Made by a program: the position numbers and the translations under genes. From contig SVFY01000008.1 in assembly GCA_015056625.1 (NCBI GenBank), positions 1 to 64,000 on the forward strand: a stretch of 64,000 nucleotides of DNA, given 5' to 3'. This document shows, one piece after another, positions 1 through 64,000 of the stretch (the stretch's first letter is position 1; every line of letters starts with the position of its first letter). Origin of the DNA: Butyrivibrio sp. Its GTDB lineage: Bacteria; Bacillota; Clostridia; Lachnospirales; Lachnospiraceae. The notes under the pieces are model-generated. The model was given only the letters and a program-made list of their open reading frames with translations. It made no database searches and had not been told where the DNA came from.

Positions 1-153
1 AGCATTCAGAAGTGGGTTGGACATGCAGACATCAATACCACTCTTAAAATATATGCAAAAGTAAAAGATAAAGAGGCCAAGAGAGAAATTTCAGATACAA
101 TGACAGGAATAATTCCTCTTAAGGATTATTCCGAGCATGATAACGACCAGTAA
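1..153 (+). CDS. Tyrosine recombinase/integrase, C-terminal fragment (cut by window edge)
   Basis: Reading frame 1 is open from base 1 to TAA at 151-153 and gives 50 residues. It includes WVGHADINTTLKIYAKV, which matches the last catalytic box of tyrosine recombinases (LGH-x-TT-x-x-YA-V, with histidine and the nucleophile tyrosine). The rest of the gene lies outside the window. The gene ends 95 bp before the 3' end of a minus-strand tRNA-Pro. This is the same geometry as the complete integrase next to tRNA-Gly at 16.1-17.5 kb, so this is probably the right end of another integrated element whose body lies to the left. Family is clear; element identity is inferred. Confidence 0.85.
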   Translation, partial: SIQKWVGHADINTTLKIYAKVKDKEAKREISDTMTGIIPLKDYSEHDNDQ

Positions 154-247
154 CTAAACAATTTAATATAGTTTATAGAGAGCTTTCTGTGTTATCAGAT
201 GGTTTTTGGTGGAATAAAAGGAAAATGGTAGAATTGGGCATAAAAAA

Positions 248-321
248 TCGGGGTGACAGGATTCGAACCTGCGACCTCGTCGTCCCGAACGACGCGCTCT
301 ACCAAGCTGAGCCACACCCCG
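248..321 (-). tRNA. tRNA-Pro (CGG anticodon)
   Basis: On the minus strand the sequence folds as a full cloverleaf. The acceptor stem is CGGGGTG/CACCCCG with discriminator A, the D arm contains GGCTCAGCTTGGTAGAGC, and the T arm contains GGTTCGAATCC. The anticodon stem CGTCG/CGACG encloses loop TTCGGGA, giving anticodon CGG (proline). CCA is not encoded. Its 3' end faces the integrase fragment at 1-153, so it is a likely attachment site. Confidence 0.93.
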
Positions 322-350
322 TGGAAAAATTATTGAGTTGAAAAATCGGT

Positions 351-402
351 TTCGGGCGCAACGTCCCGAACGCAGCGCTCTACCAAGCTGAGCCACGCCC
401 CG
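351..402 (-). pseudogene. Truncated tRNA-Pro copy
   Basis: The minus strand from 402 downward repeats the 5' half of the neighbouring tRNA-Pro (acceptor strand CGGGGCG, D arm GGCTCAGCTTGGTAGAGCGC, anticodon loop TTCGGGA). The anticodon stem is mispaired on its 3' side, and the T arm and 3' acceptor strand are missing. It cannot fold as a working tRNA. It looks like a remnant of a duplicated or disrupted tRNA-Pro at an integration hot spot. Confidence 0.75.
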
Positions 403-433
403 CACCAACATATTATATTTGATATTCTTTTCT

Positions 434-461
434 TTAGCAAGTGCTGTAATTAGGGTATAAT
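434..461 (+). promoter_or_regulatory. Probable sigma-A promoter for the ECF sigma gene
   Basis: TTAGCA (434-439), a 16-bp spacer and a perfect TATAAT (456-461) lie 33 bp upstream of the sigma factor start. The -35 match is only partial. Confidence 0.55.
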
Positions 462-493
462 TAATAATCATATTATCTTTAGAGGGTGGAAAT

Positions 494-967
494 ATGCTGA
501 CAAAAGAAGAGATTTATACTCAGTACAGAGACAAGGTGTTTGGATATGTAAGAAATCATGTAAATTCACCGGAGGATGCTGAGGATATAACCAGTGATAT
601 CTTCGTAAAGGTTTACAGTAAGCTGGATACCTATGATGAGTCCAAGGCAAGTCTTTCAACCTGGATTTATTCAATGACCAGCAATACCGTGATAGATTTT
701 TACAGAACCAATCACGTTCATTCTGAGATCCCGGAGGATCTTAGCGATGAAGGAAGCACTATTGAGGATGAGATCTTAAACAACGAGAGCCTTGAGCTTC
801 TTGCTGATGCCCTCAGCAAACTTCCTCAGGAGCTAATGGACATAATAGTCCTTAGGTATTACAAGGGACTTACCCTTCAGGATATAGCAGTCAAGATGAA
901 CCTGTCATATGGCGTCGCCAAGTTAAGGCACAGAGAGGCTTTGGGAAAACTTAGAGAAATGTTGTAA
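494..967 (+). CDS. RNA polymerase sigma factor, ECF (sigma-70) family
   Basis: The 157-residue protein has the usual ECF length. Residues about 1-75 carry region 2 (YRDKVFGYVRNHV, then EDAEDITSDIFVKVY). Residues about 105-155 carry region 4 with the helix-turn-helix LTLQDIAVKMNLSYGVAKLR. It would direct RNA polymerase to a small regulon. The start ATG follows the ribosome site AGAGGGTGG. No transmembrane anti-sigma gene follows. Instead a small soluble protein is encoded 81 bp downstream, so how this sigma factor is held inactive is not visible here. Family assignment is secure; signal and regulon are unknown. Confidence 0.92.
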   Translation: MLTKEEIYTQYRDKVFGYVRNHVNSPEDAEDITSDIFVKVYSKLDTYDESKASLSTWIYSMTSNTVIDFYRTNHVHSEIPEDLSDEGSTIEDEILNNESLELLADALSKLPQELMDIIVLRYYKGLTLQDIAVKMNLSYGVAKLRHREALGKLREML

Positions 968-1048
968 AAAAAATTTGCCACATGTTTTTATCGTTCGTAT
1001 AAATCATTGAAAGCAAATTAAAGACGCTTATAAAAGTGGAGGTTAATT

Positions 1049-1312
1049 ATGGAAAATAAATTAGCAAGACTGTTTGATTATCAGAAGTTTTCACCTAATG
1101 ATAAGCTTGCATCTATCATAGCGGATGTAGAATCAAGATATCAGACTGATATTGAGGTTCTTTCAGATGATGAGCTTGGAATGCTCAATGCAGCAGGCAG
1201 TGTAGATGCACTGATGAAAAGAACAGCTGAAAAGAATTCTAAGAACGCTATACGTTCAAAAAATGGAGTGGCTTCCAAAAATGGTGTACAGTCAAAAAAC
1301 AGTCTGACTTGA
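1049..1312 (+). CDS. Small hypothetical protein with four SKN hexapeptide repeats
   Basis: This 87-residue protein has no family I recognise. The start is supported by AAAGTGGAGG seven bases upstream. The N-terminal half is acidic and probably helical and ends in LSDDELGMLNAAG, which resembles the double-glycine-type leader ends of some exported or modified peptides. The last 24 residues (64-87) are four hexads beginning SKN: SKNAIR, SKNGVA, SKNGVQ, SKNSLT. There is no cysteine and no membrane segment. It lies between the ECF sigma gene and a strong terminator, so the two genes may share a transcript. A role as sigma-factor partner or as a processed peptide is speculative. Confidence 0.7.
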   Translation: MENKLARLFDYQKFSPNDKLASIIADVESRYQTDIEVLSDDELGMLNAAGSVDALMKRTAEKNSKNAIRSKNGVASKNGVQSKNSLT

Positions 1313-1331
1313 TAAATAACATTTAAAACAG

Positions 1332-1367
1332 ACAGGGCACGAGATGTGATCTCGTGCCCTGTTTTTT
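1332..1367 (+). terminator. Rho-independent terminator after the small repeat protein
   Basis: A perfect 14-bp stem (ACAGGGCACGAGAT at 1332-1345 with its complement at 1349-1362) has a 3-base loop and is followed by a T run. Confidence 0.93.
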
Positions 1368-1414
1368 GGTGCATATTTTGTGGATGTATTAAACTCAAAA
1401 ATGGCATAAAAATA

Positions 1415-1487
1415 AGCGATAGACGGGGCTCGAACCCGCGGTCTCCACCTTGGCAAGGTGGCGCTTTACCAACTAAGCTACTATCGC
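1415..1487 (-). tRNA. tRNA-Gly (GCC anticodon), copy 1
   Basis: The minus strand folds as a cloverleaf with acceptor stem GCGATAG/CTATCGC, anticodon stem CCACC/GGTGG around loop TTGCCAA (anticodon GCC), and T arm GGTTCGAGCC. The gene is identical to the copy at 17528-17600. Confidence 0.95.
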
Positions 1488-1585
1488 ATTTCCTGTCATT
1501 GCCGACAGCAAAATAAATATTAAACCACAATGCCTGCTTTGTCAATAGCTTTTTCTTAAGGCGCTGATTTGGTACAATCGGATTT

Positions 1586-2665
1586 ATGGATAAGCAGTAT
1601 AAAAACAGCGAAAACAGACAATATCTGATATTTATAATTACTATCATTTTCGTAATGATCACCATGATACTTGGCGCTTTTGCCTTCAGGTTTTATAAAC
1701 AGAGCGTTGGTGGCAAGTCTGATATCAGAGAATACGATAAGTATTATTGTCTCATAACTGATAACTATAAATCTGACTTTTGGCAGTCTGTGTACGAAGG
1801 AGCTTTAGAGGCCGCAAAGGAGGAAAACATTTACGTTGACCTTTTGGGAAGTAACCTTCCAGGAGACTACTCCACAGAGGACCTTATGAAGATCGCCATT
1901 TCTGCAAGACCGGACGCCATCATGGTGGCTGCAGACGAGTCTGAGACCATGACTGAGCTTATCAATGAGGCTGTAGCAAATGAAATCCCGGTGGTTACTC
2001 TTTATGGAGACAACACAAAATCAAACAGACTCAGCTTTGTGGGAGTTGGTGGCTACAGTATTGGCAAGATGTACGGCAAGGAAGTCATTAATGTCATCAA
2101 GGAGAGGCGCAGGGAAGACTTCATAGAGGCAGAGAGCTTCGAAGAGCGCTCCCACGTCAAGGTTGTTGTGATCGTCAACTCTGACTCCAAGGATACGGGT
2201 CAGAATATCATAATCCCTGCAATGCAGGATGCGATCATGGAAGAAAACGCCACAGATGCGGAGTTTTCCATAACGATCATGCCTGTTGACAGTTCAAACT
2301 CTTTTTCCGTCGAGGAATCTATAAGAGATATCTTCATGGAGGAGGAAGTTCCTGATGTCATAGTGTGCCTCAACGAACTTAGCACAGTCTGTGCTTACCA
2401 GGCGGTTGTCGATTTTAACAAGGTTGGAGAGGTCAACATCCTTGGCTATTACGATTCAAAAGATATCCTTACTGCCATAGACAGAGGAGGAATCTATGCC
2501 ACTGTCTCCATAGATGCAAGGCAGCTTGGAGAGTACAGTATAAAAGCCCTTTCGGATTACTATGAGCTTGGCAATACAAGCGAATACTATCTGGCGGATG
2601 TTACCCTCATCAATAAGGACAATGCCGCCCAGTTTCTGACAGGGGAGGATGAAGATGAAGACTAG
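1586..2665 (+). CDS. Membrane-anchored sugar-binding receptor of a three-component sensor (XylFII-like)
   Basis: The 359-residue protein has one N-terminal transmembrane segment (about 13-35) without a lipobox cysteine. It is followed by an extracellular periplasmic-binding-protein fold of the ribose/galactose type (DNYKSDFWQSVYEGALEAAK; RPDAIMVAADESETMTELI; IPVVTLYGD; GYYDSKDILTAID). It overlaps the downstream LytS-type kinase gene, which is followed by a YesN-type regulator and sugar transport genes. This is the arrangement of XylFII-LytS-YesN in solventogenic clostridia, where the receptor binds xylose outside the cell and activates the kinase. The ligand here is inferred. The ATG has a weak ribosome site, and TACAAT lies only 7 bases upstream of it. 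Confidence 0.8.
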   Translation: MDKQYKNSENRQYLIFIITIIFVMITMILGAFAFRFYKQSVGGKSDIREYDKYYCLITDNYKSDFWQSVYEGALEAAKEENIYVDLLGSNLPGDYSTEDLMKIAISARPDAIMVAADESETMTELINEAVANEIPVVTLYGDNTKSNRLSFVGVGGYSIGKMYGKEVINVIKERRREDFIEAESFEERSHVKVVVIVNSDSKDTGQNIIIPAMQDAIMEENATDAEFSITIMPVDSSNSFSVEESIRDIFMEEEVPDVIVCLNELSTVCAYQAVVDFNKVGEVNILGYYDSKDILTAIDRGGIYATVSIDARQLGEYSIKALSDYYELGNTSEYYLADVTLINKDNAAQFLTGEDEDED

Positions 2666-4166
2666 GTTCTTTGACAAGCCCCTGCATTTCAAGATCATAC
2701 TGGTCTGTGCCATCACCAACGTGATCGTCTTTGTGGTGAACATTTTTCTTATCCTTGGAATCAACTCCATGTCCAACGATATGGAAATGGCTTATCTGGA
2801 CAACAGGCAGCTAAGCGAACTGTCATCTTCCCTTAGTGATGTTCAGGATTCCATGACGGAGTATTTGAGCTCTAAGACCAGTGAATCTTTGGAAAACTAC
2901 TACAGAAGCGCCCAGAGATATCAGGACCTTTCAGAGGCACTTAGCGATACCGTGACAGACCAGAGCTATGACAGGATGGAGCGAAATATCAAGTTTATGT
3001 CCAGGACCTATCTGGATGTTGTTGCTCAGACTGTTGAGGCCAAGAGAGGCCGTAATGTTGAGAAGTACCGTACATATTATGAAGATGCAACCCAGCTATG
3101 TGAAGACATAGAAGCATATATCACCAATCTTGATCTTGAGCTTTTTGTTGTAAACTCAGAGAAGTACACAGCCCTCACGAGAGCTTTTAAAAAATTTGAG
3201 GTGGCAGGCGTCTTTGTTATGACTATCATCATGGTCGGTAATGTAATTCTTATTTCAAGCCTCGTAAATACCATGATCATGCCGCTTAAGAATCTTGCAA
3301 ATTCGGCGGATGAAGTGTCAAAGGGTAATTTTGACACGGAGCTTCCGGCAACTGCTTACAATGATGAGATCGGGATTGTAACAAGAACCTTTAACAAGAT
3401 GGTTGTCAGCATCAAGCAGTACATCGAGCGGCTTAAAGAGAGTATGGAAAAAGAGCGACTCCTTCAGGAAAAAGAGCTGATGATGACCGCGCATCTTAAA
3501 GAGGCTCAGCTTAAGTATCTTCAGGCCCAGATCAATCCACATTTTCTTTTTAACACCCTAAACGCAGGTGCTCAGCTGGCCATGATGGAGGGAGCAGATA
3601 AGACCTACGAGTATGTCCAGACAGTGGCGGACTTCTTTAGATATAACGTTAAAAACAACAAGAATGACGTTACGGTAAGTGAAGAAGTTGAACTTGTTGA
3701 TAACTATATTCATATCCTGAATGTTAGATTTTCAGGAGATATTGGCTATGAAAAGCAGATAGATAAAAGGCTTCTTGATATCAAGATGCCCAGCATGATC
3801 CTCCAGCCCATCGTTGAAAATGCTGTAAATCATGGCATAAGAGAAATGGGAGATAAGGGAAAGATAAGCCTTAAGGTCTACAGGGATGCCGAGGATGTGT
3901 GCATAAGTGTCGCTGACAACGGCAAGGGCATCGCAAAGGAAGAGATCGACAGGATCCTTGATGGAAGCTACGAGCCAAGAGAGCAGCAGTACGACAACAA
4001 CGGTATCGGTCTTGACAATGTTATCTCAAGACTCAGGCTCTACGCAGAAAGAAGAGACGTTGTTGAAATACACAGCCAAGGCGAAAATATGGGCTGCGAA
4101 TTTATAGTCCGCATTCCAAGACAAAAGAAAGAAGTAAGCAATGTACAGAGTGATGATCGCGGATGA
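2655..4166 (+). CDS. Sensor histidine kinase, LytS/YesM family
   Basis: The protein has an N-terminal membrane helix (about 11-34), an extracellular helical region, a second helix (about 181-205) and a HAMP segment (MIMPLKNLANSADEVSKGNF). The His_kinase box QINPHFLFNTLN places the phospho-accepting histidine near residue 296. The ATP-binding boxes are QPIVENAVNHGI, DNGKGI and GIGLDNV. It should phosphorylate the regulator encoded next. An ATG at 2649 is also in frame but touches the GGGGAGG ribosome site, so 2655 is better spaced. The gene overlaps both neighbours, which suggests translational coupling and a fixed receptor-kinase ratio. Family is secure. Confidence 0.92.
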   Translation: MKTRFFDKPLHFKIILVCAITNVIVFVVNIFLILGINSMSNDMEMAYLDNRQLSELSSSLSDVQDSMTEYLSSKTSESLENYYRSAQRYQDLSEALSDTVTDQSYDRMERNIKFMSRTYLDVVAQTVEAKRGRNVEKYRTYYEDATQLCEDIEAYITNLDLELFVVNSEKYTALTRAFKKFEVAGVFVMTIIMVGNVILISSLVNTMIMPLKNLANSADEVSKGNFDTELPATAYNDEIGIVTRTFNKMVVSIKQYIERLKESMEKERLLQEKELMMTAHLKEAQLKYLQAQINPHFLFNTLNAGAQLAMMEGADKTYEYVQTVADFFRYNVKNNKNDVTVSEEVELVDNYIHILNVRFSGDIGYEKQIDKRLLDIKMPSMILQPIVENAVNHGIREMGDKGKISLKVYRDAEDVCISVADNGKGIAKEEIDRILDGSYEPREQQYDNNGIGLDNVISRLRLYAERRDVVEIHSQGENMGCEFIVRIPRQKKEVSNVQSDDRG

Positions 4167-5736
4167 CGAGGGAATCGTCATTGATTCAATGAAGTTCATA
4201 ATAGAGAAGGCCTTCGGAGACCAGTGCAGCTTTGAATTTGCCAAGACGGGCAGAGGGCTCATTGAAGTGGCAGAACAGTTCAGACCGGATATTGCAGTGG
4301 TGGACATTCACATGCCAGGCATCAACGGAATAGACGCCATCAAGGAAATGAAGCAGTTTTGTCCCAATGCAGTGTTTATTGTAATGTCAGCCTACGACAA
4401 GTTCGATTACGCCAAAGAAGCCATTAAACTTGGGGTTATGGAATACATCACCAAGCCCATGGACAGAATGAAGGTAGTAGATACCTTAAAGCGTGCCATG
4501 GATCAGATCGATTCTGACAGAGCCAAGAGAAGCAATGACCTCCTTATAAAAGAAAAACTAGAGACCATAGAGCCCATCATTGAAAATGGACTTATCTATG
4601 ACATTCTTTTGCAGGAACACTTTGAGGAGGATGTGGACAGCTACAAGAGCATCCTTGGAATAGAAGAGGATTACGGATATATGATGGCCATAGTATGTGG
4701 TGAATCTCAGGAGGGCAACCACATGACCAATGCTGTTGGAAGCTCCGTTAAGGTATCTGGCATGTATAGAGAGATCCGTGAAGGGGTCAAGAGCTTTTTT
4801 GACTGCAAGATCGGTAATGTCATGGCCAACAAGATTGCTGTGCTGGTGCCATATAGCAGCAACGTCCTGGAATACAACGACAGAACAAGGCTCATTGACA
4901 GGGCAAGAGAGCTATGCAGATACCTAAGGAAAAAGACAGATATCAACTTCAGGGTTGGGATTGGGGCTCTGCACCCATTAAGGGATCTTGGCGAATCCTA
5001 CAGGGAAGCGCTTAATGCGCTGATCGCCACTACAGGAAGCGTGGCCCACGTAGATGACCTTACCATCAGCTGCAGCTATGAGGATGATTACCCTAAGGAA
5101 TTAGAGAAACCAATGTTTGAGGCGGTTTCAAAGGGTGACCTCAATGGAATGCTTGTGTATGCAGGTAAGTATGCGGACTGGATGTGCCAGAGGGCAAGCG
5201 GCGGAGATCTGATGTCCATGAGACTTAAGGCGCTGGAGTTTGCTCTTTATGCTGAGCATATAGCATATCAAAGTGGTGGGCAGACCTACCGGTATTCAGG
5301 CAGAAACACTTATCTTCCGGAGATCATGGGACTTAATTCCCCAGAGGAAGTAAGGGACTGGTTTATGGGGAAACTGACAACTGCCTGCAGCGATGTTGTA
5401 AGTAAGCGCGAAGAGAGGTCCAATGACATAATAAGGACTGCCATGGATTATATCAATGACAACTACAGCAAGGAGATATCTCTTGATGAAGTCTCCAGGC
5501 AGGTCAACATTTCACCCTATTACTTCAGCAAGATATTTAAAGAGGAGAGTGGTCTTAACTTTATCGAGTATCTGACCAACATCAGGATAGATAAGGCAAA
5601 AGAGCTGTTAGCCGGAACGGACATGTCCATCAAGGAGGTCTGTGCCACCTGTGGATATACCGATCCTAACTATTTTAGCCGAAGCTTTAAAAAGAACGTT
5701 GGAGTAACACCAACCGAGTTCAAAGAGAGAAGGTAA
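4141..5736 (+). CDS. Response regulator, YesN type (receiver plus AraC DNA-binding domain)
   Basis: The 531-residue protein starts with a CheY-like receiver. The acidic pair is at residues 8-9, the phospho-acceptor Asp55 lies in VVDIHMPG, and the conserved lysine is in YITKPMD. A long middle region of about 300 residues is typical of YesN proteins. The C-terminal 100 residues are an AraC double helix-turn-helix (EISLDEVSRQVNISPYYFSK; CGYTDPNYFSRSFKKNVGVTP). It overlaps the kinase gene by 26 bp and probably activates the sugar transport genes downstream when phosphorylated. Family secure; targets inferred from context. Confidence 0.93.
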   Translation: MYRVMIADDEGIVIDSMKFIIEKAFGDQCSFEFAKTGRGLIEVAEQFRPDIAVVDIHMPGINGIDAIKEMKQFCPNAVFIVMSAYDKFDYAKEAIKLGVMEYITKPMDRMKVVDTLKRAMDQIDSDRAKRSNDLLIKEKLETIEPIIENGLIYDILLQEHFEEDVDSYKSILGIEEDYGYMMAIVCGESQEGNHMTNAVGSSVKVSGMYREIREGVKSFFDCKIGNVMANKIAVLVPYSSNVLEYNDRTRLIDRARELCRYLRKKTDINFRVGIGALHPLRDLGESYREALNALIATTGSVAHVDDLTISCSYEDDYPKELEKPMFEAVSKGDLNGMLVYAGKYADWMCQRASGGDLMSMRLKALEFALYAEHIAYQSGGQTYRYSGRNTYLPEIMGLNSPEEVRDWFMGKLTTACSDVVSKREERSNDIIRTAMDYINDNYSKEISLDEVSRQVNISPYYFSKIFKEESGLNFIEYLTNIRIDKAKELLAGTDMSIKEVCATCGYTDPNYFSRSFKKNVGVTPTEFKERR

Positions 5737-5739
5737 ACA

Positions 5740-6813
5740 ATGGGGAAAAAAGTAGGGAAGAGGGGGATTTCTTTTATCCTGGCACTTGTGCTGTTAATGG
5801 CAATGCTATCAGGCTGCGAAGGGGAAGGCGCTGACAGCAGCAAAAAGGATAAAGAGGATGATGACAAGATATCTATTGGTATGTGCTTTGACTCCTTTGT
5901 CATAGAGAGATGGCAGAGGGACAGGGATGTTTTCGTGTCCACTGCCAAGGAGCTGGGGGCTGAGGTTAACATTCAAAACGCCAACGGTGACCCGCAGGAG
6001 CAGAAGAAGCAGATTGAGTACTTCATCAAGAGCGGAATGGACGTGATAGTTGTCATCTGCATTGACTCAGAGGCTATTGCAGAATCGGTGAAGAAGGCCC
6101 AGGATGCGGGGATCAAGGTTATTGCATACGACAGGCCCATCATGGATGCAGGCGTTGATCTGTACATCTCTTTTGATAACGAAAAAGTCGGTCAGATGAT
6201 GGGAGAAGCTATTGTAAAAAGAGATGTTAAGAATGGAAAAGTCCTTATGATATGCGGCTCTCCCACTGACTTTAATGTTCCGATGGTTGAAAATGGCTTC
6301 AGGAAAGTCATGAGGGAAAATAGAAACGATGTCATTGACGTCTTCTATGCTGATGGCTGGAAGGCTGAAGAGGCTGGCAATTATGTCTATAATAACATGG
6401 ACAAAGTTGTCATGGCTGACGCAATAATGTGCGGTAATGATGACCTTGCAAGCCGAGTGGTGCATGCCCTTGCGGAAAAGAGACTTGCTGGCAAGATCCT
6501 GGTTGTGGGCCAGGACGCAGATCTTGAGGCTTGTCAGAGGATCGTCGAAGGTACTCAGCTCATGACTGTTTACAAGCCAATTGAAAAGCTTGCCCAGAAG
6601 GCTGCCCAGTCTGCAGTCATGCTGGCGGAAGGAAAGGGCGTCGAGGATGAGAACCTCTCCCAGTACGACGACGGAGCTGGAAAGGTCCCATATCTAAAGA
6701 TCGACCCAGTGAGCGTCACAGAGAGCAACATCAACGAGGTTATAATAAAGAGCGGATTCCACTTAAAGGAAGATGTGTACCTGAACGTACCAGGAAAGAT
6801 GCCATCAGGCTGA
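5740..6813 (+). CDS. D-xylose-type sugar-binding lipoprotein (XylF-like)
   Basis: The 357-residue protein has a lipoprotein signal peptide (LLMAMLSGC, Cys near 26). The mature part closely follows XylF, including IERWQRDRDVFVSTAKELGA, VIAYDRPIMDAGVDLYISFD, NEKVGQMMGEAI, VGQDADLEACQRIVEGTQ and MTVYKPIEKLAQ. It would bind xylose or a similar monosaccharide at the outer membrane face. It starts 3 bp after the regulator gene, so it is probably co-transcribed with the sensor genes rather than with the transporter beyond the terminator. It may deliver substrate to the ABC importer downstream or take part in sensing. Confidence 0.88.
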   Translation: MGKKVGKRGISFILALVLLMAMLSGCEGEGADSSKKDKEDDDKISIGMCFDSFVIERWQRDRDVFVSTAKELGAEVNIQNANGDPQEQKKQIEYFIKSGMDVIVVICIDSEAIAESVKKAQDAGIKVIAYDRPIMDAGVDLYISFDNEKVGQMMGEAIVKRDVKNGKVLMICGSPTDFNVPMVENGFRKVMRENRNDVIDVFYADGWKAEEAGNYVYNNMDKVVMADAIMCGNDDLASRVVHALAEKRLAGKILVVGQDADLEACQRIVEGTQLMTVYKPIEKLAQKAAQSAVMLAEGKGVEDENLSQYDDGAGKVPYLKIDPVSVTESNINEVIIKSGFHLKEDVYLNVPGKMPSG

Positions 6814-6838
6814 TGAGTAGCAAAAAATTGATATTTTT

Positions 6839-6877
6839 GGCTGTGCTAACAAAAAAATGCTAGCACAGCCTTTTTTA
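6839..6877 (+). terminator. Terminator after the sensor operon
   Basis: GGCTGTGCT and AGCACAGCC form a 9-bp stem (6839-6870) followed by TTTTTT. It separates the sensor and XylF-like genes from the ChvE transport genes. Confidence 0.9.
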
Positions 6878-6910
6878 TTAAATTTTTGTAAATAAAAATG
6901 TGCTGCAATT

Positions 6911-6946
6911 CATAAATCATTGCTATTTGTTTTGTGATAATTTATG
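6911..6946 (+). promoter_or_regulatory. Possible promoter and operator dyad for the monosaccharide transporter
   Basis: CATAAAT (6911-6917) and its inverted copy ATTTATG (6940-6946) flank a GATAAT (6936-6941) that could be a -10 box. No good -35 box is visible, which would fit an activator-dependent promoter. It is the only sizeable gap between the terminator and chvE. Confidence 0.4.
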
Positions 6947-6985
6947 AGTGTAAACAAACCAACTTATTTTTAAGGGAGGGTAATC

Positions 6986-8119
6986 ATGAAAAGAAAACTT
7001 TTAAGTGGATTTCTTGCAACAGCAATGACAATGTCATTACTCGTTGGTTGCGGCTCATCTGCACCAGCAGCAACAGAGACAGCTGAGGCTCCAGCAGCAG
7101 AAGCACCTGCAGCAGAAGCACCTGCAGCTGAGGCAGCAGGCGGCGGAAGAGTAGGTGTTGCAATGCCTACAAAGGATCTCCAGAGATGGAATCAGGACGG
7201 CGAGAACATGCAGAAGCAGCTCGAGGCAGCTGGATACGAAGTTGACCTTCAGTATGCATCAAACGACATTCCTACACAGGTTTCACAGATCGAGAACATG
7301 ATCTCATCTGGCGCTAAGGTTCTTGTAATCGCATCTATCGATGGTGATTCACTTGGAACAGTTCTTGAGCAGGCTAAAGAGCAGGGCGTAGCTGTTATCG
7401 CTTACGACCGTCTTATCATGAATTCAGACGCTGTTTCTTACTATGCTACATTCGATAACTACATGGTAGGAACAAAGCAGGGCGAGTATATCAGAGATCA
7501 GCTGGATCTTGACAACGCTGCAGGCCCATTCAACATCGAGCTCTTCACAGGTGATCCTGGTGACAACAACGCAAGATTCTTCTTCGGCGGCGCTATGGAC
7601 GTACTTAACAAGTACATCGACGAGGGCAAGCTTGTAGTTAAGTCAGGTCAGAAGGATTTCGACGCAGTTGCTACAGCTAACTGGGCAACAGAGAACGCTC
7701 AGTCAAGAATGGATGCTATCATTTCTGCTAACTATGCAGATGGAACAAAGCTTGACGCAGTTTTGTGCTCAAACGACTCAACAGCTCAGGGTGTCACAAA
7801 CTCTCTTGAAGCTAACTACACAGGTGATTGGCCAATCATCACAGGTCAGGACTGTGATATCGTTTCTGTAAAGAACATGATCGCTGGTAAGCAGTCAATG
7901 TCTATCTTCAAGGATACACGTACTCTTGCAGCTAAGACTGTAGAGATGGTTGACGCTATCATGAAGGGTTCAGAGGCTCCAGTTAACGATACAAAGACAT
8001 ACGACAACGGAACAGGTATCATTCCTTCATACCTTTGCGAGCCTGTATTTGCAGACGTTAACAACTACAAGGAACTTCTTATCGATTCTGGTTACTACAC
8101 AGAGGATCAGCTTAAGTAA
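6986..8119 (+). CDS. chvE: Multiple-monosaccharide ABC transporter substrate-binding lipoprotein (ChvE-like)
   Basis: The 377-residue protein has a lipobox (LLVGC) followed by an Ala/Glu/Pro linker with repeated APAAE units (about residues 25-50) that tethers the binding domain to the membrane. The mature domain resembles ChvE throughout: GVAMPTKDLQRWNQDGENM, SNDIPTQVSQIENMISSGAK, VLVIASIDGDSL, VIAYDRLIMNSDAVSYYATF, GPFNIELFTGDPGDNNA, TGQDCD and NDTKTYDNGTG. Proteins of this group bind several aldoses (galactose, arabinose, xylose, glucose). The start is fixed by AGGGAGGG upstream. The stem-loop behind it probably raises its expression over the membrane components. Confidence 0.92.
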   Translation: MKRKLLSGFLATAMTMSLLVGCGSSAPAATETAEAPAAEAPAAEAPAAEAAGGGRVGVAMPTKDLQRWNQDGENMQKQLEAAGYEVDLQYASNDIPTQVSQIENMISSGAKVLVIASIDGDSLGTVLEQAKEQGVAVIAYDRLIMNSDAVSYYATFDNYMVGTKQGEYIRDQLDLDNAAGPFNIELFTGDPGDNNARFFFGGAMDVLNKYIDEGKLVVKSGQKDFDAVATANWATENAQSRMDAIISANYADGTKLDAVLCSNDSTAQGVTNSLEANYTGDWPIITGQDCDIVSVKNMIAGKQSMSIFKDTRTLAAKTVEMVDAIMKGSEAPVNDTKTYDNGTGIIPSYLCEPVFADVNNYKELLIDSGYYTEDQLK

Positions 8120-8155
8120 GTTAAACGGGTTACGGTAAAAAACTATAATTATTAT

Positions 8156-8181
8156 GAGGCGGGCGCAATATGACCCGCCTC
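8156..8181 (+). promoter_or_regulatory. Intercistronic stem-loop between chvE and its ATPase gene
   Basis: GAGGCGGG and CCCGCCTC form a perfect 8-bp stem with a 10-base loop and no T run. Such hairpins behind binding-protein genes commonly protect the upstream mRNA or reduce read-through, giving excess binding protein. Confidence 0.7.
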
Positions 8182-8222
8182 TATTAGAGAAAAGAGATTA
8201 AGAGAGAGAAGGAGGGGTTATT

Positions 8223-9770
8223 TTGGCGAAGATATTACTGGAAATGAAAAACATCACCAAGACCTTCCCCGGTGTGAAAGCCTTAGATAATGTAAATTTA
8301 CAGGTTGAAGAAGGAGAAATCCACGCACTCGTTGGAGAAAACGGAGCTGGAAAGTCCACTTTGATGAATGTTCTTAGCGGAATTTATCCATTTGGCTCCT
8401 ATGAAGGCGATATTGTTTACGATTCCGAAATATGCAAATTTAACGACATTAAAGACAGTGAAGGTAAAGGAATAGTTATCATCCATCAGGAACTGGCACT
8501 TATTCCATATATGACCATCGCTGAAAATATGTTCCTCGGAAATGAAAGAGGAAAGAAGTTTAAGATCAACTGGAACGAGACCAGTGCTTTGGCAAGACAG
8601 TATCTTGATACTGTTGGTCTTCCAGATGGAACACAGACATTGATTAAGGACATTGGTGTTGGTAAACAGCAGCTTGTTGAGATTGCAAAGGCTCTTTCCA
8701 AGCATGCAAGGCTCCTTATCCTTGACGAGCCTACATCGTCTCTTAATGAGACAGATTCAAGAGCACTTCTTGATCTTCTCCTTAAGCTGAAAAAAGAGCA
8801 GAATCTTACATCAATCATTATTTCTCATAAGCTCAATGAGGTTTCTTACGTAGCTGACAAGATCACAGTTATCCGTGATGGCGCAACTATTGAGACTCTT
8901 ACAAAGGGCGTTGATGACTTCTCAGAAGCAAGGATCATTAAGGGAATGGTAGGAAGAGAACTTTCTGACAGATTCCCTAAGCGTGAATCTCATGTTGGCG
9001 AAGTAATGATGGAAGTTAAGAACTGGAATGTTTACCATCCATTATATAGCGAGAGAAAGATTGTTGATGACGTAAGTATCAACGTAAGAAAGGGCGAGGT
9101 TCTTGGTATCTCAGGACTTATGGGAGCAGGAAGAACCGAGCTTGCAATGAGTATCTTTGGCAAGAGCTATGGTGAGAATATCTCAGGAAAGATCTTTATC
9201 CAGGGAAAAGAGGTACACCTTAATTCAGTTCAGGATGCCATCAAGCACAAACTTGCGTATGTTACTGAGGACAGAAAGGGCAACGGACTTATTCTTTCTA
9301 ACCCCATCAAGATAAACACAACTCTTGCAAATCTTGGCGCAGTAAGTAATAAGACAGTAATTGATAAGGATAAAGAGTATTCTGTAGCAGTGGATTACAA
9401 GGAAAAGCTCAAGACCAAGTGCCCGACTGTAGAACAGAACGTTGGAAACCTTTCAGGTGGTAACCAGCAGAAAGTTCTTTTGGCTAAATGGATGTTTGCT
9501 GATCCAGATATCCTTATCCTTGACGAGCCTACAAGAGGTATTGACGTAGGTGCAAAATATGAAATCTATTGTATTATCAACCAGCTGGTAAGCGAAGGTA
9601 AATCCGTTATCATGATCTCTTCTGAGCTTCCGGAGATCCTTGGTATGTGTGACAGGATCTATGTCATGAACGAGGGCAGAATGGTTGGCGAACTGGATGG
9701 CAAAGACGCTACCCAGGAGAAGATTATGACTTATATTTTACAGTCATCCGGAAAAAGGGAGGTTGGATAA
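8223..9770 (+). CDS. mmsA: Multiple-monosaccharide ABC transporter ATP-binding protein (GguA/MmsA-like)
   Basis: The 515-residue protein has the tandem ABC architecture of monosaccharide importers. The first domain has Walker [10 protein letters not shown] and Walker [12 protein letters not shown]. The second has a degenerate Walker A (GLMGAGRTE), signature [15 protein letters not shown] and Walker [15 protein letters not shown]. It powers uptake through the permease encoded 2 bp downstream. The start is a TTG codon placed correctly after GAAGGAGGGG; no in-frame ATG fits better. Members are often annotated XylG, but the adjacent ChvE-like protein favours the ChvE-GguAB group. Confidence 0.92.
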
Positions 9771-9772
9771 TA

Positions 9773-10963
9773 ATGAATAATACTAAAGCACTTGATTTTA
9801 TAAAAAAGAATACGATGATCATTGTTCTGGTCATTGTACTTGGATTCTTCTCATGGAGAACTGGTGGAGCGATCCTGCTTCCCATGAACGTAAGTAACCT
9901 GATCTCACAGAACGCGTACGTGTTCATTCTTGCAACTGGTATGCTTCTTTGTATCTTAACTGGTGGTAACATCGACCTTTCAGTTGGATCTGTTGTTTGT
10001 TTCGTTGGTGCCATCGGCGCTACTTTGATGGTTAACTTAAATGTACCTGTATGGCTTACAATCATCATTATGGTACTTATCGGAACAGCTATTGGTGCAT
10101 TCCAGGGATTCTGGATCGCCTTTGTAAGAATTCCTCCTTTCATCACTACACTGGCAGGAATGTTGGCATTCAGAGGTCTTTCAAACGTTGTACTTAACGG
10201 TCTTACAGTATCCATTAAGGATGAGACCACATTCGTAAACCTCTTCGGAGGCGGTGCTGACTGCTATGTTCACGATGTTCTGGGCGGAAACGGAATCAAC
10301 CTTACATGCCTTGTATGTGGCATACTTGCAGCAGCTCTTTTCGTGATCCTGCAGTTTGTAACCAGGGTTAACAGAAAGAAACACGGCTACGATACAGAGC
10401 CTCTCTGGACCTTCGTAGTAAAGATGGTTGTCATTGTTGGTGTTGTTATTCTCTTTGCTTACAAGCTTGCACAGCACAAAGGTATTCCTACAGTTCTTAT
10501 CTGGGTTTTAGTTGTAGTTCTTGTTTATGGCTACATCACACAGAACACCACAGTAGGAAGACATTTCTACGCAGTAGGTGGTAACGAGAAGGCTACCAAG
10601 CTTTCCGGTATCAATACTAACAAGGTTTACTTCCTTGCATACACAAACATGGGATTCCTTGCAGCTCTGGCTGCTATGGTTACAATCGCAAGACTTACAT
10701 CAGCTCAGCCAACATATGGTCAGAACTACGAGATGGACGCTATCGGTTCCTGCTTTATCGGTGGAGCATCAGCTTACGGCGGAATCGGAACAGTTCCTGG
10801 AGTTATTGTAGGTGCGGTTCTCATGGGTGTTATCAACCTTGGCATGTCACTTATGGGCGTTGATGCCAACATGCAGAAGGTGGTTAAGGGCGCAGTTCTT
10901 CTCGCAGCGGTTATCTTTGATGTAGTATCAAAGCGCGGCGGAAAGATGATAGTTAAAAACTAA
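9773..10963 (+). CDS. mmsB: Multiple-monosaccharide ABC transporter permease (GguB/MmsB-like)
   Basis: The 396-residue polytopic membrane protein has the BPD_transp_2 pattern of sugar permeases: GGNIDLSVGSVVCFVGAIGA, FQGFWIAFVRIPPFITTLAG, a GRHFYAVGGNEKAT cytoplasmic loop, and IGSCFIGGASAYGGIGTVPG near the C-terminus. About ten hydrophobic segments are visible. It forms the channel partner of the preceding ATPase. GGGAGG precedes the ATG. It is the last gene of the transporter operon, followed by a terminator and then the tRNA-Gly island. Confidence 0.92.
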   Translation: MNNTKALDFIKKNTMIIVLVIVLGFFSWRTGGAILLPMNVSNLISQNAYVFILATGMLLCILTGGNIDLSVGSVVCFVGAIGATLMVNLNVPVWLTIIIMVLIGTAIGAFQGFWIAFVRIPPFITTLAGMLAFRGLSNVVLNGLTVSIKDETTFVNLFGGGADCYVHDVLGGNGINLTCLVCGILAAALFVILQFVTRVNRKKHGYDTEPLWTFVVKMVVIVGVVILFAYKLAQHKGIPTVLIWVLVVVLVYGYITQNTTVGRHFYAVGGNEKATKLSGINTNKVYFLAYTNMGFLAALAAMVTIARLTSAQPTYGQNYEMDAIGSCFIGGASAYGGIGTVPGVIVGAVLMGVINLGMSLMGVDANMQKVVKGAVLLAAVIFDVVSKRGGKMIVKN

Positions 10964-11005
10964 CGTACTTGTTGCCAAAATTCTTTCTCTTATTTCTTAA
11001 CAGGG

Positions 11006-11049
11006 CTGCTGCCTGGGGATGTATACCCTCAGGCGGCAGTCTTGTTTTT
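11006..11049 (+). terminator. Terminator of the monosaccharide transporter operon
   Basis: CTGCTGCCT pairs with AGGCGGCAG around GGGG/CCC and a short loop, followed by TCTTGTTTTT. Confidence 0.85.
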
Positions 11050-11062
11050 GTAGGAAACAAAA

Positions 11063-11084
11063 AGGACATCCGTAAGGATGTCCT
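11063..11084 (-). terminator. Stranded terminator of the tRNA-Gly now at 17.6 kb
   Basis: AGGACATCC and GGATGTCCT form a perfect 9-bp stem with loop GTAA. Read on the minus strand it is followed by TTTTTGTTT. No minus-strand gene precedes it now except the 22-bp tRNA-Gly remnant immediately to the right. It fits the original terminator of that tRNA, separated from it by the island. Confidence 0.7.
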
Positions 11085-11089
11085 GTGAA

Positions 11090-11111
11090 GAGCGATAGAC
11101 GGGGCTCGAAC
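11090..11111. repeat. Left attachment-site repeat (tRNA-Gly 3' fragment)
   Basis: The 22 bp equal bases 17527-17548, including AGCGATAGACGGGGCTCGAA. The match to the tRNA stops after the T-loop region, as expected for an attachment core. Confidence 0.92.
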
Positions 11112-11169
11112 GAGTCCACAATTTACAAAGAAAGGAAACACAAGGCTTCTACTCTATCATTTTTCTCTC

Positions 11170-11190
11170 TCACTCAATCATTCACTCAAT
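11170..11190 (+). repeat. Paired TCACTCAAT boxes, left end
   Basis: TCACTCAAT occurs at 11170-11178 and 11182-11190, 12 bp apart, about 60 bp inside the left attachment repeat. A matching pair lies about 75 bp inside the right repeat, so these are candidate integrase arm-binding sites. Confidence 0.5.
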
Positions 11191-11534
11191 TTCATTTTCA
11201 GTTTTTCAAAAAACTATTCTCAAGACAATATCATGCAAAACCACTAAGATAAAAGGTAAAGTACATTGACAATAAAAAAGGTCAGGAAAAATAAGCAGAA
11301 TTTATCTATTTAATAAAATAAAAGAAATTACGCAAATCCTTTACTGATAAGCGTTTGTGGAAATTCAATTCACTATTATTAATATTAAGTATATTAGTTT
11401 GTAAATAAATTTGTTTATATAATAAATAAAATTTTTTATATTTTATTTTATGTATTTTAGATATTTTTATATTAATTAGGTAAGTAATGACTACAGAAGG
11501 TTAACAGAGGTAGAAACGCATATATAATAAAGGA

Positions 11535-11633
11535 ATGGTGACAATCAGGGTATTCTACATGATGTTTAACAAATTGCTTAATGCCTATTCGGAAGGGTGG
11601 CAAAAATTTAATAATCCGCTTAGGTGTCGATAG
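11535..11633 (+). CDS. Possible 32-residue peptide (low confidence)
   Basis: The frame starts MVTIRVFYMMFNKLLNAY and ends RCR before TAG. AAAGGA precedes the ATG very closely. It sits in the otherwise non-coding left end of the island, and nothing else supports it. Confidence 0.2.
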   Translation: MVTIRVFYMMFNKLLNAYSEGWQKFNNPLRCR

Positions 11634-11754
11634 AGTAATTAAGCAATATGTAAAAATCAGTCTATCTTTTGCTTAATCTATTGCGTATCCATATGTGTTC
11701 AAAAAAATATAAATGCAATTAAATATGTTTAACAATGATTGAAGGGAGGTACAA

Positions 11755-12378
11755 ATGCGAGAAAGTTTTTTCAGAGATTTAAAATTTGTAGAGTCCGCTA
11801 TGTTAGGAAAGATAGTTAATATTGAAAATGATTATTCTGCTGAAACCAAAGCAGTTGTTCGAGAGCTTATTAGGTTTGTCGAGGGTGCTAGTTATGCCCC
11901 GGGAGGAAAAAATGGTGCAAGCGCTTTTATTTGCAAACATTGGAGACTGTCGGTTAAAGAACTATCGGAGGAATGGGCAAAACTTGGTAAAAGTAAATCG
12001 CTATCAGCGTTCAGAGCACAGATATCTAATCTGTCTAAAATACTCTATTCTTATTTTAGCAAAGATGCGATGGCAGCTATAATAGTTAGAGATGATGCAA
12101 GCGAGATTAAAAGGGTACTGATGGCATTGAGATATGAACGATTGTCATTTGCAGAACTATTCCCGGAAGTAAATGCATTGGCAGAATATCCTGATAAGAA
12201 CTACGAGATAGAGGAAATAAGGGATGAACTATCGTTGTTGGTAACTATTACGAGAATTCGAAATGCCTATAAAAAAATGGATCCAAACAAGTTAGGGTAT
12301 ATTAAGCAGATATTGGATGGCAGGCTAATCGATAATAGAAATAAGAGTTTAATTCTTAAAGCAATTCGGCTTATATGA
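11755..12378 (+). CDS. Island protein of unknown function, possible DNA-binding helix-turn-helix
   Basis: I do not recognise this 207-residue protein. It has a strong ribosome site (GAAGGGAGG) and is followed by a hairpin, so it is a likely real single-gene unit. It has no signal peptide or membrane segment, and mixed charge with many predicted helices. Residues about 68-105 (RLSVKELSEEWAKLG, then SLSAFRAQISNLSKILYSYF) resemble a helix-turn-helix pair. It lies upstream of the methyltransferase gene on the same strand, separated by about 250 AT-rich bases. A regulator or element-maintenance role is possible but not shown. Confidence 0.7.
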   Translation: MRESFFRDLKFVESAMLGKIVNIENDYSAETKAVVRELIRFVEGASYAPGGKNGASAFICKHWRLSVKELSEEWAKLGKSKSLSAFRAQISNLSKILYSYFSKDAMAAIIVRDDASEIKRVLMALRYERLSFAELFPEVNALAEYPDKNYEIEEIRDELSLLVTITRIRNAYKKMDPNKLGYIKQILDGRLIDNRNKSLILKAIRLI

Positions 12379-12387
12379 GAAAAGGTA

Positions 12388-12417
12388 AAAGGTGTTCAGT
12401 AATGAACGCCTTTTGTA
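12388..12417 (+). terminator. Hairpin after the unknown island gene
   Basis: AAAAGGTGTTC and GAACGCCTTTT form an 11-bp stem (one G-T pair) around AGTAAT, followed by GTATTG. The T tract is within the stem end, so termination strength is uncertain. Confidence 0.6.
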
Positions 12418-12629
12418 TTGTAAGTAATTGATTTGACTTCTTCTGATTTGATTTACTTTTTTCTGATTTTGATTTTATTATTTTTGAATATGTTTTTGAT
12501 TTCAGATACATGATAGAGGGTAAAGATACCGAGTCTTTAACTATTGAGTTTGTTTTCCTGAAATAATAAAATTATTCATATAGATTTTTGAATATTAAAC
12601 ATAAAGATAGAAATATGATTGGGGAATAA

Positions 12630-13748
12630 ATGGAGTTAAAAATTTTTTCTTTTTTTTCTGGATGTGGATTTTTAGACTTGGGCTTTGAAAAAGCAGGGTA
12701 CGATATTGAACTTGTGAATGAGTTTTCTAGTTCGTTCTTAAGGGCATACAAATATGCACGTAAAAACATGAATATTAGAGAGCCTCGATTTGGGTATTAT
12801 AATTGTGATGTTAATGACTTTTTTGCTCAAAACAAAAGTGAACTAAAAAAGCATTTAAAAGAAGCCAGACAAGAAGATTGTCTTGTTGGATTTATTGGGG
12901 GGCCACCGTGTCCGGATTTTTCTGTTGCTGGCAAGCAGAGAGGAAAAGATGGGGATAATGGTAAGCTTTCGTTGGCATATGTTGAATTGATTATAAAGAA
13001 TAAGCCTGATTTCTTTCTGTTTGAGAATGTTAAAGGACTATGGAGTACAGCTAAACATAGATCATACTATGATGAGCTAAAACAAAAGTTGGCCGATGCA
13101 GGGTATCTCATGACGGATAGGTTAACAAATGCTATAGAATATGGGGTAGCACAAGATAGAGATAGAATACTGCTATTTGGAATAAGAAAAGAAATTGCTA
13201 AGAAAAGACAATACAATATATCGGAATTTCCATGGCAAAAAAACATCAAATATAATTTGTCAGATGTAAAGAATATGGCATGGCCAACTGTAGATGAATT
13301 CATAGAGGATGGGGTAAGAGATTGCCCTGATGGGTTACCACGTGAATTAACAGTAGAATATTGGTTTAGAAAAAATGATGTGTATAACCATCCTAATAGT
13401 AATGCTTTTTTTACGCCAAGAGGTGGGTTAATCAAGATGCAAACCGTTGAAGAAGGAGACTCTAATAAAAAATCCTATAAGCGAATACATCGTTGGCGAT
13501 ACTCGCCAACGGCAGCATATGGAAATAATGAGGTGCATTTACATCCTTACAAGGCACGAAGATTATCAGTAGCAGAATGTTTGGCAATACAATCTTTGCC
13601 TAAAGAGTTTATACTACCGCCAGACATGTCATTAAGTGATAGTTTTAAGACTATCGGAAATGGGGTACCGTTTCTTTTATCGTATGGAATAGCTAAGACC
13701 ATAAGAGACTTTTTGGAGAGCAATGATGGGAAAGATAACTGCAAGTAA
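12630..13748 (+). CDS. C5-cytosine DNA methyltransferase of a type II restriction-modification system
   Basis: The 372-residue protein has the ordered motifs of Dcm-type enzymes. Motif I is FSFFSGCGFLDLGFEKAGYD. Motif IV is GGPPCPDFSVAGKQRG with catalytic Cys94. Motif VI is FENVKGL, motif VIII YGVAQDRDRILLFGIR, motif IX SVAECLAIQSLP and motif X FKTIGNGVPFLLSYGIAKTI. It transfers a methyl group from SAM to C5 of cytosine, protecting the host from the endonuclease encoded next. The variable target-recognition region (about 200-290) does not reveal the sequence read. GGGGAATAA precedes the ATG. Its last bases overlap the endonuclease gene. Confidence 0.94.
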   Translation: MELKIFSFFSGCGFLDLGFEKAGYDIELVNEFSSSFLRAYKYARKNMNIREPRFGYYNCDVNDFFAQNKSELKKHLKEARQEDCLVGFIGGPPCPDFSVAGKQRGKDGDNGKLSLAYVELIIKNKPDFFLFENVKGLWSTAKHRSYYDELKQKLADAGYLMTDRLTNAIEYGVAQDRDRILLFGIRKEIAKKRQYNISEFPWQKNIKYNLSDVKNMAWPTVDEFIEDGVRDCPDGLPRELTVEYWFRKNDVYNHPNSNAFFTPRGGLIKMQTVEEGDSNKKSYKRIHRWRYSPTAAYGNNEVHLHPYKARRLSVAECLAIQSLPKEFILPPDMSLSDSFKTIGNGVPFLLSYGIAKTIRDFLESNDGKDNCK

Positions 13749-14805
13749 TTTGGCAAAAGCGATTAACAATTTACCAAGAAATATAGATTATACCTATATC
13801 AACCCCAAGACATCAGGAAAAATATTTATTGAAGACGTTAGGTCTCCAGAGGGACCTATTCATATAAGGCGATGGAACCCAAATAAAGGCGAGACCAAGA
13901 AGGATGCAGGTGTTGAGAGCATTTCTTCAGAGATGCTTTGGAGAATTGCAAATGCCTTATCAGAAGGTGACCCAATTAATGTTGATAGGGTATTTGGCGG
14001 TTCTTACAATACAAGGTCTGTCTTAGAAACTCTCATTGCACACACTCCAGAGTTTTATTATTGCTATCCGGGCAGAATAAAAGATGTTGGCGGGGTAACA
14101 AGTATAGAAAAAGGACATAAGCATTTATTATGGTTGCCAAATGAGCCGCATGAGAATGGTAGACTATGCGAACGAAACGTTGAAGGAATGGCCGTATCAG
14201 AAATACCAATGCAGACAATCACATATGATGCTATTACTCTGCCGGATAGTTATGTGGTAGATGATATTGATATTGATGTTGCTAGAAGGCATATACAAAT
14301 GCAGATTGCATTGTATTGCATAGGGTTTCAACTGGGATACAGTACATATATAGCGAGAAACGATAGCGGGGTAATATATCAAGACTCTCCATTAATCCAA
14401 CATGAGGGTATTATTAAAAACATGAATGATGAAACAATGCTATCTGGTTTTCCAAATGCTGCGGACTCCGCATCACTTATTGATTGCATTTGGTTCCAGA
14501 ATAGGCATTTAATGCCAGCAGTTATGGAAGTAGAACATTCAACAGGTGTTATATCAGGTCTTGATAGAATGAACCGTTTCAGGCAGTATGCAGGTGCTAT
14601 TATGACAAGATATGTGATTGTTGCCCCTGATGAGGATAGAGATACAGTTATAGAAAAAATAAACAGACCAGAATTTAGAGATATGGATGCGCGATACTTT
14701 CCATATTCATCTGTTGAAGAGCTTTATAGCATTTGTAAAAAACGAAATCTTAAAGGGGTTACAGAGCAATTCTTAGATTGCTACATGGAAAAAGTAGTTA
14801 CATAA
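13726..14805 (+). CDS. Probable type II restriction endonuclease partnered with the C5 methyltransferase
   Basis: The 359-residue protein overlaps the methyltransferase gene by 23 bp, a typical restriction-modification arrangement. A candidate PD-(D/E)xK-type active site is Asp in LIDCIWF (about residue 253) and the Glu-x-Glu of VMEVEHSTGV (about 268-270), 15 residues apart. That spacing and the ExE variant recall BamHI-like nucleases. The sequence after it (TSG-like ISGLDRMNRFRQYAGAIMTRYVIVAPDEDR) looks like the rest of the core fold. ATG 13726 is better spaced from TTGGAGAG than the ATG at 13723. Function is inferred from context plus motif; recognition sequence unknown. Confidence 0.75.
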   Translation: MGKITASNLAKAINNLPRNIDYTYINPKTSGKIFIEDVRSPEGPIHIRRWNPNKGETKKDAGVESISSEMLWRIANALSEGDPINVDRVFGGSYNTRSVLETLIAHTPEFYYCYPGRIKDVGGVTSIEKGHKHLLWLPNEPHENGRLCERNVEGMAVSEIPMQTITYDAITLPDSYVVDDIDIDVARRHIQMQIALYCIGFQLGYSTYIARNDSGVIYQDSPLIQHEGIIKNMNDETMLSGFPNAADSASLIDCIWFQNRHLMPAVMEVEHSTGVISGLDRMNRFRQYAGAIMTRYVIVAPDEDRDTVIEKINRPEFRDMDARYFPYSSVEELYSICKKRNLKGVTEQFLDCYMEKVVT

Positions 14806-15126
14806 TTTAAAAATACTGTCTAAAAAATATGGCATTTCAAAATGCCATATTTTTTTATGAAAATTTATATTTGGAAAAAATCCCTCACATAAGAAATTTA
14901 ATACTTTAGTTCTATCAATTAAATAATTAGATCAGGAAATAATAGAAGGTTGTTTTTGTAATGGATAGATGATGAGCATAGGGAGTTAAAACTTAAAAAA
15001 TATAATCATCAACCATTTTTGATGTTTGGGTATTTTTAACCAAAATTTGTTGACTATAGGGAAATGAAGAGCGATGCTGAAGACGCAAAAATAATGAACG
15101 TCATTTTTGGGTAAGGAGGCAAATGC
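14806..15126. other. Gap between the endonuclease and serine recombinase genes
   Basis: Apart from a hairpin terminator near its start, this 321-bp gap is AT-rich and holds no gene I can support. The final bases carry the GTAAGGAGG ribosome site of the recombinase gene. Confidence 0.6.
14822..14856 (+). terminator. Terminator after the restriction-modification genes
   Basis: ATATGGCATT and AATGCCATAT form a 10-bp stem with loop TCAA, flanked by A and T runs, so it could work in both directions. Confidence 0.85.
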
Positions 15127-15810
15127 ATGGTTAGAGGTTATGCGAGAATTAGTAGACCAACACAAAAAATAGATAGGCAGATTATAAATATTCTGAAGGC
15201 CTATCCAAATGCCAAGATATATCAAGAGGCTTATACAGGAACGAGAATTGAGGGGAGAAAGCAGTTTAATAAGTTGATTGATGACTTAGATCGGGGCGAT
15301 ACAGTAGTCTTTGACTCTGTGTCAAGAATGAGTAGAGATGCTGATATCGGTACTAATATTTATTTTGAGCTATTCGATAGGGGTATTAATCTTGTTTTCC
15401 TAAAAGAGCCCTATATTAATACAGACACCTATGCATCAAATCTTAAGGATAAGATTGAATTACAGGGCACTGATGAAGATGCCATATTTGATGGGTTGAA
15501 CAATTATTTTAGATTATTGGCTAAGAAACAGATCAGGATAGCTTTTGAGCAAGCGGAGAAGGAGGTATCCGATTTAAGGGTAAGAACATCTGAAGGTATT
15601 AGAGAAGCCAAAAGAAAGGGTAAGCAGATTGGACAACCTAGAGGTGCTAAATACAATGTAAAAAAATCTATCTCGGCGAAAGATGCAATAAGAAAGCACT
15701 GTAAAGAGTTTGGCGGAACGCTATCGGATGCAGAGACAATGAAGATTGCTGGTGTATCTCATAATACATATCAGAAATACAAGCGAGAGTTACGATTAGA
15801 ATTTGTCTGA
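15127..15810 (+). CDS. Serine recombinase (resolvase/invertase family)
   Basis: The 227-residue protein begins with the resolvase catalytic domain. VRGYARIS places the nucleophile at Ser9, and VVFDSVSRMSRDA carries the conserved arginines. The long E helix region spans about residues 110-150. The C-terminal part (about 175-225) has a helix-turn-helix (GGTLSDAETMKIAGVSHNTYQKYK) for binding its crossover site. It would cut and rejoin DNA through a serine link, as a resolvase or invertase. The start follows GGAGG. Its presence beside a tyrosine integrase suggests dimer resolution, an internal inversion, or a relic of a second element. Confidence 0.92.
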   Translation: MVRGYARISRPTQKIDRQIINILKAYPNAKIYQEAYTGTRIEGRKQFNKLIDDLDRGDTVVFDSVSRMSRDADIGTNIYFELFDRGINLVFLKEPYINTDTYASNLKDKIELQGTDEDAIFDGLNNYFRLLAKKQIRIAFEQAEKEVSDLRVRTSEGIREAKRKGKQIGQPRGAKYNVKKSISAKDAIRKHCKEFGGTLSDAETMKIAGVSHNTYQKYKRELRLEFV

Positions 15811-15978
15811 GTTGATTATATGATATCTACATTGATTTAACATTTTCTGCTTTGATATTAGAGAAAAAGTCTGAGTGTTATGCAAAAATCTTCAATATTT
15901 AAATAAAAATATAATATAGTAGGTAACTTATTAAACTTTTTTTAGAAGAAAGGAGAGAAAGCAGATAAGTCAATGCTG

Positions 15979-16063
15979 AACACACTGAACACTCTGAATA
16001 ACTGAAATAACACTATTCAAGCAATAGAAGAACAAATACTAAACACACTGAACACTCTGAATA
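15979..16063 (+). repeat. Two 22-bp direct repeats upstream of the integrase gene
   Basis: A 22-bp unit built from AACACACTG plus AACACTCTG plus AATA occurs at 15979-16000 and 16042-16063, 63 bp apart. Each copy itself contains two near-identical 9-bp steps. The remainder of the 310-bp gap from 15811 to 16120 is AT-rich with no gene. The placement suggests binding sites for the integrase, an excision factor or a repressor. Confidence 0.8.
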
Positions 16064-16120
16064 CATATAATAAGGCTGCCTTGAGCCATAGATAGGCATT
16101 TTATTGGCAAGTGTTTTCAA

Positions 16121-17524
16121 ATGAAAGGAATGGGAATTCAAAATGTAAATGATAAAAAAGATGCATTAAAAGTAGTATTTGGTAAAGCAATAATTGAGAT
16201 TGATAGCGTAGAAGCCTTGCAGATGAAGGCAATGATTAAAGAGAATTATGTTTTAGAGCACCATGATAAAAAAATATTTTATGACGAAAAAAGGAAGTAC
16301 TATCGTACTTATGTTGGATCGGGTAAAAACAGAGAGTCGATATGCCGTAAAGAAAAGTCAGCACTGATGGAATATCTGTTTGATTATTACTCCAGAAATG
16401 CCCTTGAAGACTCTACCATCGAAGAAGTATTTGAGAGAATGTTAGAGCATAAGCATAAGATGCAGAACAGGGCTCAATGTACGATTGTTAGATATAGACA
16501 ATCCTTTCATCGTTTTTTTCAAGAAGATTTCCGTGGGTTAAAGATTATTGATATTACAGAGGATTTCATATCAGAATACATTAATGTGCGAACTCATGCC
16601 ATACATCCGAAGGATAAAGCATTAGAAGATGCGCTAAGGTTATTGCGTAATACATTCGATTATGCCATGCGTAAGGACAAAATCATTTCTGAAAACCCTG
16701 TGCAACAAGTTGATTTGGACAATTATAATCAGAACTGCGATATCTCTGCTAAATCATCAGATGAAAAAATTTTTACAGATGAAGAAATAGATATGATTAT
16801 AGCAAGGGTCAGAACAGAAATGAAGGATAAAGATTATGATTTCATTGGTTATGCAATTCTCTTTTCTATAGAGACCGGAGTCCGTGTGGGTGAAATTCCT
16901 GTTCTTAAATGGGAAGATATCACAGTTAAGGGTATTCATATTCACAAGCAACAACGAAAAACTAAGGAACCCGGTAAAAAGGCAGTGCTCGAAGAATTAC
17001 CATATACCAAGAATGAACGTAGACATCCCAAAGGGGGTAGATATTTCCCTATTACGGATAAGATAGCTAGTATTCTCAATGAAATCAAATCCAAACAAGA
17101 AGAATATGGTATTAACTCTGAGTATATCTTTGGCCAAGAAGACGGTACATGGTTTGACAAGGATATATACGCCCAACGGCTAAGAAGACTATGCGAGCGA
17201 ATGGGTTACGATATTACCAACAACCATGCTTTCCGAATGAGTCTTAACAGTAATGTATTTATTGACAAATTGAATTTACCAGTTACGAAGAGGGCTGCGT
17301 TATTAGGTCATTCTGTAGCAACTAATGAAAGATACTACTCTCACATGAAGTCACAGAGTACTGAAGATGTTAAAGAACTTCTTAATAACCTTAACAGCAG
17401 AAATATTGAAAGTAACAATACAACTGAGAAGACTCACTCAAACTCACTCAATAATATAGTAGTTTTTCCAAAAAGAAAAAGCTCCGAAATACTTGAAAAA
17501 TCAAGAAATCTCGGAACTTCCTAA
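16121..17524 (+). CDS. int: Tyrosine recombinase (integrase) of the tRNA-Gly island
   Basis: The 467-residue protein has an N-terminal arm-binding region, a core-binding helical domain (about 120-205) and a C-terminal catalytic domain. Catalytic residues seen are Arg255 (ETGVRVGEI), His369 and Arg372 (NNHAFRMS), His397 (LGHSVATNERYYSH) and the likely nucleophile Tyr406. It should join the element to the tRNA-Gly 3' end; the gene stops 3 bp before the attachment repeat. The ATG at 16121 has no clear ribosome site. ATG 16130 directly follows AAAGGA, so the start is uncertain by a few codons. The C-terminal tail overlaps possible arm sites in the DNA. Confidence 0.94.
   Translation: MKGMGIQNVNDKKDALKVVFGKAIIEIDSVEALQMKAMIKENYVLEHHDKKIFYDEKRKYYRTYVGSGKNRESICRKEKSALMEYLFDYYSRNALEDSTIEEVFERMLEHKHKMQNRAQCTIVRYRQSFHRFFQEDFRGLKIIDITEDFISEYINVRTHAIHPKDKALEDALRLLRNTFDYAMRKDKIISENPVQQVDLDNYNQNCDISAKSSDEKIFTDEEIDMIIARVRTEMKDKDYDFIGYAILFSIETGVRVGEIPVLKWEDITVKGIHIHKQQRKTKEPGKKAVLEELPYTKNERRHPKGGRYFPITDKIASILNEIKSKQEEYGINSEYIFGQEDGTWFDKDIYAQRLRRLCERMGYDITNNHAFRMSLNSNVFIDKLNLPVTKRAALLGHSVATNERYYSHMKSQSTEDVKELLNNLNSRNIESNNTTEKTHSNSLNNIVVFPKRKSSEILEKSRNLGTS
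17434..17452 (+). repeat. Paired TCACTCAA boxes, right end
   Basis: TCACTCAA occurs at 17434-17441 and 17444-17451 (10 bp apart) within the last codons of the integrase gene. The orientation is the same as the pair at the left end. Confidence 0.5.
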
Positions 17525-17526
17525 GC

Positions 17527-17548
17527 GAGCGATAGACGGGGCTCGAAC
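17527..17548. repeat. Right attachment-site repeat inside tRNA-Gly
   Basis: This is the second copy of the 22-bp repeat found at 11090-11111. It covers the 3' acceptor strand and part of the T arm of the tRNA gene, so integration here rebuilds an intact tRNA. Confidence 0.92.
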
Positions 17549-17600
17549 CCGCGGTCTCCACCTTGGCAAGGTGGCGCTTTACCAACTAAGCTACTATCGC
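17528..17600 (-). tRNA. tRNA-Gly (GCC anticodon), copy 2; island insertion site
   Basis: Same 73-base cloverleaf as 1415-1487: acceptor stem GCGATAG/CTATCGC, anticodon GCC in loop TTGCCAA. Its 3' end abuts the integrase gene, so any transcript past the tRNA would run antisense to int. Confidence 0.95.
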
Positions 17601-17727
17601 ATTTATATATTAAGCTGCTGTCGCAGCGCAATGTTTATATTACATGATAGAAGATCAGATTGTCAACAGTAATTTTAAAAATTTACGTTATAATAGAATA
17701 TAATGGAAAATGTAAGGGGTAAATATC

Positions 17728-18855
17728 ATGAAAAAGAGGATATTAGCCATTTGCATATTGATGTCGCTGTCTTTTTCCATTTGCGTGCAGGCCAAGGCAC
17801 CAGAGAAAGATACAGAAATCACCATAGTAATGGTTGGAGATATACTCCTTCATGCGCCTGTTGAAGAAGCAGCCAAAAGAGATGATGGATCATATAATTT
17901 TGACTTCATTTTTAAGAATCTGAAAAAAGATATAAGTAGCGCTGACATTGCCATCGTCAATCAGGAAGTCATTATTGGAGGAGAGGAGCTCGGTGTTTCA
18001 GGATACCCGTCGTTTAATGCTCCGTATCAGATTGGAGATGCGTTGGTATATGCAGGGTTTGATGTGGTATGTCACGGAACCAATCATGCGCTGGATAAGG
18101 GGAAAAGCGGGCTTCTTAATTGCTGTAAATACTGGAGGGAGCAGCATCCGGAGATAACAGTTGTTGGAATAAATGAAACAGAAGATGCCTACAACAATAT
18201 CGACATTGTAGAAGAGAAAGGTATCAAGATAGCAATCCTTAATTACACCTATGGAACTAATGGGATCCCACAGCCAAAGGGAATGCCCCACGCAGTGGAT
18301 ATGCTGGATAAGGACAAGGTTGAGAAGGACCTTAAGTTTGCAGAGGAAAATGCGGACTTTACAATCGTATGCCCACACTGGGGGACGGAGTACAATTTGG
18401 GTGTGGATAAGAGCCAGAAGTACTGGACAGAGATCTTTAGAAAGAACGGCGCGGATCTGGTTTTGGGAACCCACTCCCACGTGATAGAACCCATAGAGAT
18501 GCTGGAAGATGTAGGTATTGGCATAACAAATAACCATGGAGATGGGGACATGCTTGTATATTATTCCCTTGGTAATTTCGTAAACTGGACCTCTGGCAAA
18601 GGAAAGGGAGTTGCAAACCGCATGGTGGGTGGAATGGCTGATGTCACAATAGGAAGGAACGCCAAGGGCGAAGTTGTGATCAAATCCTATGGTGTAACCC
18701 CTGTTGTAACCCATTTACAGAAAGGACATGAAGGGGTTATAGTATATCCGCTAACGGAATATACTGATGAACTAGGGAAAAACAATGAAATTGTGAAGCA
18801 GGATCCTGGTTTTTCTGCGCAGTACTGCAGAGAGCTGGCAAACAAAGTTTGGTGA
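17728..18855 (+). CDS. CapA-family (poly-gamma-glutamate synthesis type) metallophosphatase-like exported protein
   Basis: The 375-residue protein has a cleavable signal peptide (about 1-22, ending VQAKA). The rest is the PGA_cap fold with metal-ligand motifs VGDILLH, IVNQEV, CHGTNHALDKG, CPHWGTEY, GTHSHVIEP and YSLGNFV. CapA of Bacillus belongs to capsule synthesis, but many Clostridia have stand-alone homologues of unclear role outside the cell. No capsule genes (capB, capC) are nearby, so a cell-surface hydrolase or phosphatase role is equally likely. GTAAGGGG precedes the ATG. Confidence 0.88.
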   Translation: MKKRILAICILMSLSFSICVQAKAPEKDTEITIVMVGDILLHAPVEEAAKRDDGSYNFDFIFKNLKKDISSADIAIVNQEVIIGGEELGVSGYPSFNAPYQIGDALVYAGFDVVCHGTNHALDKGKSGLLNCCKYWREQHPEITVVGINETEDAYNNIDIVEEKGIKIAILNYTYGTNGIPQPKGMPHAVDMLDKDKVEKDLKFAEENADFTIVCPHWGTEYNLGVDKSQKYWTEIFRKNGADLVLGTHSHVIEPIEMLEDVGIGITNNHGDGDMLVYYSLGNFVNWTSGKGKGVANRMVGGMADVTIGRNAKGEVVIKSYGVTPVVTHLQKGHEGVIVYPLTEYTDELGKNNEIVKQDPGFSAQYCRELANKVW

Positions 18856-18894
18856 TCCAAAACCAGTAATATAGAGACAGTGAGGATAATGTAT

Positions 18895-20169
18895 ATGGCA
18901 AACGTGATCTTGAAAAAAGGACAGGGCAGAGAGTTTAAGGCGGGAGGCCTTTGGATATACGACAATGAAATTGACCGCGTGGAAGGCTCTTTTGAAAATG
19001 GCGACATTATTGAGCTTCACGATTTCGACGGATATTTTCTTGGGTACGGCTTTATCAACGAAAAATCCAAGATAAGAGTCCGCATCATGTCCAGGAAAAA
19101 GGATAATCCAGTGGATCTGATGCTCCTTGAAAAGAGAGTAAGGGATGCCTGGAACCACAGAAAGAATATCATGCGCAGCTACATCAAGGATTATCTCCTT
19201 GGAGGAAAAGAGCTGTCGACAATTACTGATGAAGAGAGAGCTGGCGCCCTTACACGGCTGTCCACAAGGCTTATCTTTGGAGAGGCAGATTTTCTCCCAG
19301 GAATTACCATAGATAAGTTTTCAGATGTTCTTGTTATTGAGTCTCTGGCACTTGGTACAGACAGGATGAAGAACAAGATCCTTGACCTTTGCAAAAAAGT
19401 CCTGGCGGAAGATGGAGTTGTGATCCGGGGGATTTACGAAAGAAGCGATGCCAAAGTAAGAGAGCTTGAGGGCCTTGAGAGGACCAAGGGCTTTATTGGG
19501 GATTCTTTTGACACCAAGGTTCTTATAGAGGAGAACGGTGTAAAGTACTACGTGGATGTGGAGAATGGCCAGAAGACTGGCTTTTTCCTGGACCAGAAGT
19601 TCAACAGGCAGGCTATAAGAGGGCTTTGCAAGGGTAAAAAAGTTTTAGACTGCTTTACACATACTGGCTCTTTTGCTCTTAACGCAGCGGCAGCAGGCGC
19701 TACATCGGTTCTTGGAGTTGATGCTTCAGACCTTGGCTGCGATCAGGCAAGGGAAAATGCGGCACTTAACGGCCTTGAAGGTGTTGCCACATTCCAGTGT
19801 GCGGATGTATTTGAGCTTCTTCCTGAGCTTGAGAAAAAGGGAGAGAAGTTTGACGTGGTGATCCTTGATCCTCCTGCATTTACCAAGTCAAGGGCCTCAA
19901 TCAAGAAGGCTGTTACTGGATATAAAGAGATCAATCTTCGAGGAATGCGTCTAGTAAAGGATGGAGGATACCTTGCAACATGCTCCTGCTCTCACTTTAT
20001 GGATGAGGAGCTGTTCCTTAAAACTATTAGCGAAGCAGCCCGTGATGCCCACAAGCGTCTCCGTCAGGTGGAGTTCAGGCAGCAGGCCATGGACCATCCA
20101 ATACTCTGGGGCGGATCGGCTTCATATTACCTTAAGTTCGTGATCTTCCAGGTTGTGGATGAAATGTAA
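18895..20169 (+). CDS. rlmI: 23S rRNA (cytosine-C5) methyltransferase, RlmI family
   Basis: The protein has about 424 residues. An N-terminal PUA-like RNA-binding domain (GREFKAGGLWIYDNEIDRVEG) is followed by a SAM-dependent methyltransferase: motif I VLDCFTHTGSFALNAAAAGA, then VDASDLGCDQARENAALNGL, motif IV LDPPAFTKS, and the catalytic region CSCSHFM. RlmI modifies C1962 of 23S rRNA in E. coli. Of the in-frame starts (GTG 18880, ATG 18889, ATG 18895) the last is best spaced after GTGAGG and begins MANVILKKGQG as in relatives. It follows capA by 39 bp. Confidence 0.92.
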   Translation: MANVILKKGQGREFKAGGLWIYDNEIDRVEGSFENGDIIELHDFDGYFLGYGFINEKSKIRVRIMSRKKDNPVDLMLLEKRVRDAWNHRKNIMRSYIKDYLLGGKELSTITDEERAGALTRLSTRLIFGEADFLPGITIDKFSDVLVIESLALGTDRMKNKILDLCKKVLAEDGVVIRGIYERSDAKVRELEGLERTKGFIGDSFDTKVLIEENGVKYYVDVENGQKTGFFLDQKFNRQAIRGLCKGKKVLDCFTHTGSFALNAAAAGATSVLGVDASDLGCDQARENAALNGLEGVATFQCADVFELLPELEKKGEKFDVVILDPPAFTKSRASIKKAVTGYKEINLRGMRLVKDGGYLATCSCSHFMDEELFLKTISEAARDAHKRLRQVEFRQQAMDHPILWGGSASYYLKFVIFQVVDEM

Positions 20170-20256
20170 GAATTGACACATTTTTTCATTGACAAAACAT
20201 AGTGCTCTGCAAAATAATAAGAATAACTTTAACACTTTAACGCAAAGGAGAATACT

Positions 20257-21783
20257 ATGTTTGTCGACACCTTCTGGTCCTTACTTCCTGCGATCATAGC
20301 GATTGCACTGGCGCTTATCACCAAAGAGGTTTATTCTTCACTCTTTGTTGGTGTAGTTGTTGGAGCAGTGCTCTATTCTGGATTTAGTTTTACCGGAACA
20401 ATTGAGCATGTTTTTGTAGATGGTATGATCGCACAGCTTTCAGATTCCTGGAATGTTGGTATACTGATCTTCCTGGTGGTTCTGGGAACCATGGTCATGC
20501 TCATGAACAGAGCAGGAGGCTCTGCAGCCTTTGGAAAATGGGCAGTAAATCATGTTAAGACCAAGGCAGGAGCCCAGGTTGCTACCATTGTCCTTGGAAT
20601 GCTGATCTTTATCGATGACTATTTTAACTGCCTCACAGTAGGTTCAGTTATGAGACCAGTTACTGACAAGCAAAAAATATCAAGGGAGAAGCTGGCGTAC
20701 CTTATTGATGCCACAGCAGCTCCTATCTGTATCATCGCGCCAATTTCCTCATGGGCAGCAGCCGTAACAGGATTTGTAGATGGCGTGAATGGTCTTTCAC
20801 TTTTTGTTCGTGCTATTCCCTATAACTTCTACGCTCTTCTTACAATTGCCATGATGTTTGGACTGACATTCATGAAATTTGATTATGGCCCAATGAAGCA
20901 GGCTGAGGAGCACATTAAAGTAAAAGATTACCTTCCTTCATTTGGAGATGGCGAAGGCCTTCTTGGTGCCAGCGACCAGCCAGCTCCTCCTGTATCTGTA
21001 AAAGGTAAGGTTATCCACCTGATATTCCCTATCGCTTCTCTAATAATCTGCTGCGTTATCGGAATGATCTACACTGGCGGATTCTTTGATGGTGCAAGCT
21101 TTATAGATGCTTTTTCAGGATCTGATGCTTCTGTTGGCCTTGTTTATGGCTCAGTTGCAGCACTTATTCTTACAGTTATCTTCTTTATTGCAACAAGAGT
21201 ACTTAGCTTCAAGGACTGCATGAACTCAATACCTGAAGGATTTAAGAGCATGGTTCCAGCTATCCTTGTTCTTACACTTGCCTGGACACTTAAGTCCATG
21301 ACAGATTCTCTGGGCGCAGCAAATTATGTTGCAGGAATTTTCGAGAACTTTGCCGACAACAGCGCAGTTATGAGCTTTATCCCTGCAGTAGTATTCCTTA
21401 TTGGAACCTTCCTTGCATTTGCCACAGGAACATCCTGGGGAACCTTCGGAATCCTGATACCTATCATAGTAAACGTATTTGGTTCAAACATGGGCAACGA
21501 GCTTATGATCATCTCCATTTCAGCCTGCATGGCAGGTGCTGTTTGCGGAGATCACTGCTCACCGATTTCCGATACAACCATCATGGCCAGCGCCGGAGCA
21601 CAGTGCGACCATATCAAGCATGTTTCAACCCAGCTGCCTTACGCCATGACTGCAGCAGCTGTATCCTTTGTGGCTTACATCATCACCGGTTTTGTAAGGA
21701 ACTGGTTTGTATGCCTTCCGATTGGAATCATTCTGATGCTTGGTACACTTTTGGTACTTAAAAAGACAGTCGCTAAAGAATAA
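20257..21783 (+). CDS. Na+/H+ antiporter, NhaC family
   Basis: The 508-residue integral membrane protein has about 11-12 hydrophobic segments. Family signatures include MLIFIDDYFNCLTVGSVMRP, IAPISSWAAAVTGF, FATGTSWGTFGILIPI and CGDHCSPISDTTIMASAGA. It would exchange sodium (or organic anions in some relatives) for protons at the cytoplasmic membrane. GCAAAGGAG precedes the ATG. TTGACA followed by an AT-rich -10-like AATAAT lies in the 87-bp gap upstream. It is probably a single-gene unit ending at the REP-like hairpin. Confidence 0.9.
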   Translation: MFVDTFWSLLPAIIAIALALITKEVYSSLFVGVVVGAVLYSGFSFTGTIEHVFVDGMIAQLSDSWNVGILIFLVVLGTMVMLMNRAGGSAAFGKWAVNHVKTKAGAQVATIVLGMLIFIDDYFNCLTVGSVMRPVTDKQKISREKLAYLIDATAAPICIIAPISSWAAAVTGFVDGVNGLSLFVRAIPYNFYALLTIAMMFGLTFMKFDYGPMKQAEEHIKVKDYLPSFGDGEGLLGASDQPAPPVSVKGKVIHLIFPIASLIICCVIGMIYTGGFFDGASFIDAFSGSDASVGLVYGSVAALILTVIFFIATRVLSFKDCMNSIPEGFKSMVPAILVLTLAWTLKSMTDSLGAANYVAGIFENFADNSAVMSFIPAVVFLIGTFLAFATGTSWGTFGILIPIIVNVFGSNMGNELMIISISACMAGAVCGDHCSPISDTTIMASAGAQCDHIKHVSTQLPYAMTAAAVSFVAYIITGFVRNWFVCLPIGIILMLGTLLVLKKTVAKE

Positions 21784-21791
21784 TAATATAA

Positions 21792-21850
21792 GACACGGGG
21801 ACGGTTCTTTTGGCTGGTTTTGACCAGTCAGGAGCCGTCCCCGTTTTTTG
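21792..21850 (+). repeat. REP-like palindrome acting as terminator after the antiporter gene
   Basis: ACGGGGACGG and CCGTCCCCGT form a perfect outer stem, CTGGT/ACCAG an inner stem, and TTTTTT follows. The ACGGGGACGGTTCTTTT arm recurs at about 22761 and 24161-24273. Confidence 0.85.
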
Positions 21851-21861
21851 TTTATCTTATA

Positions 21862-22620
21862 TTATTCACAGATTTTATGAATTCTTCCCCTAAAAATGTG
21901 AAGAATCAGTGCGATGAGTACCCCGTAAAAAATCGTAAGGATCGCCACTGCCAGATTTGGCCCGATAGTTTCAGGGCTGTCCAGGCGGCCAAGCATCACT
22001 ACAAGACCGATGATAGCTGATAAGATTCCTGAAAGGATTGTTACCTTGATGGCCAGATCCATGGCGTATTCTGTCTTTTCAGCGTGAAGTGCAAGTTCTT
22101 CCTGGGTGTATTTCTTATGAGAAAAGACAAGTCCAAATCCCCTGAAAAAATCTGCCATATGTCCTGATGCGCCCATAACAATTAGCTGCATTCCAAGAAC
22201 AGCAAGAATTGATGGTGCGTCCAAAAACCACAATATCTGAGCCGTTCCACCTGATATCAATGTGATAAGGTACAAAAATGCCCCAAGCAGTACGATCCCA
22301 ACGATAGTCCCGATAAGGGTCCTTCTTGCATCTCTCTTTGTTTCCTCTTTGTCTTTAATAAGTTCTACCATATTTTTTTCCGCCTTTCTGCTGTAAGCTT
22401 CTTCAGACAGGCGTTCGCCGGATAGCAGCTCATTTATATTAATGCCAAGGACTCTGCAGAGGTCAGGAATAAGTGATGTATCAGGCATTCCCCTACCGTT
22501 TTCCCATTTCGAAACAGCCTTGTCACTGACTCCAATCTCATCAGCAAGTTGCTTCTGGGTAACCCCCTTTTCCTTTCGCATTTCACATATGAACGATCCA
22601 GTTTTCTTTTGATCTAGCAT
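21862..22620 (-). CDS. XRE-type helix-turn-helix protein fused to a MotA-like four-helix membrane domain
   Basis: The protein has 252 residues. Residues about 8-62 are an HTH_3 domain (TQKQLADEIGVSDKAVSKWE; LCRVLGININELLSG). After a charged linker come four membrane segments (about 103-124, 132-152, 190-212, 220-243). The membrane part resembles MotA/ExbB proton-channel proteins: FLDAPSILAVLGMQLIV matches the MotA second-helix region, and IIGLVVMLGRLDSPETIGPN then LAVAILTIFYGVLIA matches the third and fourth helices. The TM3 proline of MotA is not seen (the segment reads MDLAIKVTILSGIL). No MotB is nearby. A membrane-bound regulator is the likeliest role. Confidence 0.85.
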   Translation of the reverse strand: MLDQKKTGSFICEMRKEKGVTQKQLADEIGVSDKAVSKWENGRGMPDTSLIPDLCRVLGININELLSGERLSEEAYSRKAEKNMVELIKDKEETKRDARRTLIGTIVGIVLLGAFLYLITLISGGTAQILWFLDAPSILAVLGMQLIVMGASGHMADFFRGFGLVFSHKKYTQEELALHAEKTEYAMDLAIKVTILSGILSAIIGLVVMLGRLDSPETIGPNLAVAILTIFYGVLIALILHIFRGRIHKICE

Positions 22621-22760
22621 ATCTGTCTCCTATCTGAGTTTATTGGTTACACTTAAAGCGTATTGCGTTCATAAGTATATTGTAACCTACGAAAGGGAGA
22701 TGCGGGTATACTTTACCTCTACGCTGCACTCTACGATGCGTAGAATTCTTTGTCGGATGA

Positions 22761-22783
22761 GACAAAAGAACCGTCCCCGTGAC
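22761..22783. repeat. REP-like single arm
   Basis: GACAAAAGAACCGTCCCCGT is the inverted form of the arm at 21792. Here it is a lone half-site between the HTH-MotA gene and the GNAT-methyltransferase gene. Confidence 0.8.
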
Positions 22784-22859
22784 TCTTGACAAAAAATAGT
22801 CTGTCAATTATCCTCTTCTTTATATATTTTCAGAAAAAGAGTGTCAGGAGGAGATCAGT

Positions 22860-24149
22860 ATGGAATTAATACGAGTACAGGATTCAGACTACAAAAAAAC
22901 TTACGAGCTCTATATGTCTTTTCCCGAAAATGAAAATGGCTATATGAACAATGTCTATGGCTATAATTATGAGCAGTTTCTTGAATGGATCGAGAAGAAG
23001 CGCAACTGGTCTATGGGAAAAGAGCTTCCGGAAGGGTTTGTAGCGGATACAACATATGTCCTTAATGATGAGGGTAATTACGTAGGCGTTTTCAATCTCC
23101 GACACTATTTAAATGACTTCCTAAGGGAAGGGCCAGGTCATATTGGCTACTGCATTTCAAAGAAGTATCGCGGCAGAGGCTATGCTACAAAAGGCCTAGA
23201 GCTGACCCTTAAAAAGGCGAGGGAGATAAATATCCACGAAGTCTATATGTCAGTGAACAAGGATAATCCTGCAAGCCTTAAGGTACAGCAAAAGAACGGC
23301 GCTTATATTCATCACGAGAATGAAACTGAGTATTTTACCAGGATCAATCAGATACCGGAGGGCGCTTCAAGGCAGGATATTGTCACTAACTTCTACAGCC
23401 AGTATGAAGAAGACGTAAGGCTGGAGCGAAGCGTACATGGAAGGCTTGAGTTTGCTACCACCATGAACTATATCCACAGGTTTGCCCATGAGGGGGCAAG
23501 AGTCCTGGAGGTAGGTGCAGGTACAGGACGCTATTCCATAGCTCTTGCAAAAGAGGGAATGGACGTCACTGCAGTTGAGCTGGTAGATAAAAACCTTGAA
23601 GTACTAAAGGAGCATGGCAAGGGAATTTCTAATTTGACGGCTTTGCAGGGGGATGCCACGGACCTAAGTACTTTTGCAGACAGCTCTTTTGATGTGACCC
23701 TTGTATTTGGCCCTTTATACCACCTGTATGATACGGAAGAGGTAAGCAGGGCAATCGATGAGGCCATCAGAGTTACAAAAAAGGATGGAGTTATACTGTT
23801 TGCGTTTATCTCAGTTTATGCGATCATGTATTCCAACTATTTTTATGGAAACTGGGGATTTGGACAGGAAGAGAACTTTACTGAAGATAGTAAGGTAAGG
23901 CATTTTAAAGAGCAGCTCTTTACCGGATATGACATTGCTGAGTTTGAGGATCTGTTTAATGATAAGCCTGTAGAATATATTACAACCACTGGCGTTGATG
24001 GACTTTTAGAGCCAATAGAACATCGCGGCGATTTTAGCGTTTCTGACGAAGACTTTAAGAAACTTTCTGCATGGTATCTGACAGTATCTGAGAAAAGAGA
24101 ACTTTTAGGACTTACAAATCATCTATTGTATATTTGTAAAAAGAAATGA
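22860..24149 (+). CDS. Fusion of GNAT acetyltransferase and class I SAM-dependent methyltransferase
   Basis: The protein has 429 residues. Residues 1 to about 165 form a GNAT domain with the acetyl-CoA loop KKYRGRGYATKGLEL and the downstream NPASLKVQQKNGA typical of RimJ/RimL-like proteins. Residues about 175-429 form a methyltransferase with motif I VLEVGAGTGRYSIAL, motif II acidic VELVDKN, then GDATDLS and the post-motif FGPLYHLYD. GGAGGAG precedes the ATG. Both active-site loops look intact, so two activities on one substrate are possible. Substrate unknown. It is flanked on both sides by REP-like repeats. Confidence 0.87.
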   Translation: MELIRVQDSDYKKTYELYMSFPENENGYMNNVYGYNYEQFLEWIEKKRNWSMGKELPEGFVADTTYVLNDEGNYVGVFNLRHYLNDFLREGPGHIGYCISKKYRGRGYATKGLELTLKKAREINIHEVYMSVNKDNPASLKVQQKNGAYIHHENETEYFTRINQIPEGASRQDIVTNFYSQYEEDVRLERSVHGRLEFATTMNYIHRFAHEGARVLEVGAGTGRYSIALAKEGMDVTAVELVDKNLEVLKEHGKGISNLTALQGDATDLSTFADSSFDVTLVFGPLYHLYDTEEVSRAIDEAIRVTKKDGVILFAFISVYAIMYSNYFYGNWGFGQEENFTEDSKVRHFKEQLFTGYDIAEFEDLFNDKPVEYITTTGVDGLLEPIEHRGDFSVSDEDFKKLSAWYLTVSEKRELLGLTNHLLYICKKK

Positions 24150-24160
24150 TAAATGAGTTA

Positions 24161-24273
24161 GCGGGTGTGGTTCTTTTGTGACAGCGGGGACGGTTCTTTT
24201 GTCATGTTTTATCATGATAAAACATGACAAAAGAACCGTCCCCCTGTCACGAAAGAACCGTCCCCGTGTCTTG
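24161..24273. repeat. Compound REP-like palindrome between convergent genes
   Basis: The core at 24186-24243 is a perfect palindrome with two 29-bp arms and no loop. It is extended by GTGACAG/CTGTCAC with one bulged base and flanked by a further GAAAGAACCGTCCCCGTGTC arm. It fills the whole space between two convergent stop codons, so it may act as a two-way terminator. Confidence 0.88.
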
Positions 24274-24274
24274 T

Positions 24275-25096
24275 TTAGTCGAGGTTGAGCTTGTGGCTGG
24301 TGGTGTAGATACACCCAAAGTACATAAGACCGGCAGCGATGGTGCTGATGATCAGGTTTATGGTCATGGTGTGCGAGAAGTATTTGGTAGGATCAAGGTC
24401 GTTGTCATAAAGAAGCATTCCAAATGAGCCGCTGGTAAGCTGGATGATAGTGGTAATGATTCTGGTTACGATGGTGATGGCGAAGTACGCTACAACAGAG
24501 CCAAGGACCTTATGCTTTTGCCAAAGCTGGCCAATGCACATAGAGCAGTAGAAGATCAGAATGCCTGAGAACAAACTTACAATACCAAATATTATATAAA
24601 GAACGATGGTTCCTGGAGCTATTCCAAAAGCTTCGATGATTAAATCTTTAAAGTCATAGAGAAAATCAAGGACTTCATCAATGGCCTCTTTATAGCCTGC
24701 TATCATGACGCCCCATACAGCTAAGCAGATACTTAGAGTTACACATACAGAGTTTATAAGCTGAAAGATAACAGCTGATAAGAGCTTAGCGGATACTATT
24801 TGAGTAGCAGTTGCAGGAAGTGTAAATGTAAGATACCCCTGGGAACTGAACATGCTGCGGTAAAAGTGCACTACGATATGAACAAGAGTAAGGACACTTA
24901 AGGATACGAGCAGCATCAAATATCCAACTACTCCAAGTACTAAAAGAATTATCAAAATGCTTGGCATGTCTTTTATCTGAACAGCCACAAATCCAACAGC
25001 GCCGACGATGACGCCTAGCAAAAGAGCTACAACATCCAATAGTAAAAATATCTTCCAGGTATCAATAATCTCATGTTTTAGTAATTTGCCGAACAT
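24275..25096 (-). CDS. ABC transporter membrane protein (ABC-2-like)
   Basis: The 273-residue protein has six hydrophobic stretches and begins MFGKLLKHEIIDTWK, a usual start for small ABC-2-type permeases of Firmicutes. A charged loop lies between them, and the protein ends with a short basic tail. It overlaps the ATPase gene by 19 bp, so the two form one exporter or membrane-stress unit. Similar pairs near GntR regulators serve lipid or antibiotic response, but no GntR gene is present here. Substrate unknown. Confidence 0.82.
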   Translation of the reverse strand: MFGKLLKHEIIDTWKIFLLLDVVALLLGVIVGAVGFVAVQIKDMPSILIILLVLGVVGYLMLLVSLSVLTLVHIVVHFYRSMFSSQGYLTFTLPATATQIVSAKLLSAVIFQLINSVCVTLSICLAVWGVMIAGYKEAIDEVLDFLYDFKDLIIEAFGIAPGTIVLYIIFGIVSLFSGILIFYCSMCIGQLWQKHKVLGSVVAYFAITIVTRIITTIIQLTSGSFGMLLYDNDLDPTKYFSHTMTINLIISTIAAGLMYFGCIYTTSHKLNLD

Positions 25097-25788
25097 CTAT
25101 ATACCTCCCTGAACAGTTCATCAACGGACTTACCTTCCCTTGCCCTGAGGTCATCAGTAAAGGCATGAAGAGCAACCTGTCCATTGTGTAAAAAGATTAC
25201 TTCATTTAAAACTTTCTCAACATCAGCAATGAGATGTGTTGAGATCAGGATTGTGGCCTGTGAATCGTAATTGGTCAAAATAGTATTTAAGATGTAATCT
25301 CTTGCAGCAGGATCTACGCCTGCGATAGGCTCATCCAGAATATAGAGCTTGGCGCGTCTGCTCATGACAAGGATGAGCTGCACCTTTTCTTTATTACCTT
25401 TAGATAAAGTCTTGGGCTTGGCCTCTGGATTGATCCCAAGCTTTCCAAGCATGTCATAAGCCCGGTATGGATCAAAGTCACTATAAAAGTCCACAAACAG
25501 GTTGATGGTGTCCTTGATGGACCTGTTGTCATCAAGATATGTCTTATCAGGAAGATAAGAGATGACGCGTTTTGTTTCTATACCAATGGGCTGTCCGTCT
25601 ACAAAAACAGATCCACTTGTGGGACGAAGAAGTCCGCACAGGATCTTGATCATTGTTGTCTTGCCGCTTCCGTTTGGTCCAAGAAGGCCAACTATTTTTC
25701 CACTGCCAATCTCAAGATTGACGTCGTATAGGGCTGTACAAGCATCATAGACCTTGGTAAGGCCCCTGATTTCAATAAGTTTACTCAT
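25078..25788 (-). CDS. ABC transporter ATP-binding protein
   Basis: The 236-residue ATPase has Walker A GPNGSGKTT, a signature LSKGNKEKVQL (Lys in place of the usual second Gly), Walker B LYILDEPIAGVDP and the switch histidine in STHLIAD. It energises the membrane protein encoded immediately downstream. The start follows GGAGGAGTAATGAA on the minus strand. Upstream lies the divergent start of the methionine-sulfoxide reductase gene, with about 140 bp between them. Confidence 0.93.
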   Translation of the reverse strand: MSKLIEIRGLTKVYDACTALYDVNLEIGSGKIVGLLGPNGSGKTTMIKILCGLLRPTSGSVFVDGQPIGIETKRVISYLPDKTYLDDNRSIKDTINLFVDFYSDFDPYRAYDMLGKLGINPEAKPKTLSKGNKEKVQLILVMSRRAKLYILDEPIAGVDPAARDYILNTILTNYDSQATILISTHLIADVEKVLNEVIFLHNGQVALHAFTDDLRAREGKSVDELFREVYRCSANY

Positions 25789-25928
25789 TTCATTACTCCT
25801 CCTCCAAGTGATTTTACCATGATATGACCATTTTCAATATATAGATTGCGCACAATGAAGACGGGTGTTAGAATCAAGAGGATGAGCCAGAGGGCTCAAA
25901 CCTACATATTTACAGGAGAAAAGAAACC

Positions 25929-26381
25929 ATGACAGACTACAAGTTACTTGCTAAGCAGATCAAAGCTCTGGCAGATGATGAACCGAACTTCATTCCGGTT
26001 TTTTCAAATGCCTCAGCTCTTTTATATGACAACATGGAAGACCTTAACTGGGCAGGCTTTTACATTATGAATAAAGGCTCCCTTATGCTGGGACCATTCC
26101 AGGGTAAGGTTGCCTGCATCAGGATAGAAGTTGGAAAGGGTGTTTGTGGAACAGCAGTAGAAAAAGATGAAACGCAGCTTGTAAAAGATGTGCATCAGTT
26201 CCCCGGGCATATTGCCTGCGACAGCGCATCCAACTCAGAGATTGTTGTGCCTATCCACAAGGATGGCCAGGTAGTGGCAGTTCTTGATATCGACAGCCCA
26301 AGCCTTTCAAGGTTTGATGAGGCTGACAAAGAGGGCCTTGAAGAGTTCGTAAGGGCCCTTGAAGAAGTAATAGAATTCTAA
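25929..26381 (+). CDS. msrC: Free methionine-(R)-sulfoxide reductase (GAF-domain fRMsr)
   Basis: The 150-residue single GAF domain matches YebR/fRMsr proteins: ALADDEPNFIPVFSNASALL, LNWAGFYI and LGPFQGKVACIRIEVGKGVCGTA, then HIACDSASNSEIVVP. The three redox cysteines (in VACIRI, GVCGTA and IACDS) are present. The enzyme repairs oxidised free methionine. It starts after ACAGGAGAAAAG and is followed 11 bp later by the aldolase gene, so the two probably form an operon. Confidence 0.93.
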   Translation: MTDYKLLAKQIKALADDEPNFIPVFSNASALLYDNMEDLNWAGFYIMNKGSLMLGPFQGKVACIRIEVGKGVCGTAVEKDETQLVKDVHQFPGHIACDSASNSEIVVPIHKDGQVVAVLDIDSPSLSRFDEADKEGLEEFVRALEEVIEF

Positions 26382-26392
26382 GGAGGCAGGAT

Positions 26393-27454
26393 ATGATTTC
26401 TTTTGCCAGTGATTACACAAAGGGCGCACATCCTGAGATTTTAGAGCGTCTTATGGAAAACAACTTCGATCAGATGCCTGGATATGGCACTGATGATATA
26501 TGCAGGAGCGCCGCAGACAAGATCAAGGAAAAGTGCGGCTGCCCAGATGGAGACGTGTTTTTCCTTGTAGGCGGAACTCAGACTAACCAGACCATCATCG
26601 ATATGCTGCTTCAGCCCTACGAGGGAGTTGTGGCAGCTGAAACTGGACACATAGCAGCCCACGAGGCAGGTGCTATCGAGTTTTCCGGACACAAGGTCCT
26701 GACCCTTCCTAATAAAGGGGCAGAAAAGGACACTGATAAATACGGATCCGATGTGGGTAAGATAAACGCATCTGACCTAAAAAAATATCTTGATACCTTC
26801 TACGGCGATGGCAACCACGAGCACATGGTATTTCCCGGTGCTGTTTACATTTCACACCCAACAGAGTACGGAACTCTTTACACTAAGAAGGAGCTTACAG
26901 ACATTTCAGCAGTCTGCAGGGAGTATAAGATCCCGCTTTTCCTTGATGGCGCAAGACTTGGATATGGTCTTATGAGCAAAAGAACTGACGTCACAATGAA
27001 GGATATCGCATCTTACGTGGACGTATTCTACATTGGAGGAACCAAGGTGGGAGCCCTCTTTGGAGAAGCAGTTGTGTTCCCTAAGGGAGTACCAACAGCC
27101 CACCCTGTTCCGGTTATCAAGCAGCACGGAGCCCTTCTTGCAAAGGGATGGCTTCTTGGTATTCAGTTTGACACTCTTTTTACTGACGACCTTTACTTCG
27201 AGATAAGTGAAAACGCAATTGAGATGGCAGAGCTTCTTAAGGAAAGACTGACAGAAAAGGGATATAAGTTCTTCCTGGATTCTCCAACAAATCAGCAGTT
27301 CATTATTGTAAGTGATGACAAGTTAAATGAGCTGTCACAAAACGTAGGCTACAGCTTCTGGGAAAAGTACGATGACACTCATACAGTTATAAGACTTGCC
27401 ACTGACTGGGCCACAACGGAGGAAGATGTTGAGACTCTCATGAAATTCTTATAA
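26393..27454 (+). CDS. ltaE: Threonine aldolase family PLP enzyme
   Basis: The 353-residue protein has the beta-eliminating-lyase/threonine-aldolase fold: FASDYTKGAHPEILERL at the start, FLVGGTQTNQTI, the AETGHIAAHEAGAIE active-site loop, FLDGARLGYGL and the PLP lysine in YIGGTKVGALFGE. It likely cleaves L-threonine or L-allo-threonine to glycine and acetaldehyde in the cytoplasm. AAGGAGG precedes the ATG. Some family members act on related beta-hydroxy amino acids, so exact stereospecificity is not readable. Confidence 0.9.
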   Translation: MISFASDYTKGAHPEILERLMENNFDQMPGYGTDDICRSAADKIKEKCGCPDGDVFFLVGGTQTNQTIIDMLLQPYEGVVAAETGHIAAHEAGAIEFSGHKVLTLPNKGAEKDTDKYGSDVGKINASDLKKYLDTFYGDGNHEHMVFPGAVYISHPTEYGTLYTKKELTDISAVCREYKIPLFLDGARLGYGLMSKRTDVTMKDIASYVDVFYIGGTKVGALFGEAVVFPKGVPTAHPVPVIKQHGALLAKGWLLGIQFDTLFTDDLYFEISENAIEMAELLKERLTEKGYKFFLDSPTNQQFIIVSDDKLNELSQNVGYSFWEKYDDTHTVIRLATDWATTEEDVETLMKFL

Positions 27455-27472
27455 AAAAATTTTTGAAACAAG

Positions 27473-27507
27473 GGGCAGCTGCATAAATGCGCAGTTGCCC
27501 TATTTTT
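27473..27507 (+). terminator. Terminator after the aldolase gene
   Basis: GGGCAGCTGC pairs with GCAGTTGCCC (one G-T pair) around ATAAATGC, followed by TATTTTTG. Confidence 0.8.
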
Positions 27508-27573
27508 GCGGGTTTTCACTTTGCTCATTAGGCGCGTTGAAGGGCAAGCGATTTAAAGTGATAAAGTTTTTTG

Positions 27574-27603
27574 TTGACATCCCCCAGGGTAAGCGCTTAC
27601 TAT
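27574..27603 (+). promoter_or_regulatory. opp promoter with overlapping cre-like operator
   Basis: A perfect TTGACA (27574-27579), an 18-bp spacer and TACTAT (27598-27603) form a sigma-A promoter. The perfect 12-bp palindrome GTAAGCGCTTAC (27589-27600) covers the spacer and -10. It fits the CcpA cre or a related LacI-family operator, so peptide uptake may be repressed by good carbon sources. Confidence 0.8.
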
Positions 27604-27663
27604 GGTTAATATACATCAATTGTATACACGTATAAGCATTAATATCACCAGGAGGATGACAGT

Positions 27664-29397
27664 ATGAAGAAAAAGATTTTGTCAGTCATGCTGGCTTCAG
27701 TTTTAGCCATGAGCATGATCGGATGCGGAAGCTCTGCTGTTAGCGGAGTTACTGAGACAGAGACAACAGAGTCTGCAGATTCTACCCAGAGCGCAGACAC
27801 AGCAGAGAGTGCTGATGCTACTGCAGCAGAGGCTACAGGAGAGGGTTCAGGAGAGGATCTCAACGTAATGCTTGAGACACCAGTTGAGTCACTTGACCCA
27901 CAGCAGGCAACAGACGGAACCTCATTTGAGGTAATCGCTGATTACACAGATGGTCTTATGCAGATGGATGCAGATGGACAGGCTGTAAACGCTATTGCTG
28001 AGAGCGTAGACGTTTCAGATGACGGTCTTACATATACATTCCACCTTCGCGCAGATGCTAACTGGAGCAACGGCGAGCCTGTAACAGCTAATGACTTCGT
28101 ATTTGCATGGCAGAGAGCAGTTGATCCTGAAATCGCTTCAGAGTATTCTTACATGCTCAGCGATATCGGCCAGATCGTAAATGCACAGGAGATCATTGAC
28201 GGTGCTAAGGACAAGACAGAACTTGGCGTAACAGCAGTTGATGACAAGACACTTGAGGTTAAGCTCAACGTTCCTGTCAGCTACTTCCTTTCACTTATGT
28301 ACTTCCCAACATTCTACCCTGTAAATCAGGCTTTCTATGAGAGCGTTGGAGATACATTCGCTACAAGCCCAGAGACAACTCTTTCAAACGGTGCATTTGT
28401 ACTTGACGACTATCAGCCAGCAGCAACAGCAATTCACCTTACAAAGAATGCTGACTACTACAATGCTGACAGCGTTAAGCTTGCAGGTCTTAACTACCAG
28501 GTTATCCAGGATTCACAGCAGGCTCTTATGAGCTACCAGAATGGTGACCTTGATACAACTCTTGTAAATGGTGAGCAGGTTGACCAGGTTAAAGATGATC
28601 CAGCATTCCAGGCAATTGGTGCAGGATACATGTGGTACATCAGCCCTAACATCCAGGATGTAAAAGAGCTTGCTAACTTAAATATCCGTTACGCTATCAC
28701 AATGGCTCTCAACAGAGAAGCAATCACAACAGATGTACTTAAGGATGGTTCAGCTCCTACCTTCACAGCAGTTCCTATGGACTTCGCAGCAGGTCCAGAC
28801 GGATCAGACTTCTCAGCAGACCAGACAAAGTTCTCAGATGTATGTAAGTACGACGCAGCAGCTGCTGCAGATTACTGGGCTAAGGGACTTGAGGAACTTG
28901 GCATCACAGAGCTTACACTTACTATGATCCACGATGCTGATGACGCTCCTATCAAGGTTGCACAGGTTGTTAAGGAGCAGCTCGAGACAACACTTCCTGG
29001 ACTTACTGTTGAACTCCAGCAGATGCCTAAGAAGGAGAGAGTACAGCGTATGCAGGAAGGCGAGTTTGAGCTCGGACTTACACGTTGGGGCCCTGACTAT
29101 GCAGATCCTATGACATACCTTGGAATGTGGGTAACAAACAACTCCAACAACTACGGTTTCTGGAGCAATGCTGATTATGACAAGATCATCGACGAGTGCA
29201 CAACTGGTGAGACAGCTATGGATGCTACAGCTCGTTGGGCAGCACTTTACGATGCTGAAAAGATCGTAATGGACGAGGCAGTTATCTTCCCTCTCTACAC
29301 ACAGTGCAATGCAGAGCTTATCTCTACAGATGTATCAGGAATTGAGTTCCACCCTGTTGCTCTCAACAGAGTATATAAGAACGCAGTAAAGAACTGA
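27664..29397 (+). CDS. oppA: Oligopeptide ABC transporter substrate-binding lipoprotein
   Basis: The 577-residue protein has a lipobox (MSMIGC, Cys21) and an acidic Ser/Thr linker. It continues into the SBP_bac_5 fold: VESLDPQQATDGTSF, YTFHLRADANWSNGEPVTAN, DFVFAWQRAVDP, and RWGPDYADPMTYLGMW near the C-terminus. It captures peptides outside the cell for the OppBCDF importer. AGGAGG precedes the ATG. Codon use shows very uniform high-expression choices, and a hairpin follows, consistent with strong expression relative to the other subunits. Confidence 0.95.
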   Translation: MKKKILSVMLASVLAMSMIGCGSSAVSGVTETETTESADSTQSADTAESADATAAEATGEGSGEDLNVMLETPVESLDPQQATDGTSFEVIADYTDGLMQMDADGQAVNAIAESVDVSDDGLTYTFHLRADANWSNGEPVTANDFVFAWQRAVDPEIASEYSYMLSDIGQIVNAQEIIDGAKDKTELGVTAVDDKTLEVKLNVPVSYFLSLMYFPTFYPVNQAFYESVGDTFATSPETTLSNGAFVLDDYQPAATAIHLTKNADYYNADSVKLAGLNYQVIQDSQQALMSYQNGDLDTTLVNGEQVDQVKDDPAFQAIGAGYMWYISPNIQDVKELANLNIRYAITMALNREAITTDVLKDGSAPTFTAVPMDFAAGPDGSDFSADQTKFSDVCKYDAAAAADYWAKGLEELGITELTLTMIHDADDAPIKVAQVVKEQLETTLPGLTVELQQMPKKERVQRMQEGEFELGLTRWGPDYADPMTYLGMWVTNNSNNYGFWSNADYDKIIDECTTGETAMDATARWAALYDAEKIVMDEAVIFPLYTQCNAELISTDVSGIEFHPVALNRVYKNAVKN

Positions 29398-29422
29398 TAA
29401 AAAATAAGGCATAAAGAAGGCT

Positions 29423-29466
29423 ACTGCGCGAAGATGGGTGGTGGACGCTATCTGTCTTCGCGCAGT
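29423..29466 (+). promoter_or_regulatory. Intercistronic stem-loop between oppA and oppB
   Basis: ACTGCGCGAAGA (29423-29434) and TCTTCGCGCAGT (29455-29466) form a perfect 12-bp stem without a T run. It likely stabilises the oppA message and reduces read-through. Confidence 0.8.
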
Positions 29467-29484
29467 TTCTCTATTGGGGTAGTC

Positions 29485-30420
29485 ATGAAAAAATATGTTA
29501 TTAAAAGAGTGGTGACAGCTCTTTTCACCTTGCTGGCCATCACACTGATATTGTTTATACTGATGCAGCTGATGCCGGGTTCTCCATTCAACGATGAGAA
29601 ACTAAACGACACTCAGAGGGCTGCATTATATGCAAAATATGGGCTGGACAAACCGATAATCGTTCAGTTTTTTCAGTATGTCTTTAACATGTTCAGAGGA
29701 GACCTTGGAGTTAGTTACAAGATTTCCAAGAATACACCGATCACACAGCTCATCGCATCCCGTCTTCCAATATCTATCGGAGTTGGATTTGCGGCAGTTA
29801 TGATAGGAGCTGTTGTTGGCCTTTTGCTGGGGCTTTTGGCTGCCTTTAAAAAGGACACAGTCTGGGATACCCTGGCAACGATCATTTCAGTAATCGGAGT
29901 GTCAGTGCCTTCCTACGTGTTTGCGCTGGCTCTGTCTTATCAGTTCGGCTTTAAACTCAAGTGGTTTCCAATGCTCTTTTCAGCAAAAGATGTGATAGGA
30001 TCCAGCGTCCTTCCGTCCATATCGCTGTCCATGTTCACCATGGCTTCAATAGCGAGATTCACAAGGGCGGAGATGATAGAAGTTTTAGGATCTGATTATA
30101 TGCTTCTTGCTGAGTCCAAGGGACTTTCGGGCAACAAGCTTATCTTTTCCCATGCCCTTAGAAACGCCCTTATTCCTATCATTACAGTGCTTGCACCGCT
30201 TGTTGTTGACCTTATGACAGGTTCCCTTGTTGTGGAAAAGATCTTTTCAATCCCTGGAGTTGGGTCACTTCTTGTAAACGCAATCCAGTCTAACGACTAT
30301 AACGTGGTTATAGCCCTTAGCTTTATATATTCAGCAATGTACATTGTGATCATGCTGGCTGTGGATATACTCTACGGCGTCATCGATCCAAGAATTCGTG
30401 TGGCAAAGGAGGGAGACTAA
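29485..30420 (+). CDS. oppB: Oligopeptide ABC transporter permease OppB
   Basis: The protein has about 311 residues and six membrane segments. It begins MKKYVIKRVVTALFTLLAIT and contains QLMPGSPF and YGLDKPIIVQFFQY. The EAA loop is AESKGLSGNKLIFSHALRNAL and is followed by a periplasmic P-loop region (PGVGSLLVNAIQSNDYNVV). An upstream in-frame ATG at 29434 lies inside the oppA-oppB hairpin and would add non-family residues, so 29485 is the true start. It pairs with OppC to form the peptide channel. Confidence 0.93.
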   Translation: MKKYVIKRVVTALFTLLAITLILFILMQLMPGSPFNDEKLNDTQRAALYAKYGLDKPIIVQFFQYVFNMFRGDLGVSYKISKNTPITQLIASRLPISIGVGFAAVMIGAVVGLLLGLLAAFKKDTVWDTLATIISVIGVSVPSYVFALALSYQFGFKLKWFPMLFSAKDVIGSSVLPSISLSMFTMASIARFTRAEMIEVLGSDYMLLAESKGLSGNKLIFSHALRNALIPIITVLAPLVVDLMTGSLVVEKIFSIPGVGSLLVNAIQSNDYNVVIALSFIYSAMYIVIMLAVDILYGVIDPRIRVAKEGD

Positions 30421-30421
30421 A

Positions 30422-31477
30422 ATGGCAGAAACAGTTATGCTTGAAAAAGAGCCCTACGTGCCTACAGATGCGGATTTTAAGCTTAAAGGGAACGATAAAG
30501 ACATCCTTGTGGATTCAAACTTTGCTTCCCAGAGCTTTTGGAAAGAGGTTATTGCAAGGTTTAGAAAGAAAAAGAGCGCAGTATTTGGACTTATCTTTGT
30601 GCTTGTGATCACTTTCTTTGCCTTTGTGGGACCTTCCATGAACAGCTACACATACTCGGGGCAGGATCTGTCACAAAAGAATCTTGCACCGAGGATTCCT
30701 CTTATAGAGTACACAGGCTTTTTTGATGGTCACGAAAACATCGCAACCACCAAAGGAACCAAGACAGTTAACCTCTATTTTGAGAATAAGCTTCCTGATA
30801 CCTTCTACTGGTTTGGAAGTGACAACTTTGGACGAGACATCTGGACAAGAACCTGGTCTGGAGCCCAGGTTTCACTTATCATCGCAGTTGCTGCGGCTAT
30901 CATCGACATGATCATCGGTATGAGCTACGGCCTTATTTCCGGATATTTTGGCGGAAAAGTGGATATGGTGATGCAGAGGATCTTAGAGATTGCCAACGGT
31001 ATCCCAAGGCTTGTTATCGTAACCCTTCTTCTTTTGGTGTTTAAGCCAGGTATGCTGACCATCATCGTGGCTTTGATGCTGACAGAATGGGTGGGAATGA
31101 GCAGGATTGCAAGAGCAGAGATGCTTAAATTAAAGGAGCAGGAGTTCGTTCTTGCTTCAAGAACACTGGGCGCTGGAAGCATGCACATTATTTTCAGCGA
31201 GGTCCTTCCTAATATCATTGGACCTATCATAACCCAGGTTATGTTCTCTATTCCTACAGCGATCTTCACAGAAGCTTTCCTGTCCTTTGTTGGACTTGGA
31301 ATCCCGGTACCAAGATGTTCACTTGGCTCCCTTATTTCAGAAGGCTTCAACAGCTTTACAACGCACCCTTATCAGATAATTCCACCAATTGTGGTTATGG
31401 CGCTTCTGATGCTGAGCTTTAACCTGGTGGCAGACGGTCTTAGAGAGGCCCTGGATCCCAAGCTTAAGGAGATGTAA
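30422..31477 (+). CDS. oppC: Oligopeptide ABC transporter permease OppC
   Basis: The 351-residue permease has a cytoplasmic N-terminal region (about 1-55), a first membrane helix (SAVFGLIFVLVITFFAFVGP) and a large extracellular loop with FGSDNFGRDIWTRTWSGAQV, the OppC signature. It continues with the EAA loop LASRTLGAGSMHIIFSEVLP and FLSFVGLGIPVP. The start at 30422 follows AAGGAGGGAGAC; the frame opens further upstream but without a ribosome site. Confidence 0.94.
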   Translation: MAETVMLEKEPYVPTDADFKLKGNDKDILVDSNFASQSFWKEVIARFRKKKSAVFGLIFVLVITFFAFVGPSMNSYTYSGQDLSQKNLAPRIPLIEYTGFFDGHENIATTKGTKTVNLYFENKLPDTFYWFGSDNFGRDIWTRTWSGAQVSLIIAVAAAIIDMIIGMSYGLISGYFGGKVDMVMQRILEIANGIPRLVIVTLLLLVFKPGMLTIIVALMLTEWVGMSRIARAEMLKLKEQEFVLASRTLGAGSMHIIFSEVLPNIIGPIITQVMFSIPTAIFTEAFLSFVGLGIPVPRCSLGSLISEGFNSFTTHPYQIIPPIVVMALLMLSFNLVADGLREALDPKLKEM

Positions 31478-31483
31478 GACCAG

Positions 31484-32623
31484 ATGAGTGAAGAAAAGAA
31501 ATTACGTGAAAAAATACTGGATGTCAAAAATCTTGACATCACCTTTGAGACAACTGCCGGTAAGGTACATGCCATCAGAGGAGTTAATATAGATCTCTAT
31601 CAGGGCGAGACTGTAGCCATTGTTGGTGAGTCTGGCTCTGGTAAGTCAGTTACAATGCGAGCAGCTATGGGTATTCTTGCCAAGAACGCAGTTGTAAACA
31701 GCGGAGAGATCATCTACAGATATCGCGATAATGTAGGCGGAATCGACTACAACCCTGAAAACGACGCTAATGCACAGTGGAAAGAAGCAGATATCCTTAA
31801 GATGGACAAGAAGTGGATCAGAAAGCACATCAATGGCCGAAGGATCGCCATGGTGTTCCAGGATCCCATGACCAGTCTTGATCCTACCATGACCATTGGT
31901 AAGCAGATCATGGAAGGAATGATCTGGCATTACAAGATCGACAAGAAGGACGCCTATGACAGGGCAGTTAACCTTCTTAAGGAAGTTGGTATTGAAGATG
32001 CTGAAAAGAGAATGAAGCAGTATCCACATCAGCTCTCAGGCGGAATGAGACAGAGAGTTGTCATAGCTATAGCTCTTTCCTGTAACCCTGATCTTCTTAT
32101 CTGCGACGAGCCAACAACGGCCCTTGATGTTAACATTCAGGCCAAGATCCTTGAGCTTATCAAAAAGGTTCAGAAGGAGAGAGATATTGCGGTAATCTAC
32201 ATAACCCATGACCTGGGCGTTGTGGCTAAGGTTGCAGATTACGTAAATGTCATGTACGCAGGAAAGATCGTTGAGGTCGGCAACATAAACGAGATCTTCT
32301 ATGAGCCAAAGCACCCATACACCTGGGGACTTTTGTCAGCAATGCCTGACCTTGGAACAGACGACGACAGGCTCTACACAATCCCTGGTTCACCTCCAAA
32401 CCTTCTCCACGAGAAGGAGGGAGATGCATTTGCACCTAGAAATGCTTATGCACTGGAGATTGACGACAAGCTTGAACCTCCAATGTTCCAGATTTCAGAG
32501 ACCCACTGGGCAGCCACATGGCTCCTTGACCCAAGAGCTCCCAAGGTAGAGATGCCAAAAGAGCTTAAGGCCAGAATTGAGAGAATGAAGAAGGAGGCAG
32601 GTGTTAATGACAGCAAATTATAA
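31484..32623 (+). CDS. oppD: Oligopeptide ABC transporter ATP-binding protein OppD
   Basis: The 379-residue ATPase has Walker A GESGSGKSV, Q-loop MVFQDPMTSLDPTMTIGKQI, signature LSGGMRQRVVIAIAL, Walker B LLICDEPTTALDV and switch histidine ITHDLGVV. The C-terminal oligopeptide-transporter extension is PGSPPNLLHEKEGDAFAPRN. In most OppD/F proteins this extension carries cysteines for an Fe-S cluster; here it reads without them. It overlaps the oppF gene by 17 bp. Confidence 0.95.
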   Translation: MSEEKKLREKILDVKNLDITFETTAGKVHAIRGVNIDLYQGETVAIVGESGSGKSVTMRAAMGILAKNAVVNSGEIIYRYRDNVGGIDYNPENDANAQWKEADILKMDKKWIRKHINGRRIAMVFQDPMTSLDPTMTIGKQIMEGMIWHYKIDKKDAYDRAVNLLKEVGIEDAEKRMKQYPHQLSGGMRQRVVIAIALSCNPDLLICDEPTTALDVNIQAKILELIKKVQKERDIAVIYITHDLGVVAKVADYVNVMYAGKIVEVGNINEIFYEPKHPYTWGLLSAMPDLGTDDDRLYTIPGSPPNLLHEKEGDAFAPRNAYALEIDDKLEPPMFQISETHWAATWLLDPRAPKVEMPKELKARIERMKKEAGVNDSKL

Positions 32624-33551
32624 TGCAGAGCCTCTTTTGGAGGTAAAGGGACTTAAGCAGTATTTCCCTGTCAGCAAGACATATACAGTTAAGGCAGTAG
32701 ATGATGTGAGCTTTAAGGTATATCCTGGTGAGACTTATGGCCTTGTTGGAGAATCAGGATCAGGTAAGTCCACAATAGGAAGGAGCATCATAAGGCTCTA
32801 CGACCCAACGGAGGGAACCATCAATTTCTGCGGAATGGACATCTCCGGAAAGATGAGCAGGGATGTAAAGGAAAAGCTCCGTATCCAGATGCAGATGATC
32901 TTCCAGGATCCAATGGCTTCCCTTAATCCAAGAAAGAAGATAAAAGACATCATTGGAGAAGCCCTTGATGTACATCACTTCTATAACAGCAAGGCAGAGA
33001 GGGACCAGCGCGTTGAGGCTATCCTTGAAAAGGTAGGACTTGCCAAGGAACACGCTGACAGATATCCCCACCAGTTCTCAGGCGGACAGCGTCAGAGAGT
33101 AGGAATCGCAAGAGCTCTTATCCTCAATCCCAAGCTTGTTATTGCAGATGAGTGCATTTCAGCCCTTGACGTTTCGATCCAGGCCCAGGTTGTCAACCTT
33201 ATGAAGGACATCCAGGCAGAGCTTGGAACAGCATACCTTTTCATCGCCCATGATCTTTCAATGGTTAAATACATCTCTGACAGGATCGGAGTTTTGCACC
33301 TTGGACATTTACTTGAGACGGGAACAACGGATGAGATCTTTTCAAATCCAATCCATCCCTATACGAAATCTCTTTTGTCTGCAATCCCGATTCCTAATCC
33401 GGAGCTGGAAAAGAACCGCGAAGCCATAAACTACGACTACAAGACTTCCGGGATTGACTACGCTAAGGGCACAGAGCACCTGGTTAGCGGTTCCCACTAC
33501 GTAAAATGTACAGACGAAGAGTTTGAGGCATGGACAAAGAAGTCCGTCTGA
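32607..33551 (+). CDS. oppF: Oligopeptide ABC transporter ATP-binding protein OppF
   Basis: The 314-residue ATPase has Walker A GESGSGKSTIGRSI, MIFQDPMASLNPRKKI, signature FSGGQRQRVGIARAL, Walker B LVIADECISALDVS (Cys in place of Pro after DE) and switch histidine IAHDLSMVKYISD. The typical terminal oligopeptide domain ends HYVKCTDEEFEAW. ATG 32607 lies 9 bases after AAGGAGG; a GTG at 32601 is in frame but too close. It is the last gene of oppABCDF. No terminator is visible before the ileS promoter. Confidence 0.95.
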   Translation: MTANYNAEPLLEVKGLKQYFPVSKTYTVKAVDDVSFKVYPGETYGLVGESGSGKSTIGRSIIRLYDPTEGTINFCGMDISGKMSRDVKEKLRIQMQMIFQDPMASLNPRKKIKDIIGEALDVHHFYNSKAERDQRVEAILEKVGLAKEHADRYPHQFSGGQRQRVGIARALILNPKLVIADECISALDVSIQAQVVNLMKDIQAELGTAYLFIAHDLSMVKYISDRIGVLHLGHLLETGTTDEIFSNPIHPYTKSLLSAIPIPNPELEKNREAINYDYKTSGIDYAKGTEHLVSGSHYVKCTDEEFEAWTKKSV

Positions 33552-33576
33552 GCCGTACATTTTAGCGAATTAGTTC

Positions 33577-33605
33577 TTGCATGTTTTAACGATTAGTAGT
33601 AGAAT
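33577..33605 (+). promoter_or_regulatory. ileS promoter
   Basis: TTGCAT (33577-33582), 17-bp spacer and TAGAAT (33600-33605) lie just upstream of the T-box leader. Confidence 0.7.
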
Positions 33606-33877
33606 GTGTGCATTATAAATAGAAAAGCTGTGACGAAGACAGTAGGTAGTAATCGAAAGTTTGCAGAGAGCCTGCATTTGGTGCGAGCAGGTACAAGTAG
33701 TTGCTATTCGAAAATCACTTCCGAGCTGCAAAACTGAACTGACAAGTAGGTTTTTGCCGTGAGTCCCCACGTTAACGGGAAGCGTATTCAACCGGAGATT
33801 CCGGCGCGTATGTAAATGGGTGGTATAACGAGTGTATATTATTGGCCTCGTCCTTTTTACAAGGACGGGGCTTTTTA
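33606..33877 (+). promoter_or_regulatory. T-box riboswitch leader, isoleucine-specific
   Basis: Leader landmarks in order: stem I with GCAGAGAGCC and TTGGTGCGAGCAGGT, a specifier loop with ATC (Ile) in CGAAAATCACTTCCGAGC, a central stem region, and the T-box element AAATGGGTGGTATAACGAG. Its TGGT would pair with the ACCA end of uncharged tRNA-Ile. A terminator follows. Low charged tRNA-Ile should favour antitermination and raise ileS expression. Confidence 0.9.
33846..33876 (+). terminator. T-box-controlled terminator
   Basis: CCTCGTCCTT pairs with AAGGACGGGG (one G-T pair) around a short loop, then CTTTTT. Its 5' arm is available to compete with the T-box antiterminator. Confidence 0.88.
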
Positions 33878-33897
33878 TGTGATGAAAGGAGCTCAAA

Positions 33898-36800
33898 ATG
33901 TATAACAAAGTCGATACCGATATGAATTTTGTCGGCAGAGAAAAGAAGATTGAAGAGTTTTGGAAAAAAGAAGACATTTTCCAGAAGAGCGTCGATACCC
34001 GCAGCCAGGGTGAGATGTATATGTTCTATGATGGACCTCCAACAGCTAATGGTAAGCCACATATTGGACACGTTCTTACCCGTGCCATCAAGGATATGAT
34101 CCCAAGATACCGTACAATGAAGGGTTACACAGTTCCCCGTAAGGCTGGTTGGGACACTCACGGACTTCCTGTAGAGCTGGAAGTTGAGAAGATGCTTGGT
34201 CTCGACGGCAAAGAGCAGATCGAAGAGTACGGCATTGAGCCTTTCATCAAGAAATGTAAGGAATCCGTGTGGAAGTACAAGGGAATGTGGGAAGATTTCT
34301 CAGGTACAGTCGGATTCTGGGCTGACATGGAGCATCCTTACATTACATATGACGACAACTTTATTGAGTCTGAGTGGTGGGCTCTTAATGAGATCTGGAA
34401 GAAAGGTCTTTTATACAAGGGATTTAAGGTAGTTCCTTACTGCCCTCGCTGTGGCACACCTCTTTCATCTCACGAGGTGGCTCAGGGCTACAAGACATTA
34501 AAAGAGCGCACAGCGGTTGTTCGTTTTAAGGTTACAGGGGAAGACGCTTACTTCCTCGCATGGACAACAACACCATGGACACTTCCTTCAAACATCGGTC
34601 TTTGCGTAAACCCTGATGAGAAGTATGTCAAGGTTAAGGCAGCAGATGGATATACATATTACCTGGCAGAGGCTCTTGCAGACACAGTTCTTGGTGGTCT
34701 GTCAAAAGAGGAAGGCCAGAAGGCATATGAAGTACTTGAGACATATGTTGGAACAGATCTTGAGTACAAGGAATATGAGCCACTTTATCAGTGTGCCAAG
34801 GATGAGGCTGACAAGCAGCACAAGAAGGCATTCTTTATCTACTGTGACAACTATGTAACCATGTCAGATGGTACTGGTATCGTACATATCGCTCCTGCAT
34901 TTGGTGAAGACGACGCAAGAGTAGGACGCAAGTACGACGCACCACTTGTACAGATGGTTGACAGCGAAGGAAGACTTAAACCTGAGACACCTTTTGCAGG
35001 CTACAGATGTAAGCCTACACAGAAGGAAATGGATGAGGGTGCAATAAGTGCAGATCCAGAGGTACTTAAGGACCTTGATGCAAGGGGACTTCTTTTCTCA
35101 GCACCCAAGATGGAGCACGATTATCCTCACTGCTGGAGATGTTCTACACCACTTCTGTACTACGCTCGTTCATCATGGTTCATCAAGGTTACAGAGGTTA
35201 AGGATGACCTTATCCGCAACAACAAGGAGATCAACTGGGTTCCTGAGTCAATCGGTAAGGGACGTTTCGGCGACTGGCTTGAGAACATTCAGGACTGGGG
35301 TATCTCCCGTGACAGATACTGGGGAACACCACTTAATATCTGGGAGTGCGACGATTGCGGTCATCAGCTTTCTGTAGGTTCAAGAAAAGAACTTGCTGAG
35401 CTTTCAGGCGATCCATCTGCTGAAACCTGTGAGCTTCACAGACCATATATCGACAAGTATGAGATCACTTGTCCTAAGTGCGGCAAGAAGATGCACAGGG
35501 TAAAAGAGGTTATTGACTGTTGGTTCGACTCAGGAGCAATGCCATTTGCACAGCTCCACTACCCATTTGAGAATAAGGAGCTCTTTGAGAAGCAGTTCCC
35601 TGCTGAGTTCATCTCAGAGGCTGTAGACCAGACAAGAGGATGGTTCTATTCACTTCACGCAGAGGCAACACTTCTTTTCAACAAGCCAGCATTTAAGAAC
35701 GTTATCGTTCTTGGTCTTGTACAGGATGAGAACGGACAGAAGATGAGTAAGTCAAAGGGCAATGCAGTTGATCCTTTCGACGCTCTAGAAAAATATGGTG
35801 CAGATGCCATCAGATGGTATTTCTACACCAACTCAGCTCCATGGCTTCCAAGCCGCTTCTCAGGAGATGCGGTTATGGAGGGACAGCGTAAGTTCCTTGG
35901 TACACTTTGGAACACTTATGCATTCTTTACACTGTATGCAAATATTGATGGCTTTGATGCTGCTAACTACAAACTGGAACTTGATAAGCTCACAGTTATG
36001 GATAAGTGGCTTCTTAGTAAGCTTAACAGCTGCGTAAAGGCTGTTGATGACAACCTGAATAATTATAGGATCCCAGAAGCTGGTAAGGCTCTTGATAACT
36101 TTGTTGACGAGATGAGTAACTGGTATGTAAGAAGATCCCGTGAGAGATTCTGGGCTAAGGGAATGGAGCAGGATAAGATCTCTGCTTACATGACTCTTTA
36201 CACTGCCCTTGTTACAGTTTCCAAGGCAGCAGCGCCTATGGTTCCATTCATGACTGAGGAGATCTACCAGAACCTTGTAAGAAACAGCTTTAAGGATGCA
36301 CCAGAGTCAATCCACCTTTGCGACTTCCCTGCTGTTGATGAGTCACTTATCGACACCAAGCTTGAGAAGGACATGGAGGAAGTTCTCGATATCGTAGTTC
36401 TTGGAAGAGCAGCAAGAAATGCAGCAAACATCAAGAACCGTCAGCCAATCGGACAGATGTATGTAAAGGCAGAGCAGACTGTAGGCGAGTTCTATACAGA
36501 CATTATCAGAGAAGAGCTCAATGTCAAGAACGTTGCATTTACAGACGATGTAAGAGATTTTACAAGCTACAGCTTCAAGCCACAGCTTAAGACTTTAGGA
36601 CCTAAGTATGGCAAGAACATCGGAGCTATCAAGTCTTACCTTGAGACTCTTGATGGCAATGCTACAATGGATGAGCTTAACACAAATGGTTCTATCAAGT
36701 TCACAGTTAATGATGTGGATGTAGAGCTTGTTAAGGATGATCTCCTTATCGAGATGGCTCAGAAGGAAGGCTTCATTTCTCAGGAGAACTGGGGAATCAC

Positions 36801-37089
36801 AGTTGTTCTTGACACGAACCTTACACAGGAGCTCTTAAACGAAGGCTTTGTCCTTGAGGTTATCAGTAAGGTTCAGACCATGCGTAAGGATTCCGGATTC
36901 GAAGTTATGGATCACATCAAGGTTTCCTTAAACGGCAACGACAAGCTTGCTGAAATTGTTAAGGCCAATGAGAGCAGCATCTCAACTAAAGTACTTGCCA
37001 ACGAGGTTGTATACGGATCCGATGTGGCCAACGCTAAAGAGTGGGATATCAACGGCGAGAAGGTTACAATCGGCGTTGAAAAGGTCTGA
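33898..37089 (+). CDS. ileS: Isoleucine-tRNA ligase
   Basis: The 1063-residue class I synthetase has the HIGH motif in GKPHIGHVL, KMSKS in GQKMSKSKGNAVDP, and the GWDTHGLPVE and WTTTPWTLPSN segments of IleRS with the editing domain between. Cysteine pairs YCPRCG, CDDCG and CPKCG suggest bound zinc. It charges tRNA-Ile with isoleucine and edits valine. The length and the pattern of the C-terminal third point to the longer, eukaryote-like IleRS type 2, often linked to mupirocin tolerance; this subtype call is an inference. AAAGGAGC precedes the ATG, and the Ile T-box lies upstream. Confidence 0.96.
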   Translation: MYNKVDTDMNFVGREKKIEEFWKKEDIFQKSVDTRSQGEMYMFYDGPPTANGKPHIGHVLTRAIKDMIPRYRTMKGYTVPRKAGWDTHGLPVELEVEKMLGLDGKEQIEEYGIEPFIKKCKESVWKYKGMWEDFSGTVGFWADMEHPYITYDDNFIESEWWALNEIWKKGLLYKGFKVVPYCPRCGTPLSSHEVAQGYKTLKERTAVVRFKVTGEDAYFLAWTTTPWTLPSNIGLCVNPDEKYVKVKAADGYTYYLAEALADTVLGGLSKEEGQKAYEVLETYVGTDLEYKEYEPLYQCAKDEADKQHKKAFFIYCDNYVTMSDGTGIVHIAPAFGEDDARVGRKYDAPLVQMVDSEGRLKPETPFAGYRCKPTQKEMDEGAISADPEVLKDLDARGLLFSAPKMEHDYPHCWRCSTPLLYYARSSWFIKVTEVKDDLIRNNKEINWVPESIGKGRFGDWLENIQDWGISRDRYWGTPLNIWECDDCGHQLSVGSRKELAELSGDPSAETCELHRPYIDKYEITCPKCGKKMHRVKEVIDCWFDSGAMPFAQLHYPFENKELFEKQFPAEFISEAVDQTRGWFYSLHAEATLLFNKPAFKNVIVLGLVQDENGQKMSKSKGNAVDPFDALEKYGADAIRWYFYTNSAPWLPSRFSGDAVMEGQRKFLGTLWNTYAFFTLYANIDGFDAANYKLELDKLTVMDKWLLSKLNSCVKAVDDNLNNYRIPEAGKALDNFVDEMSNWYVRRSRERFWAKGMEQDKISAYMTLYTALVTVSKAAAPMVPFMTEEIYQNLVRNSFKDAPESIHLCDFPAVDESLIDTKLEKDMEEVLDIVVLGRAARNAANIKNRQPIGQMYVKAEQTVGEFYTDIIREELNVKNVAFTDDVRDFTSYSFKPQLKTLGPKYGKNIGAIKSYLETLDGNATMDELNTNGSIKFTVNDVDVELVKDDLLIEMAQKEGFISQENWGITVVLDTNLTQELLNEGFVLEVISKVQTMRKDSGFEVMDHIKVSLNGNDKLAEIVKANESSISTKVLANEVVYGSDVANAKEWDINGEKVTIGVEKV

Positions 37090-37120
37090 AGATCAAATAG
37101 TATAGATTAGTTTTTTTATG

Positions 37121-37152
37121 CGGCCCGGGAATTTTTCCTGGGCCGTATTTTA
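37121..37152 (+). terminator. ileS terminator
   Basis: CGGCCCGGG and CCTGGGCCG form a 9-bp stem (one G-T pair) around AATTTTT, followed by TATTTTATTTT. Confidence 0.88.
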
Positions 37153-37198
37153 TTTTCATGATTAATCGTTCGAAATTTAATAAAAATTTCAAAATCTA

Positions 37199-37227
37199 CT
37201 AAGTATGCATAAATAATCAGCCGATAC
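37199..37227 (+). promoter_or_regulatory. Sigma-28 (SigD/FliA) promoter for flagellin genes
   Basis: CTAAG (37199-37203), a 16-bp spacer and GCCGATAC (37220-37227) closely match the flagellar sigma consensus TAAA-N14/16-GCCGATAT. A flagellin gene follows. Confidence 0.85.
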
Positions 37228-37236
37228 ATAAAGTGA

Positions 37237-37288
37237 CCGCAAGGATGCGGATGAGCACGCATGGAAGCAAAACGCTATTTTTTTAGGA
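37237..37288 (+). promoter_or_regulatory. Possible CsrA-binding leader of the flagellin mRNA
   Basis: CCGC-AAGGAT-GCGG (37237-37250) is a small hairpin presenting GGA in a six-base loop, the usual CsrA target shape. It lies at the expected 5' end of the transcript. Two more GGA sites follow (ATGGAAGC at 37261 and TTAGGATA near the start codon). In Bacillus the flagellin leader is controlled by CsrA in this way. Confidence 0.5.
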
Positions 37289-37303
37289 TATTAGGTATAG
37301 AAC

Positions 37304-39046
37304 ATGGTAGTTCAGCACAACCTTTCGGCAATGAATTCTAATAGACAGCTTGGGATAACAACAGGCATTCAGGCTAAATCCTCAGAGAAGCTGTCATCTG
37401 GATATAAGATCAATCGCGCTGCAGATGATGCAGCGGGTCTTGCTATTTCCGAAAAAATGAGAAGACAGATAAGGGGATTGTCACAGGGAGCTGAAAATAT
37501 TCAGGATGGAATATCTATGCTCCAGATTGGAGATGGAGCCCTTGAAGAAGTCATGGATATGCTTCATAGAATGACTACCCTATCTGTAAAAGCTGCTAAT
37601 GATACTCTGACCAATGAAGATAGAAGTTATATTCAGCAGGAAACAAACGCTCTTCTTGAAGAGATTGACCGAATCGATTCAGTTACCGAGTTTAATAATA
37701 TTCGGATCTTTGGAAACCGTGAAATTTACTTGAGCAATGCAGATGGGTCGCCTCTCATAGAGGGAGATATTCCATTTAGCAGTTTTTCTTTTGCAGACGT
37801 AAATATCAATAAAAACGCTGTCTTCAACAGTGGAAGCAGTGCCAATACTCTTTCTCTTCAGGCAGTGATCAACGATAGTAAGTCTGCTGCCAACGGAAAA
37901 GTGTACAGAATGATCTATGGAGATGGCTCTACATCTTCGTCATCTGTAAGGTTTTCTTTCGATAATGGCGGAAACACAGAAACAAGAACTGCAAATCTGA
38001 CAGAGTTTAGCATTGGGAGTTATGTAAATAATCAGGGAACTGCTTCGCGCGTTTTTTCATATGATAAAGATGGCATTAAGTTTGATATTAAACAGACTGT
38101 AACTCCAAATGCAGTGGATAAGAACTATAACATCCAGTATGAACTTGAAAACAAGGGTGATATAGATCTTGACATGGAGTTTATGTTCCATGTAGATACT
38201 GCATACAACAATAATGACTTATGTGAAAGCTACTATACTGGCGGGGATAGGATAAAGACTACCAGAGTATATGTAAGTGATGATTATGACAAGATACAGG
38301 ATGGAACTGGAGTCTATTCGGATATTCCAGATAGTATTTCTATCATCAATCGTCAGGAGGCGCTGGCGTTTTCTGAAAAGATTGAATTTACTACACCTCC
38401 AGACATGCTTTCAATAGGGCGTTATCATTCTATTCCTGATTGGGAATATTACGGTCCTAACATGCACTTAGGGGCTTCTACTGAGAATATGGATCTTGGA
38501 TACAGTGCCTTGTGGCAGGATAAAGACCTATCTGCTGGTAAGACAATGTCCTTTAGCTTTAAATTTGGAATTGCTGAAACGAAACAGGATGCAAATCTGG
38601 ATCACAGCGAGGTCAAGAAATCAAACAAAACAACAGTTCTCACAGAAGAAGCTAAACAGTTCTGGATCCAGGCTAGTTCCACTGTTGAGGATGGTATGTA
38701 TATCAGCTTTGGTTCAATTGACCAGGATACATTGGGACTGACAGATCTGGACGTTTCAAAATCTGTAAGGGCAAGGGAATCTATACAGAAGATCAAAGAC
38801 GCTCAGGAACATGTTTCAAAACTCAGAAGCCATCTGGGGGCTCAGCAAAACAGACTTGAGCATACCTATAAGAATAACAGGAACGCAGAAGAAAACACGA
38901 CTGCAGCGGAATCAAGAATACGTGATACAGATATGGCGTCTGAAATGGTCAGATATTCCAACAATAACATCTTAGCTCAGGCAGGACAATCAATGCTTGC
39001 TCAGGCCAATCAGACCAATCAGGGAGTTTTAAGTCTTCTTCAGTAA
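37304..39046 (+). CDS. Flagellin with a large unidentified central domain
   Basis: The 580-residue protein has standard flagellin ends: N-terminal D0/D1 (MVVQHNLSAMNSNRQLG; KLSSGYKINRAADDAAGLAI) and C-terminal D1/D0 (SRIRDTDMASEMV; NILAQAGQSMLAQANQTNQ). The middle, about residues 150-430, is not the usual short D2/D3. It looks beta-rich (KFDIKQTVTPNAVDKNYNIQ; LDMEFMFHVDTAYNNNDLCE; GKTMSFSFKFGIAE) and includes a single Cys. It would project from the filament surface; a binding or enzymatic role is possible but unrecognised. The ends are nearly identical to those of the next gene, so the two can co-assemble. The ribosome site is weak. Confidence 0.93.
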   Translation: MVVQHNLSAMNSNRQLGITTGIQAKSSEKLSSGYKINRAADDAAGLAISEKMRRQIRGLSQGAENIQDGISMLQIGDGALEEVMDMLHRMTTLSVKAANDTLTNEDRSYIQQETNALLEEIDRIDSVTEFNNIRIFGNREIYLSNADGSPLIEGDIPFSSFSFADVNINKNAVFNSGSSANTLSLQAVINDSKSAANGKVYRMIYGDGSTSSSSVRFSFDNGGNTETRTANLTEFSIGSYVNNQGTASRVFSYDKDGIKFDIKQTVTPNAVDKNYNIQYELENKGDIDLDMEFMFHVDTAYNNNDLCESYYTGGDRIKTTRVYVSDDYDKIQDGTGVYSDIPDSISIINRQEALAFSEKIEFTTPPDMLSIGRYHSIPDWEYYGPNMHLGASTENMDLGYSALWQDKDLSAGKTMSFSFKFGIAETKQDANLDHSEVKKSNKTTVLTEEAKQFWIQASSTVEDGMYISFGSIDQDTLGLTDLDVSKSVRARESIQKIKDAQEHVSKLRSHLGAQQNRLEHTYKNNRNAEENTTAAESRIRDTDMASEMVRYSNNNILAQAGQSMLAQANQTNQGVLSLLQ

Positions 39047-39098
39047 AAGAGATAAGCAGACGATGTGATGATCGTATAGAGCAAATGAGGAATAAGAA

Positions 39099-40967
39099 AT
39101 GGTAGTTCAGCATAACTTATCGGCAATGAATTCAAATAGGCAGCTGGGAATAACCACAGGCATCCAGGCTAAGTCCTCAGAGAAGTTGTCTTCTGGATAC
39201 AAGATCAACAGGGCGGCAGATGACGCAGCAGGCCTTGCCATTTCCGAAAAGATGAGAAGGCAGATCAGGGGACTTACTCAGGCCTCAGCAAATGCTCAGG
39301 ACGGAGTATCACTCGTTCAGATAGCAGATGGTGCACTTCATGAAGTACATGACATGATCCAGAGAGGTAACGAACTGGCTGTGAAGGCGGCCAATGATAC
39401 CCTGACTTCAATAGACAGAACCTACATCAATTCTGAGATTCAAAAGCTGAAAGAAGAGATTGATGCCATAGGTGGAAAGACCACCTTTAACGAGATCAAG
39501 ATATTTCCGCCTGATGGCGCATCCATTAGTGAAGCAACATCAGCGCAGAAAGAGCTTGCAAATAAGATCGCCACAGAGATGATCCCGACAGCTATGTCAC
39601 AGATACTTGCTAAGCTTTCAGGATCAGTTGGAGAAAAGCTTGATGCACTTGCTGCAGCCAACCCGACTGATTATGGCATGGATCTTAATATTACTTACAT
39701 CGATGGACCTAATGGCACACTGGCAGTTATGGGTGCGAGTATGAGAGCAGGAAATGGGATCCGTGACACTTTCGTCCCTGAATCACTTCTTATGAAAGTC
39801 GACTCAGCAGATTTCTCGTCTGTAAATATCAGTGACGATTTGAGACAGTCGCTGGAATCAACCGTAGCACACGAGCTCATGCACGGAGTTATGGATGTTT
39901 TGATGCCTGAAGGTATGGCGGGACGAGATTCTGATGGAAATGTCGTTGAGGATATTGACAAAGGAACTTTTCCTAAGTGGTTTGTTGAAGGTTCTGCCCA
40001 GCTGGTTGGAGGAGGATTTACCAGTGGCTGGAACTGGAAGATAGCGGATATAGTTGGAGGCTCTGGGAGCGATGCTGACAAGCAGACAGCTATACGAAAT
40101 TATTTAAAGACTGAGACTGTAGAGGACAATGTATACGGTCACGGATACCTTGAATGTGCATATCTGTGCCAGCTGGCCAGTGGTCAGGGGTTAACAAACG
40201 TCACACAGGGAAGCCTCATTGCGGGTGCAAACAAAATTTATAATGCACTGATGGATGGTGAGGCAGCTTATTCACATTCTTTTGAAGACGTCATCGATAG
40301 CGTCATCGATACCGAGATCTCAGGGGTAAAAAAGACACTTTCTAAAGCTCTTGATGACATAAATAAAGGAACAAGTGACGGAGGGGCATTTGTTTTAAGC
40401 CTTGCCAAGGCAAGTCAGCCTGGCGATGAAAGCGGCTTTGTAGGAGCTGGATCAATTGTTGCAGCAAGCCTTAACTCCAGCTTTGTACTTGGAGAAACAG
40501 TTACAGATCCACAGGCCCTGTATGTTAAGAACGTGGACGCCAAGGCTGCTAAAGAAGATGATGATAAAACAATTCTTTACCTTCAAGTTGGCTCAGAAAC
40601 TTCTGCTCCTAATGAAATTGCAGTAAAAAGATTTGCAATGTCTGCAGCAGCTATCGGAGTTGGAGAGACAAAAACGTTAACAAGGACCGATGCACTGGAA
40701 GCAATTACCCAGTTCAAGGGGGCTCTTATAAATGTCAGCACCATGCGTTCCTACTATGGTGCTATGCAGAACAGACTTGAGCACACCATTAAGAATCTTG
40801 ATAATGTCGTAGAAAACACCCAGTCAGCTGAGTCAAGGATCCGTGACACAGATATGGCAGCTGAGATGGTAAGATATTCAAACAATAACATCTTAGCGCA
40901 GGCAGGTCAGTCAATGCTTGCCCAGGCTAATCAGACAAATCAGGGAGTACTTAGCCTGCTCCAGTGA
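39099..40967 (+). CDS. Flagellinolysin: flagellin with embedded zinc metalloprotease domain
   Basis: The 622-residue protein has flagellin D0/D1 ends nearly identical to the preceding gene. The hypervariable region (about 150-490) holds a gluzincin-type peptidase. HELMH at 258-262 gives two zinc ligands and the catalytic Glu, and Glu297 in FPKWFVEGSAQLVGGG is the third ligand. Flagellinolysins are known from Clostridium haemolyticum and relatives, where they form proteolytically active filaments. GAGGAAT precedes the ATG. It lies 52 bp after flagellin 1 and probably shares the sigma-28 transcript. Family assignment is strong; activity and substrate are not shown by sequence. Confidence 0.93.
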   Translation: MVVQHNLSAMNSNRQLGITTGIQAKSSEKLSSGYKINRAADDAAGLAISEKMRRQIRGLTQASANAQDGVSLVQIADGALHEVHDMIQRGNELAVKAANDTLTSIDRTYINSEIQKLKEEIDAIGGKTTFNEIKIFPPDGASISEATSAQKELANKIATEMIPTAMSQILAKLSGSVGEKLDALAAANPTDYGMDLNITYIDGPNGTLAVMGASMRAGNGIRDTFVPESLLMKVDSADFSSVNISDDLRQSLESTVAHELMHGVMDVLMPEGMAGRDSDGNVVEDIDKGTFPKWFVEGSAQLVGGGFTSGWNWKIADIVGGSGSDADKQTAIRNYLKTETVEDNVYGHGYLECAYLCQLASGQGLTNVTQGSLIAGANKIYNALMDGEAAYSHSFEDVIDSVIDTEISGVKKTLSKALDDINKGTSDGGAFVLSLAKASQPGDESGFVGAGSIVAASLNSSFVLGETVTDPQALYVKNVDAKAAKEDDDKTILYLQVGSETSAPNEIAVKRFAMSAAAIGVGETKTLTRTDALEAITQFKGALINVSTMRSYYGAMQNRLEHTIKNLDNVVENTQSAESRIRDTDMAAEMVRYSNNNILAQAGQSMLAQANQTNQGVLSLLQ

Positions 40968-40984
40968 TGATAATAGCCATGTTT

Positions 40985-41030
40985 CCCCTGTACAAAGGCG
41001 TACAAACGCTGATGCACAGGGGATTTCTTA
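40985..41030 (+). terminator. Hairpin after the flagellin genes
   Basis: CCCCTGT (40985) pairs with ACAGGGG (41016-41022) around an inner GCGT/ACGC stem, followed by ATTTCTTATT. The T tract is interrupted. Confidence 0.6.
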
Positions 41031-41121
41031 TTGCTATCACGGCTAATTTACGGATATTTTATAGAATTGTGTATGAATTTGCGGTAAAATAGATAGGTAA
41101 ATTTGTGTTTATGAGGAGGAT

Positions 41122-43605
41122 ATGATGAAGAAAAAGAAGATGTCTTTTGACAAGGATCTGTTCAAGAGAAGCGTTCTGTACAATGTTAAGACTCTGTACA
41201 GGAAGACTATGGAGGAAGCAGAGCCTCAGGAGCTGTATCAGGCGGCGGCTTATGCCATCAAGGATGCCATAGTTGACCACTGGATGACTACTCAGAAGGC
41301 AGCAGCCGAGCAGGATCCAAAGATAGTTTACTACATGTCCATGGAATTCCTTATGGGTAGGGCATTTGGTAACAATATCATCAATCTTCAGGCATATAAA
41401 CCAGTCAAGGACGCCCTTGATGAACTGGGAATAGATGTAAATGTACTTGAGGATCAGGAGCCGGATCCAGCTCTTGGTAATGGCGGCCTTGGAAGACTTG
41501 CAGCATGCTTTCTTGATTCTCTTTCAACTCTTGGTTACATGGCCTATGGCTGTGGTATCCGCTACAAATATGGTATGTTCCGCCAGAAGATAAGAGACGG
41601 CTATCAGGTAGAGGTTCCGGATACGTGGCTTGAGAACGGCAATCCATTTGAGCTTAGGAGAAATGAGTACGCCAAGGAAGTTAAGTTTGGCGGTTATGTA
41701 AACATGTACACCGATGACCGCGGCAGAACAGTGTTCAAGCAGGAGGGATATCAGGTAGTTAAGGCTGTTCCTTACGATCTTCCTGTTGTGGGCTACGGAA
41801 ACGGCGTTGTTAACACCTTGAGGATCTGGGATGCTGAGCCTATCCAGTGCTTCCAGCTTGATTCCTTTGACAAGGGCGACTATCAGAAGGCTGTAGAGCA
41901 GGAGAATCTTGCCAGCCAGCTGTGCGAAGTTCTTTACCCCAATGACAATCATATCGCAGGAAAAGAGCTAAGACTCAAGCAGCAGTATTTCTTTATCTCT
42001 GCTTCAGTTCAGACTGCTCTTAAGAGATACCTTAAAAATCACGACGATATCAAGAAGTTCTACGAAAAAGCTGTATTCCAGCTCAACGATACACATCCTA
42101 CAGTAGCAGTTGCAGAGCTTATGAGACTTCTCATGGATGAGTACTACCTCACATGGGATGAGGCCTGGGATGTAACTGTTAAGACCTGCTGCTACACCAA
42201 CCACACCATCATGGCAGAGGCTCTTGAGAAGTGGCCTGTAGATCTTTTCCAGAGGCTTCTTCCAAGAATCTATCAGATCGTGGATGAGATCAACAGAAGA
42301 TTTGTTGACCAGATCATGCGCCAGTACACTGGAAGCGCAGGCATTGATGTTCAAGCCAAGATCCGTAGCATGGCTATTCTTTATGACAATCAGGTCAAGA
42401 TGGCTCACCTTGCCATCGTTGGTGGACATTCGGTAAACGGTGTTGCCAAGCTTCACACTGAGATCCTTGAAAAGAGAGAGCTCAAGGACTTCTACGAGAT
42501 GATGCCTGAGAAGTTCAACAACAAGACCAACGGTATCACACAGCGTAGATTCCTTCTTCACGCTAATCCACTTCTTGCACAGTGGGTTACTGACAAGATC
42601 GGAGATGGTTGGATCACAGACCTTTCAGAGATGGACAAGCTCAAGGCATTTGTTAATGACAAGAAGGCCCTTGAGGAGTTCATGGATATCAAGTACCAGA
42701 ACAAGAAGCGCCTTGCAGCCTACATCAAGGAGCACAACGGCGTTGAGGTTGATCCTAAGTCAATTTTTGATGTTCAGGTAAAGAGACTTCACGAGTACAA
42801 GAGACAGCTCCTTAATATCCTTCAGGTTATCCACAAGTACAAGGATATCAAGGCTCATCCTTCAAAGGATTTCTATCCAAAGACATATATCTTTGGTGCC
42901 AAGGCAGCAGCTGGTTACCTTACAGCCAAGCTCACCATCAAGCTTATCAACTCTGTAGCTGAGGTGGTCAACAATGACCCTGACATCAAGGGAAGACTTA
43001 AGGTTGTATTCATTGAGGATTATAAGGTTTCAAACGCAGAGCTCATCTTTGCTGCAGCTGATATCTCTGAGCAGATCTCAACAGCAAGTAAAGAGGCTTC
43101 TGGAACCGGTAACATGAAGATGATGCTCAACGGTGCTGTGACACTGGGAACTCTTGATGGTGCTAACGTTGAGATCGTAAATGAAGTTGGTGAAGAGAAT
43201 GCATTTATCTTTGGTCTTACTTCTCAGGAAGTAATGGACTTTGAGAGAAATGGCGGCTACAATCCTATGGATATCTACAACTCAGATCCTAACGTCAAGA
43301 GCGTTCTTGACAGCCTTGTAGATGGCACATTCTCAAGCGATAAAGAGCTGTTCAGGCCTCTGTACAACTGCCTTCTTAACACAGTTAACTCAAACAAGGC
43401 TGACCAGTACTTCATTCTTAAGGACTTCGAGGCTTACCTTGAGGCCCACAGAAAGATCACAGACGCCTATGCAGACAAGAAGCGCTGGGCTAAGATGTCA
43501 CTTCTTAATACAGCATCCTGCGGTAAGTTCTCATCAGACAGAACTATTCAGGAATATGTTGATGAAGTATGGCACCTCGACAAGCTCAATATGGATGTTA
43601 AGTAA
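41122..43605 (+). CDS. glgP: Glycogen/maltodextrin phosphorylase
   Basis: The 827-residue protein has GT35 signatures: VYYMSMEFLMGRAFGNNI, EPDPALGNGGLGRLAACFLD, QLNDTHPTVAVAELMRL, HEYKRQLLNILQVIHKY and the PLP-binding lysine in EASGTGNMKMMLNGA. It releases glucose-1-phosphate from the ends of glycogen or dextrins in the cytoplasm. GAGGAGG precedes adjacent ATGs at 41122 and 41125. It is a single-gene unit bounded by hairpins on both sides. The galKT genes at 47 kb lead to the same glucose-1-phosphate pool. Confidence 0.96.
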   Translation: MMKKKKMSFDKDLFKRSVLYNVKTLYRKTMEEAEPQELYQAAAYAIKDAIVDHWMTTQKAAAEQDPKIVYYMSMEFLMGRAFGNNIINLQAYKPVKDALDELGIDVNVLEDQEPDPALGNGGLGRLAACFLDSLSTLGYMAYGCGIRYKYGMFRQKIRDGYQVEVPDTWLENGNPFELRRNEYAKEVKFGGYVNMYTDDRGRTVFKQEGYQVVKAVPYDLPVVGYGNGVVNTLRIWDAEPIQCFQLDSFDKGDYQKAVEQENLASQLCEVLYPNDNHIAGKELRLKQQYFFISASVQTALKRYLKNHDDIKKFYEKAVFQLNDTHPTVAVAELMRLLMDEYYLTWDEAWDVTVKTCCYTNHTIMAEALEKWPVDLFQRLLPRIYQIVDEINRRFVDQIMRQYTGSAGIDVQAKIRSMAILYDNQVKMAHLAIVGGHSVNGVAKLHTEILEKRELKDFYEMMPEKFNNKTNGITQRRFLLHANPLLAQWVTDKIGDGWITDLSEMDKLKAFVNDKKALEEFMDIKYQNKKRLAAYIKEHNGVEVDPKSIFDVQVKRLHEYKRQLLNILQVIHKYKDIKAHPSKDFYPKTYIFGAKAAAGYLTAKLTIKLINSVAEVVNNDPDIKGRLKVVFIEDYKVSNAELIFAAADISEQISTASKEASGTGNMKMMLNGAVTLGTLDGANVEIVNEVGEENAFIFGLTSQEVMDFERNGGYNPMDIYNSDPNVKSVLDSLVDGTFSSDKELFRPLYNCLLNTVNSNKADQYFILKDFEAYLEAHRKITDAYADKKRWAKMSLLNTASCGKFSSDRTIQEYVDEVWHLDKLNMDVK

Positions 43606-43613
43606 ATCAGAAA

Positions 43614-43645
43614 ATCCCGCCACGAAAGTGGCGGGACTTTTTTAA
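43614..43645 (+). terminator. Terminator of glgP, probably bidirectional
   Basis: CCCGCCAC-GAAA-GTGGCGGG is a perfect 8-bp stem followed by ACTTTTTT. On the opposite strand ATTTTC follows, so it may also end the convergent AraC gene. Confidence 0.92.
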
Positions 43646-44556
43646 TTTGGATCATTTGACTCCAAATGTCTTTCTTCTATAAGCTTTTCCACCTGCTTTA
43701 GGTTTTCTTTGTTGCCAGCAGGGGTGTCGCTCTTTGGCAGGCTCTTTCTGTAGACCGAGGGCGACATTTTCTTTTCCTGGCGGAACGCCTTTGAAAATAC
43801 CAGCGGATCCGAATAGCCACAGGAGATGGCGATTGACTCGATAGGGAGCTTAGTGAGCTGCAAAAGCTCTGTGGCCTTGGCTATGCGATAGCTTGTAAGG
43901 TACTGCTGCGGCGAGATGCCAAGGGTCTTTTCAAAAAGAGTGTACAGGTAGCTGCGGTTAATGCAGACGTAGTTGGCAATATCTGTGACCTTGATGGGGT
44001 TACAGTAGTTGCTGCGGACGTAGGCCTGGGCCCTGGTTACGTAGTTGTTGTCGCTTCCGCTGTCGCTCTTTGCTGTGACGCTGATACCGGATGCAATGAC
44101 GGATAAAAACATGGACAAAAGGCCGTTTCGACGAAGGACATCCTCAACGCTGAAGGTGTTGTGGTCCATCATGTCTTTTACAATGTCATAAATGTCCTTG
44201 GAGGCGTCGCTTTTAAAGACTGGCTGCTGAAGGGAAAGGCCAAGCTGAGCCACGACTTCACCTGCTTTTTTGCCGCCAAAGCCTATCCAGGTGTAGGTCC
44301 AGGGATCTTTTTCGTCAGAGACGTAGTAAGCAAGCTCCTCTGGCACGATCAAAAATCCATAGCCTTCCTTGAGGGGATAGTTCTTTCCGCCAATTGAAAA
44401 CCGGCCCTTGCCGCTTAAGCAGTAATGTATCATGTAGTGGGGCTTTAGGGCTGGTCCAAAACTGTGACCCGGGAGAGTCTGGGAAAGACCGCAGCAGTAT
44501 ACGTAAAGATCATCGGATTCTTCTGTGTTAAAAAGCAGTTTATAGGCTTTTTCCAT
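43642..44556 (-). CDS. AraC-family transcriptional regulator
   Basis: The 304-residue protein has an N-terminal cupin sensing domain (LKPHYMIHYCLSGKGRFSIG; LKEGYGFLIVPEELAYY) and a C-terminal AraC double helix-turn-helix (IKVTDIANYVCINRSYLYTL; IAISCGYSDPLVFSKAFRQE). Such proteins sense a sugar or glycoside and activate nearby genes. It faces glgP tail to tail and lies divergent from xpaC, so its targets are not obvious. The frame extends upstream, but ATG 44556 follows GAGGAACATTC and is the likely start. Confidence 0.9.
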   Translation of the reverse strand: MEKAYKLLFNTEESDDLYVYCCGLSQTLPGHSFGPALKPHYMIHYCLSGKGRFSIGGKNYPLKEGYGFLIVPEELAYYVSDEKDPWTYTWIGFGGKKAGEVVAQLGLSLQQPVFKSDASKDIYDIVKDMMDHNTFSVEDVLRRNGLLSMFLSVIASGISVTAKSDSGSDNNYVTRAQAYVRSNYCNPIKVTDIANYVCINRSYLYTLFEKTLGISPQQYLTSYRIAKATELLQLTKLPIESIAISCGYSDPLVFSKAFRQEKKMSPSVYRKSLPKSDTPAGNKENLKQVEKLIEERHLESNDPN

Positions 44557-44706
44557 GAATGTTCCTCGTATTTTTCGAAAATGTTTTGATAAATGTATTG
44601 TATTATGCAAAATATAACCTTTTCAAGCCCTCTAAACAATTGTGTTTTCTAAGGATTTACTGTAAAATGTATTATGCATTTTGGTTAAATGTGAAAGGAT
44701 CATGTT

Positions 44707-45966
44707 TTGCAGAACGATATTCAGGATTTTTTAAAAGCAGGAAATGAGATTTTAAATAGTGTCTCAAGTGCCATAGACAGAAACGACTACAGCACCCTTC
44801 ATTCAGACGTGGCAAGGGTTGTGAAGTCAGTAAGTGTAGACAGAAAGGTCAACTACTCGAGCCAGATGAGGCAGCAGGCTCAGAACCCTCAGCAGCAGAG
44901 GGCAAGGACAGTGGTGTTCCCGTTCCTTCAAAAGAACATCAGCAAATTCCTTGGAGTTCCACAGATGACCATTTCAGGAGCCGTCGGAGCATTTTTCCTT
45001 CTGCCGCTTCTTGGAGCTATTCTTAGCGGATCGATTGCCGGATCTATCACTTTGGGAGTAATCGTTGCCGGCAGTTTGTTTTTCTTTTTACAGGGTAAAA
45101 AGAAATTTGAGCTTTCCAAAAAGTATTACCAGTATGGATCAGTGCTGAAGCAGGCGGAGTTCTTCAATATTTCAGACCTTGCCAAGGCTACAATGGGAAG
45201 CGACAAGAGTGTTCTTAAGGACATCAAGAACATGATAAAGCTTGGATTCCTTCCAAGAGCCCGTTTTGATAGCACTGAGACAGTGTGCATGGTCACAGAC
45301 AGAGCCTACGAGCAGTACCTTGGAGCTGAGAGCGACAGGATCGCCAGAGAGCAGAAGGCTGAAGAGGACAAGAAGGCGGCCATCGCAGCTGAGAGAGCCA
45401 AGAACGCTGAGTACAAGAATCTTTCCGACAAGGAGATACAGATCCTTGAGGAGGGCAAGGAATACATAGTATTTGTTCGCCAGATCAATGACGTTATCCC
45501 AGATACTGAGGAGATGTCCAACAAGCTCTACAGACTTGAGGAGATCATGAACAGGATCTTCGCACAGGTGAAAAAAGATCCATCAAGCGCCGATGAGCTT
45601 CACAAGCTGATGAATTACTATCTGCCTACCACTAAAAAGCTTCTCAACGCTTACGTGGAGCTGGATAAGCAGCCTGAGGTTGGTGAGAACATCACCCAGA
45701 CCAAGAAAGAGATCGACGATGCTATGGATACCATCAACATGGCCTTTGAGAGTCTCCTTGACAGCTTGTTCCAGGATATGGCATGGGATATTTCTTCAGA
45801 CATTTCAGTTATGAAGACCATGATGGCCCAGGATGGACTTACTGTTGAGGGCCAGGGCATCACAGCTCAGACAGGAGCAGTAGCTCAGAGCATGGTAGGA
45901 CAGGCTGCAGCCCAGAGCCTTGAATTTGGAGGCCAGGCAGCACAGGCACAGACACAGCCTAAATAA
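44707..45966 (+). CDS. xpaC: XpaC-like membrane protein
   Basis: The 419-residue protein belongs to the XpaC family (named for 5-bromo-4-chloroindolyl phosphate hydrolysis, true role unclear). Two membrane helices (about 78-122) precede FELSKKYYQYGSVLKQAEFF and FNISDLAKATMGSDKSVLKD, typical of the family. A charged, helical C-terminal half ends in a Gln/Ala-rich tail. The start is TTG at 44707, well spaced from AAAGGA; the ATG at 44702 is out of frame. It is paired with telA downstream, as in many Firmicutes, suggesting a shared envelope-stress role. Confidence 0.87.
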   Translation: MQNDIQDFLKAGNEILNSVSSAIDRNDYSTLHSDVARVVKSVSVDRKVNYSSQMRQQAQNPQQQRARTVVFPFLQKNISKFLGVPQMTISGAVGAFFLLPLLGAILSGSIAGSITLGVIVAGSLFFFLQGKKKFELSKKYYQYGSVLKQAEFFNISDLAKATMGSDKSVLKDIKNMIKLGFLPRARFDSTETVCMVTDRAYEQYLGAESDRIAREQKAEEDKKAAIAAERAKNAEYKNLSDKEIQILEEGKEYIVFVRQINDVIPDTEEMSNKLYRLEEIMNRIFAQVKKDPSSADELHKLMNYYLPTTKKLLNAYVELDKQPEVGENITQTKKEIDDAMDTINMAFESLLDSLFQDMAWDISSDISVMKTMMAQDGLTVEGQGITAQTGAVAQSMVGQAAAQSLEFGGQAAQAQTQPK

Positions 45967-46022
45967 ATCGATCACAAATTAGTGACAACTATTTTAGAAT
46001 ATATAGTTCTTAGGAGGATGAT

Positions 46023-47189
46023 ATGGGAGCAGATTTAGAATTCGGTGCAGCTCCAGCAGCACCATCACTAAGTTTTGGGGCAGAGGCTCAGGCACAGGAA
46101 GCACCAGCACCTGCAGCAGCAGAACCAGCCAAGGAACAGACCAATGGCAATCTTGCACTTGAGGCTCAGCTTACAGCAGAGGAGCTCAAGCAGGTTGAGG
46201 ACTTCAGCAAGCAGATCGATATTTCCAATACTACAGGTGTTATGAACTACGGTGTTGGGACTCAGAAGAAGCTTGCAGACTTCTCTGAGAAGGCCATCGA
46301 GAATGTAAGGACCAAGGACATGGGCGAAGTTGGAAACATGATCACTGATCTTGTTACTGAGCTCAAGGGCTTTGAGATAGAGGAAGATGAGAAGGGACTT
46401 AGAGCTCTTTTCAAGAAGAGTGCTAACAGGTTTGAAGGTCTTAAGGCTAAATATGCCAAGGCTGAAGTTAACGTTCAGACTATTGCTAACGAGCTTGAGA
46501 AACACCAGGTTACACTTCTTAAGGACGTTGATGTTCTTGATAAGATGTATGACCTCAACCTCAACTACTATAAAGAACTTACAATGTACATCCTTGCTGG
46601 TAAGAAGAGACTTGAAGAGGAGAGAAATACTACTCTTGTAGAGCTTCAGAACAAGGCTCAGGCTTCAGGACTTCCTGAGGATGCTGAGGCAGCCAAGGAC
46701 TTTGCAAACAAGTGCGACAGATTCGAGAAGAAGCTCTATGACCTTGAGCTTACAAGAACTATCGCTATGCAGACAGGTCCTCAGATCCGTATGGTACAGT
46801 CTTCAGACACAATGATGGCTGAGAAGATCCAGTCAACTATTGTAAACACAATCCCTCTCTGGAAGAACCAGATGGTCATCGCCATGGGTATCGAGCATGC
46901 TACTCAGGCTGCCAGAGCGGAGAGAGAAGTTAACGATATGACTAACAACCTGCTTCGTAAGAATGCAGACGCTCTCAAGGTTGCTACAATAGAGAGTGCC
47001 AAGGAAGCAGAGAGAGGCATCGTAGATATCGAGACACTTAAGCACACTAACGAGTCTCTTATCACTACTCTCGACGAAGTTCTTCGTATCCAGACAGAAG
47101 GTAAGCAGAAGCGTCACGAGGCTGAGGCAGAGCTTTCTCAGATCGAGAATCAGCTTAAGGACAAGCTTCTTGAAGCAGCTAAGAACTAA
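46023..47189 (+). CDS. telA: TelA/YaaN-like toxic-anion resistance family protein
   Basis: The 388-residue, mostly helical soluble protein matches the TelA family: MNYGVGTQKKLADFSEKAIE, GLKAKYAKAEVNVQTIANEL, MYDLNLNYYKELTMYILAGK, QTGPQIRMVQSSDTMMAEKI and TIPLWKNQMVIAMGIEHATQ. Family members are linked to tellurite, bacteriocin or envelope-stress tolerance, though mechanism is unsettled. An Ala/Pro-rich N-terminal stretch (about 8-40) is a linker resembling the XpaC tail. AGGAGG precedes the ATG, 56 bp after xpaC, so the two form an operon. Confidence 0.9.
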   Translation: MGADLEFGAAPAAPSLSFGAEAQAQEAPAPAAAEPAKEQTNGNLALEAQLTAEELKQVEDFSKQIDISNTTGVMNYGVGTQKKLADFSEKAIENVRTKDMGEVGNMITDLVTELKGFEIEEDEKGLRALFKKSANRFEGLKAKYAKAEVNVQTIANELEKHQVTLLKDVDVLDKMYDLNLNYYKELTMYILAGKKRLEEERNTTLVELQNKAQASGLPEDAEAAKDFANKCDRFEKKLYDLELTRTIAMQTGPQIRMVQSSDTMMAEKIQSTIVNTIPLWKNQMVIAMGIEHATQAARAEREVNDMTNNLLRKNADALKVATIESAKEAERGIVDIETLKHTNESLITTLDEVLRIQTEGKQKRHEAEAELSQIENQLKDKLLEAAKN

Positions 47190-47204
47190 TATAAAAGATT
47201 TTTT

Positions 47205-47233
47205 GCCGGCGGCCACAGGTCGCCGGTTTTTTA
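47205..47233 (+). terminator. Terminator of xpaC-telA
   Basis: CCGGCGGCC and GGTCGCCGG form a 9-bp stem (one G-T pair) with loop ACA, followed by TTTTTT. Confidence 0.92.
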
Positions 47234-47255
47234 TTGGCTTTTTCCATTTAACATT

Positions 47256-47348
47256 TTGACATGTTTCAGAAACAAAGAGGCATGGAAATTGTAGGACCGT
47301 TTGTGTATGATGAAATCAGGTTAAACATTTGTAATTGTTTCAGATGCA
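47256..47348 (+). promoter_or_regulatory. Possible promoter/operator region of galK
   Basis: TTGACA (47256), a perfect odd dyad TGTTTC-A-GAAACA (47262-47274), TATGAT (47306-47311) and a second half-site TGTTTCAGATGCA (47336-47348) lie upstream of galK. TGGAAA at 47283 is 17 bp before TATGAT. The repeated TGTTTCAGA suggests a repressor or activator site. Confidence 0.4.
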
Positions 47349-47365
47349 AATTATAGGAGGGTTAT

Positions 47366-48544
47366 ATGATCGATCAGGAAATGAAGAAGGCGGTTCTTGA
47401 GAACTTTGAAAAAGTCTTTGGCAAGAATGACAACGTCAAGGCATACTTTGCTCCAGGAAGAGTCAATCTTATCGGAGAACACACAGACTACAATGGCGGA
47501 CATGTTTTTCCATGTGCGCTTACTATAGGAACATATGGCGCAGCAGCAAAAAGAGATGACGACAAGATCCGTTTCTATTCAGTAAACCTGGACAGAACAG
47601 GGATTGTTGAGACTTCTCTTTCAGACCTTGAGCCAAAGAGTGAGGCGGGCTGGACCAATTATCCCAAGGGAGTTATCTGGGCCTTTGCAGGCAGAGGCAT
47701 GAAGCTTGACAAGGGCTTTGACATGGTCATCTATGGCAATATTCCTAACGGTTCAGGTCTTTCTTCATCAGCATCCCTTGAGGTGCTCACTGGATTTATC
47801 TTAAGAGACCTCTATGGCTTTGAGGTATCCAACCAGGACCTTGCCCTTATCGGTCAGTACTCAGAAAACAACTTCAACGGCTGCAACTGCGGTATCATGG
47901 ATCAGTTTGCAGTAGCTATGGGCAAGGAAGGCAGCGCGATCTTCCTTGATACAGCCGACCTTTCTTTTGAATATGCACCTATAAAACTCGACGGCGCCAA
48001 GATCATCATCGCCAACACCAATAAAAAGCACAAGCTCACAGACTCCCAGTACAACGCAAGAAGAAGCATGTGCGAGGAGGCTCTTGCAATCTTTCAGAAG
48101 AGCCTTGATATCAAGGGACTTGGTGATCTTTCAATCGAAGAGTTTGAAGCTAACAAGAATCTTTTGACTGACCCGGATATGCAGAAAAAGGCAAAGCACG
48201 CTGTATATGAAAACCAGCGTACAATAGAGGCTGTTAAGGCCCTTAAGGCTGGTGAGCTTGATAAGTTTGGTCAGCTGATGAGACAGTCCCATGAATCTCT
48301 TCGTGACGACTACGATGTAACAGGCATAGAGCTCGATACACTGGCCGAAGAGGCATGGAAGATCCCAGGAGTTATCGGCTCAAGAATGACTGGCGGCGGA
48401 TTTGGCGGATGTACTGTTTCTATCGTCAAGGACGAGGCTATCGAGAACTTCAAGAAGGTAGTTGGTGAGAACTACAAGAAAAAGATTGGGTATGATGCTA
48501 CTTTCTACACAGTTTCAATAGGTGGTGGCCCAGAGGTTATTTGA
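47366..48544 (+). CDS. galK: Galactokinase
   Basis: The 392-residue GHMP kinase has the galactokinase signature GRVNLIGEHTDYNGG, the ATP-binding loop IPNGSGLSSSASLEV, the catalytic region NGCNCGIMDQFAVAMGKEG, and C-terminal SRMTGGGFGGCTVSIV. It phosphorylates galactose to galactose-1-phosphate, first step of the Leloir pathway. It is followed 24 bp later by galT. ATAGGAGGG precedes the ATG. Confidence 0.97.
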   Translation: MIDQEMKKAVLENFEKVFGKNDNVKAYFAPGRVNLIGEHTDYNGGHVFPCALTIGTYGAAAKRDDDKIRFYSVNLDRTGIVETSLSDLEPKSEAGWTNYPKGVIWAFAGRGMKLDKGFDMVIYGNIPNGSGLSSSASLEVLTGFILRDLYGFEVSNQDLALIGQYSENNFNGCNCGIMDQFAVAMGKEGSAIFLDTADLSFEYAPIKLDGAKIIIANTNKKHKLTDSQYNARRSMCEEALAIFQKSLDIKGLGDLSIEEFEANKNLLTDPDMQKKAKHAVYENQRTIEAVKALKAGELDKFGQLMRQSHESLRDDYDVTGIELDTLAEEAWKIPGVIGSRMTGGGFGGCTVSIVKDEAIENFKKVVGENYKKKIGYDATFYTVSIGGGPEVI

Positions 48545-48568
48545 TCAGCAAATTTTTGGAGGAATACC

Positions 48569-50101
48569 ATGAACTTTAATGCAGTTAAGAATCTAGTAGC
48601 TTACGCACTTAAGACGGGGCTTATAGAGGAAGAAGATATTATTTACTCAGTAAACAGCCTGCTTATCATATTGGGACAGGACAGCGCTGAGTTTGATACT
48701 GATGAGATCAAGGGTCTGTCAGCCAACATAGACCAGGCAGCTATTGATGACGGTACATTTTTAGAGGCCGTGTTAAAAGAGCTTGATGACTACGCTGCAG
48801 CATCAGGGCTTATTGAGAATGACAGCGTTGTGTACAGGGATCTTTTTGATACAAAGATTATGGGCGCCCTGACAGAGAGACCAAGCGCTGTTATAAAGAA
48901 GTTTAATGAGAAGTATGCAGTAAGCCCTGAAGCAGCTACTGAGTATTACTATAACTTCTCCAGAAACACTGATTACATCAGGCGCTACAGGATCTCCAAG
49001 GATATGAAGTGGACAGCAGAGACTGAGTATGGTGATCTTGATATTACTATCAATCTGTCCAAGCCTGAGAAGGACCCCAAGGCTATTGCAGCAGCAAGAA
49101 ATGCCAAGCAGAGCGGCTATCCAAAATGTCAGCTTTGCTGGGAGAATGAGGGATATTCAGGAAGAGTTGACCATCCAGCAAGAGAAAACCACAGGATCAT
49201 CCCTGTTACTATCCAGAATTCAAAGTGGGGATTCCAGTATTCTCCATACGTTTATTACAACGAGCACTGCATTGTGTTTAATTCAAAGCACATTCCCATG
49301 AAGATCGAGCACAACACCTTCTGCAAGCTCTTTGACTTTGTAAAACAGTTCCCTCACTATTTCGTGGGATCCAACGCTGACCTTCCAATCGTTGGTGGTT
49401 CTATCCTTAGCCACGACCACTTCCAGGGAGGACACTATACATTTGCCATGGCGAAGGCTCCTGTTGAGAGGAAGTTCACTGTTTCTGGCTTTGAGGATGT
49501 TGAGAGCGGAATAGTCAAGTGGCCTATGTCAGTTATCAGACTGTCTGCCAAGGACTCAGACAGAGTGATCGCGCTGGCGGATGTCATCCTTAATAAGTGG
49601 AGATCCTACACGGATGAGGCTGCATTTATCTTTGCAGAAACTGATGGAACACCTCACAACACAATAACCCCAATTGCAAGAAAGAGGGGCGAAAACTACG
49701 AGCTTGATCTTGTACTTAGAAACAATATCACTACTGATGAGCATCCTCTTGGGGTATATCATCCTCATGCGCAGCTTCATCACATCAAAAAGGAAAACAT
49801 CGGACTCATTGAGGTAATGGGCCTTGCAGTACTTCCTGCAAGACTTAAGAAAGAGATGGCTGATCTTAAGGATGCTATCCTTAAAGGGGCCGACCTTAGA
49901 GCCGATGAGACCCTTGCAAAGCACGCAGACTGGGTTGATCAGTTCAAGACAAAATATGACAGTATAAATAAAGACAACATTGATGAGATAATCCAGAAGG
50001 AAATCGGAGAAGTGTTTATGCATGTCCTTGAAGATGCGGGCGTTTATAAGCGCACCCCTGAGGGACAGGCAGCCTTTGACAGATTTGTAAGTAGCCTTTG
50101 A
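48569..50101 (+). CDS. galT: Galactose-1-phosphate uridylyltransferase, Firmicute class II
   Basis: The 510-residue protein has the class II GalT organisation: CQLCWENEGYSGRVDHPARE, NHRIIPV, NEHCIVFNSKHIPM, the active-site histidines in LSHDHFQGGHYTF and C-terminal GVYHPHAQLHHIKKENIGLI. It exchanges UMP between UDP-glucose and galactose-1-phosphate. Length matches the Bacillus/Lactobacillus class rather than the shorter E. coli class. TTGGAGGAA precedes the ATG. galE is not in the window. Confidence 0.96.
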   Translation: MNFNAVKNLVAYALKTGLIEEEDIIYSVNSLLIILGQDSAEFDTDEIKGLSANIDQAAIDDGTFLEAVLKELDDYAAASGLIENDSVVYRDLFDTKIMGALTERPSAVIKKFNEKYAVSPEAATEYYYNFSRNTDYIRRYRISKDMKWTAETEYGDLDITINLSKPEKDPKAIAAARNAKQSGYPKCQLCWENEGYSGRVDHPARENHRIIPVTIQNSKWGFQYSPYVYYNEHCIVFNSKHIPMKIEHNTFCKLFDFVKQFPHYFVGSNADLPIVGGSILSHDHFQGGHYTFAMAKAPVERKFTVSGFEDVESGIVKWPMSVIRLSAKDSDRVIALADVILNKWRSYTDEAAFIFAETDGTPHNTITPIARKRGENYELDLVLRNNITTDEHPLGVYHPHAQLHHIKKENIGLIEVMGLAVLPARLKKEMADLKDAILKGADLRADETLAKHADWVDQFKTKYDSINKDNIDEIIQKEIGEVFMHVLEDAGVYKRTPEGQAAFDRFVSSL

Positions 50102-50111
50102 TAAAAGAAAA

Positions 50112-50140
50112 AGCCGTGGAAGCTATAGTCTTCCGCGGCT
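50112..50140 (-). terminator. Terminator between convergent galT and hypothetical gene
   Basis: AGCCGTGGAAG pairs with CTTCCGCGGCT (one wobble pair). Read on the minus strand it is followed by TTTTTCTTTTAT, so it best serves the minus-strand gene; it may also stop galT transcripts. Confidence 0.8.
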
Positions 50141-50152
50141 TAACTATTTGGA

Positions 50153-50794
50153 TCACTCAGTTTCTGATGTATCACCATCGGGTTCAAGGAGCTTAAGGAT
50201 AGTGGATCTGCTGAGGGAATTGAGACTGTTGGCGATGGGGACAAGGCCGTCAAGTTTTCTCTGGATCTCCTGTTCATTGAGGCCAAGCTTGGTCTTGTAC
50301 ATATCGATCAGGAGGCGGTAGGTTGCAGTTATGTCAGTTCTTGTCTTAACTGCAAATTCAAGAACGCTTGCAGCGTCTTCAAAGCGGCCACGGGTGTAAA
50401 GCGCATCACCCCATTTCTGCAGGGCTATCACAAGAGTGGTGTAGTTCTGGTCGTACTCAGTAAGGGCTGTGATATTGGCTGTTCCGTATTCAAGCTTAAG
50501 GTCTGTATTGGTGATGCCTGTAAGGTTTACGATCTTTAGATCTTTAAGAGCTGTAAGTTCATCCTCTATCTCCTGCAGGCTTTCATCATCGCCAGCTGTT
50601 CCAAAGGGTAACAGATCGTAGGGAAGGTGAACATATTCAAGAGTATCAAGGCTTTTCTTTCTTACACTGTTTGAGCGGAGCTCTCTATCCCAAAACTTTT
50701 CTTCTTTTTGTTCTTCCTTTCTGGAGACCAGGCGGATCCTGATGTTGAACAGGACTATGAACAATATGAAGGTTGCTAAAAAAGGGAATTTCAT
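50153..50794 (-). CDS. Membrane-anchored hypothetical protein with TPR-like helices
   Basis: The 213-residue protein has one N-terminal membrane helix (KFPFLATFILFIVLFNI) followed by a charged linker. The middle and C-terminal parts are soluble and helical, including YTTLVIALQKWGDALYTRGR and FEDAASVLEFAVKTRTDITA, which look like one or two tetratricopeptide-type helix pairs. No family name can be assigned. It is transcribed divergently from the VanW gene, 63 bp away. A scaffold role at the membrane is plausible but only inferred. Confidence 0.78.
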   Translation of the reverse strand: MKFPFLATFILFIVLFNIRIRLVSRKEEQKEEKFWDRELRSNSVRKKSLDTLEYVHLPYDLLPFGTAGDDESLQEIEDELTALKDLKIVNLTGITNTDLKLEYGTANITALTEYDQNYTTLVIALQKWGDALYTRGRFEDAASVLEFAVKTRTDITATYRLLIDMYKTKLGLNEQEIQRKLDGLVPIANSLNSLSRSTILKLLEPDGDTSETE

Positions 50795-50857
50795 CTATAA
50801 TATCCTTTCAGTAAATCGTGGTTCATTCCATATAATGATATCACATGGGGAAGTGTT

Positions 50858-52429
50858 ATGAAAAAACAATTTAATTGCGCAGCACTTATTCTGCTTGCGG
50901 CGCTGCTGATTCCAGCAGGAAAGGCCCATGCGGCAGAATCAGATGCAAGGAAGATAGCAAACGGCGTATATATTGGAACAGTTAACGTCTCAGGCATGAG
51001 CGTAACTGATGCAGAGACAGCAGTTTCTCAGTATGTGGACGAGGTTTCCGCTGAACAGATCACACTCTCCGCAGGAGAGGGAAGAGAGACCTCTTTTACC
51101 GGCGCAGATATAGGTCTTTACTGGAGCAATACCAGCATCGTTGAGGATGCATACGCCCTAGGACATCAGGGCAATATCGTCAAGAGATATAAAGCGCTCA
51201 AGGACCTTGAGAAGAACAACTATACATTTGATATAGAGTATGGCTATGAAAAAGAGCTGCTGGAAGGCATAGTTGCAAGATGCGCTGATGAGTATGACCA
51301 GGAGACAATAAATTATAACCTGAAGAAGACAGCAGACGGCTTTGTTGTATCAGATGGTCAGACAGGATATCTTGTAGATCAGGCCGGATCAGTTTCAGCA
51401 ATAGAGAATTTTTTGCAGGATGGACTTGGAAAAGGAAAGACTGGGGTTGACCTTATTGTAAAGGCAGATGAACCCAAGGGAAGCGCTGAGGAACTTGCCA
51501 AGGTAAGGGACGTTCTTGGAACATTCACAACAAGCTACAAGTCATCAGGAGCATCAAGAAGCGCTAACGTGGCCAATGGCTGCAGGCTCATAGATGGCTC
51601 AACCATTTATCCTGGGGAAGAGTTTTCTGTTCTTGATACCATCACTCCTTTTACAGAGGCTAATGGATACTTCCCTGCAGGTTCTTACCTCAATGGACTT
51701 GTTGTTGAGAGCGTAGGAGGTGGAATCTGTCAGGTTTCTACTACACTTTACAATGCAGTTCTTCTGTCGGAGCTTGAGGTGACAGAGAGACACAACCACT
51801 CAATGATCGTCAACTATGTGGATCCATCTGCAGACGCTGCCATAGCAGAGTCAGGTGGCAAGAACTTCAAGTTCGTAAACAGCACAGAATACCCTATATA
51901 TATAGAGGGTTATACTACTTCAGACAAGCACATTACATTCACAATATACGGCGTGGAGACAAGGAATGCGGGTCGTCACGTTTCCTTTAAGAGTGAGGTT
52001 TTGGAGACAACACCAGCTTCTGCAGATCAGTTTGTGACAGATCCATCCCAGAATGTTGGATATGTTGGAACCCAGTCGGCTCACCTTGGTTATAAGGCTC
52101 AGCTTTGGAAGATCGTTACTGAGAATGGTGAGACCACCAAGGAAGTAGTTAATTCAAGTAACTACAAGATGGTTCCCAAGATCATCACAGTGGGAACTGG
52201 CGGAGCAGACGCTACCGCAATATCACAGCTTCAGACAGCCATTGCAACAGGTGATGTTGGAACAGTCAAGGCCGTAGCTGGAGCTTTGGCAGCAGCAAGG
52301 ACAGCAGCCGGAACAGAGGGCGAAGAGGCAGCAGCCCAGGCTGTAGGAGATGCAGTAGGAGCAGCCAATGCTCTTTTACAGCAGCAGGCAGAAGCTGTTG
52401 ATACAGCTGAAGTTATTGAGACTAACTGA
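50858..52429 (+). CDS. VanW-family exported cell-wall-associated protein
   Basis: The 523-residue protein has a signal peptide (about 1-26, ending AHA). Next come putative peptidoglycan-binding repeats (VNVSGMSVTDAETAVSQYVD, about residues 42-230), a VanW domain (about 235-365: RLIDGSTIYPGEEFSVLDTI; ESVGGGICQVSTTLYNAVLL; SMIVNYVDPSADAAI) and a G5-like segment (about 370-440). The last 70 residues are Ala/Glu-rich low complexity. VanW occurs in some vancomycin clusters, but stand-alone copies are common in Clostridia and their biochemical role is unknown. No van genes are nearby. GGGGAAG precedes the ATG. Confidence 0.9.
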   Translation: MKKQFNCAALILLAALLIPAGKAHAAESDARKIANGVYIGTVNVSGMSVTDAETAVSQYVDEVSAEQITLSAGEGRETSFTGADIGLYWSNTSIVEDAYALGHQGNIVKRYKALKDLEKNNYTFDIEYGYEKELLEGIVARCADEYDQETINYNLKKTADGFVVSDGQTGYLVDQAGSVSAIENFLQDGLGKGKTGVDLIVKADEPKGSAEELAKVRDVLGTFTTSYKSSGASRSANVANGCRLIDGSTIYPGEEFSVLDTITPFTEANGYFPAGSYLNGLVVESVGGGICQVSTTLYNAVLLSELEVTERHNHSMIVNYVDPSADAAIAESGGKNFKFVNSTEYPIYIEGYTTSDKHITFTIYGVETRNAGRHVSFKSEVLETTPASADQFVTDPSQNVGYVGTQSAHLGYKAQLWKIVTENGETTKEVVNSSNYKMVPKIITVGTGGADATAISQLQTAIATGDVGTVKAVAGALAAARTAAGTEGEEAAAQAVGDAVGAANALLQQQAEAVDTAEVIETN

Positions 52430-52447
52430 TCATTTACTGGAGAATTC

Positions 52448-53419
52448 ATGAGGATGGGCAAGATAACTGAGAATGCACTTAAGCGCTCAGTTTTAAAGCA
52501 GATCAGAACAGAATATAAAAACATTGAAAGCGCAGCTGTGGGGTCAGACTGCGCTTTTTCTAATGATAAAAAGACATTTAGCGCCACGTTTCCACTTGTG
52601 GCGAACGTTTCAGATGCAGGCTTTTACGCAGTTGTAAAAGTGGTAAACAGCTTAAGATCCCAGGGCATCATTCCGGATCACGTGACACTATCAGTGCTTC
52701 TTCCGGTTGATGCTGAGGAAAAAGAGCTAAAGAAAATAGTTGCTGATGCCATTGAAGGCGCTAGAAAATGCGGAACCATCTACTGCGGCGGCCACACAGA
52801 GGTTACAAGTGCTGTGACAAGGCCGGTTGTAACGGCTAATGCTGTGGGATACCCAGGAGAGAATCCCGTATTTGACTGCAAACCAAAGGCGGGAGATGCT
52901 CTTATAGTAGCGGGCTTTGTTGCCCTGGAGGGCACAGCGATACTTGCAAAAGAAAAAAAGGAAGAGCTAAAGAAGCGTTATCCCGTTCCTTTTATCGAAG
53001 AAGCGGAAAGATTCAAAGCTCTTTTGCCCATAAAGAATGAGGCTGCAGTCGCCATAAAGTCCGGCGCTAGCTCAATTCACGACGTTTCCTCAGGAGGCAT
53101 ATTTGCAGCTCTTTGGGAGATGGCTGAGAGAGCAGGAACCGGACTTAATGTGGATCTTAAAAAGATCCCCATAAGGCAGGAGACAATTGAAGTTTGTGAA
53201 TATCTGGAGGTGAATCCATATCTTTTGACATCAGGAGGAGCCCTTCTGATCGCATGTGACAATGAGGAAAAAATGATTTCGGCTTTAAATGAAATTGGCG
53301 TAAATGCTGTGGCCATCGGATTTCTTCAGGATGGTAATGACAGGGTCATCGTAAACGGCGAGGAGAAGAGATTCCTGGAGCTGCCTCAGGCAGATGAGAT
53401 TCACAGAATTCTTTTGTGA
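52448..53419 (+). CDS. AIR-synthase-related protein (HypE/PurM fold)
   Basis: The 323-residue protein has a PurM-like architecture: an N-terminal domain with SAAVGSDCAFSNDKKTFSAT and VANVSDAGFYAVVKVVNSLR, a metal/ATP region YCGGHTEVTSAVTRPVVTAN, then the C-terminal half with GDALIVAGFVALEGTAILA, SIHDVSSGGIFAALWEMAER and LTSGGALLIACDNEE. The closest named group is HypE-like hydrogenase maturation factors, but no hyp or hydrogenase genes are nearby and the HypE C-terminal PRIC-type cysteine tail is absent. Substrate is unknown. It sits between vanW and an Lrp-type regulator, with 18 and 56 bp gaps. Confidence 0.82.
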   Translation: MRMGKITENALKRSVLKQIRTEYKNIESAAVGSDCAFSNDKKTFSATFPLVANVSDAGFYAVVKVVNSLRSQGIIPDHVTLSVLLPVDAEEKELKKIVADAIEGARKCGTIYCGGHTEVTSAVTRPVVTANAVGYPGENPVFDCKPKAGDALIVAGFVALEGTAILAKEKKEELKKRYPVPFIEEAERFKALLPIKNEAAVAIKSGASSIHDVSSGGIFAALWEMAERAGTGLNVDLKKIPIRQETIEVCEYLEVNPYLLTSGGALLIACDNEEKMISALNEIGVNAVAIGFLQDGNDRVIVNGEEKRFLELPQADEIHRILL

Positions 53420-53475
53420 AAACTGCAAATATGTGTAGTATCATAGACTTTATAAATATGAGATGGGAGAAAAAG

Positions 53476-53964
53476 ATGAGTACTAGAGAAGAGATACTAA
53501 ATATCATAGAGAAAAACAGCCGTATCGATGTTCATGAGCTCAGCGTTCTTTTGGGGGCTGAGGAGATCCTTGTGGCCAATGAGCTCAGGAGCCTTGAGGA
53601 AGAAGGGATCATCTGCGGCTATCACACCATGGTTGACTGGTCCAAGACCAGCATTGAGAAGGTAAATGCCCTTATTGAAGTAAAGGTTACTCCCCAGAGA
53701 GGCCTTGGATTTGACTCTATCGCAGAGAGGATCTACAAGTATCCTGAAGTTACCAGCGTATATCTTATGAGCGGCGGCTTTGATCTTATGGTCATTATCG
53801 AGGGCAAGACCCTTCAGGAGGTTGCTGGATTTGTGAGCAACAAGCTCTCTACACTGGATACTGTACTTAGCACAGCTACTCACTTTATTTTGAAGAAATA
53901 CAAGGACCATGGAACGATCCTTACAAAAAAATATGAAGATACAAGGGAGATAGTTTCACCATGA
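53476..53964 (+). CDS. Lrp/AsnC-family transcriptional regulator
   Basis: The protein has about 162 residues. The N-terminal winged helix-turn-helix (SRIDVHELSVLLGAEEILVA; LRSLEEEGIICGYHTMVDW) is followed by the RAM/AsnC ligand-binding domain (NALIEVKVTPQRGLGFDSIA; VTSVYLMSGGFDLMVIIEG). It probably responds to an amino acid. The reading frame opens at 53416 inside the previous gene, but ATG 53476 after GATGGGAGA gives a family-like start. Its stop overlaps the aminotransferase start by 4 bases (ATGA), so it likely regulates or is translated with that gene. Confidence 0.9.
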   Translation: MSTREEILNIIEKNSRIDVHELSVLLGAEEILVANELRSLEEEGIICGYHTMVDWSKTSIEKVNALIEVKVTPQRGLGFDSIAERIYKYPEVTSVYLMSGGFDLMVIIEGKTLQEVAGFVSNKLSTLDTVLSTATHFILKKYKDHGTILTKKYEDTREIVSP

Positions 53965-55118
53965 GAAATCCCATAGGAAAAAAGGTGGTTGATATTAAGC
54001 CATCTGGAATAAGAAAGTTTTTTGATATTGTTCTGGAGACAGAAGGCGCAATATCCCTTGGTGTTGGTGAGCCGGATTTTGACACTCCCTGGCATATAAG
54101 AGACGAGGGTATTTACTCTCTTGAAAAGGGAAGAACCTTCTATACTTCCAATTCAGGTCTTAAGGAACTCAGGACTGAGGTTTCCAATTACATAAAGAGG
54201 ACCCAGGGAGTTACCTATGATCCTTTAAAAGAGATATTCATCACAGTCGGCGGTTCAGAGGCTATAGACCTTGCCCTCAGAGCCATGATAGATGAGGGAG
54301 ATGAGGTTTTGATCCCTCAGCCCAGCTACGTATCATACGAACCCTGCGCAATCCTTGCAGATGCAGTTCCTGTAATAATTGAGCTTAAAGAGGAAAACGA
54401 CTTCAGGCTCACAGCACAGGAAGTTCTTGAGAAGGTAACGGATAAGACAAAGATCTTAGTGCTTCCTTTCCCTAATAACCCAACTGGCGCCATTATGGAA
54501 AAGAAGGACCTTGAAGAGATTGCCAAGGTAGTTATCGAAAAAGACCTTTATGTTATCTCCGACGAGATATATGGTGAGCTCACTTATAGTGGCAAGCACG
54601 TATCTATCGTATCCCTTCCAGGCATGAAGGAGAGGACCATCCTCATCAACGGTTTCTCCAAGGCCTACGCCATGACTGGATGGAGGCTTGGATACGCCTG
54701 CGGACCAGCCAAAATAATGGAGCAGATGATCAAGATCCATCAGTTTGCCATCATGTGCGCTCCAACCACCAGCCAGTATGCAGCAGTGGAAGCCCTTAAA
54801 AACGGCGATGATGACGTTGCAATGATGCGCGAACAGTACAACCACAGAAGAAGATATCTTTTAAATGAGTTTGAAAGAATTGGTCTTCCTTGCTTTGAAC
54901 CATATGGAGCATTCTATGTGTTCCCATGCATCAAGAAGTTTGGCATGAGCAGTGATGAGTTCTGTACAAGGCTTCTTAAGGAAGAGAAGCTTGCAGTAGT
55001 TCCTGGAACAGCTTTTGGTGACTGCGGAGAAGGATACATAAGAGTTTCTTATGCATATTCTTTAGAAAACCTTAAGGCAGCCATGGAGAGACTTGAGAGA
55101 TTCATCAGCAAACTGTGA
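53961..55118 (+). CDS. PLP-dependent aminotransferase, class I/II
   Basis: The 385-residue fold-type I aminotransferase has SLGVGEPDFDTPWHIRDEGI, the YTSNSGLKELRTEVSNYI start of the small domain, LPFPNNPTGAIMEKKDL, SDEIYGELTYSGKH and the PLP lysine in INGFSKAYAMTGWRLGY. It resembles aspartate/aromatic-type enzymes found beside Lrp regulators. Which amino acid it uses cannot be told from sequence. It overlaps the Lrp gene by 4 bases and ends at a strong hairpin. Confidence 0.94.
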   Translation: MRNPIGKKVVDIKPSGIRKFFDIVLETEGAISLGVGEPDFDTPWHIRDEGIYSLEKGRTFYTSNSGLKELRTEVSNYIKRTQGVTYDPLKEIFITVGGSEAIDLALRAMIDEGDEVLIPQPSYVSYEPCAILADAVPVIIELKEENDFRLTAQEVLEKVTDKTKILVLPFPNNPTGAIMEKKDLEEIAKVVIEKDLYVISDEIYGELTYSGKHVSIVSLPGMKERTILINGFSKAYAMTGWRLGYACGPAKIMEQMIKIHQFAIMCAPTTSQYAAVEALKNGDDDVAMMREQYNHRRRYLLNEFERIGLPCFEPYGAFYVFPCIKKFGMSSDEFCTRLLKEEKLAVVPGTAFGDCGEGYIRVSYAYSLENLKAAMERLERFISKL

Positions 55119-55127
55119 TAAATAGTA

Positions 55128-55165
55128 AGAGCCCGGCTATTGTTATCATAGCCGGGCTCTTTTTT
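55128..55165 (+). terminator. Terminator of the aminotransferase gene
   Basis: AGAGCCCGGCTAT and ATAGCCGGGCTCT form a perfect 13-bp stem with loop TGTTATC, followed by TTTTT. It lies between convergent genes and may act on both. Confidence 0.95.
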
Positions 55166-55173
55166 GATGCGCA

Positions 55174-56118
55174 TCAGTCAAGTTTTGTAGGATAGATATT
55201 GGTTTCAAAGAATTTATTGAATCCCTGCCATCCAGGAGTTGTGACATTCTGAAGTATTTCAGTGAAGGTCTCCATTTTGGCGTCGGTGTTGTCAGCAAGG
55301 TTTAAGGCTACAGCTTCCATAAGAGCTGGCTTTTTGGGAGATCCGTACTCAAACTCTCCGTGGTGAGCAAGGATGCAGTGCTGAAGCTCCTGCTTTAAGA
55401 GCTCAGGGAATCCTTCGATGCTTCTTGCCTTTTCCCCAACCATTTCGCAGCCCATGACGATGTGTCCAAGGAACTGTCCCTGGTCTGTGTAGTCATTTAC
55501 CGGGAAAAGAGAAAGCTCCCTTGTTTTACCTATGTCGTGGCAGATAGCTGCTGTAAGAAGGAGATCTCTTTTGAGCATTGGATAAGCTGATGCCATGAAT
55601 TCACACATCTTTGTCACACTCAAGGTGTGCTCAAGAAGTCCTCCGATGAAGCTGTGATGAACAGTCTTTGCAGCGCTTGATTTTCTGAAGGCCTCGATAA
55701 AAGCTTCGTCGTTTATAAAGAACTCTTCAAGAAGCTTCTTAAGGTAAGGATTTTCGATGCTTCCTATGATCCCAAGAAGCTCCTTGTACATCTGATCGTT
55801 ATCTTTTGAAGAAACAGGAAGGAAGTTTGAAAGGTCATATTCACCTTCCCGGCATTTCCTTGCTCTTTTGATGTTTACCTGAAGGGCTCCGTTAAAGCTG
55901 GTGATCTCGCCAAAAACATCGATACAGTCAGTGGCATCGAATTCGTCAATCCCAGCTCCTCCTGGCTCCCATACCTTGGCGTCAACAGTTCCTGTCTTAT
56001 CCTGGAGGATAACTGAATAGTATTCCTTGCCATTTTTTGTGGTGGCAGCCTGTTTGTGCTTGCACATGTAGATGTCGGCTACCTTTTCTCCAGGAATAAA
56101 GTCTTTGATAAATTTCAT
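55174..56118 (-). CDS. yhaM: 3'-5' exoribonuclease YhaM-like (OB-fold plus HD domain)
   Basis: The 314-residue protein has an N-terminal OB-fold (about 1-95: GKEYYSVILQDKTGTVDAKV; DVFGEITSFNGALQVNIKRA) and an HD phosphohydrolase domain (about 155-300: HHSFIGGLLEHTLSV, LLTAAICHDIGKTREL, CILAHHGEFEYGSPKKP). The histidine/aspartate metal ligands are present. YhaM degrades RNA from the 3' end and acts on DNA in some hosts. It lies downstream of the HtrA-like gene with a 31-bp gap, so they may be co-transcribed. Confidence 0.92.
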   Translation of the reverse strand: MKFIKDFIPGEKVADIYMCKHKQAATTKNGKEYYSVILQDKTGTVDAKVWEPGGAGIDEFDATDCIDVFGEITSFNGALQVNIKRARKCREGEYDLSNFLPVSSKDNDQMYKELLGIIGSIENPYLKKLLEEFFINDEAFIEAFRKSSAAKTVHHSFIGGLLEHTLSVTKMCEFMASAYPMLKRDLLLTAAICHDIGKTRELSLFPVNDYTDQGQFLGHIVMGCEMVGEKARSIEGFPELLKQELQHCILAHHGEFEYGSPKKPALMEAVALNLADNTDAKMETFTEILQNVTTPGWQGFNKFFETNIYPTKLD

Positions 56119-56149
56119 AAAAAACCTCGATTCTATTTTTGATTCTATA

Positions 56150-57496
56150 TTAGTTATGGGTTGCGCTGGTAAGAGTGATGTCTATATCCAGCTCCACATA
56201 GTCATTTGGTGCCTGCCTGAGCACAGTAACTGATATTACATCATCAGGGGCACAGGCTGCAAGCTTTGAAACCAGCTGCTCATAAGAAGAAATCTCAGTT
56301 CCAGCGATTGAAGTGATGATATCACCGCTCTGGATACCTGCCATCATTGCAGGAGAATTCATCTCAGTAGTAGTTATATAAGCTCCTGCTGGTATATTCA
56401 TGGACACTTGTATGTCATTTGGAATTGTGGTTCCGTGAATACCAAGATATGCTCTGTTGCGGCCATTTGAAAGGTCTTCAAAAAGAGACTTAAGCTCCGT
56501 GATTCCTATTGCACAGATATGATTCTCCAGTTCATCGGAATTGTAGGACATATCGATTATGCCTATTACCTGGCCGCTTAAGTTGGCAATGACACCGCTT
56601 CCGTTTGTACTGCCGTAGATGTCGGTGGTAAGAAGCTTATAGTATGAATCCTCAAGGCCGAGAGCTGTCTTTTCAGATGTGACGATGCCATAGGCGATGG
56701 AACCCTGTATGCCAAGGGGACTTCCAACTGCTATGACGGGAAGCCCTGTAAGTGAGCCTGAATTGGAGCTTCCGAGTGATGAGGTGGATACTTTGTCCCT
56801 TGTGGTATCTGAAAGGTCAGCTCTTTTAACACTTATGACGCTAAGCCCGGTCACATCATCTATAAGGCTAAGCTCAGCTGTAGTCACAGATCCGTCAAAG
56901 AAAGTAACTCTTATAGTCTCTGCATCCGTGATGGCGGCAGCTGGCACAGCAATATAATAGTAAGAGCCATTGGTTGCAATGATGACACCTGAAGAAGAAC
57001 CGCTGCTCTCAAAGGACTCACTGAACCAGTTGGTGTCACTGGAAAGAGCTGTAACAGTAACTATGCTGCGGCTTACTTCTGTTGAGACTTCTTTTAGTGA
57101 AGCCATCATCTTGCTGTAATCTGAAGCGTCGAAGGAATAAGAAGCGATCGCCTCATCGATCTGATCCTTCTGGGCAGACTCGAAATTCTCTGCTTCCACA
57201 GCAGCGATCTCGTCCTCTGCAGCGAACATCTCCTCCGGAGTAAGCTCATCCTGGACGTTCTCTTCAGGGAGAGATATTGCCTCCGGCTTTTCCTCTGGGT
57301 AGAGCTGGTCGGAAAAGACGGGCTGGAGCAAAAGAAATGTGAAACATGCCACTATACCAAATATGATCGCCAAAAAGAAAGTGATGGCAGTACGCCTAAG
57401 GAGCTTCTTTCTGTTGATAGGGCGCTGCTTTATCTTTTCGCTGATAAAACCGGTATCGGCAAGCTTATTGTTGTTTTCATCTGTGTTTGATGCCAT
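56150..57496 (-). CDS. HtrA-like membrane protein with degenerate protease domain and PDZ domain
   Basis: The 448-residue protein has a cytoplasmic N-terminus and a membrane helix (about 35-57). An acidic linker follows, then a trypsin-like domain (about 140-340) and a PDZ domain (about 345-435: AYLGIHGTTIPNDIQVSMNI; SPAMMAGIQSGDIITSIAGT). The overall HtrA/DegP pattern is kept (SSGVIIATNG, AVGSPLGIQGSIAYGIVTSE, ANLSGQVIGI), but the catalytic sites differ. The usual TNxHVV reads AVPAAAI, the xDLAVLK reads TGLSVIS, and GNSGGP reads TNGSGV. Histidine and aspartate are lost, and serine is shifted or lost. It is probably not a protease but a sensor or scaffold at the cell surface. Confidence 0.85.
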   Translation of the reverse strand: MASNTDENNNKLADTGFISEKIKQRPINRKKLLRRTAITFFLAIIFGIVACFTFLLLQPVFSDQLYPEEKPEAISLPEENVQDELTPEEMFAAEDEIAAVEAENFESAQKDQIDEAIASYSFDASDYSKMMASLKEVSTEVSRSIVTVTALSSDTNWFSESFESSGSSSGVIIATNGSYYYIAVPAAAITDAETIRVTFFDGSVTTAELSLIDDVTGLSVISVKRADLSDTTRDKVSTSSLGSSNSGSLTGLPVIAVGSPLGIQGSIAYGIVTSEKTALGLEDSYYKLLTTDIYGSTNGSGVIANLSGQVIGIIDMSYNSDELENHICAIGITELKSLFEDLSNGRNRAYLGIHGTTIPNDIQVSMNIPAGAYITTTEMNSPAMMAGIQSGDIITSIAGTEISSYEQLVSKLAACAPDDVISVTVLRQAPNDYVELDIDITLTSATHN

Positions 57497-57638
57497 TGGA
57501 TCCCCCTTAAGCCAAAAACATTACATACATTATAGTATAGCTTACTGGCTAAAACTAGACAAATACTAGTCATGGAGCGCTTTAAATGATAAACTGTAAT
57601 TTGGATTATTAGGTATTTAGCAAGGCAGACGGTTAGAC

Positions 57639-60038
57639 ATGAATAAAAAAGCATTAAAGGTACTTGAGTACGACAAAATAATAGATAGGCTCTCAGAACA
57701 TGCAAGTTCAGAGCCTGGAAGGAAGATGTGCAAAAACCTTCTTCCTTCTTCAGATATAAGCGAGATAAGAGCCAATCAGAAAAAGACAGCTGACGCCATA
57801 GCAAGACTTTTTAAGAAAGGCTCCATCAGTTTTGGGGACAACAAGGATTTTGAGGGGACACTTAAAGCCCTGAAAATTGGAAGCTCCCTTGATATGGTAT
57901 CTCTCCTACAGCTTGCATCCTTCCTTGAAAACGTAGGAAGGGTAAAAAACTATGGGCGCCCGGGAAGGGAGCAGGAAGAGAGCGACTCTCTGACAGAGTC
58001 TTTTTCAATGCTTGAGCCCCTTACTCCTGTTTCAACAGAGATAAAAAGATGCATCGTTTCAGAAGATGAGATGAGCTCCGAGGCAAGTCCTGCCCTTAAG
58101 CACATAAGGCGAGGCATCATGCTCACCAATGACAGGATCCACGACCAGCTTGGCAGGATGATAAACGGAAGCCTTAGATCTTACCTTCAGGACGCAGTTG
58201 TCACCATGCGAGGCGACAGGTACTGCATCCCTGTTAAGGCTGAGTACAAGTCACAGATAAGCGGAATTGTTCACGATCAGTCATCGACCGGATCAACTCT
58301 TTTCATAGAGCCTGCTGCCATAGTTGAGCTTAACAACAAGCTTCGGGAGATGGCTCTTGAGGAGAAGGCTGAGATAGACAAGATCCTTATGCAGCTCAGC
58401 ATCATGGCCTCTGAGCATGTTGAAGATATAAAGTATGATGCAGACATAATGACAGATCTTGATTTCACCTTTGCCAAGGCATCCTATGCCCTGGAGATTA
58501 AAGGCATGACTCCGGTATTTAACGAGCACCACGCCTTTGATCTTAAGAAGGCAAGACATCCTCTTATTGCAAAAGACAAGGTGGTGCCCATAGACGTTTA
58601 CGGCGGACGGGATTTTGACATGCTCATTATCACAGGTCCCAACACCGGTGGAAAAACTGTAACACTTAAGACAGTGGGACTTCTTACTATAATGGGACAG
58701 GCGGGCCTGGCGATCCCTGCAGGAGATAAGTCAGAGCTTGCGGTATTTGAAGAAGTTTATGCGGATATAGGAGATGAGCAGAGTATTGAGCAGTCTCTTT
58801 CTACCTTCTCATCCCACATGACTAACACGGTATCTATCTTAAAGCACGCAGATGAAAACTCACTGTGCCTGTTTGATGAGCTTGGTGCAGGAACTGACCC
58901 TACAGAGGGAGCAGCTCTTGCTATCTCAATACTTAATGAGCTACATGAGCGAAGGATCAGGACTCTTGCTACAACCCACTACAGCGAGCTCAAGGTCTAC
59001 GCCCTTAACACAAAGGGCGTTCAGAATGCCAGCTGCGAGTTTGATGTCGAGTCACTTAAGCCAACCTACAGGCTCCTTATCGGACTTCCGGGAAAGAGTA
59101 ACGCCTTTGCTATATCATCTAAGCTTGGTCTTTCCGACAAGATCATCGAGGCTGCAAAGGAGCAGATAGGAACTGATGACAAGAAGTTTGAAGATCTTTT
59201 ATCTGACCTTGAGAGGAGCCGCAAGATCATAGAAAGCGAGCGCCTTGAGATCGAGCAGTACAAGAGGGAAGCAAAAGAGCTAAGACAGGAGCTTGAGAGA
59301 AAGACCGACAAGATCGATGCCCAGAAGGAAGAGATCCTAAGAGCCGCCAACGAAGAGGCCAGAGAGATCCTTATGGAAGCCAAGGCGGTAGCTGATGACA
59401 CCATCAAGGCCTTCAGAAAGGCTGGACCATCGGCAACCATGCAGGATCTTGAAAGAGAAAGAACCAAACTTTCCCAGAAGATTTCTGACAAGAACAAGGC
59501 AGCAGCTAAGAAGGACAAGCCAAAAGAGACTCATCCAATACTGAAGGAATCTCAGCTTAAGCTCGGTGAGAGCGTAAAGATAGTATCCATGGGACTTAAG
59601 GGGACCATTTCAAGTAAGCCCGACAAGGACGGTAATCTCTTTGTCCAGTGCGGTATCATGAAGACCAAGGCAAACATAAGGGATCTTGTCCTCGTTGGAG
59701 ATGAGGATTCCAAGGAAGCCATGAAGAAATTCTACGGAAGAAACTCTGGCTCTGGATCTTCAGGCAAAATGGATCTTTCCAGGGCTGCCAGCATCAGAAC
59801 TGAGATAAACCTTATAGGCAAGAATTCAGACGACGCAGTTGCGGCCCTTGATAAATATCTTGACGATGCATATATGTCACATCTTAACAATGTAAGAGTT
59901 GTTCATGGCAAGGGAACTGGAGCCCTTCGCCAGGCTGTACATCAGTATTTAAAGGGTGTTCCTTACGTCAAGTCATTTAAGCTTGGGGAATTTGGCGAGG
60001 GCGACGCCGGGGTTACAATAGTTACTTTCATAAAGTAA
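57639..60038 (+). CDS. mutS2: MutS2-family endonuclease/ribosome rescue protein
   Basis: The 799-residue protein has the MutS core and lever regions without the mismatch-recognition N-terminus, Walker A GPNTGGKTVTLKT, Walker B CLFDELGAGTDPTEGAALA and ATTHYSELKVYAL. A long coiled coil (about 510-620) and a KOW-like segment follow. The C-terminal Smr nuclease domain (about 720-799) has HGKGTGALRQAVHQYL and a degenerate-looking LIGKNSDDAV in place of the usual L-D-LRG. MutS2 suppresses recombination or splits collided ribosomes. It begins the run mutS2, response regulator, kinase, trmL, rlmD. Confidence 0.95.
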   Translation: MNKKALKVLEYDKIIDRLSEHASSEPGRKMCKNLLPSSDISEIRANQKKTADAIARLFKKGSISFGDNKDFEGTLKALKIGSSLDMVSLLQLASFLENVGRVKNYGRPGREQEESDSLTESFSMLEPLTPVSTEIKRCIVSEDEMSSEASPALKHIRRGIMLTNDRIHDQLGRMINGSLRSYLQDAVVTMRGDRYCIPVKAEYKSQISGIVHDQSSTGSTLFIEPAAIVELNNKLREMALEEKAEIDKILMQLSIMASEHVEDIKYDADIMTDLDFTFAKASYALEIKGMTPVFNEHHAFDLKKARHPLIAKDKVVPIDVYGGRDFDMLIITGPNTGGKTVTLKTVGLLTIMGQAGLAIPAGDKSELAVFEEVYADIGDEQSIEQSLSTFSSHMTNTVSILKHADENSLCLFDELGAGTDPTEGAALAISILNELHERRIRTLATTHYSELKVYALNTKGVQNASCEFDVESLKPTYRLLIGLPGKSNAFAISSKLGLSDKIIEAAKEQIGTDDKKFEDLLSDLERSRKIIESERLEIEQYKREAKELRQELERKTDKIDAQKEEILRAANEEAREILMEAKAVADDTIKAFRKAGPSATMQDLERERTKLSQKISDKNKAAAKKDKPKETHPILKESQLKLGESVKIVSMGLKGTISSKPDKDGNLFVQCGIMKTKANIRDLVLVGDEDSKEAMKKFYGRNSGSGSSGKMDLSRAASIRTEINLIGKNSDDAVAALDKYLDDAYMSHLNNVRVVHGKGTGALRQAVHQYLKGVPYVKSFKLGEFGEGDAGVTIVTFIK

Positions 60039-60048
60039 GGGGGGAAAA

Positions 60049-60750
60049 ATGGTTACTAAACAGAAGATCCTGATCGTAGACGATGACAACAACATCGCAG
60101 AGCTCATCTCACTCTATCTTGTAAAAGAGTGTTTTGAGACAAAAATATGTAATGACGGAGAGACTGCTATCAGCACCTTTGACAGCTTTAAGCCCAATCT
60201 GGTGCTCCTTGATCTTATGCTTCCAGGAATTGACGGCTATCAGGTCTGCAGAGAGCTGCGTACCAAGTCCCAGACTCCTATCATCATGCTCTCAGCCAAG
60301 GGCGAAGTCTTTGATAAGGTTCTTGGCCTTGAGATGGGGGCTGACGATTATATGGAGAAGCCCTTTGATTCAAAAGAGCTTGTGGCAAGGGTAAAGGCAG
60401 TCCTTAGGCGATATAAGCCCCAGGCAGCAGAGCCTTCAGAGTCTGACGACAAGGTTGTAAGATATCCTGATCTTGAGATCAACATGACCAACTACTCTGT
60501 TACCTACATGGGCGAGAGAGTTGACATGCCTCCCAAGGAACTTGAGCTTTTATATTTCCTTGCAGCATCACCCAATCACGTATACACAAGAGAGCAGCTC
60601 CTTGATCAGATCTGGGGCTATGAGTATATCGGAGACACCAGGACAGTTGATGTCCACATCAAGCGCCTCAGGGAAAAACTCAGCGATCACGCCAACTGGC
60701 GCCTTGCTACCATCTGGGGTATAGGTTATAAATTCGAGGTACAGCAGTAA
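60049..60750 (+). CDS. OmpR/PhoB-family response regulator
   Basis: The 233-residue protein has a receiver (acid pocket DDDNN near residues 11-15; phospho-acceptor Asp55 in VLLDLMLPG; lysine in YMEKPFD) and a winged-helix DNA-binding domain (MPPKELELLYFLAASPNHVY; IWGYEYIGDTRTVDVHIKRL). It is the partner of the kinase encoded directly after it with no gap. A GGGGGGA ribosome site lies 10 bp after mutS2. The signal sensed is unknown; the pairing and layout resemble PhoP/WalR-type systems. Confidence 0.95.
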   Translation: MVTKQKILIVDDDNNIAELISLYLVKECFETKICNDGETAISTFDSFKPNLVLLDLMLPGIDGYQVCRELRTKSQTPIIMLSAKGEVFDKVLGLEMGADDYMEKPFDSKELVARVKAVLRRYKPQAAEPSESDDKVVRYPDLEINMTNYSVTYMGERVDMPPKELELLYFLAASPNHVYTREQLLDQIWGYEYIGDTRTVDVHIKRLREKLSDHANWRLATIWGIGYKFEVQQ

Positions 60751-62184
60751 ATGAAGCGAACTCTTTACATTAAGTTCCTGCTTGCATATCTGCTCTTTGG
60801 TATCTTTGGTTTTGTTGTGGTTGCCACCTTTGTATATGGTATGACCTACGACAGGCTTAAGCGCGACAAGGCAGAGAGCATGTACAAAATGGCCACACAG
60901 ATTGCCAACACCTATGCAGCGGATCTTTACAACTCAGAGACTTCCCTTGAGACAGTTCACGGGGAACTTACATCTCTTTCCATGTATATGGACGGGTCTC
61001 CCATCTGGATCGTCAACCCATCAGGCCGACTTGTTCTTGATTCCGCAAGGCTTTTAGGACCTGCTGATGAAGTTGTGATCGAGGGCTTTGACCCTACAGT
61101 TACCGGAAGTTCCTACTACACTACAGGAACCTTTTGGGGCTCTTTTGGAAAAGAGATGCTGAGTGTCTTTGCGCCTATCACGGCCAACTATAAGGTCCAG
61201 GCCTACGTTGTCATTCACACTTCAGTAGGTGGGATACAGGAAAAAGCCAACACCTTCCTTAATATTTCCTACCTGATGCTGATGGTTCTTTTCCTGTTGT
61301 CACTTATCATTTTGATCTTCTTTACAGAGCTGGTTTACGTGCCACTTCGAAAGATCACAACAGCAACAGAGCAGTACGCTGCGGGAAATATGGGCTATGA
61401 ATTCTCTGTGGAATCTGAAGATGAGATGGGATACCTTGCTGCGTCACTGTCCTATATGGCTGGTGAGATCGCAAGGCAGGAGGATGACCAGAAGAAGTTC
61501 ATTGCCAACGTATCCCACGATTTCAGATCGCCTCTTACATCAATAAGAGGATACCTTGTGGCCATGCAGGATGGAACAATTCCTCCTGAAATGTACGACC
61601 GCTATCTTGGCATCGTTATCAACGAAACCGACAGACTTACCAAGCTCACCAACGAGATGCTGACCCTTAACAACATGAGCACCAAGGGAATGCTTCTTGA
61701 TAAGAGCGATTTTGATATAAACGCAGTTATCAGAAATGTCTCAGAATCCTTTGAGGGAACCTGCAGGGAGAAAAAAATTGCCATCGAGCTTGTGCTTACT
61801 GACGAGAAGATGTTTGTAAATGCCGACATGAGCAAGATCCAGCAGATCCTTTATAACCTTGTGGACAACGCCATCAAGTTCAGTCACCACGACTCATCCA
61901 TCAAGATCGAGACCACGGAAAAGCACAGCAAGGTCTTCGTTTCAGTCAAGGACTCCGGAATTGGAATCCCCAAGGAAGACCAGAAGCTTATCTTTGACAG
62001 GTTCTATAAATCAGACCTTTCAAGAGGTAAGGACAAGAAGGGAACAGGCCTTGGTCTTTCCATCGTAAAAGAAATCATAAAAGCCCATGACGAGAACATA
62101 AATGTCATCAGTACTCCCGGGGTAGGAACAGAGTTTATCTTCTCCCTCCCCAAGGCAGCAGTCATGGACGCAGAGGACGAATAA
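60751..62184 (+). CDS. Sensor histidine kinase (PhoR/WalK-like)
   Basis: The 477-residue protein has two membrane helices (about 8-30 and 172-194) around an extracellular sensing region. A HAMP domain (YVPLRKITTATEQYAAGNMG) follows, then the HisKA box FIANVSHDFRSPLTSIRGYL with phospho-accepting His256, and HATPase_c boxes QQILYNLVDNAIKFS, VKDSGIGIPKEDQ and KGTGLGLSIVKEI. It would phosphorylate the adjacent regulator. There is no PAS domain, unlike WalK. The start touches the regulator stop codon. Confidence 0.95.
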   Translation: MKRTLYIKFLLAYLLFGIFGFVVVATFVYGMTYDRLKRDKAESMYKMATQIANTYAADLYNSETSLETVHGELTSLSMYMDGSPIWIVNPSGRLVLDSARLLGPADEVVIEGFDPTVTGSSYYTTGTFWGSFGKEMLSVFAPITANYKVQAYVVIHTSVGGIQEKANTFLNISYLMLMVLFLLSLIILIFFTELVYVPLRKITTATEQYAAGNMGYEFSVESEDEMGYLAASLSYMAGEIARQEDDQKKFIANVSHDFRSPLTSIRGYLVAMQDGTIPPEMYDRYLGIVINETDRLTKLTNEMLTLNNMSTKGMLLDKSDFDINAVIRNVSESFEGTCREKKIAIELVLTDEKMFVNADMSKIQQILYNLVDNAIKFSHHDSSIKIETTEKHSKVFVSVKDSGIGIPKEDQKLIFDRFYKSDLSRGKDKKGTGLGLSIVKEIIKAHDENINVISTPGVGTEFIFSLPKAAVMDAEDE

Positions 62185-62682
62185 ATGCACATTATACTTC
62201 ACCAGCCGGAGATTCCTCAGAATACTGGCAACATAGGAAGAACCTGCGTGGCAACAGGTACATCCCTTCATCTTATCGAGCCCCTTGGCTTTCGCATCAA
62301 TGAAAAAGAGCTAAAGAGAGCCGGAATGGACTACTGGGATAAGCTTGATGTAACAAGATACATAGACTACGAGGACTTTAAGGCGCAGCACCCTGGGGCA
62401 AAAATCTGGTACGCCACCACCAAGGCAAAAAGAACCTACAGCGAAGTCTCTTTTTCCATGGACGACTACATCATGTTCGGAAAAGAGAGTGCGGGAATCC
62501 CTGAAGAGATCCTGGTGGATAATGAGGATACCTGCATAAGGATCCCAATGGGAGAGGACATCAGGTCCCTTAATCTTTCAAACTCAGTTGCAATTGTGCT
62601 GTATGAGGCTCTTAGGCAGAATAATTTTGCGGGCCTTGAGAAAGAGGGCGAACTTCACAGATTACATTGGCGCAGTAAGTGA
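62185..62682 (+). CDS. trmL: tRNA (cytidine/uridine-34 2'-O)-methyltransferase TrmL
   Basis: The 165-residue SPOUT-family enzyme matches TrmL: MHIILHQPEIPQNTGNIGRT, HLIEPLGFRI, DYIMFGKESAGIPEEIL and IPMGEDIRSLNLSNSVAIVL with the knotted SAM site. It methylates the wobble ribose of leucine tRNAs. The start directly follows the kinase stop, so it is part of the same transcript. Confidence 0.95.
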   Translation: MHIILHQPEIPQNTGNIGRTCVATGTSLHLIEPLGFRINEKELKRAGMDYWDKLDVTRYIDYEDFKAQHPGAKIWYATTKAKRTYSEVSFSMDDYIMFGKESAGIPEEILVDNEDTCIRIPMGEDIRSLNLSNSVAIVLYEALRQNNFAGLEKEGELHRLHWRSK

Positions 62683-62715
62683 TCACAGTTTTGTTGCAAG
62701 TAAATGAGGTTTTAT

Positions 62716-64000
62716 ATGGGAAAAGAGAAATCCCTTGGTCAGTTTCAAAAGGATCAGATGCTGACAGTTGAAATTACAGATATAGGAAATGACGGAGAGG
62801 GCATAGGCAAAATTGATGGCTATACCCTCTTTATTAAAGATGCGGTAATTGGCGATAAGGTCAGGACTAAGATAATGAAGGCGAAAAAGAACTACGCCTA
62901 TGCTCATCTTGAGGAAGTTGTAGAAAAGTCGCCCTACAGACAAGAGGCGAAATGCCCTATTGCAAGGCAGTGCGGCGGATGCCAGCTTCAGAATATGACC
63001 TATGAAAGGCAGCTTGAGTTTAAACAGAACAAGGTCCGCAATAACATCGTAAGACTTGGCGGGTTTGACGGTGAGTTTGTTGACTCAATTATGGAGCCTA
63101 TCATCGGAATGGACGAGCCCTGGAGATACAGGAACAAAGCCCAGTATCCTATTGGCAGAAATAGAGATGGCAAGATTGTTGCAGGGTACTATGCGGGAAG
63201 AACCCACAGCATAATTCCTGTAGATGACTGCCTTATTGGGGTTACGGAAAATAAAGAGATCCTTGATGTTGTATTAGCGCACATGGAGAAGTTTGGCGTT
63301 GCACCATACGATGAGGTAAGTGGTAAGGGCCTTCTAAGGCATGTACTTGTAAGGAAGGGGTTTACCAGCGGTCAGATCATGGTGTGCCTTGTGATCAATT
63401 ACAGAGGTGGAAAGAGCGGGGCGGCAGCAGGCGGCTCTGCGAATAATGCCAGGGAGTACATTCCCAGGCAGCAGGCTCTTTGCGATGCCCTTTCCGGGGT
63501 TACAGGAATGACCAGCATCTCAGTCAGCATAAATACTGAAAAGACCAACGTGATCATGGGGCTTGAGATCCACACGATCTGGGGCTCAGATACCATCACT
63601 GACACTTTAAAGGGACTTGAATTTGAGATTTCACCACTTTCTTTTTATCAGGTTAACCCCAGGCAGACTGACAAGCTCTATGGCCAGGCTATTGAATACG
63701 CCGCCCTTACTGGCGCAGAAACTGTATGGGACCTTTATTGCGGGATTGGAACTATAACCTTGTCCATGGCAGGAAGTGCTGGAAAGGTTTATGGTGTTGA
63801 GATAATTCCTGAAGCAATCGAGGATGCCAAGAATAATGCCAGAAATAACGGCATTAAAAACGCTGAGTTTTACTGTGGCAAGGCTGAGGAGGTCCTGCCT
63901 GATTTTTATGAGAGAATGAGTAAGGAAGCAGAAAACGGAGGGACAACTCTTGGATCAGAAAATAACACCAAAGCGCTCCACCCGGACGTCATCGTAATTG
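62716..64000 (+). CDS. rlmD: 23S rRNA (uracil-5) methyltransferase, RlmD/RumA type, 3' end beyond window
   Basis: The frame is open for 428 codons to the window edge. An N-terminal TRAM RNA-binding domain (LTVEITDIGNDGEGIGKIDG) is followed by the Fe-S cysteines Cys80, Cys86 and Cys89 (CPIARQCGGCQLQNM). Next come PWRYRNKAQYPI, FYQVNPRQTDKLY and SAM motif I VWDLYCGIGTITLSMAGSAG with VYGVEIIPEAIEDAKNNARN. The terminal catalytic cysteine region lies outside. A Gly/Ala insert (KSGAAAGGSANNA) and a loop ENGGTTLGSENNTKA are not usual for the family. Start 62716 is spaced after ATGAGG; 62704 is an alternative. Confidence 0.93.
   Translation, partial: MGKEKSLGQFQKDQMLTVEITDIGNDGEGIGKIDGYTLFIKDAVIGDKVRTKIMKAKKNYAYAHLEEVVEKSPYRQEAKCPIARQCGGCQLQNMTYERQLEFKQNKVRNNIVRLGGFDGEFVDSIMEPIIGMDEPWRYRNKAQYPIGRNRDGKIVAGYYAGRTHSIIPVDDCLIGVTENKEILDVVLAHMEKFGVAPYDEVSGKGLLRHVLVRKGFTSGQIMVCLVINYRGGKSGAAAGGSANNAREYIPRQQALCDALSGVTGMTSISVSINTEKTNVIMGLEIHTIWGSDTITDTLKGLEFEISPLSFYQVNPRQTDKLYGQAIEYAALTGAETVWDLYCGIGTITLSMAGSAGKVYGVEIIPEAIEDAKNNARNNGIKNAEFYCGKAEEVLPDFYERMSKEAENGGTTLGSENNTKALHPDVIVI

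Follow-up and report, generated by a model that had tools for sequence, protein, structure and literature searches.

The window, i.e., the whole 64 kb stretch of DNA analyzed here, carries two adjacent flagellin genes between the housekeeping genes for isoleucyl-tRNA synthetase (IleRS) and glycogen phosphorylase (GlgP). The initial annotation placed the second of these correctly in both coordinates and strand, as an open frame of 622 amino acids that begins with ATG and has zero internal stops. On the evidence of its sequence, it is confirmed to encode a full-length flagellinolysin, a metallopeptidase embedded in a flagellin and a kind of protein already known. What is newer, and the part worth following, is the exchangeable site in which the gene lies and the secreted and dockerin-bearing relatives of its protease; these non-flagellin relatives, the exchangeable site, and the paired flagellin are additions of the present analysis. 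The features are as follows.

33898-37089, forward strand: IleRS, named by eye; left flank of the site
37090-40981, no strand: exchangeable segment, replaced in genome G328 and absent in genome G326 (blastn breakpoints 37089 and 40982/40984)
37118-37148, forward strand: terminator-like hairpin behind IleRS, with a stem of 14 pairs and then a T-rich tail
37200-37226, forward strand: sigma-D/sigma-28-type promoter-like site, TAAG-N16-GCCGATA
37304-39046, forward strand: partner flagellin of 580 amino acids with a different central domain (PF00669, 1.7e-35; PF00700, 4e-25)
39099-40967, forward strand: flagellinolysin coding sequence
39099-39503, forward strand: its flagellin N-terminal D0/D1 part, residues 1 to 135 (PF00669)
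39495-40496, forward strand: its catalytic core as used for comparisons, residues 133 to 466 (alignment A3; pLDDT above 90 in most ten-residue blocks)
39801-39812, forward strand: D235 to D238 (DxxDF), candidate calcium site
39870-39884, forward strand: HELMH, residues 258 to 262, with predicted zinc ligands H258 and H262 and general base E259
39987-39989, forward strand: E297 in WFVEG, the third of the predicted zinc ligands
40719-40964, forward strand: its flagellin C-terminal D1/D0 part, residues 541 to 622 (PF00700)
40985-41022, forward strand: CCCCTGT...ACAGGGG hairpin with a T-rich tail in the conserved right flank, found by eye and missing from the terminator-scan list
41122-43605, forward strand: GlgP (TIGR02093, 1156.8 bits); right flank of the site

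The flagellin ends, which had been described as standard, are recognized as Flagellin_N (PF00669, E of 3.5e-38, residues 3 to 136) and Flagellin_C (PF00700, E of 3.8e-26, residues 540 to 621). The profile comparison with flagellinolysins that had been proposed as a check returns NCBIfam NF033876 matched end to end (positions 1 to 384 of 384, protein residues 110 to 553) with 231.3 bits, above its cut-off of 205. Both HELMH and the glutamate of WFVEG are found at the residues reported for them, and the name flagellinolysin and the assignment of three predicted zinc ligands hold on the basis of this profile and of motif conservation. A foreign base composition of the gene is not evident (G+C of 0.456, compared with 0.435 for the window), and a search of 72,556 plasmid records at an E of 1e-5 gave zero matches. 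The genome that contains the window (G000) is 85% complete. Neither a flagellinolysin in Butyrivibrio nor the IleRS-GlgP locus appeared in the titles and abstract starts that made up our literature search.

The partner flagellin lies 52 bp upstream of the flagellinolysin, and the two genes fill the exchangeable segment together with the single sigma-D-type site. The middle of the partner, of about 350 residues, has zero Pfam matches over the cut-off, and related middles with 52 to 53% identity occur in three other genomes among the 79 of the genus, which is probably Butyrivibrio. Residues 1 to 59 are identical between the two window flagellins, and their DNA is about 85% identical over the first 180 bases. 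As silent sites are heavily diverged between them (pS of 0.566 and dS of 1.05), recent gene conversion is rejected as the source of this identity, and the retention of 59 identical residues despite so much silent change fits selection for co-assembly. Swapping of protease domains between paralogues of the same genome was also considered as the usual route and is mostly not supported by the 14 flagellinolysin genes compared, namely, those that share their stretch with a flagellin lacking the protease. At its N-terminal end, the gene was closer to the flagellinolysin of another genome in 11 of the 14, tied at two decimals in one (L072), and closer to the gene's own partner in two (L097 by 0.03 and L080 by 0.01), with values for the window gene of 0.76 to its own partner versus 0.85 to L070.

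The promoter-like site begins 104 bp before the partner flagellin and is the sole match in the 64 kb window, where 0.03 would be expected; we take it to be of the sigma-D type on the basis of the consensus for such promoters. Similar sites precede only some of the relatives' genes. As the terminator scan listed none between the two flagellin genes, both may form one transcript. Elsewhere, G000 has two further Flagellin_N loci, one for a flagellin of 395 aa and one for a 255-aa protein whose sole match is Flagellin_N, and the export gate FlhA is present (884 bits).

The content of the IleRS-GlgP interval was compared by sampling the stretch before GlgP from 40 genomes together with 22 flagellinolysin stretches of the genus. 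Forty-six of the 79 genus genomes were counted, these having both flanks on one stretch (for G000, in the window) and passing the filter, so that IleRS as left neighbor and GlgP as right neighbor in all 46 are selection criteria. The interval is "empty," with 133 to 211 bp, in 10 of the 46; it holds a flagellinolysin in another 10, a flagellin without protease in 8 (including G340, where it was recognized by profile only), and no recognized flagellin, without being among the empty ones, in 18. The nearest genome by glycogen phosphorylase, G328, shares 94.6% DNA identity with the window over 3.3 kb of the left flank, up to the IleRS stop codon at 37089, and 96.1% over 0.6 kb of the right flank, from 40982 on. 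The 4.2 kb between these flanks contain three other genes, none of them recognized as a flagellin, and in the next nearest genome, G326, about 40 bp stand in place of the cassette. The hairpin at 40985-41022 is assigned to the right flank because it is present in both. By eye, the G328 trio (L200:8524-12601) consists of a glycosyltransferase-like gene, an oxidoreductase-like gene, and a gene for a 717-aa protein of no named kind, and in G308 and G304 the site is occupied by similar trios.

Two kinds of protease are found at the site. Clade A is represented there in G000, G302, G309, and G320 and clade B in G306, G361, G364, G365, G369, and G371, with starred support of 99 and 97 in a quick tree with SH-aLRT values only; the window core is 25 to 30% identical to the clade B cores. 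Relatives of the partner middle are scattered: in G369 it belongs to the next flagellin upstream of a clade B flagellinolysin at the IleRS-GlgP site, in G358 it is at the site without a protease, and in G317 it and GlgP are on different contigs. The two clades and these scattered middles together show that different middles and partners are combined at one place, and the simplest reading is that homologous recombination within the housekeeping genes on either side would exchange the cassette. Other flagellinolysins of the genus, for instance those of G312, G313, G316, and G363, are on contigs other than that of GlgP. One gene away from the site, at 27664-33551, is a gene set for an ABC transporter of the oligopeptide type (SBP_bac_5 with two permeases and two ATPases), which would suit feeding on peptides; since the flank that holds it is common to G328 and G326, both without the cassette, its presence does not count as evidence for a functional connection.

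The catalytic core is also found outside flagellins. Profile matches in the genus include long non-flagellin proteins; as judged by eye, most of them open with what resembles a signal peptide, and many finish in an acidic tail. Core-bearing proteins without flagellin ends are found in L088-L093, L101, L185-L188, L190-L199, L251-L254, and L059. When 19 secreted cores, selected with the motif (alignment A4), were compared by hhalign with 36 flagellin cores (A3), a probability of 99.95 and an E of 1.8e-37 were obtained over 273 columns. All 19 keep the catalytic residues of flagellinolysin, as their selection by motif would favor, and at an E of 0.01 all 19 match NF033876 alone in NCBIfam, an example member reaching 60 bits, far below the cut-off. 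Six whole secreted proteins gave zero Pfam matches over the cut-off, and for the core-bearing non-flagellin proteins tested, NCBIfam and Pfam yielded no family specific to them. A search with A4 located 22 places of at least 155 bits in 18 of the 79 genus genomes and none in the genome of the window, whose flagellinolysin scores 65 bits. Flagellin ends were recognized by profile at 0 of the 22 places, among which L198, L199, and L253 are cut by contig ends. Two shorter forms of the secreted family (L194 and L254) have a lipoprotein-like start by eye, and the 797-aa frame of L252 (G310), which matches the family with 189 bits, has zero HExxH and is therefore perhaps inactive. In another genus, a protein at L189:857-2968 joins a type I dockerin (PF00404, E of 1.9e-10) to a flagellinolysin-like core that falls in protease clade B. 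In the tree, which has a midpoint root only and three long rows, all 19 secreted cores fall together on one side, with starred support.

Within the genus, the NF033876 cut-off is passed in 11 of the 79 genomes, and at a threshold of at least 128 bits there are 23 genes in 22 genomes. In a sample of the family with about one genome per genus, 2 of 299 genomes pass the cut-off; 155 of the 299 match at some level, but weak matches are not counted as members because most of those listed cover only the end of the profile, which is flagellin C-terminal sequence. Across the phylum, 7 of 398 genomes, that of the window included, match profile A3 at an E of at most 1e-10. A scan of named genome records gave 103 related stretches; 80 of them, making up 79 loci, were retained. 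At 77 of these loci, a single open frame contains the motif pair together with one or both flagellin ends, the second end being absent in L147, L150, and L160; the two remaining loci are L133, which is in pieces, and L165, which is without the glutamate. The guess of a rumen or gut bacterium fits these records, which come from Butyrivibrio and other Lachnospiraceae and are in several cases labeled rumen, while the description of the enzyme as unusual is partly wrong, given its presence in 22 of the 79 genus genomes and the 103 related stretches. Longer forms also occur, with flagellins of about 950 to 1,090 aa in L098, L099, and L102 (G278, G054, and G097) that carry the protease and several hundred extra middle residues, and Lachnospiraceae bacterium MC2017 has two divergent adjacent flagellinolysin genes (L108:3313-5208 on the reverse strand and 5584-7437 on the forward strand).

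The residues predicted to form the active site are conserved. The motif pair is not explained by chance: among 20,000 shuffles of residues 136 to 540, HExxH arose in 0.16%, and the full pair, with W[FY]xEG after HExxH, in 0. In alignment A2, where the window protein stands beside 57 relatives taken from named records, H258, E259, H262, W294, F295, E297, G298, D235, and D238 are invariant in all 58 rows, as are Y346, G347, G349, and Y350 of a YGHGYL stretch, a count that is biased because the retrieval patterns overlap the motifs and only genes with the motif pair entered. By analogy with Asp206 of Clostridium haemolyticum FliA(H), the calcium-site aspartate before HExxH (PMC5595980) and their putative counterpart, D235 and D238 are candidates for a calcium role. 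A less biased set is provided by the whole-profile search (at least 128 bits in the genus and at least 83 bits in other genera), in which all 22 genus genes, counted one per genome with the window included, retain an intact HExxH..W[FY]xEG, as do 9 of 10 genes from other genera. G313 has a second copy, L074, that likewise keeps the pair. The one gene without it, that of G283, shows HGLMH in a disturbed frame; the nine that keep the motif include L014, which is the L189 gene and no flagellin, and a gene of G031 with a stop inside the matched region. As shown by the dN/dS values of the protease part in three close pairs of relatives (0.234, 0.061, and 0.044, with dS near saturation in the second), this part is under purifying selection in close relatives; comparisons involving the window gene itself are saturated or nearly so. 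Loss does occur, as G283, the pieces of L133, and the secreted L252 demonstrate.

Structure prediction from the single sequence was uninformative (pLDDT of 36.5), and with the A2 alignment it reached a mean pLDDT of 85.5 and a pTM of 0.72. In the resulting model, HExxH lies within a helix of residues 246 to 268 and E297 within a helix of residues 293 to 304, in blocks with a pLDDT of 95 to 96, and this modeled order of helices suits a gluzincin. A gluzincin motif is also carried by the M9 clostridial collagenases. One of these, ColG, was the top PDB match of sequence profile A1, but with a nonsignificant E of 0.25, and it was absent from the PDB matches of profile A3 up to an E of 10; Pfam M9 gave zero matches to the window protein up to an E of 1. 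Comparison of the full model by Foldseek and VIA-align returned only flagellins among the best 50 matches listed, with 9hpz of Roseburia hominis leading.

It could be proposed that the gluzincin-like part is simply an outer structural or antigenic domain, with protease activity absent or irrelevant, since flagellin middles at the IleRS-GlgP site vary widely and the general base in G283 and the HExxH in secreted L252 have been lost. We regard this as very unlikely, as the motif pair is intact in all 22 genus genes even though their cores come down to 17 to 60% identity with that of the window gene, and the 19 secreted cores, themselves motif selected, also retain these residues. Less likely again is that the protein, once exported by the flagellum, is for the most part set free as a soluble protease and not retained in the filament. 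The secreted homologues without flagellin ends in the genus would be in keeping with such a role, as would the 12.8% residual activity in C. haemolyticum supernatant, which was attributed to fragmented filaments (PMC5595980); against it are both intact flagellin ends and the 59 residues shared with the partner despite heavy silent change, which fit selection for co-assembly. That the gene is silent or decaying, as its restriction to 22 of 79 genomes and the broken copies G283 and L133 might hint, is the least likely of all, given the open frame, the promoter-like site before the flagellin pair, and the low dN/dS in relatives.

The reading that we consider, taken as a whole, very probably correct is that the flagellinolysin would be exported, co-assembled with other flagellins, and displayed on the filament as a zinc protease, with the flagellin pair forming a cassette of variable content at the IleRS-GlgP site. 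By analogy, the flagellar type III apparatus would export the protein, and its D0/D1 ends would co-polymerize with the other flagellins of the cell, so that a predicted calcium-dependent protease of the gluzincin type, with zinc held by H258, H262, and E297 and E259 as the base, may be displayed along the filament surface. Filament assembly and protease activity are inferred here from what has been described of the two studied flagellinolysins (PMC5595980 and PMC7643111). It is conceivable that the filament would then cut surrounding proteins, most simply to supply peptides, although the substrate is a guess. Mucin and competitor proteins, put forward earlier as possible targets, are likewise conjectural.

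Such a placement would put proteolytic flagella into fiber-degrading gut bacteria that the main texts of PMC5595980 and PMC7643111 do not name. The exchangeable locus offers a natural comparison among close species that carry a protease flagellin, another flagellin, unrelated genes, or nothing at the same place, and the secreted and dockerin-bearing relatives are a concrete lead to the origin of the flagellin protease. It may be speculated further, as a combined proposal that is possible and that we would stop short of calling probable, that the IleRS-GlgP interval of Butyrivibrio-type bacteria is an exchange site through which complete flagellin cassettes, two anciently diverged kinds of protease flagellin among them, are swapped between species, and that the protease either arose from the unnamed secreted and dockerin family of these bacteria or goes back to a secreted ancestor common to both. 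This ancestor would then be the one that the discoverers of flagellinolysin left undetermined.

When placed beside known systems, the window protein belongs to the family classified as MEROPS M101 (PMC7643111). A link of flagellinolysin to the M9 collagenases is stated in PMC5595980, and the gluzincin motif is common to ColG/ColH and the window protein, but their sequence similarity is not significant. The secreted Lachnospiraceae proteins, such as L091 and L185, share the same catalytic core but are without flagellin ends. FliA(H) of C. haemolyticum, for which the recombinant domain and the filaments are both active (PMC5595980), resembles the window protein in its flagellin ends, its HExxH with a distal glutamate, and a conserved, putatively equivalent aspartate before HExxH, and a second flagellin is present in the cell in both cases. 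The two differ in host and sequence and in location, as the FliA(H) gene lies in a flagellar cluster whereas the window gene lies between housekeeping genes. In this last respect, the closer parallel is HgrFlaMP of Hylemonella gracilis, which has the same architecture and an active recombinant domain, and whose gene also lies outside the flagellar gene cluster (PMC7643111). Unlike the Butyrivibrio case, its host is a Gram-negative freshwater bacterium, and that report, in the passages covered here, names no adjacent flagellin, whereas in the window the flagellinolysin is directly preceded by one.
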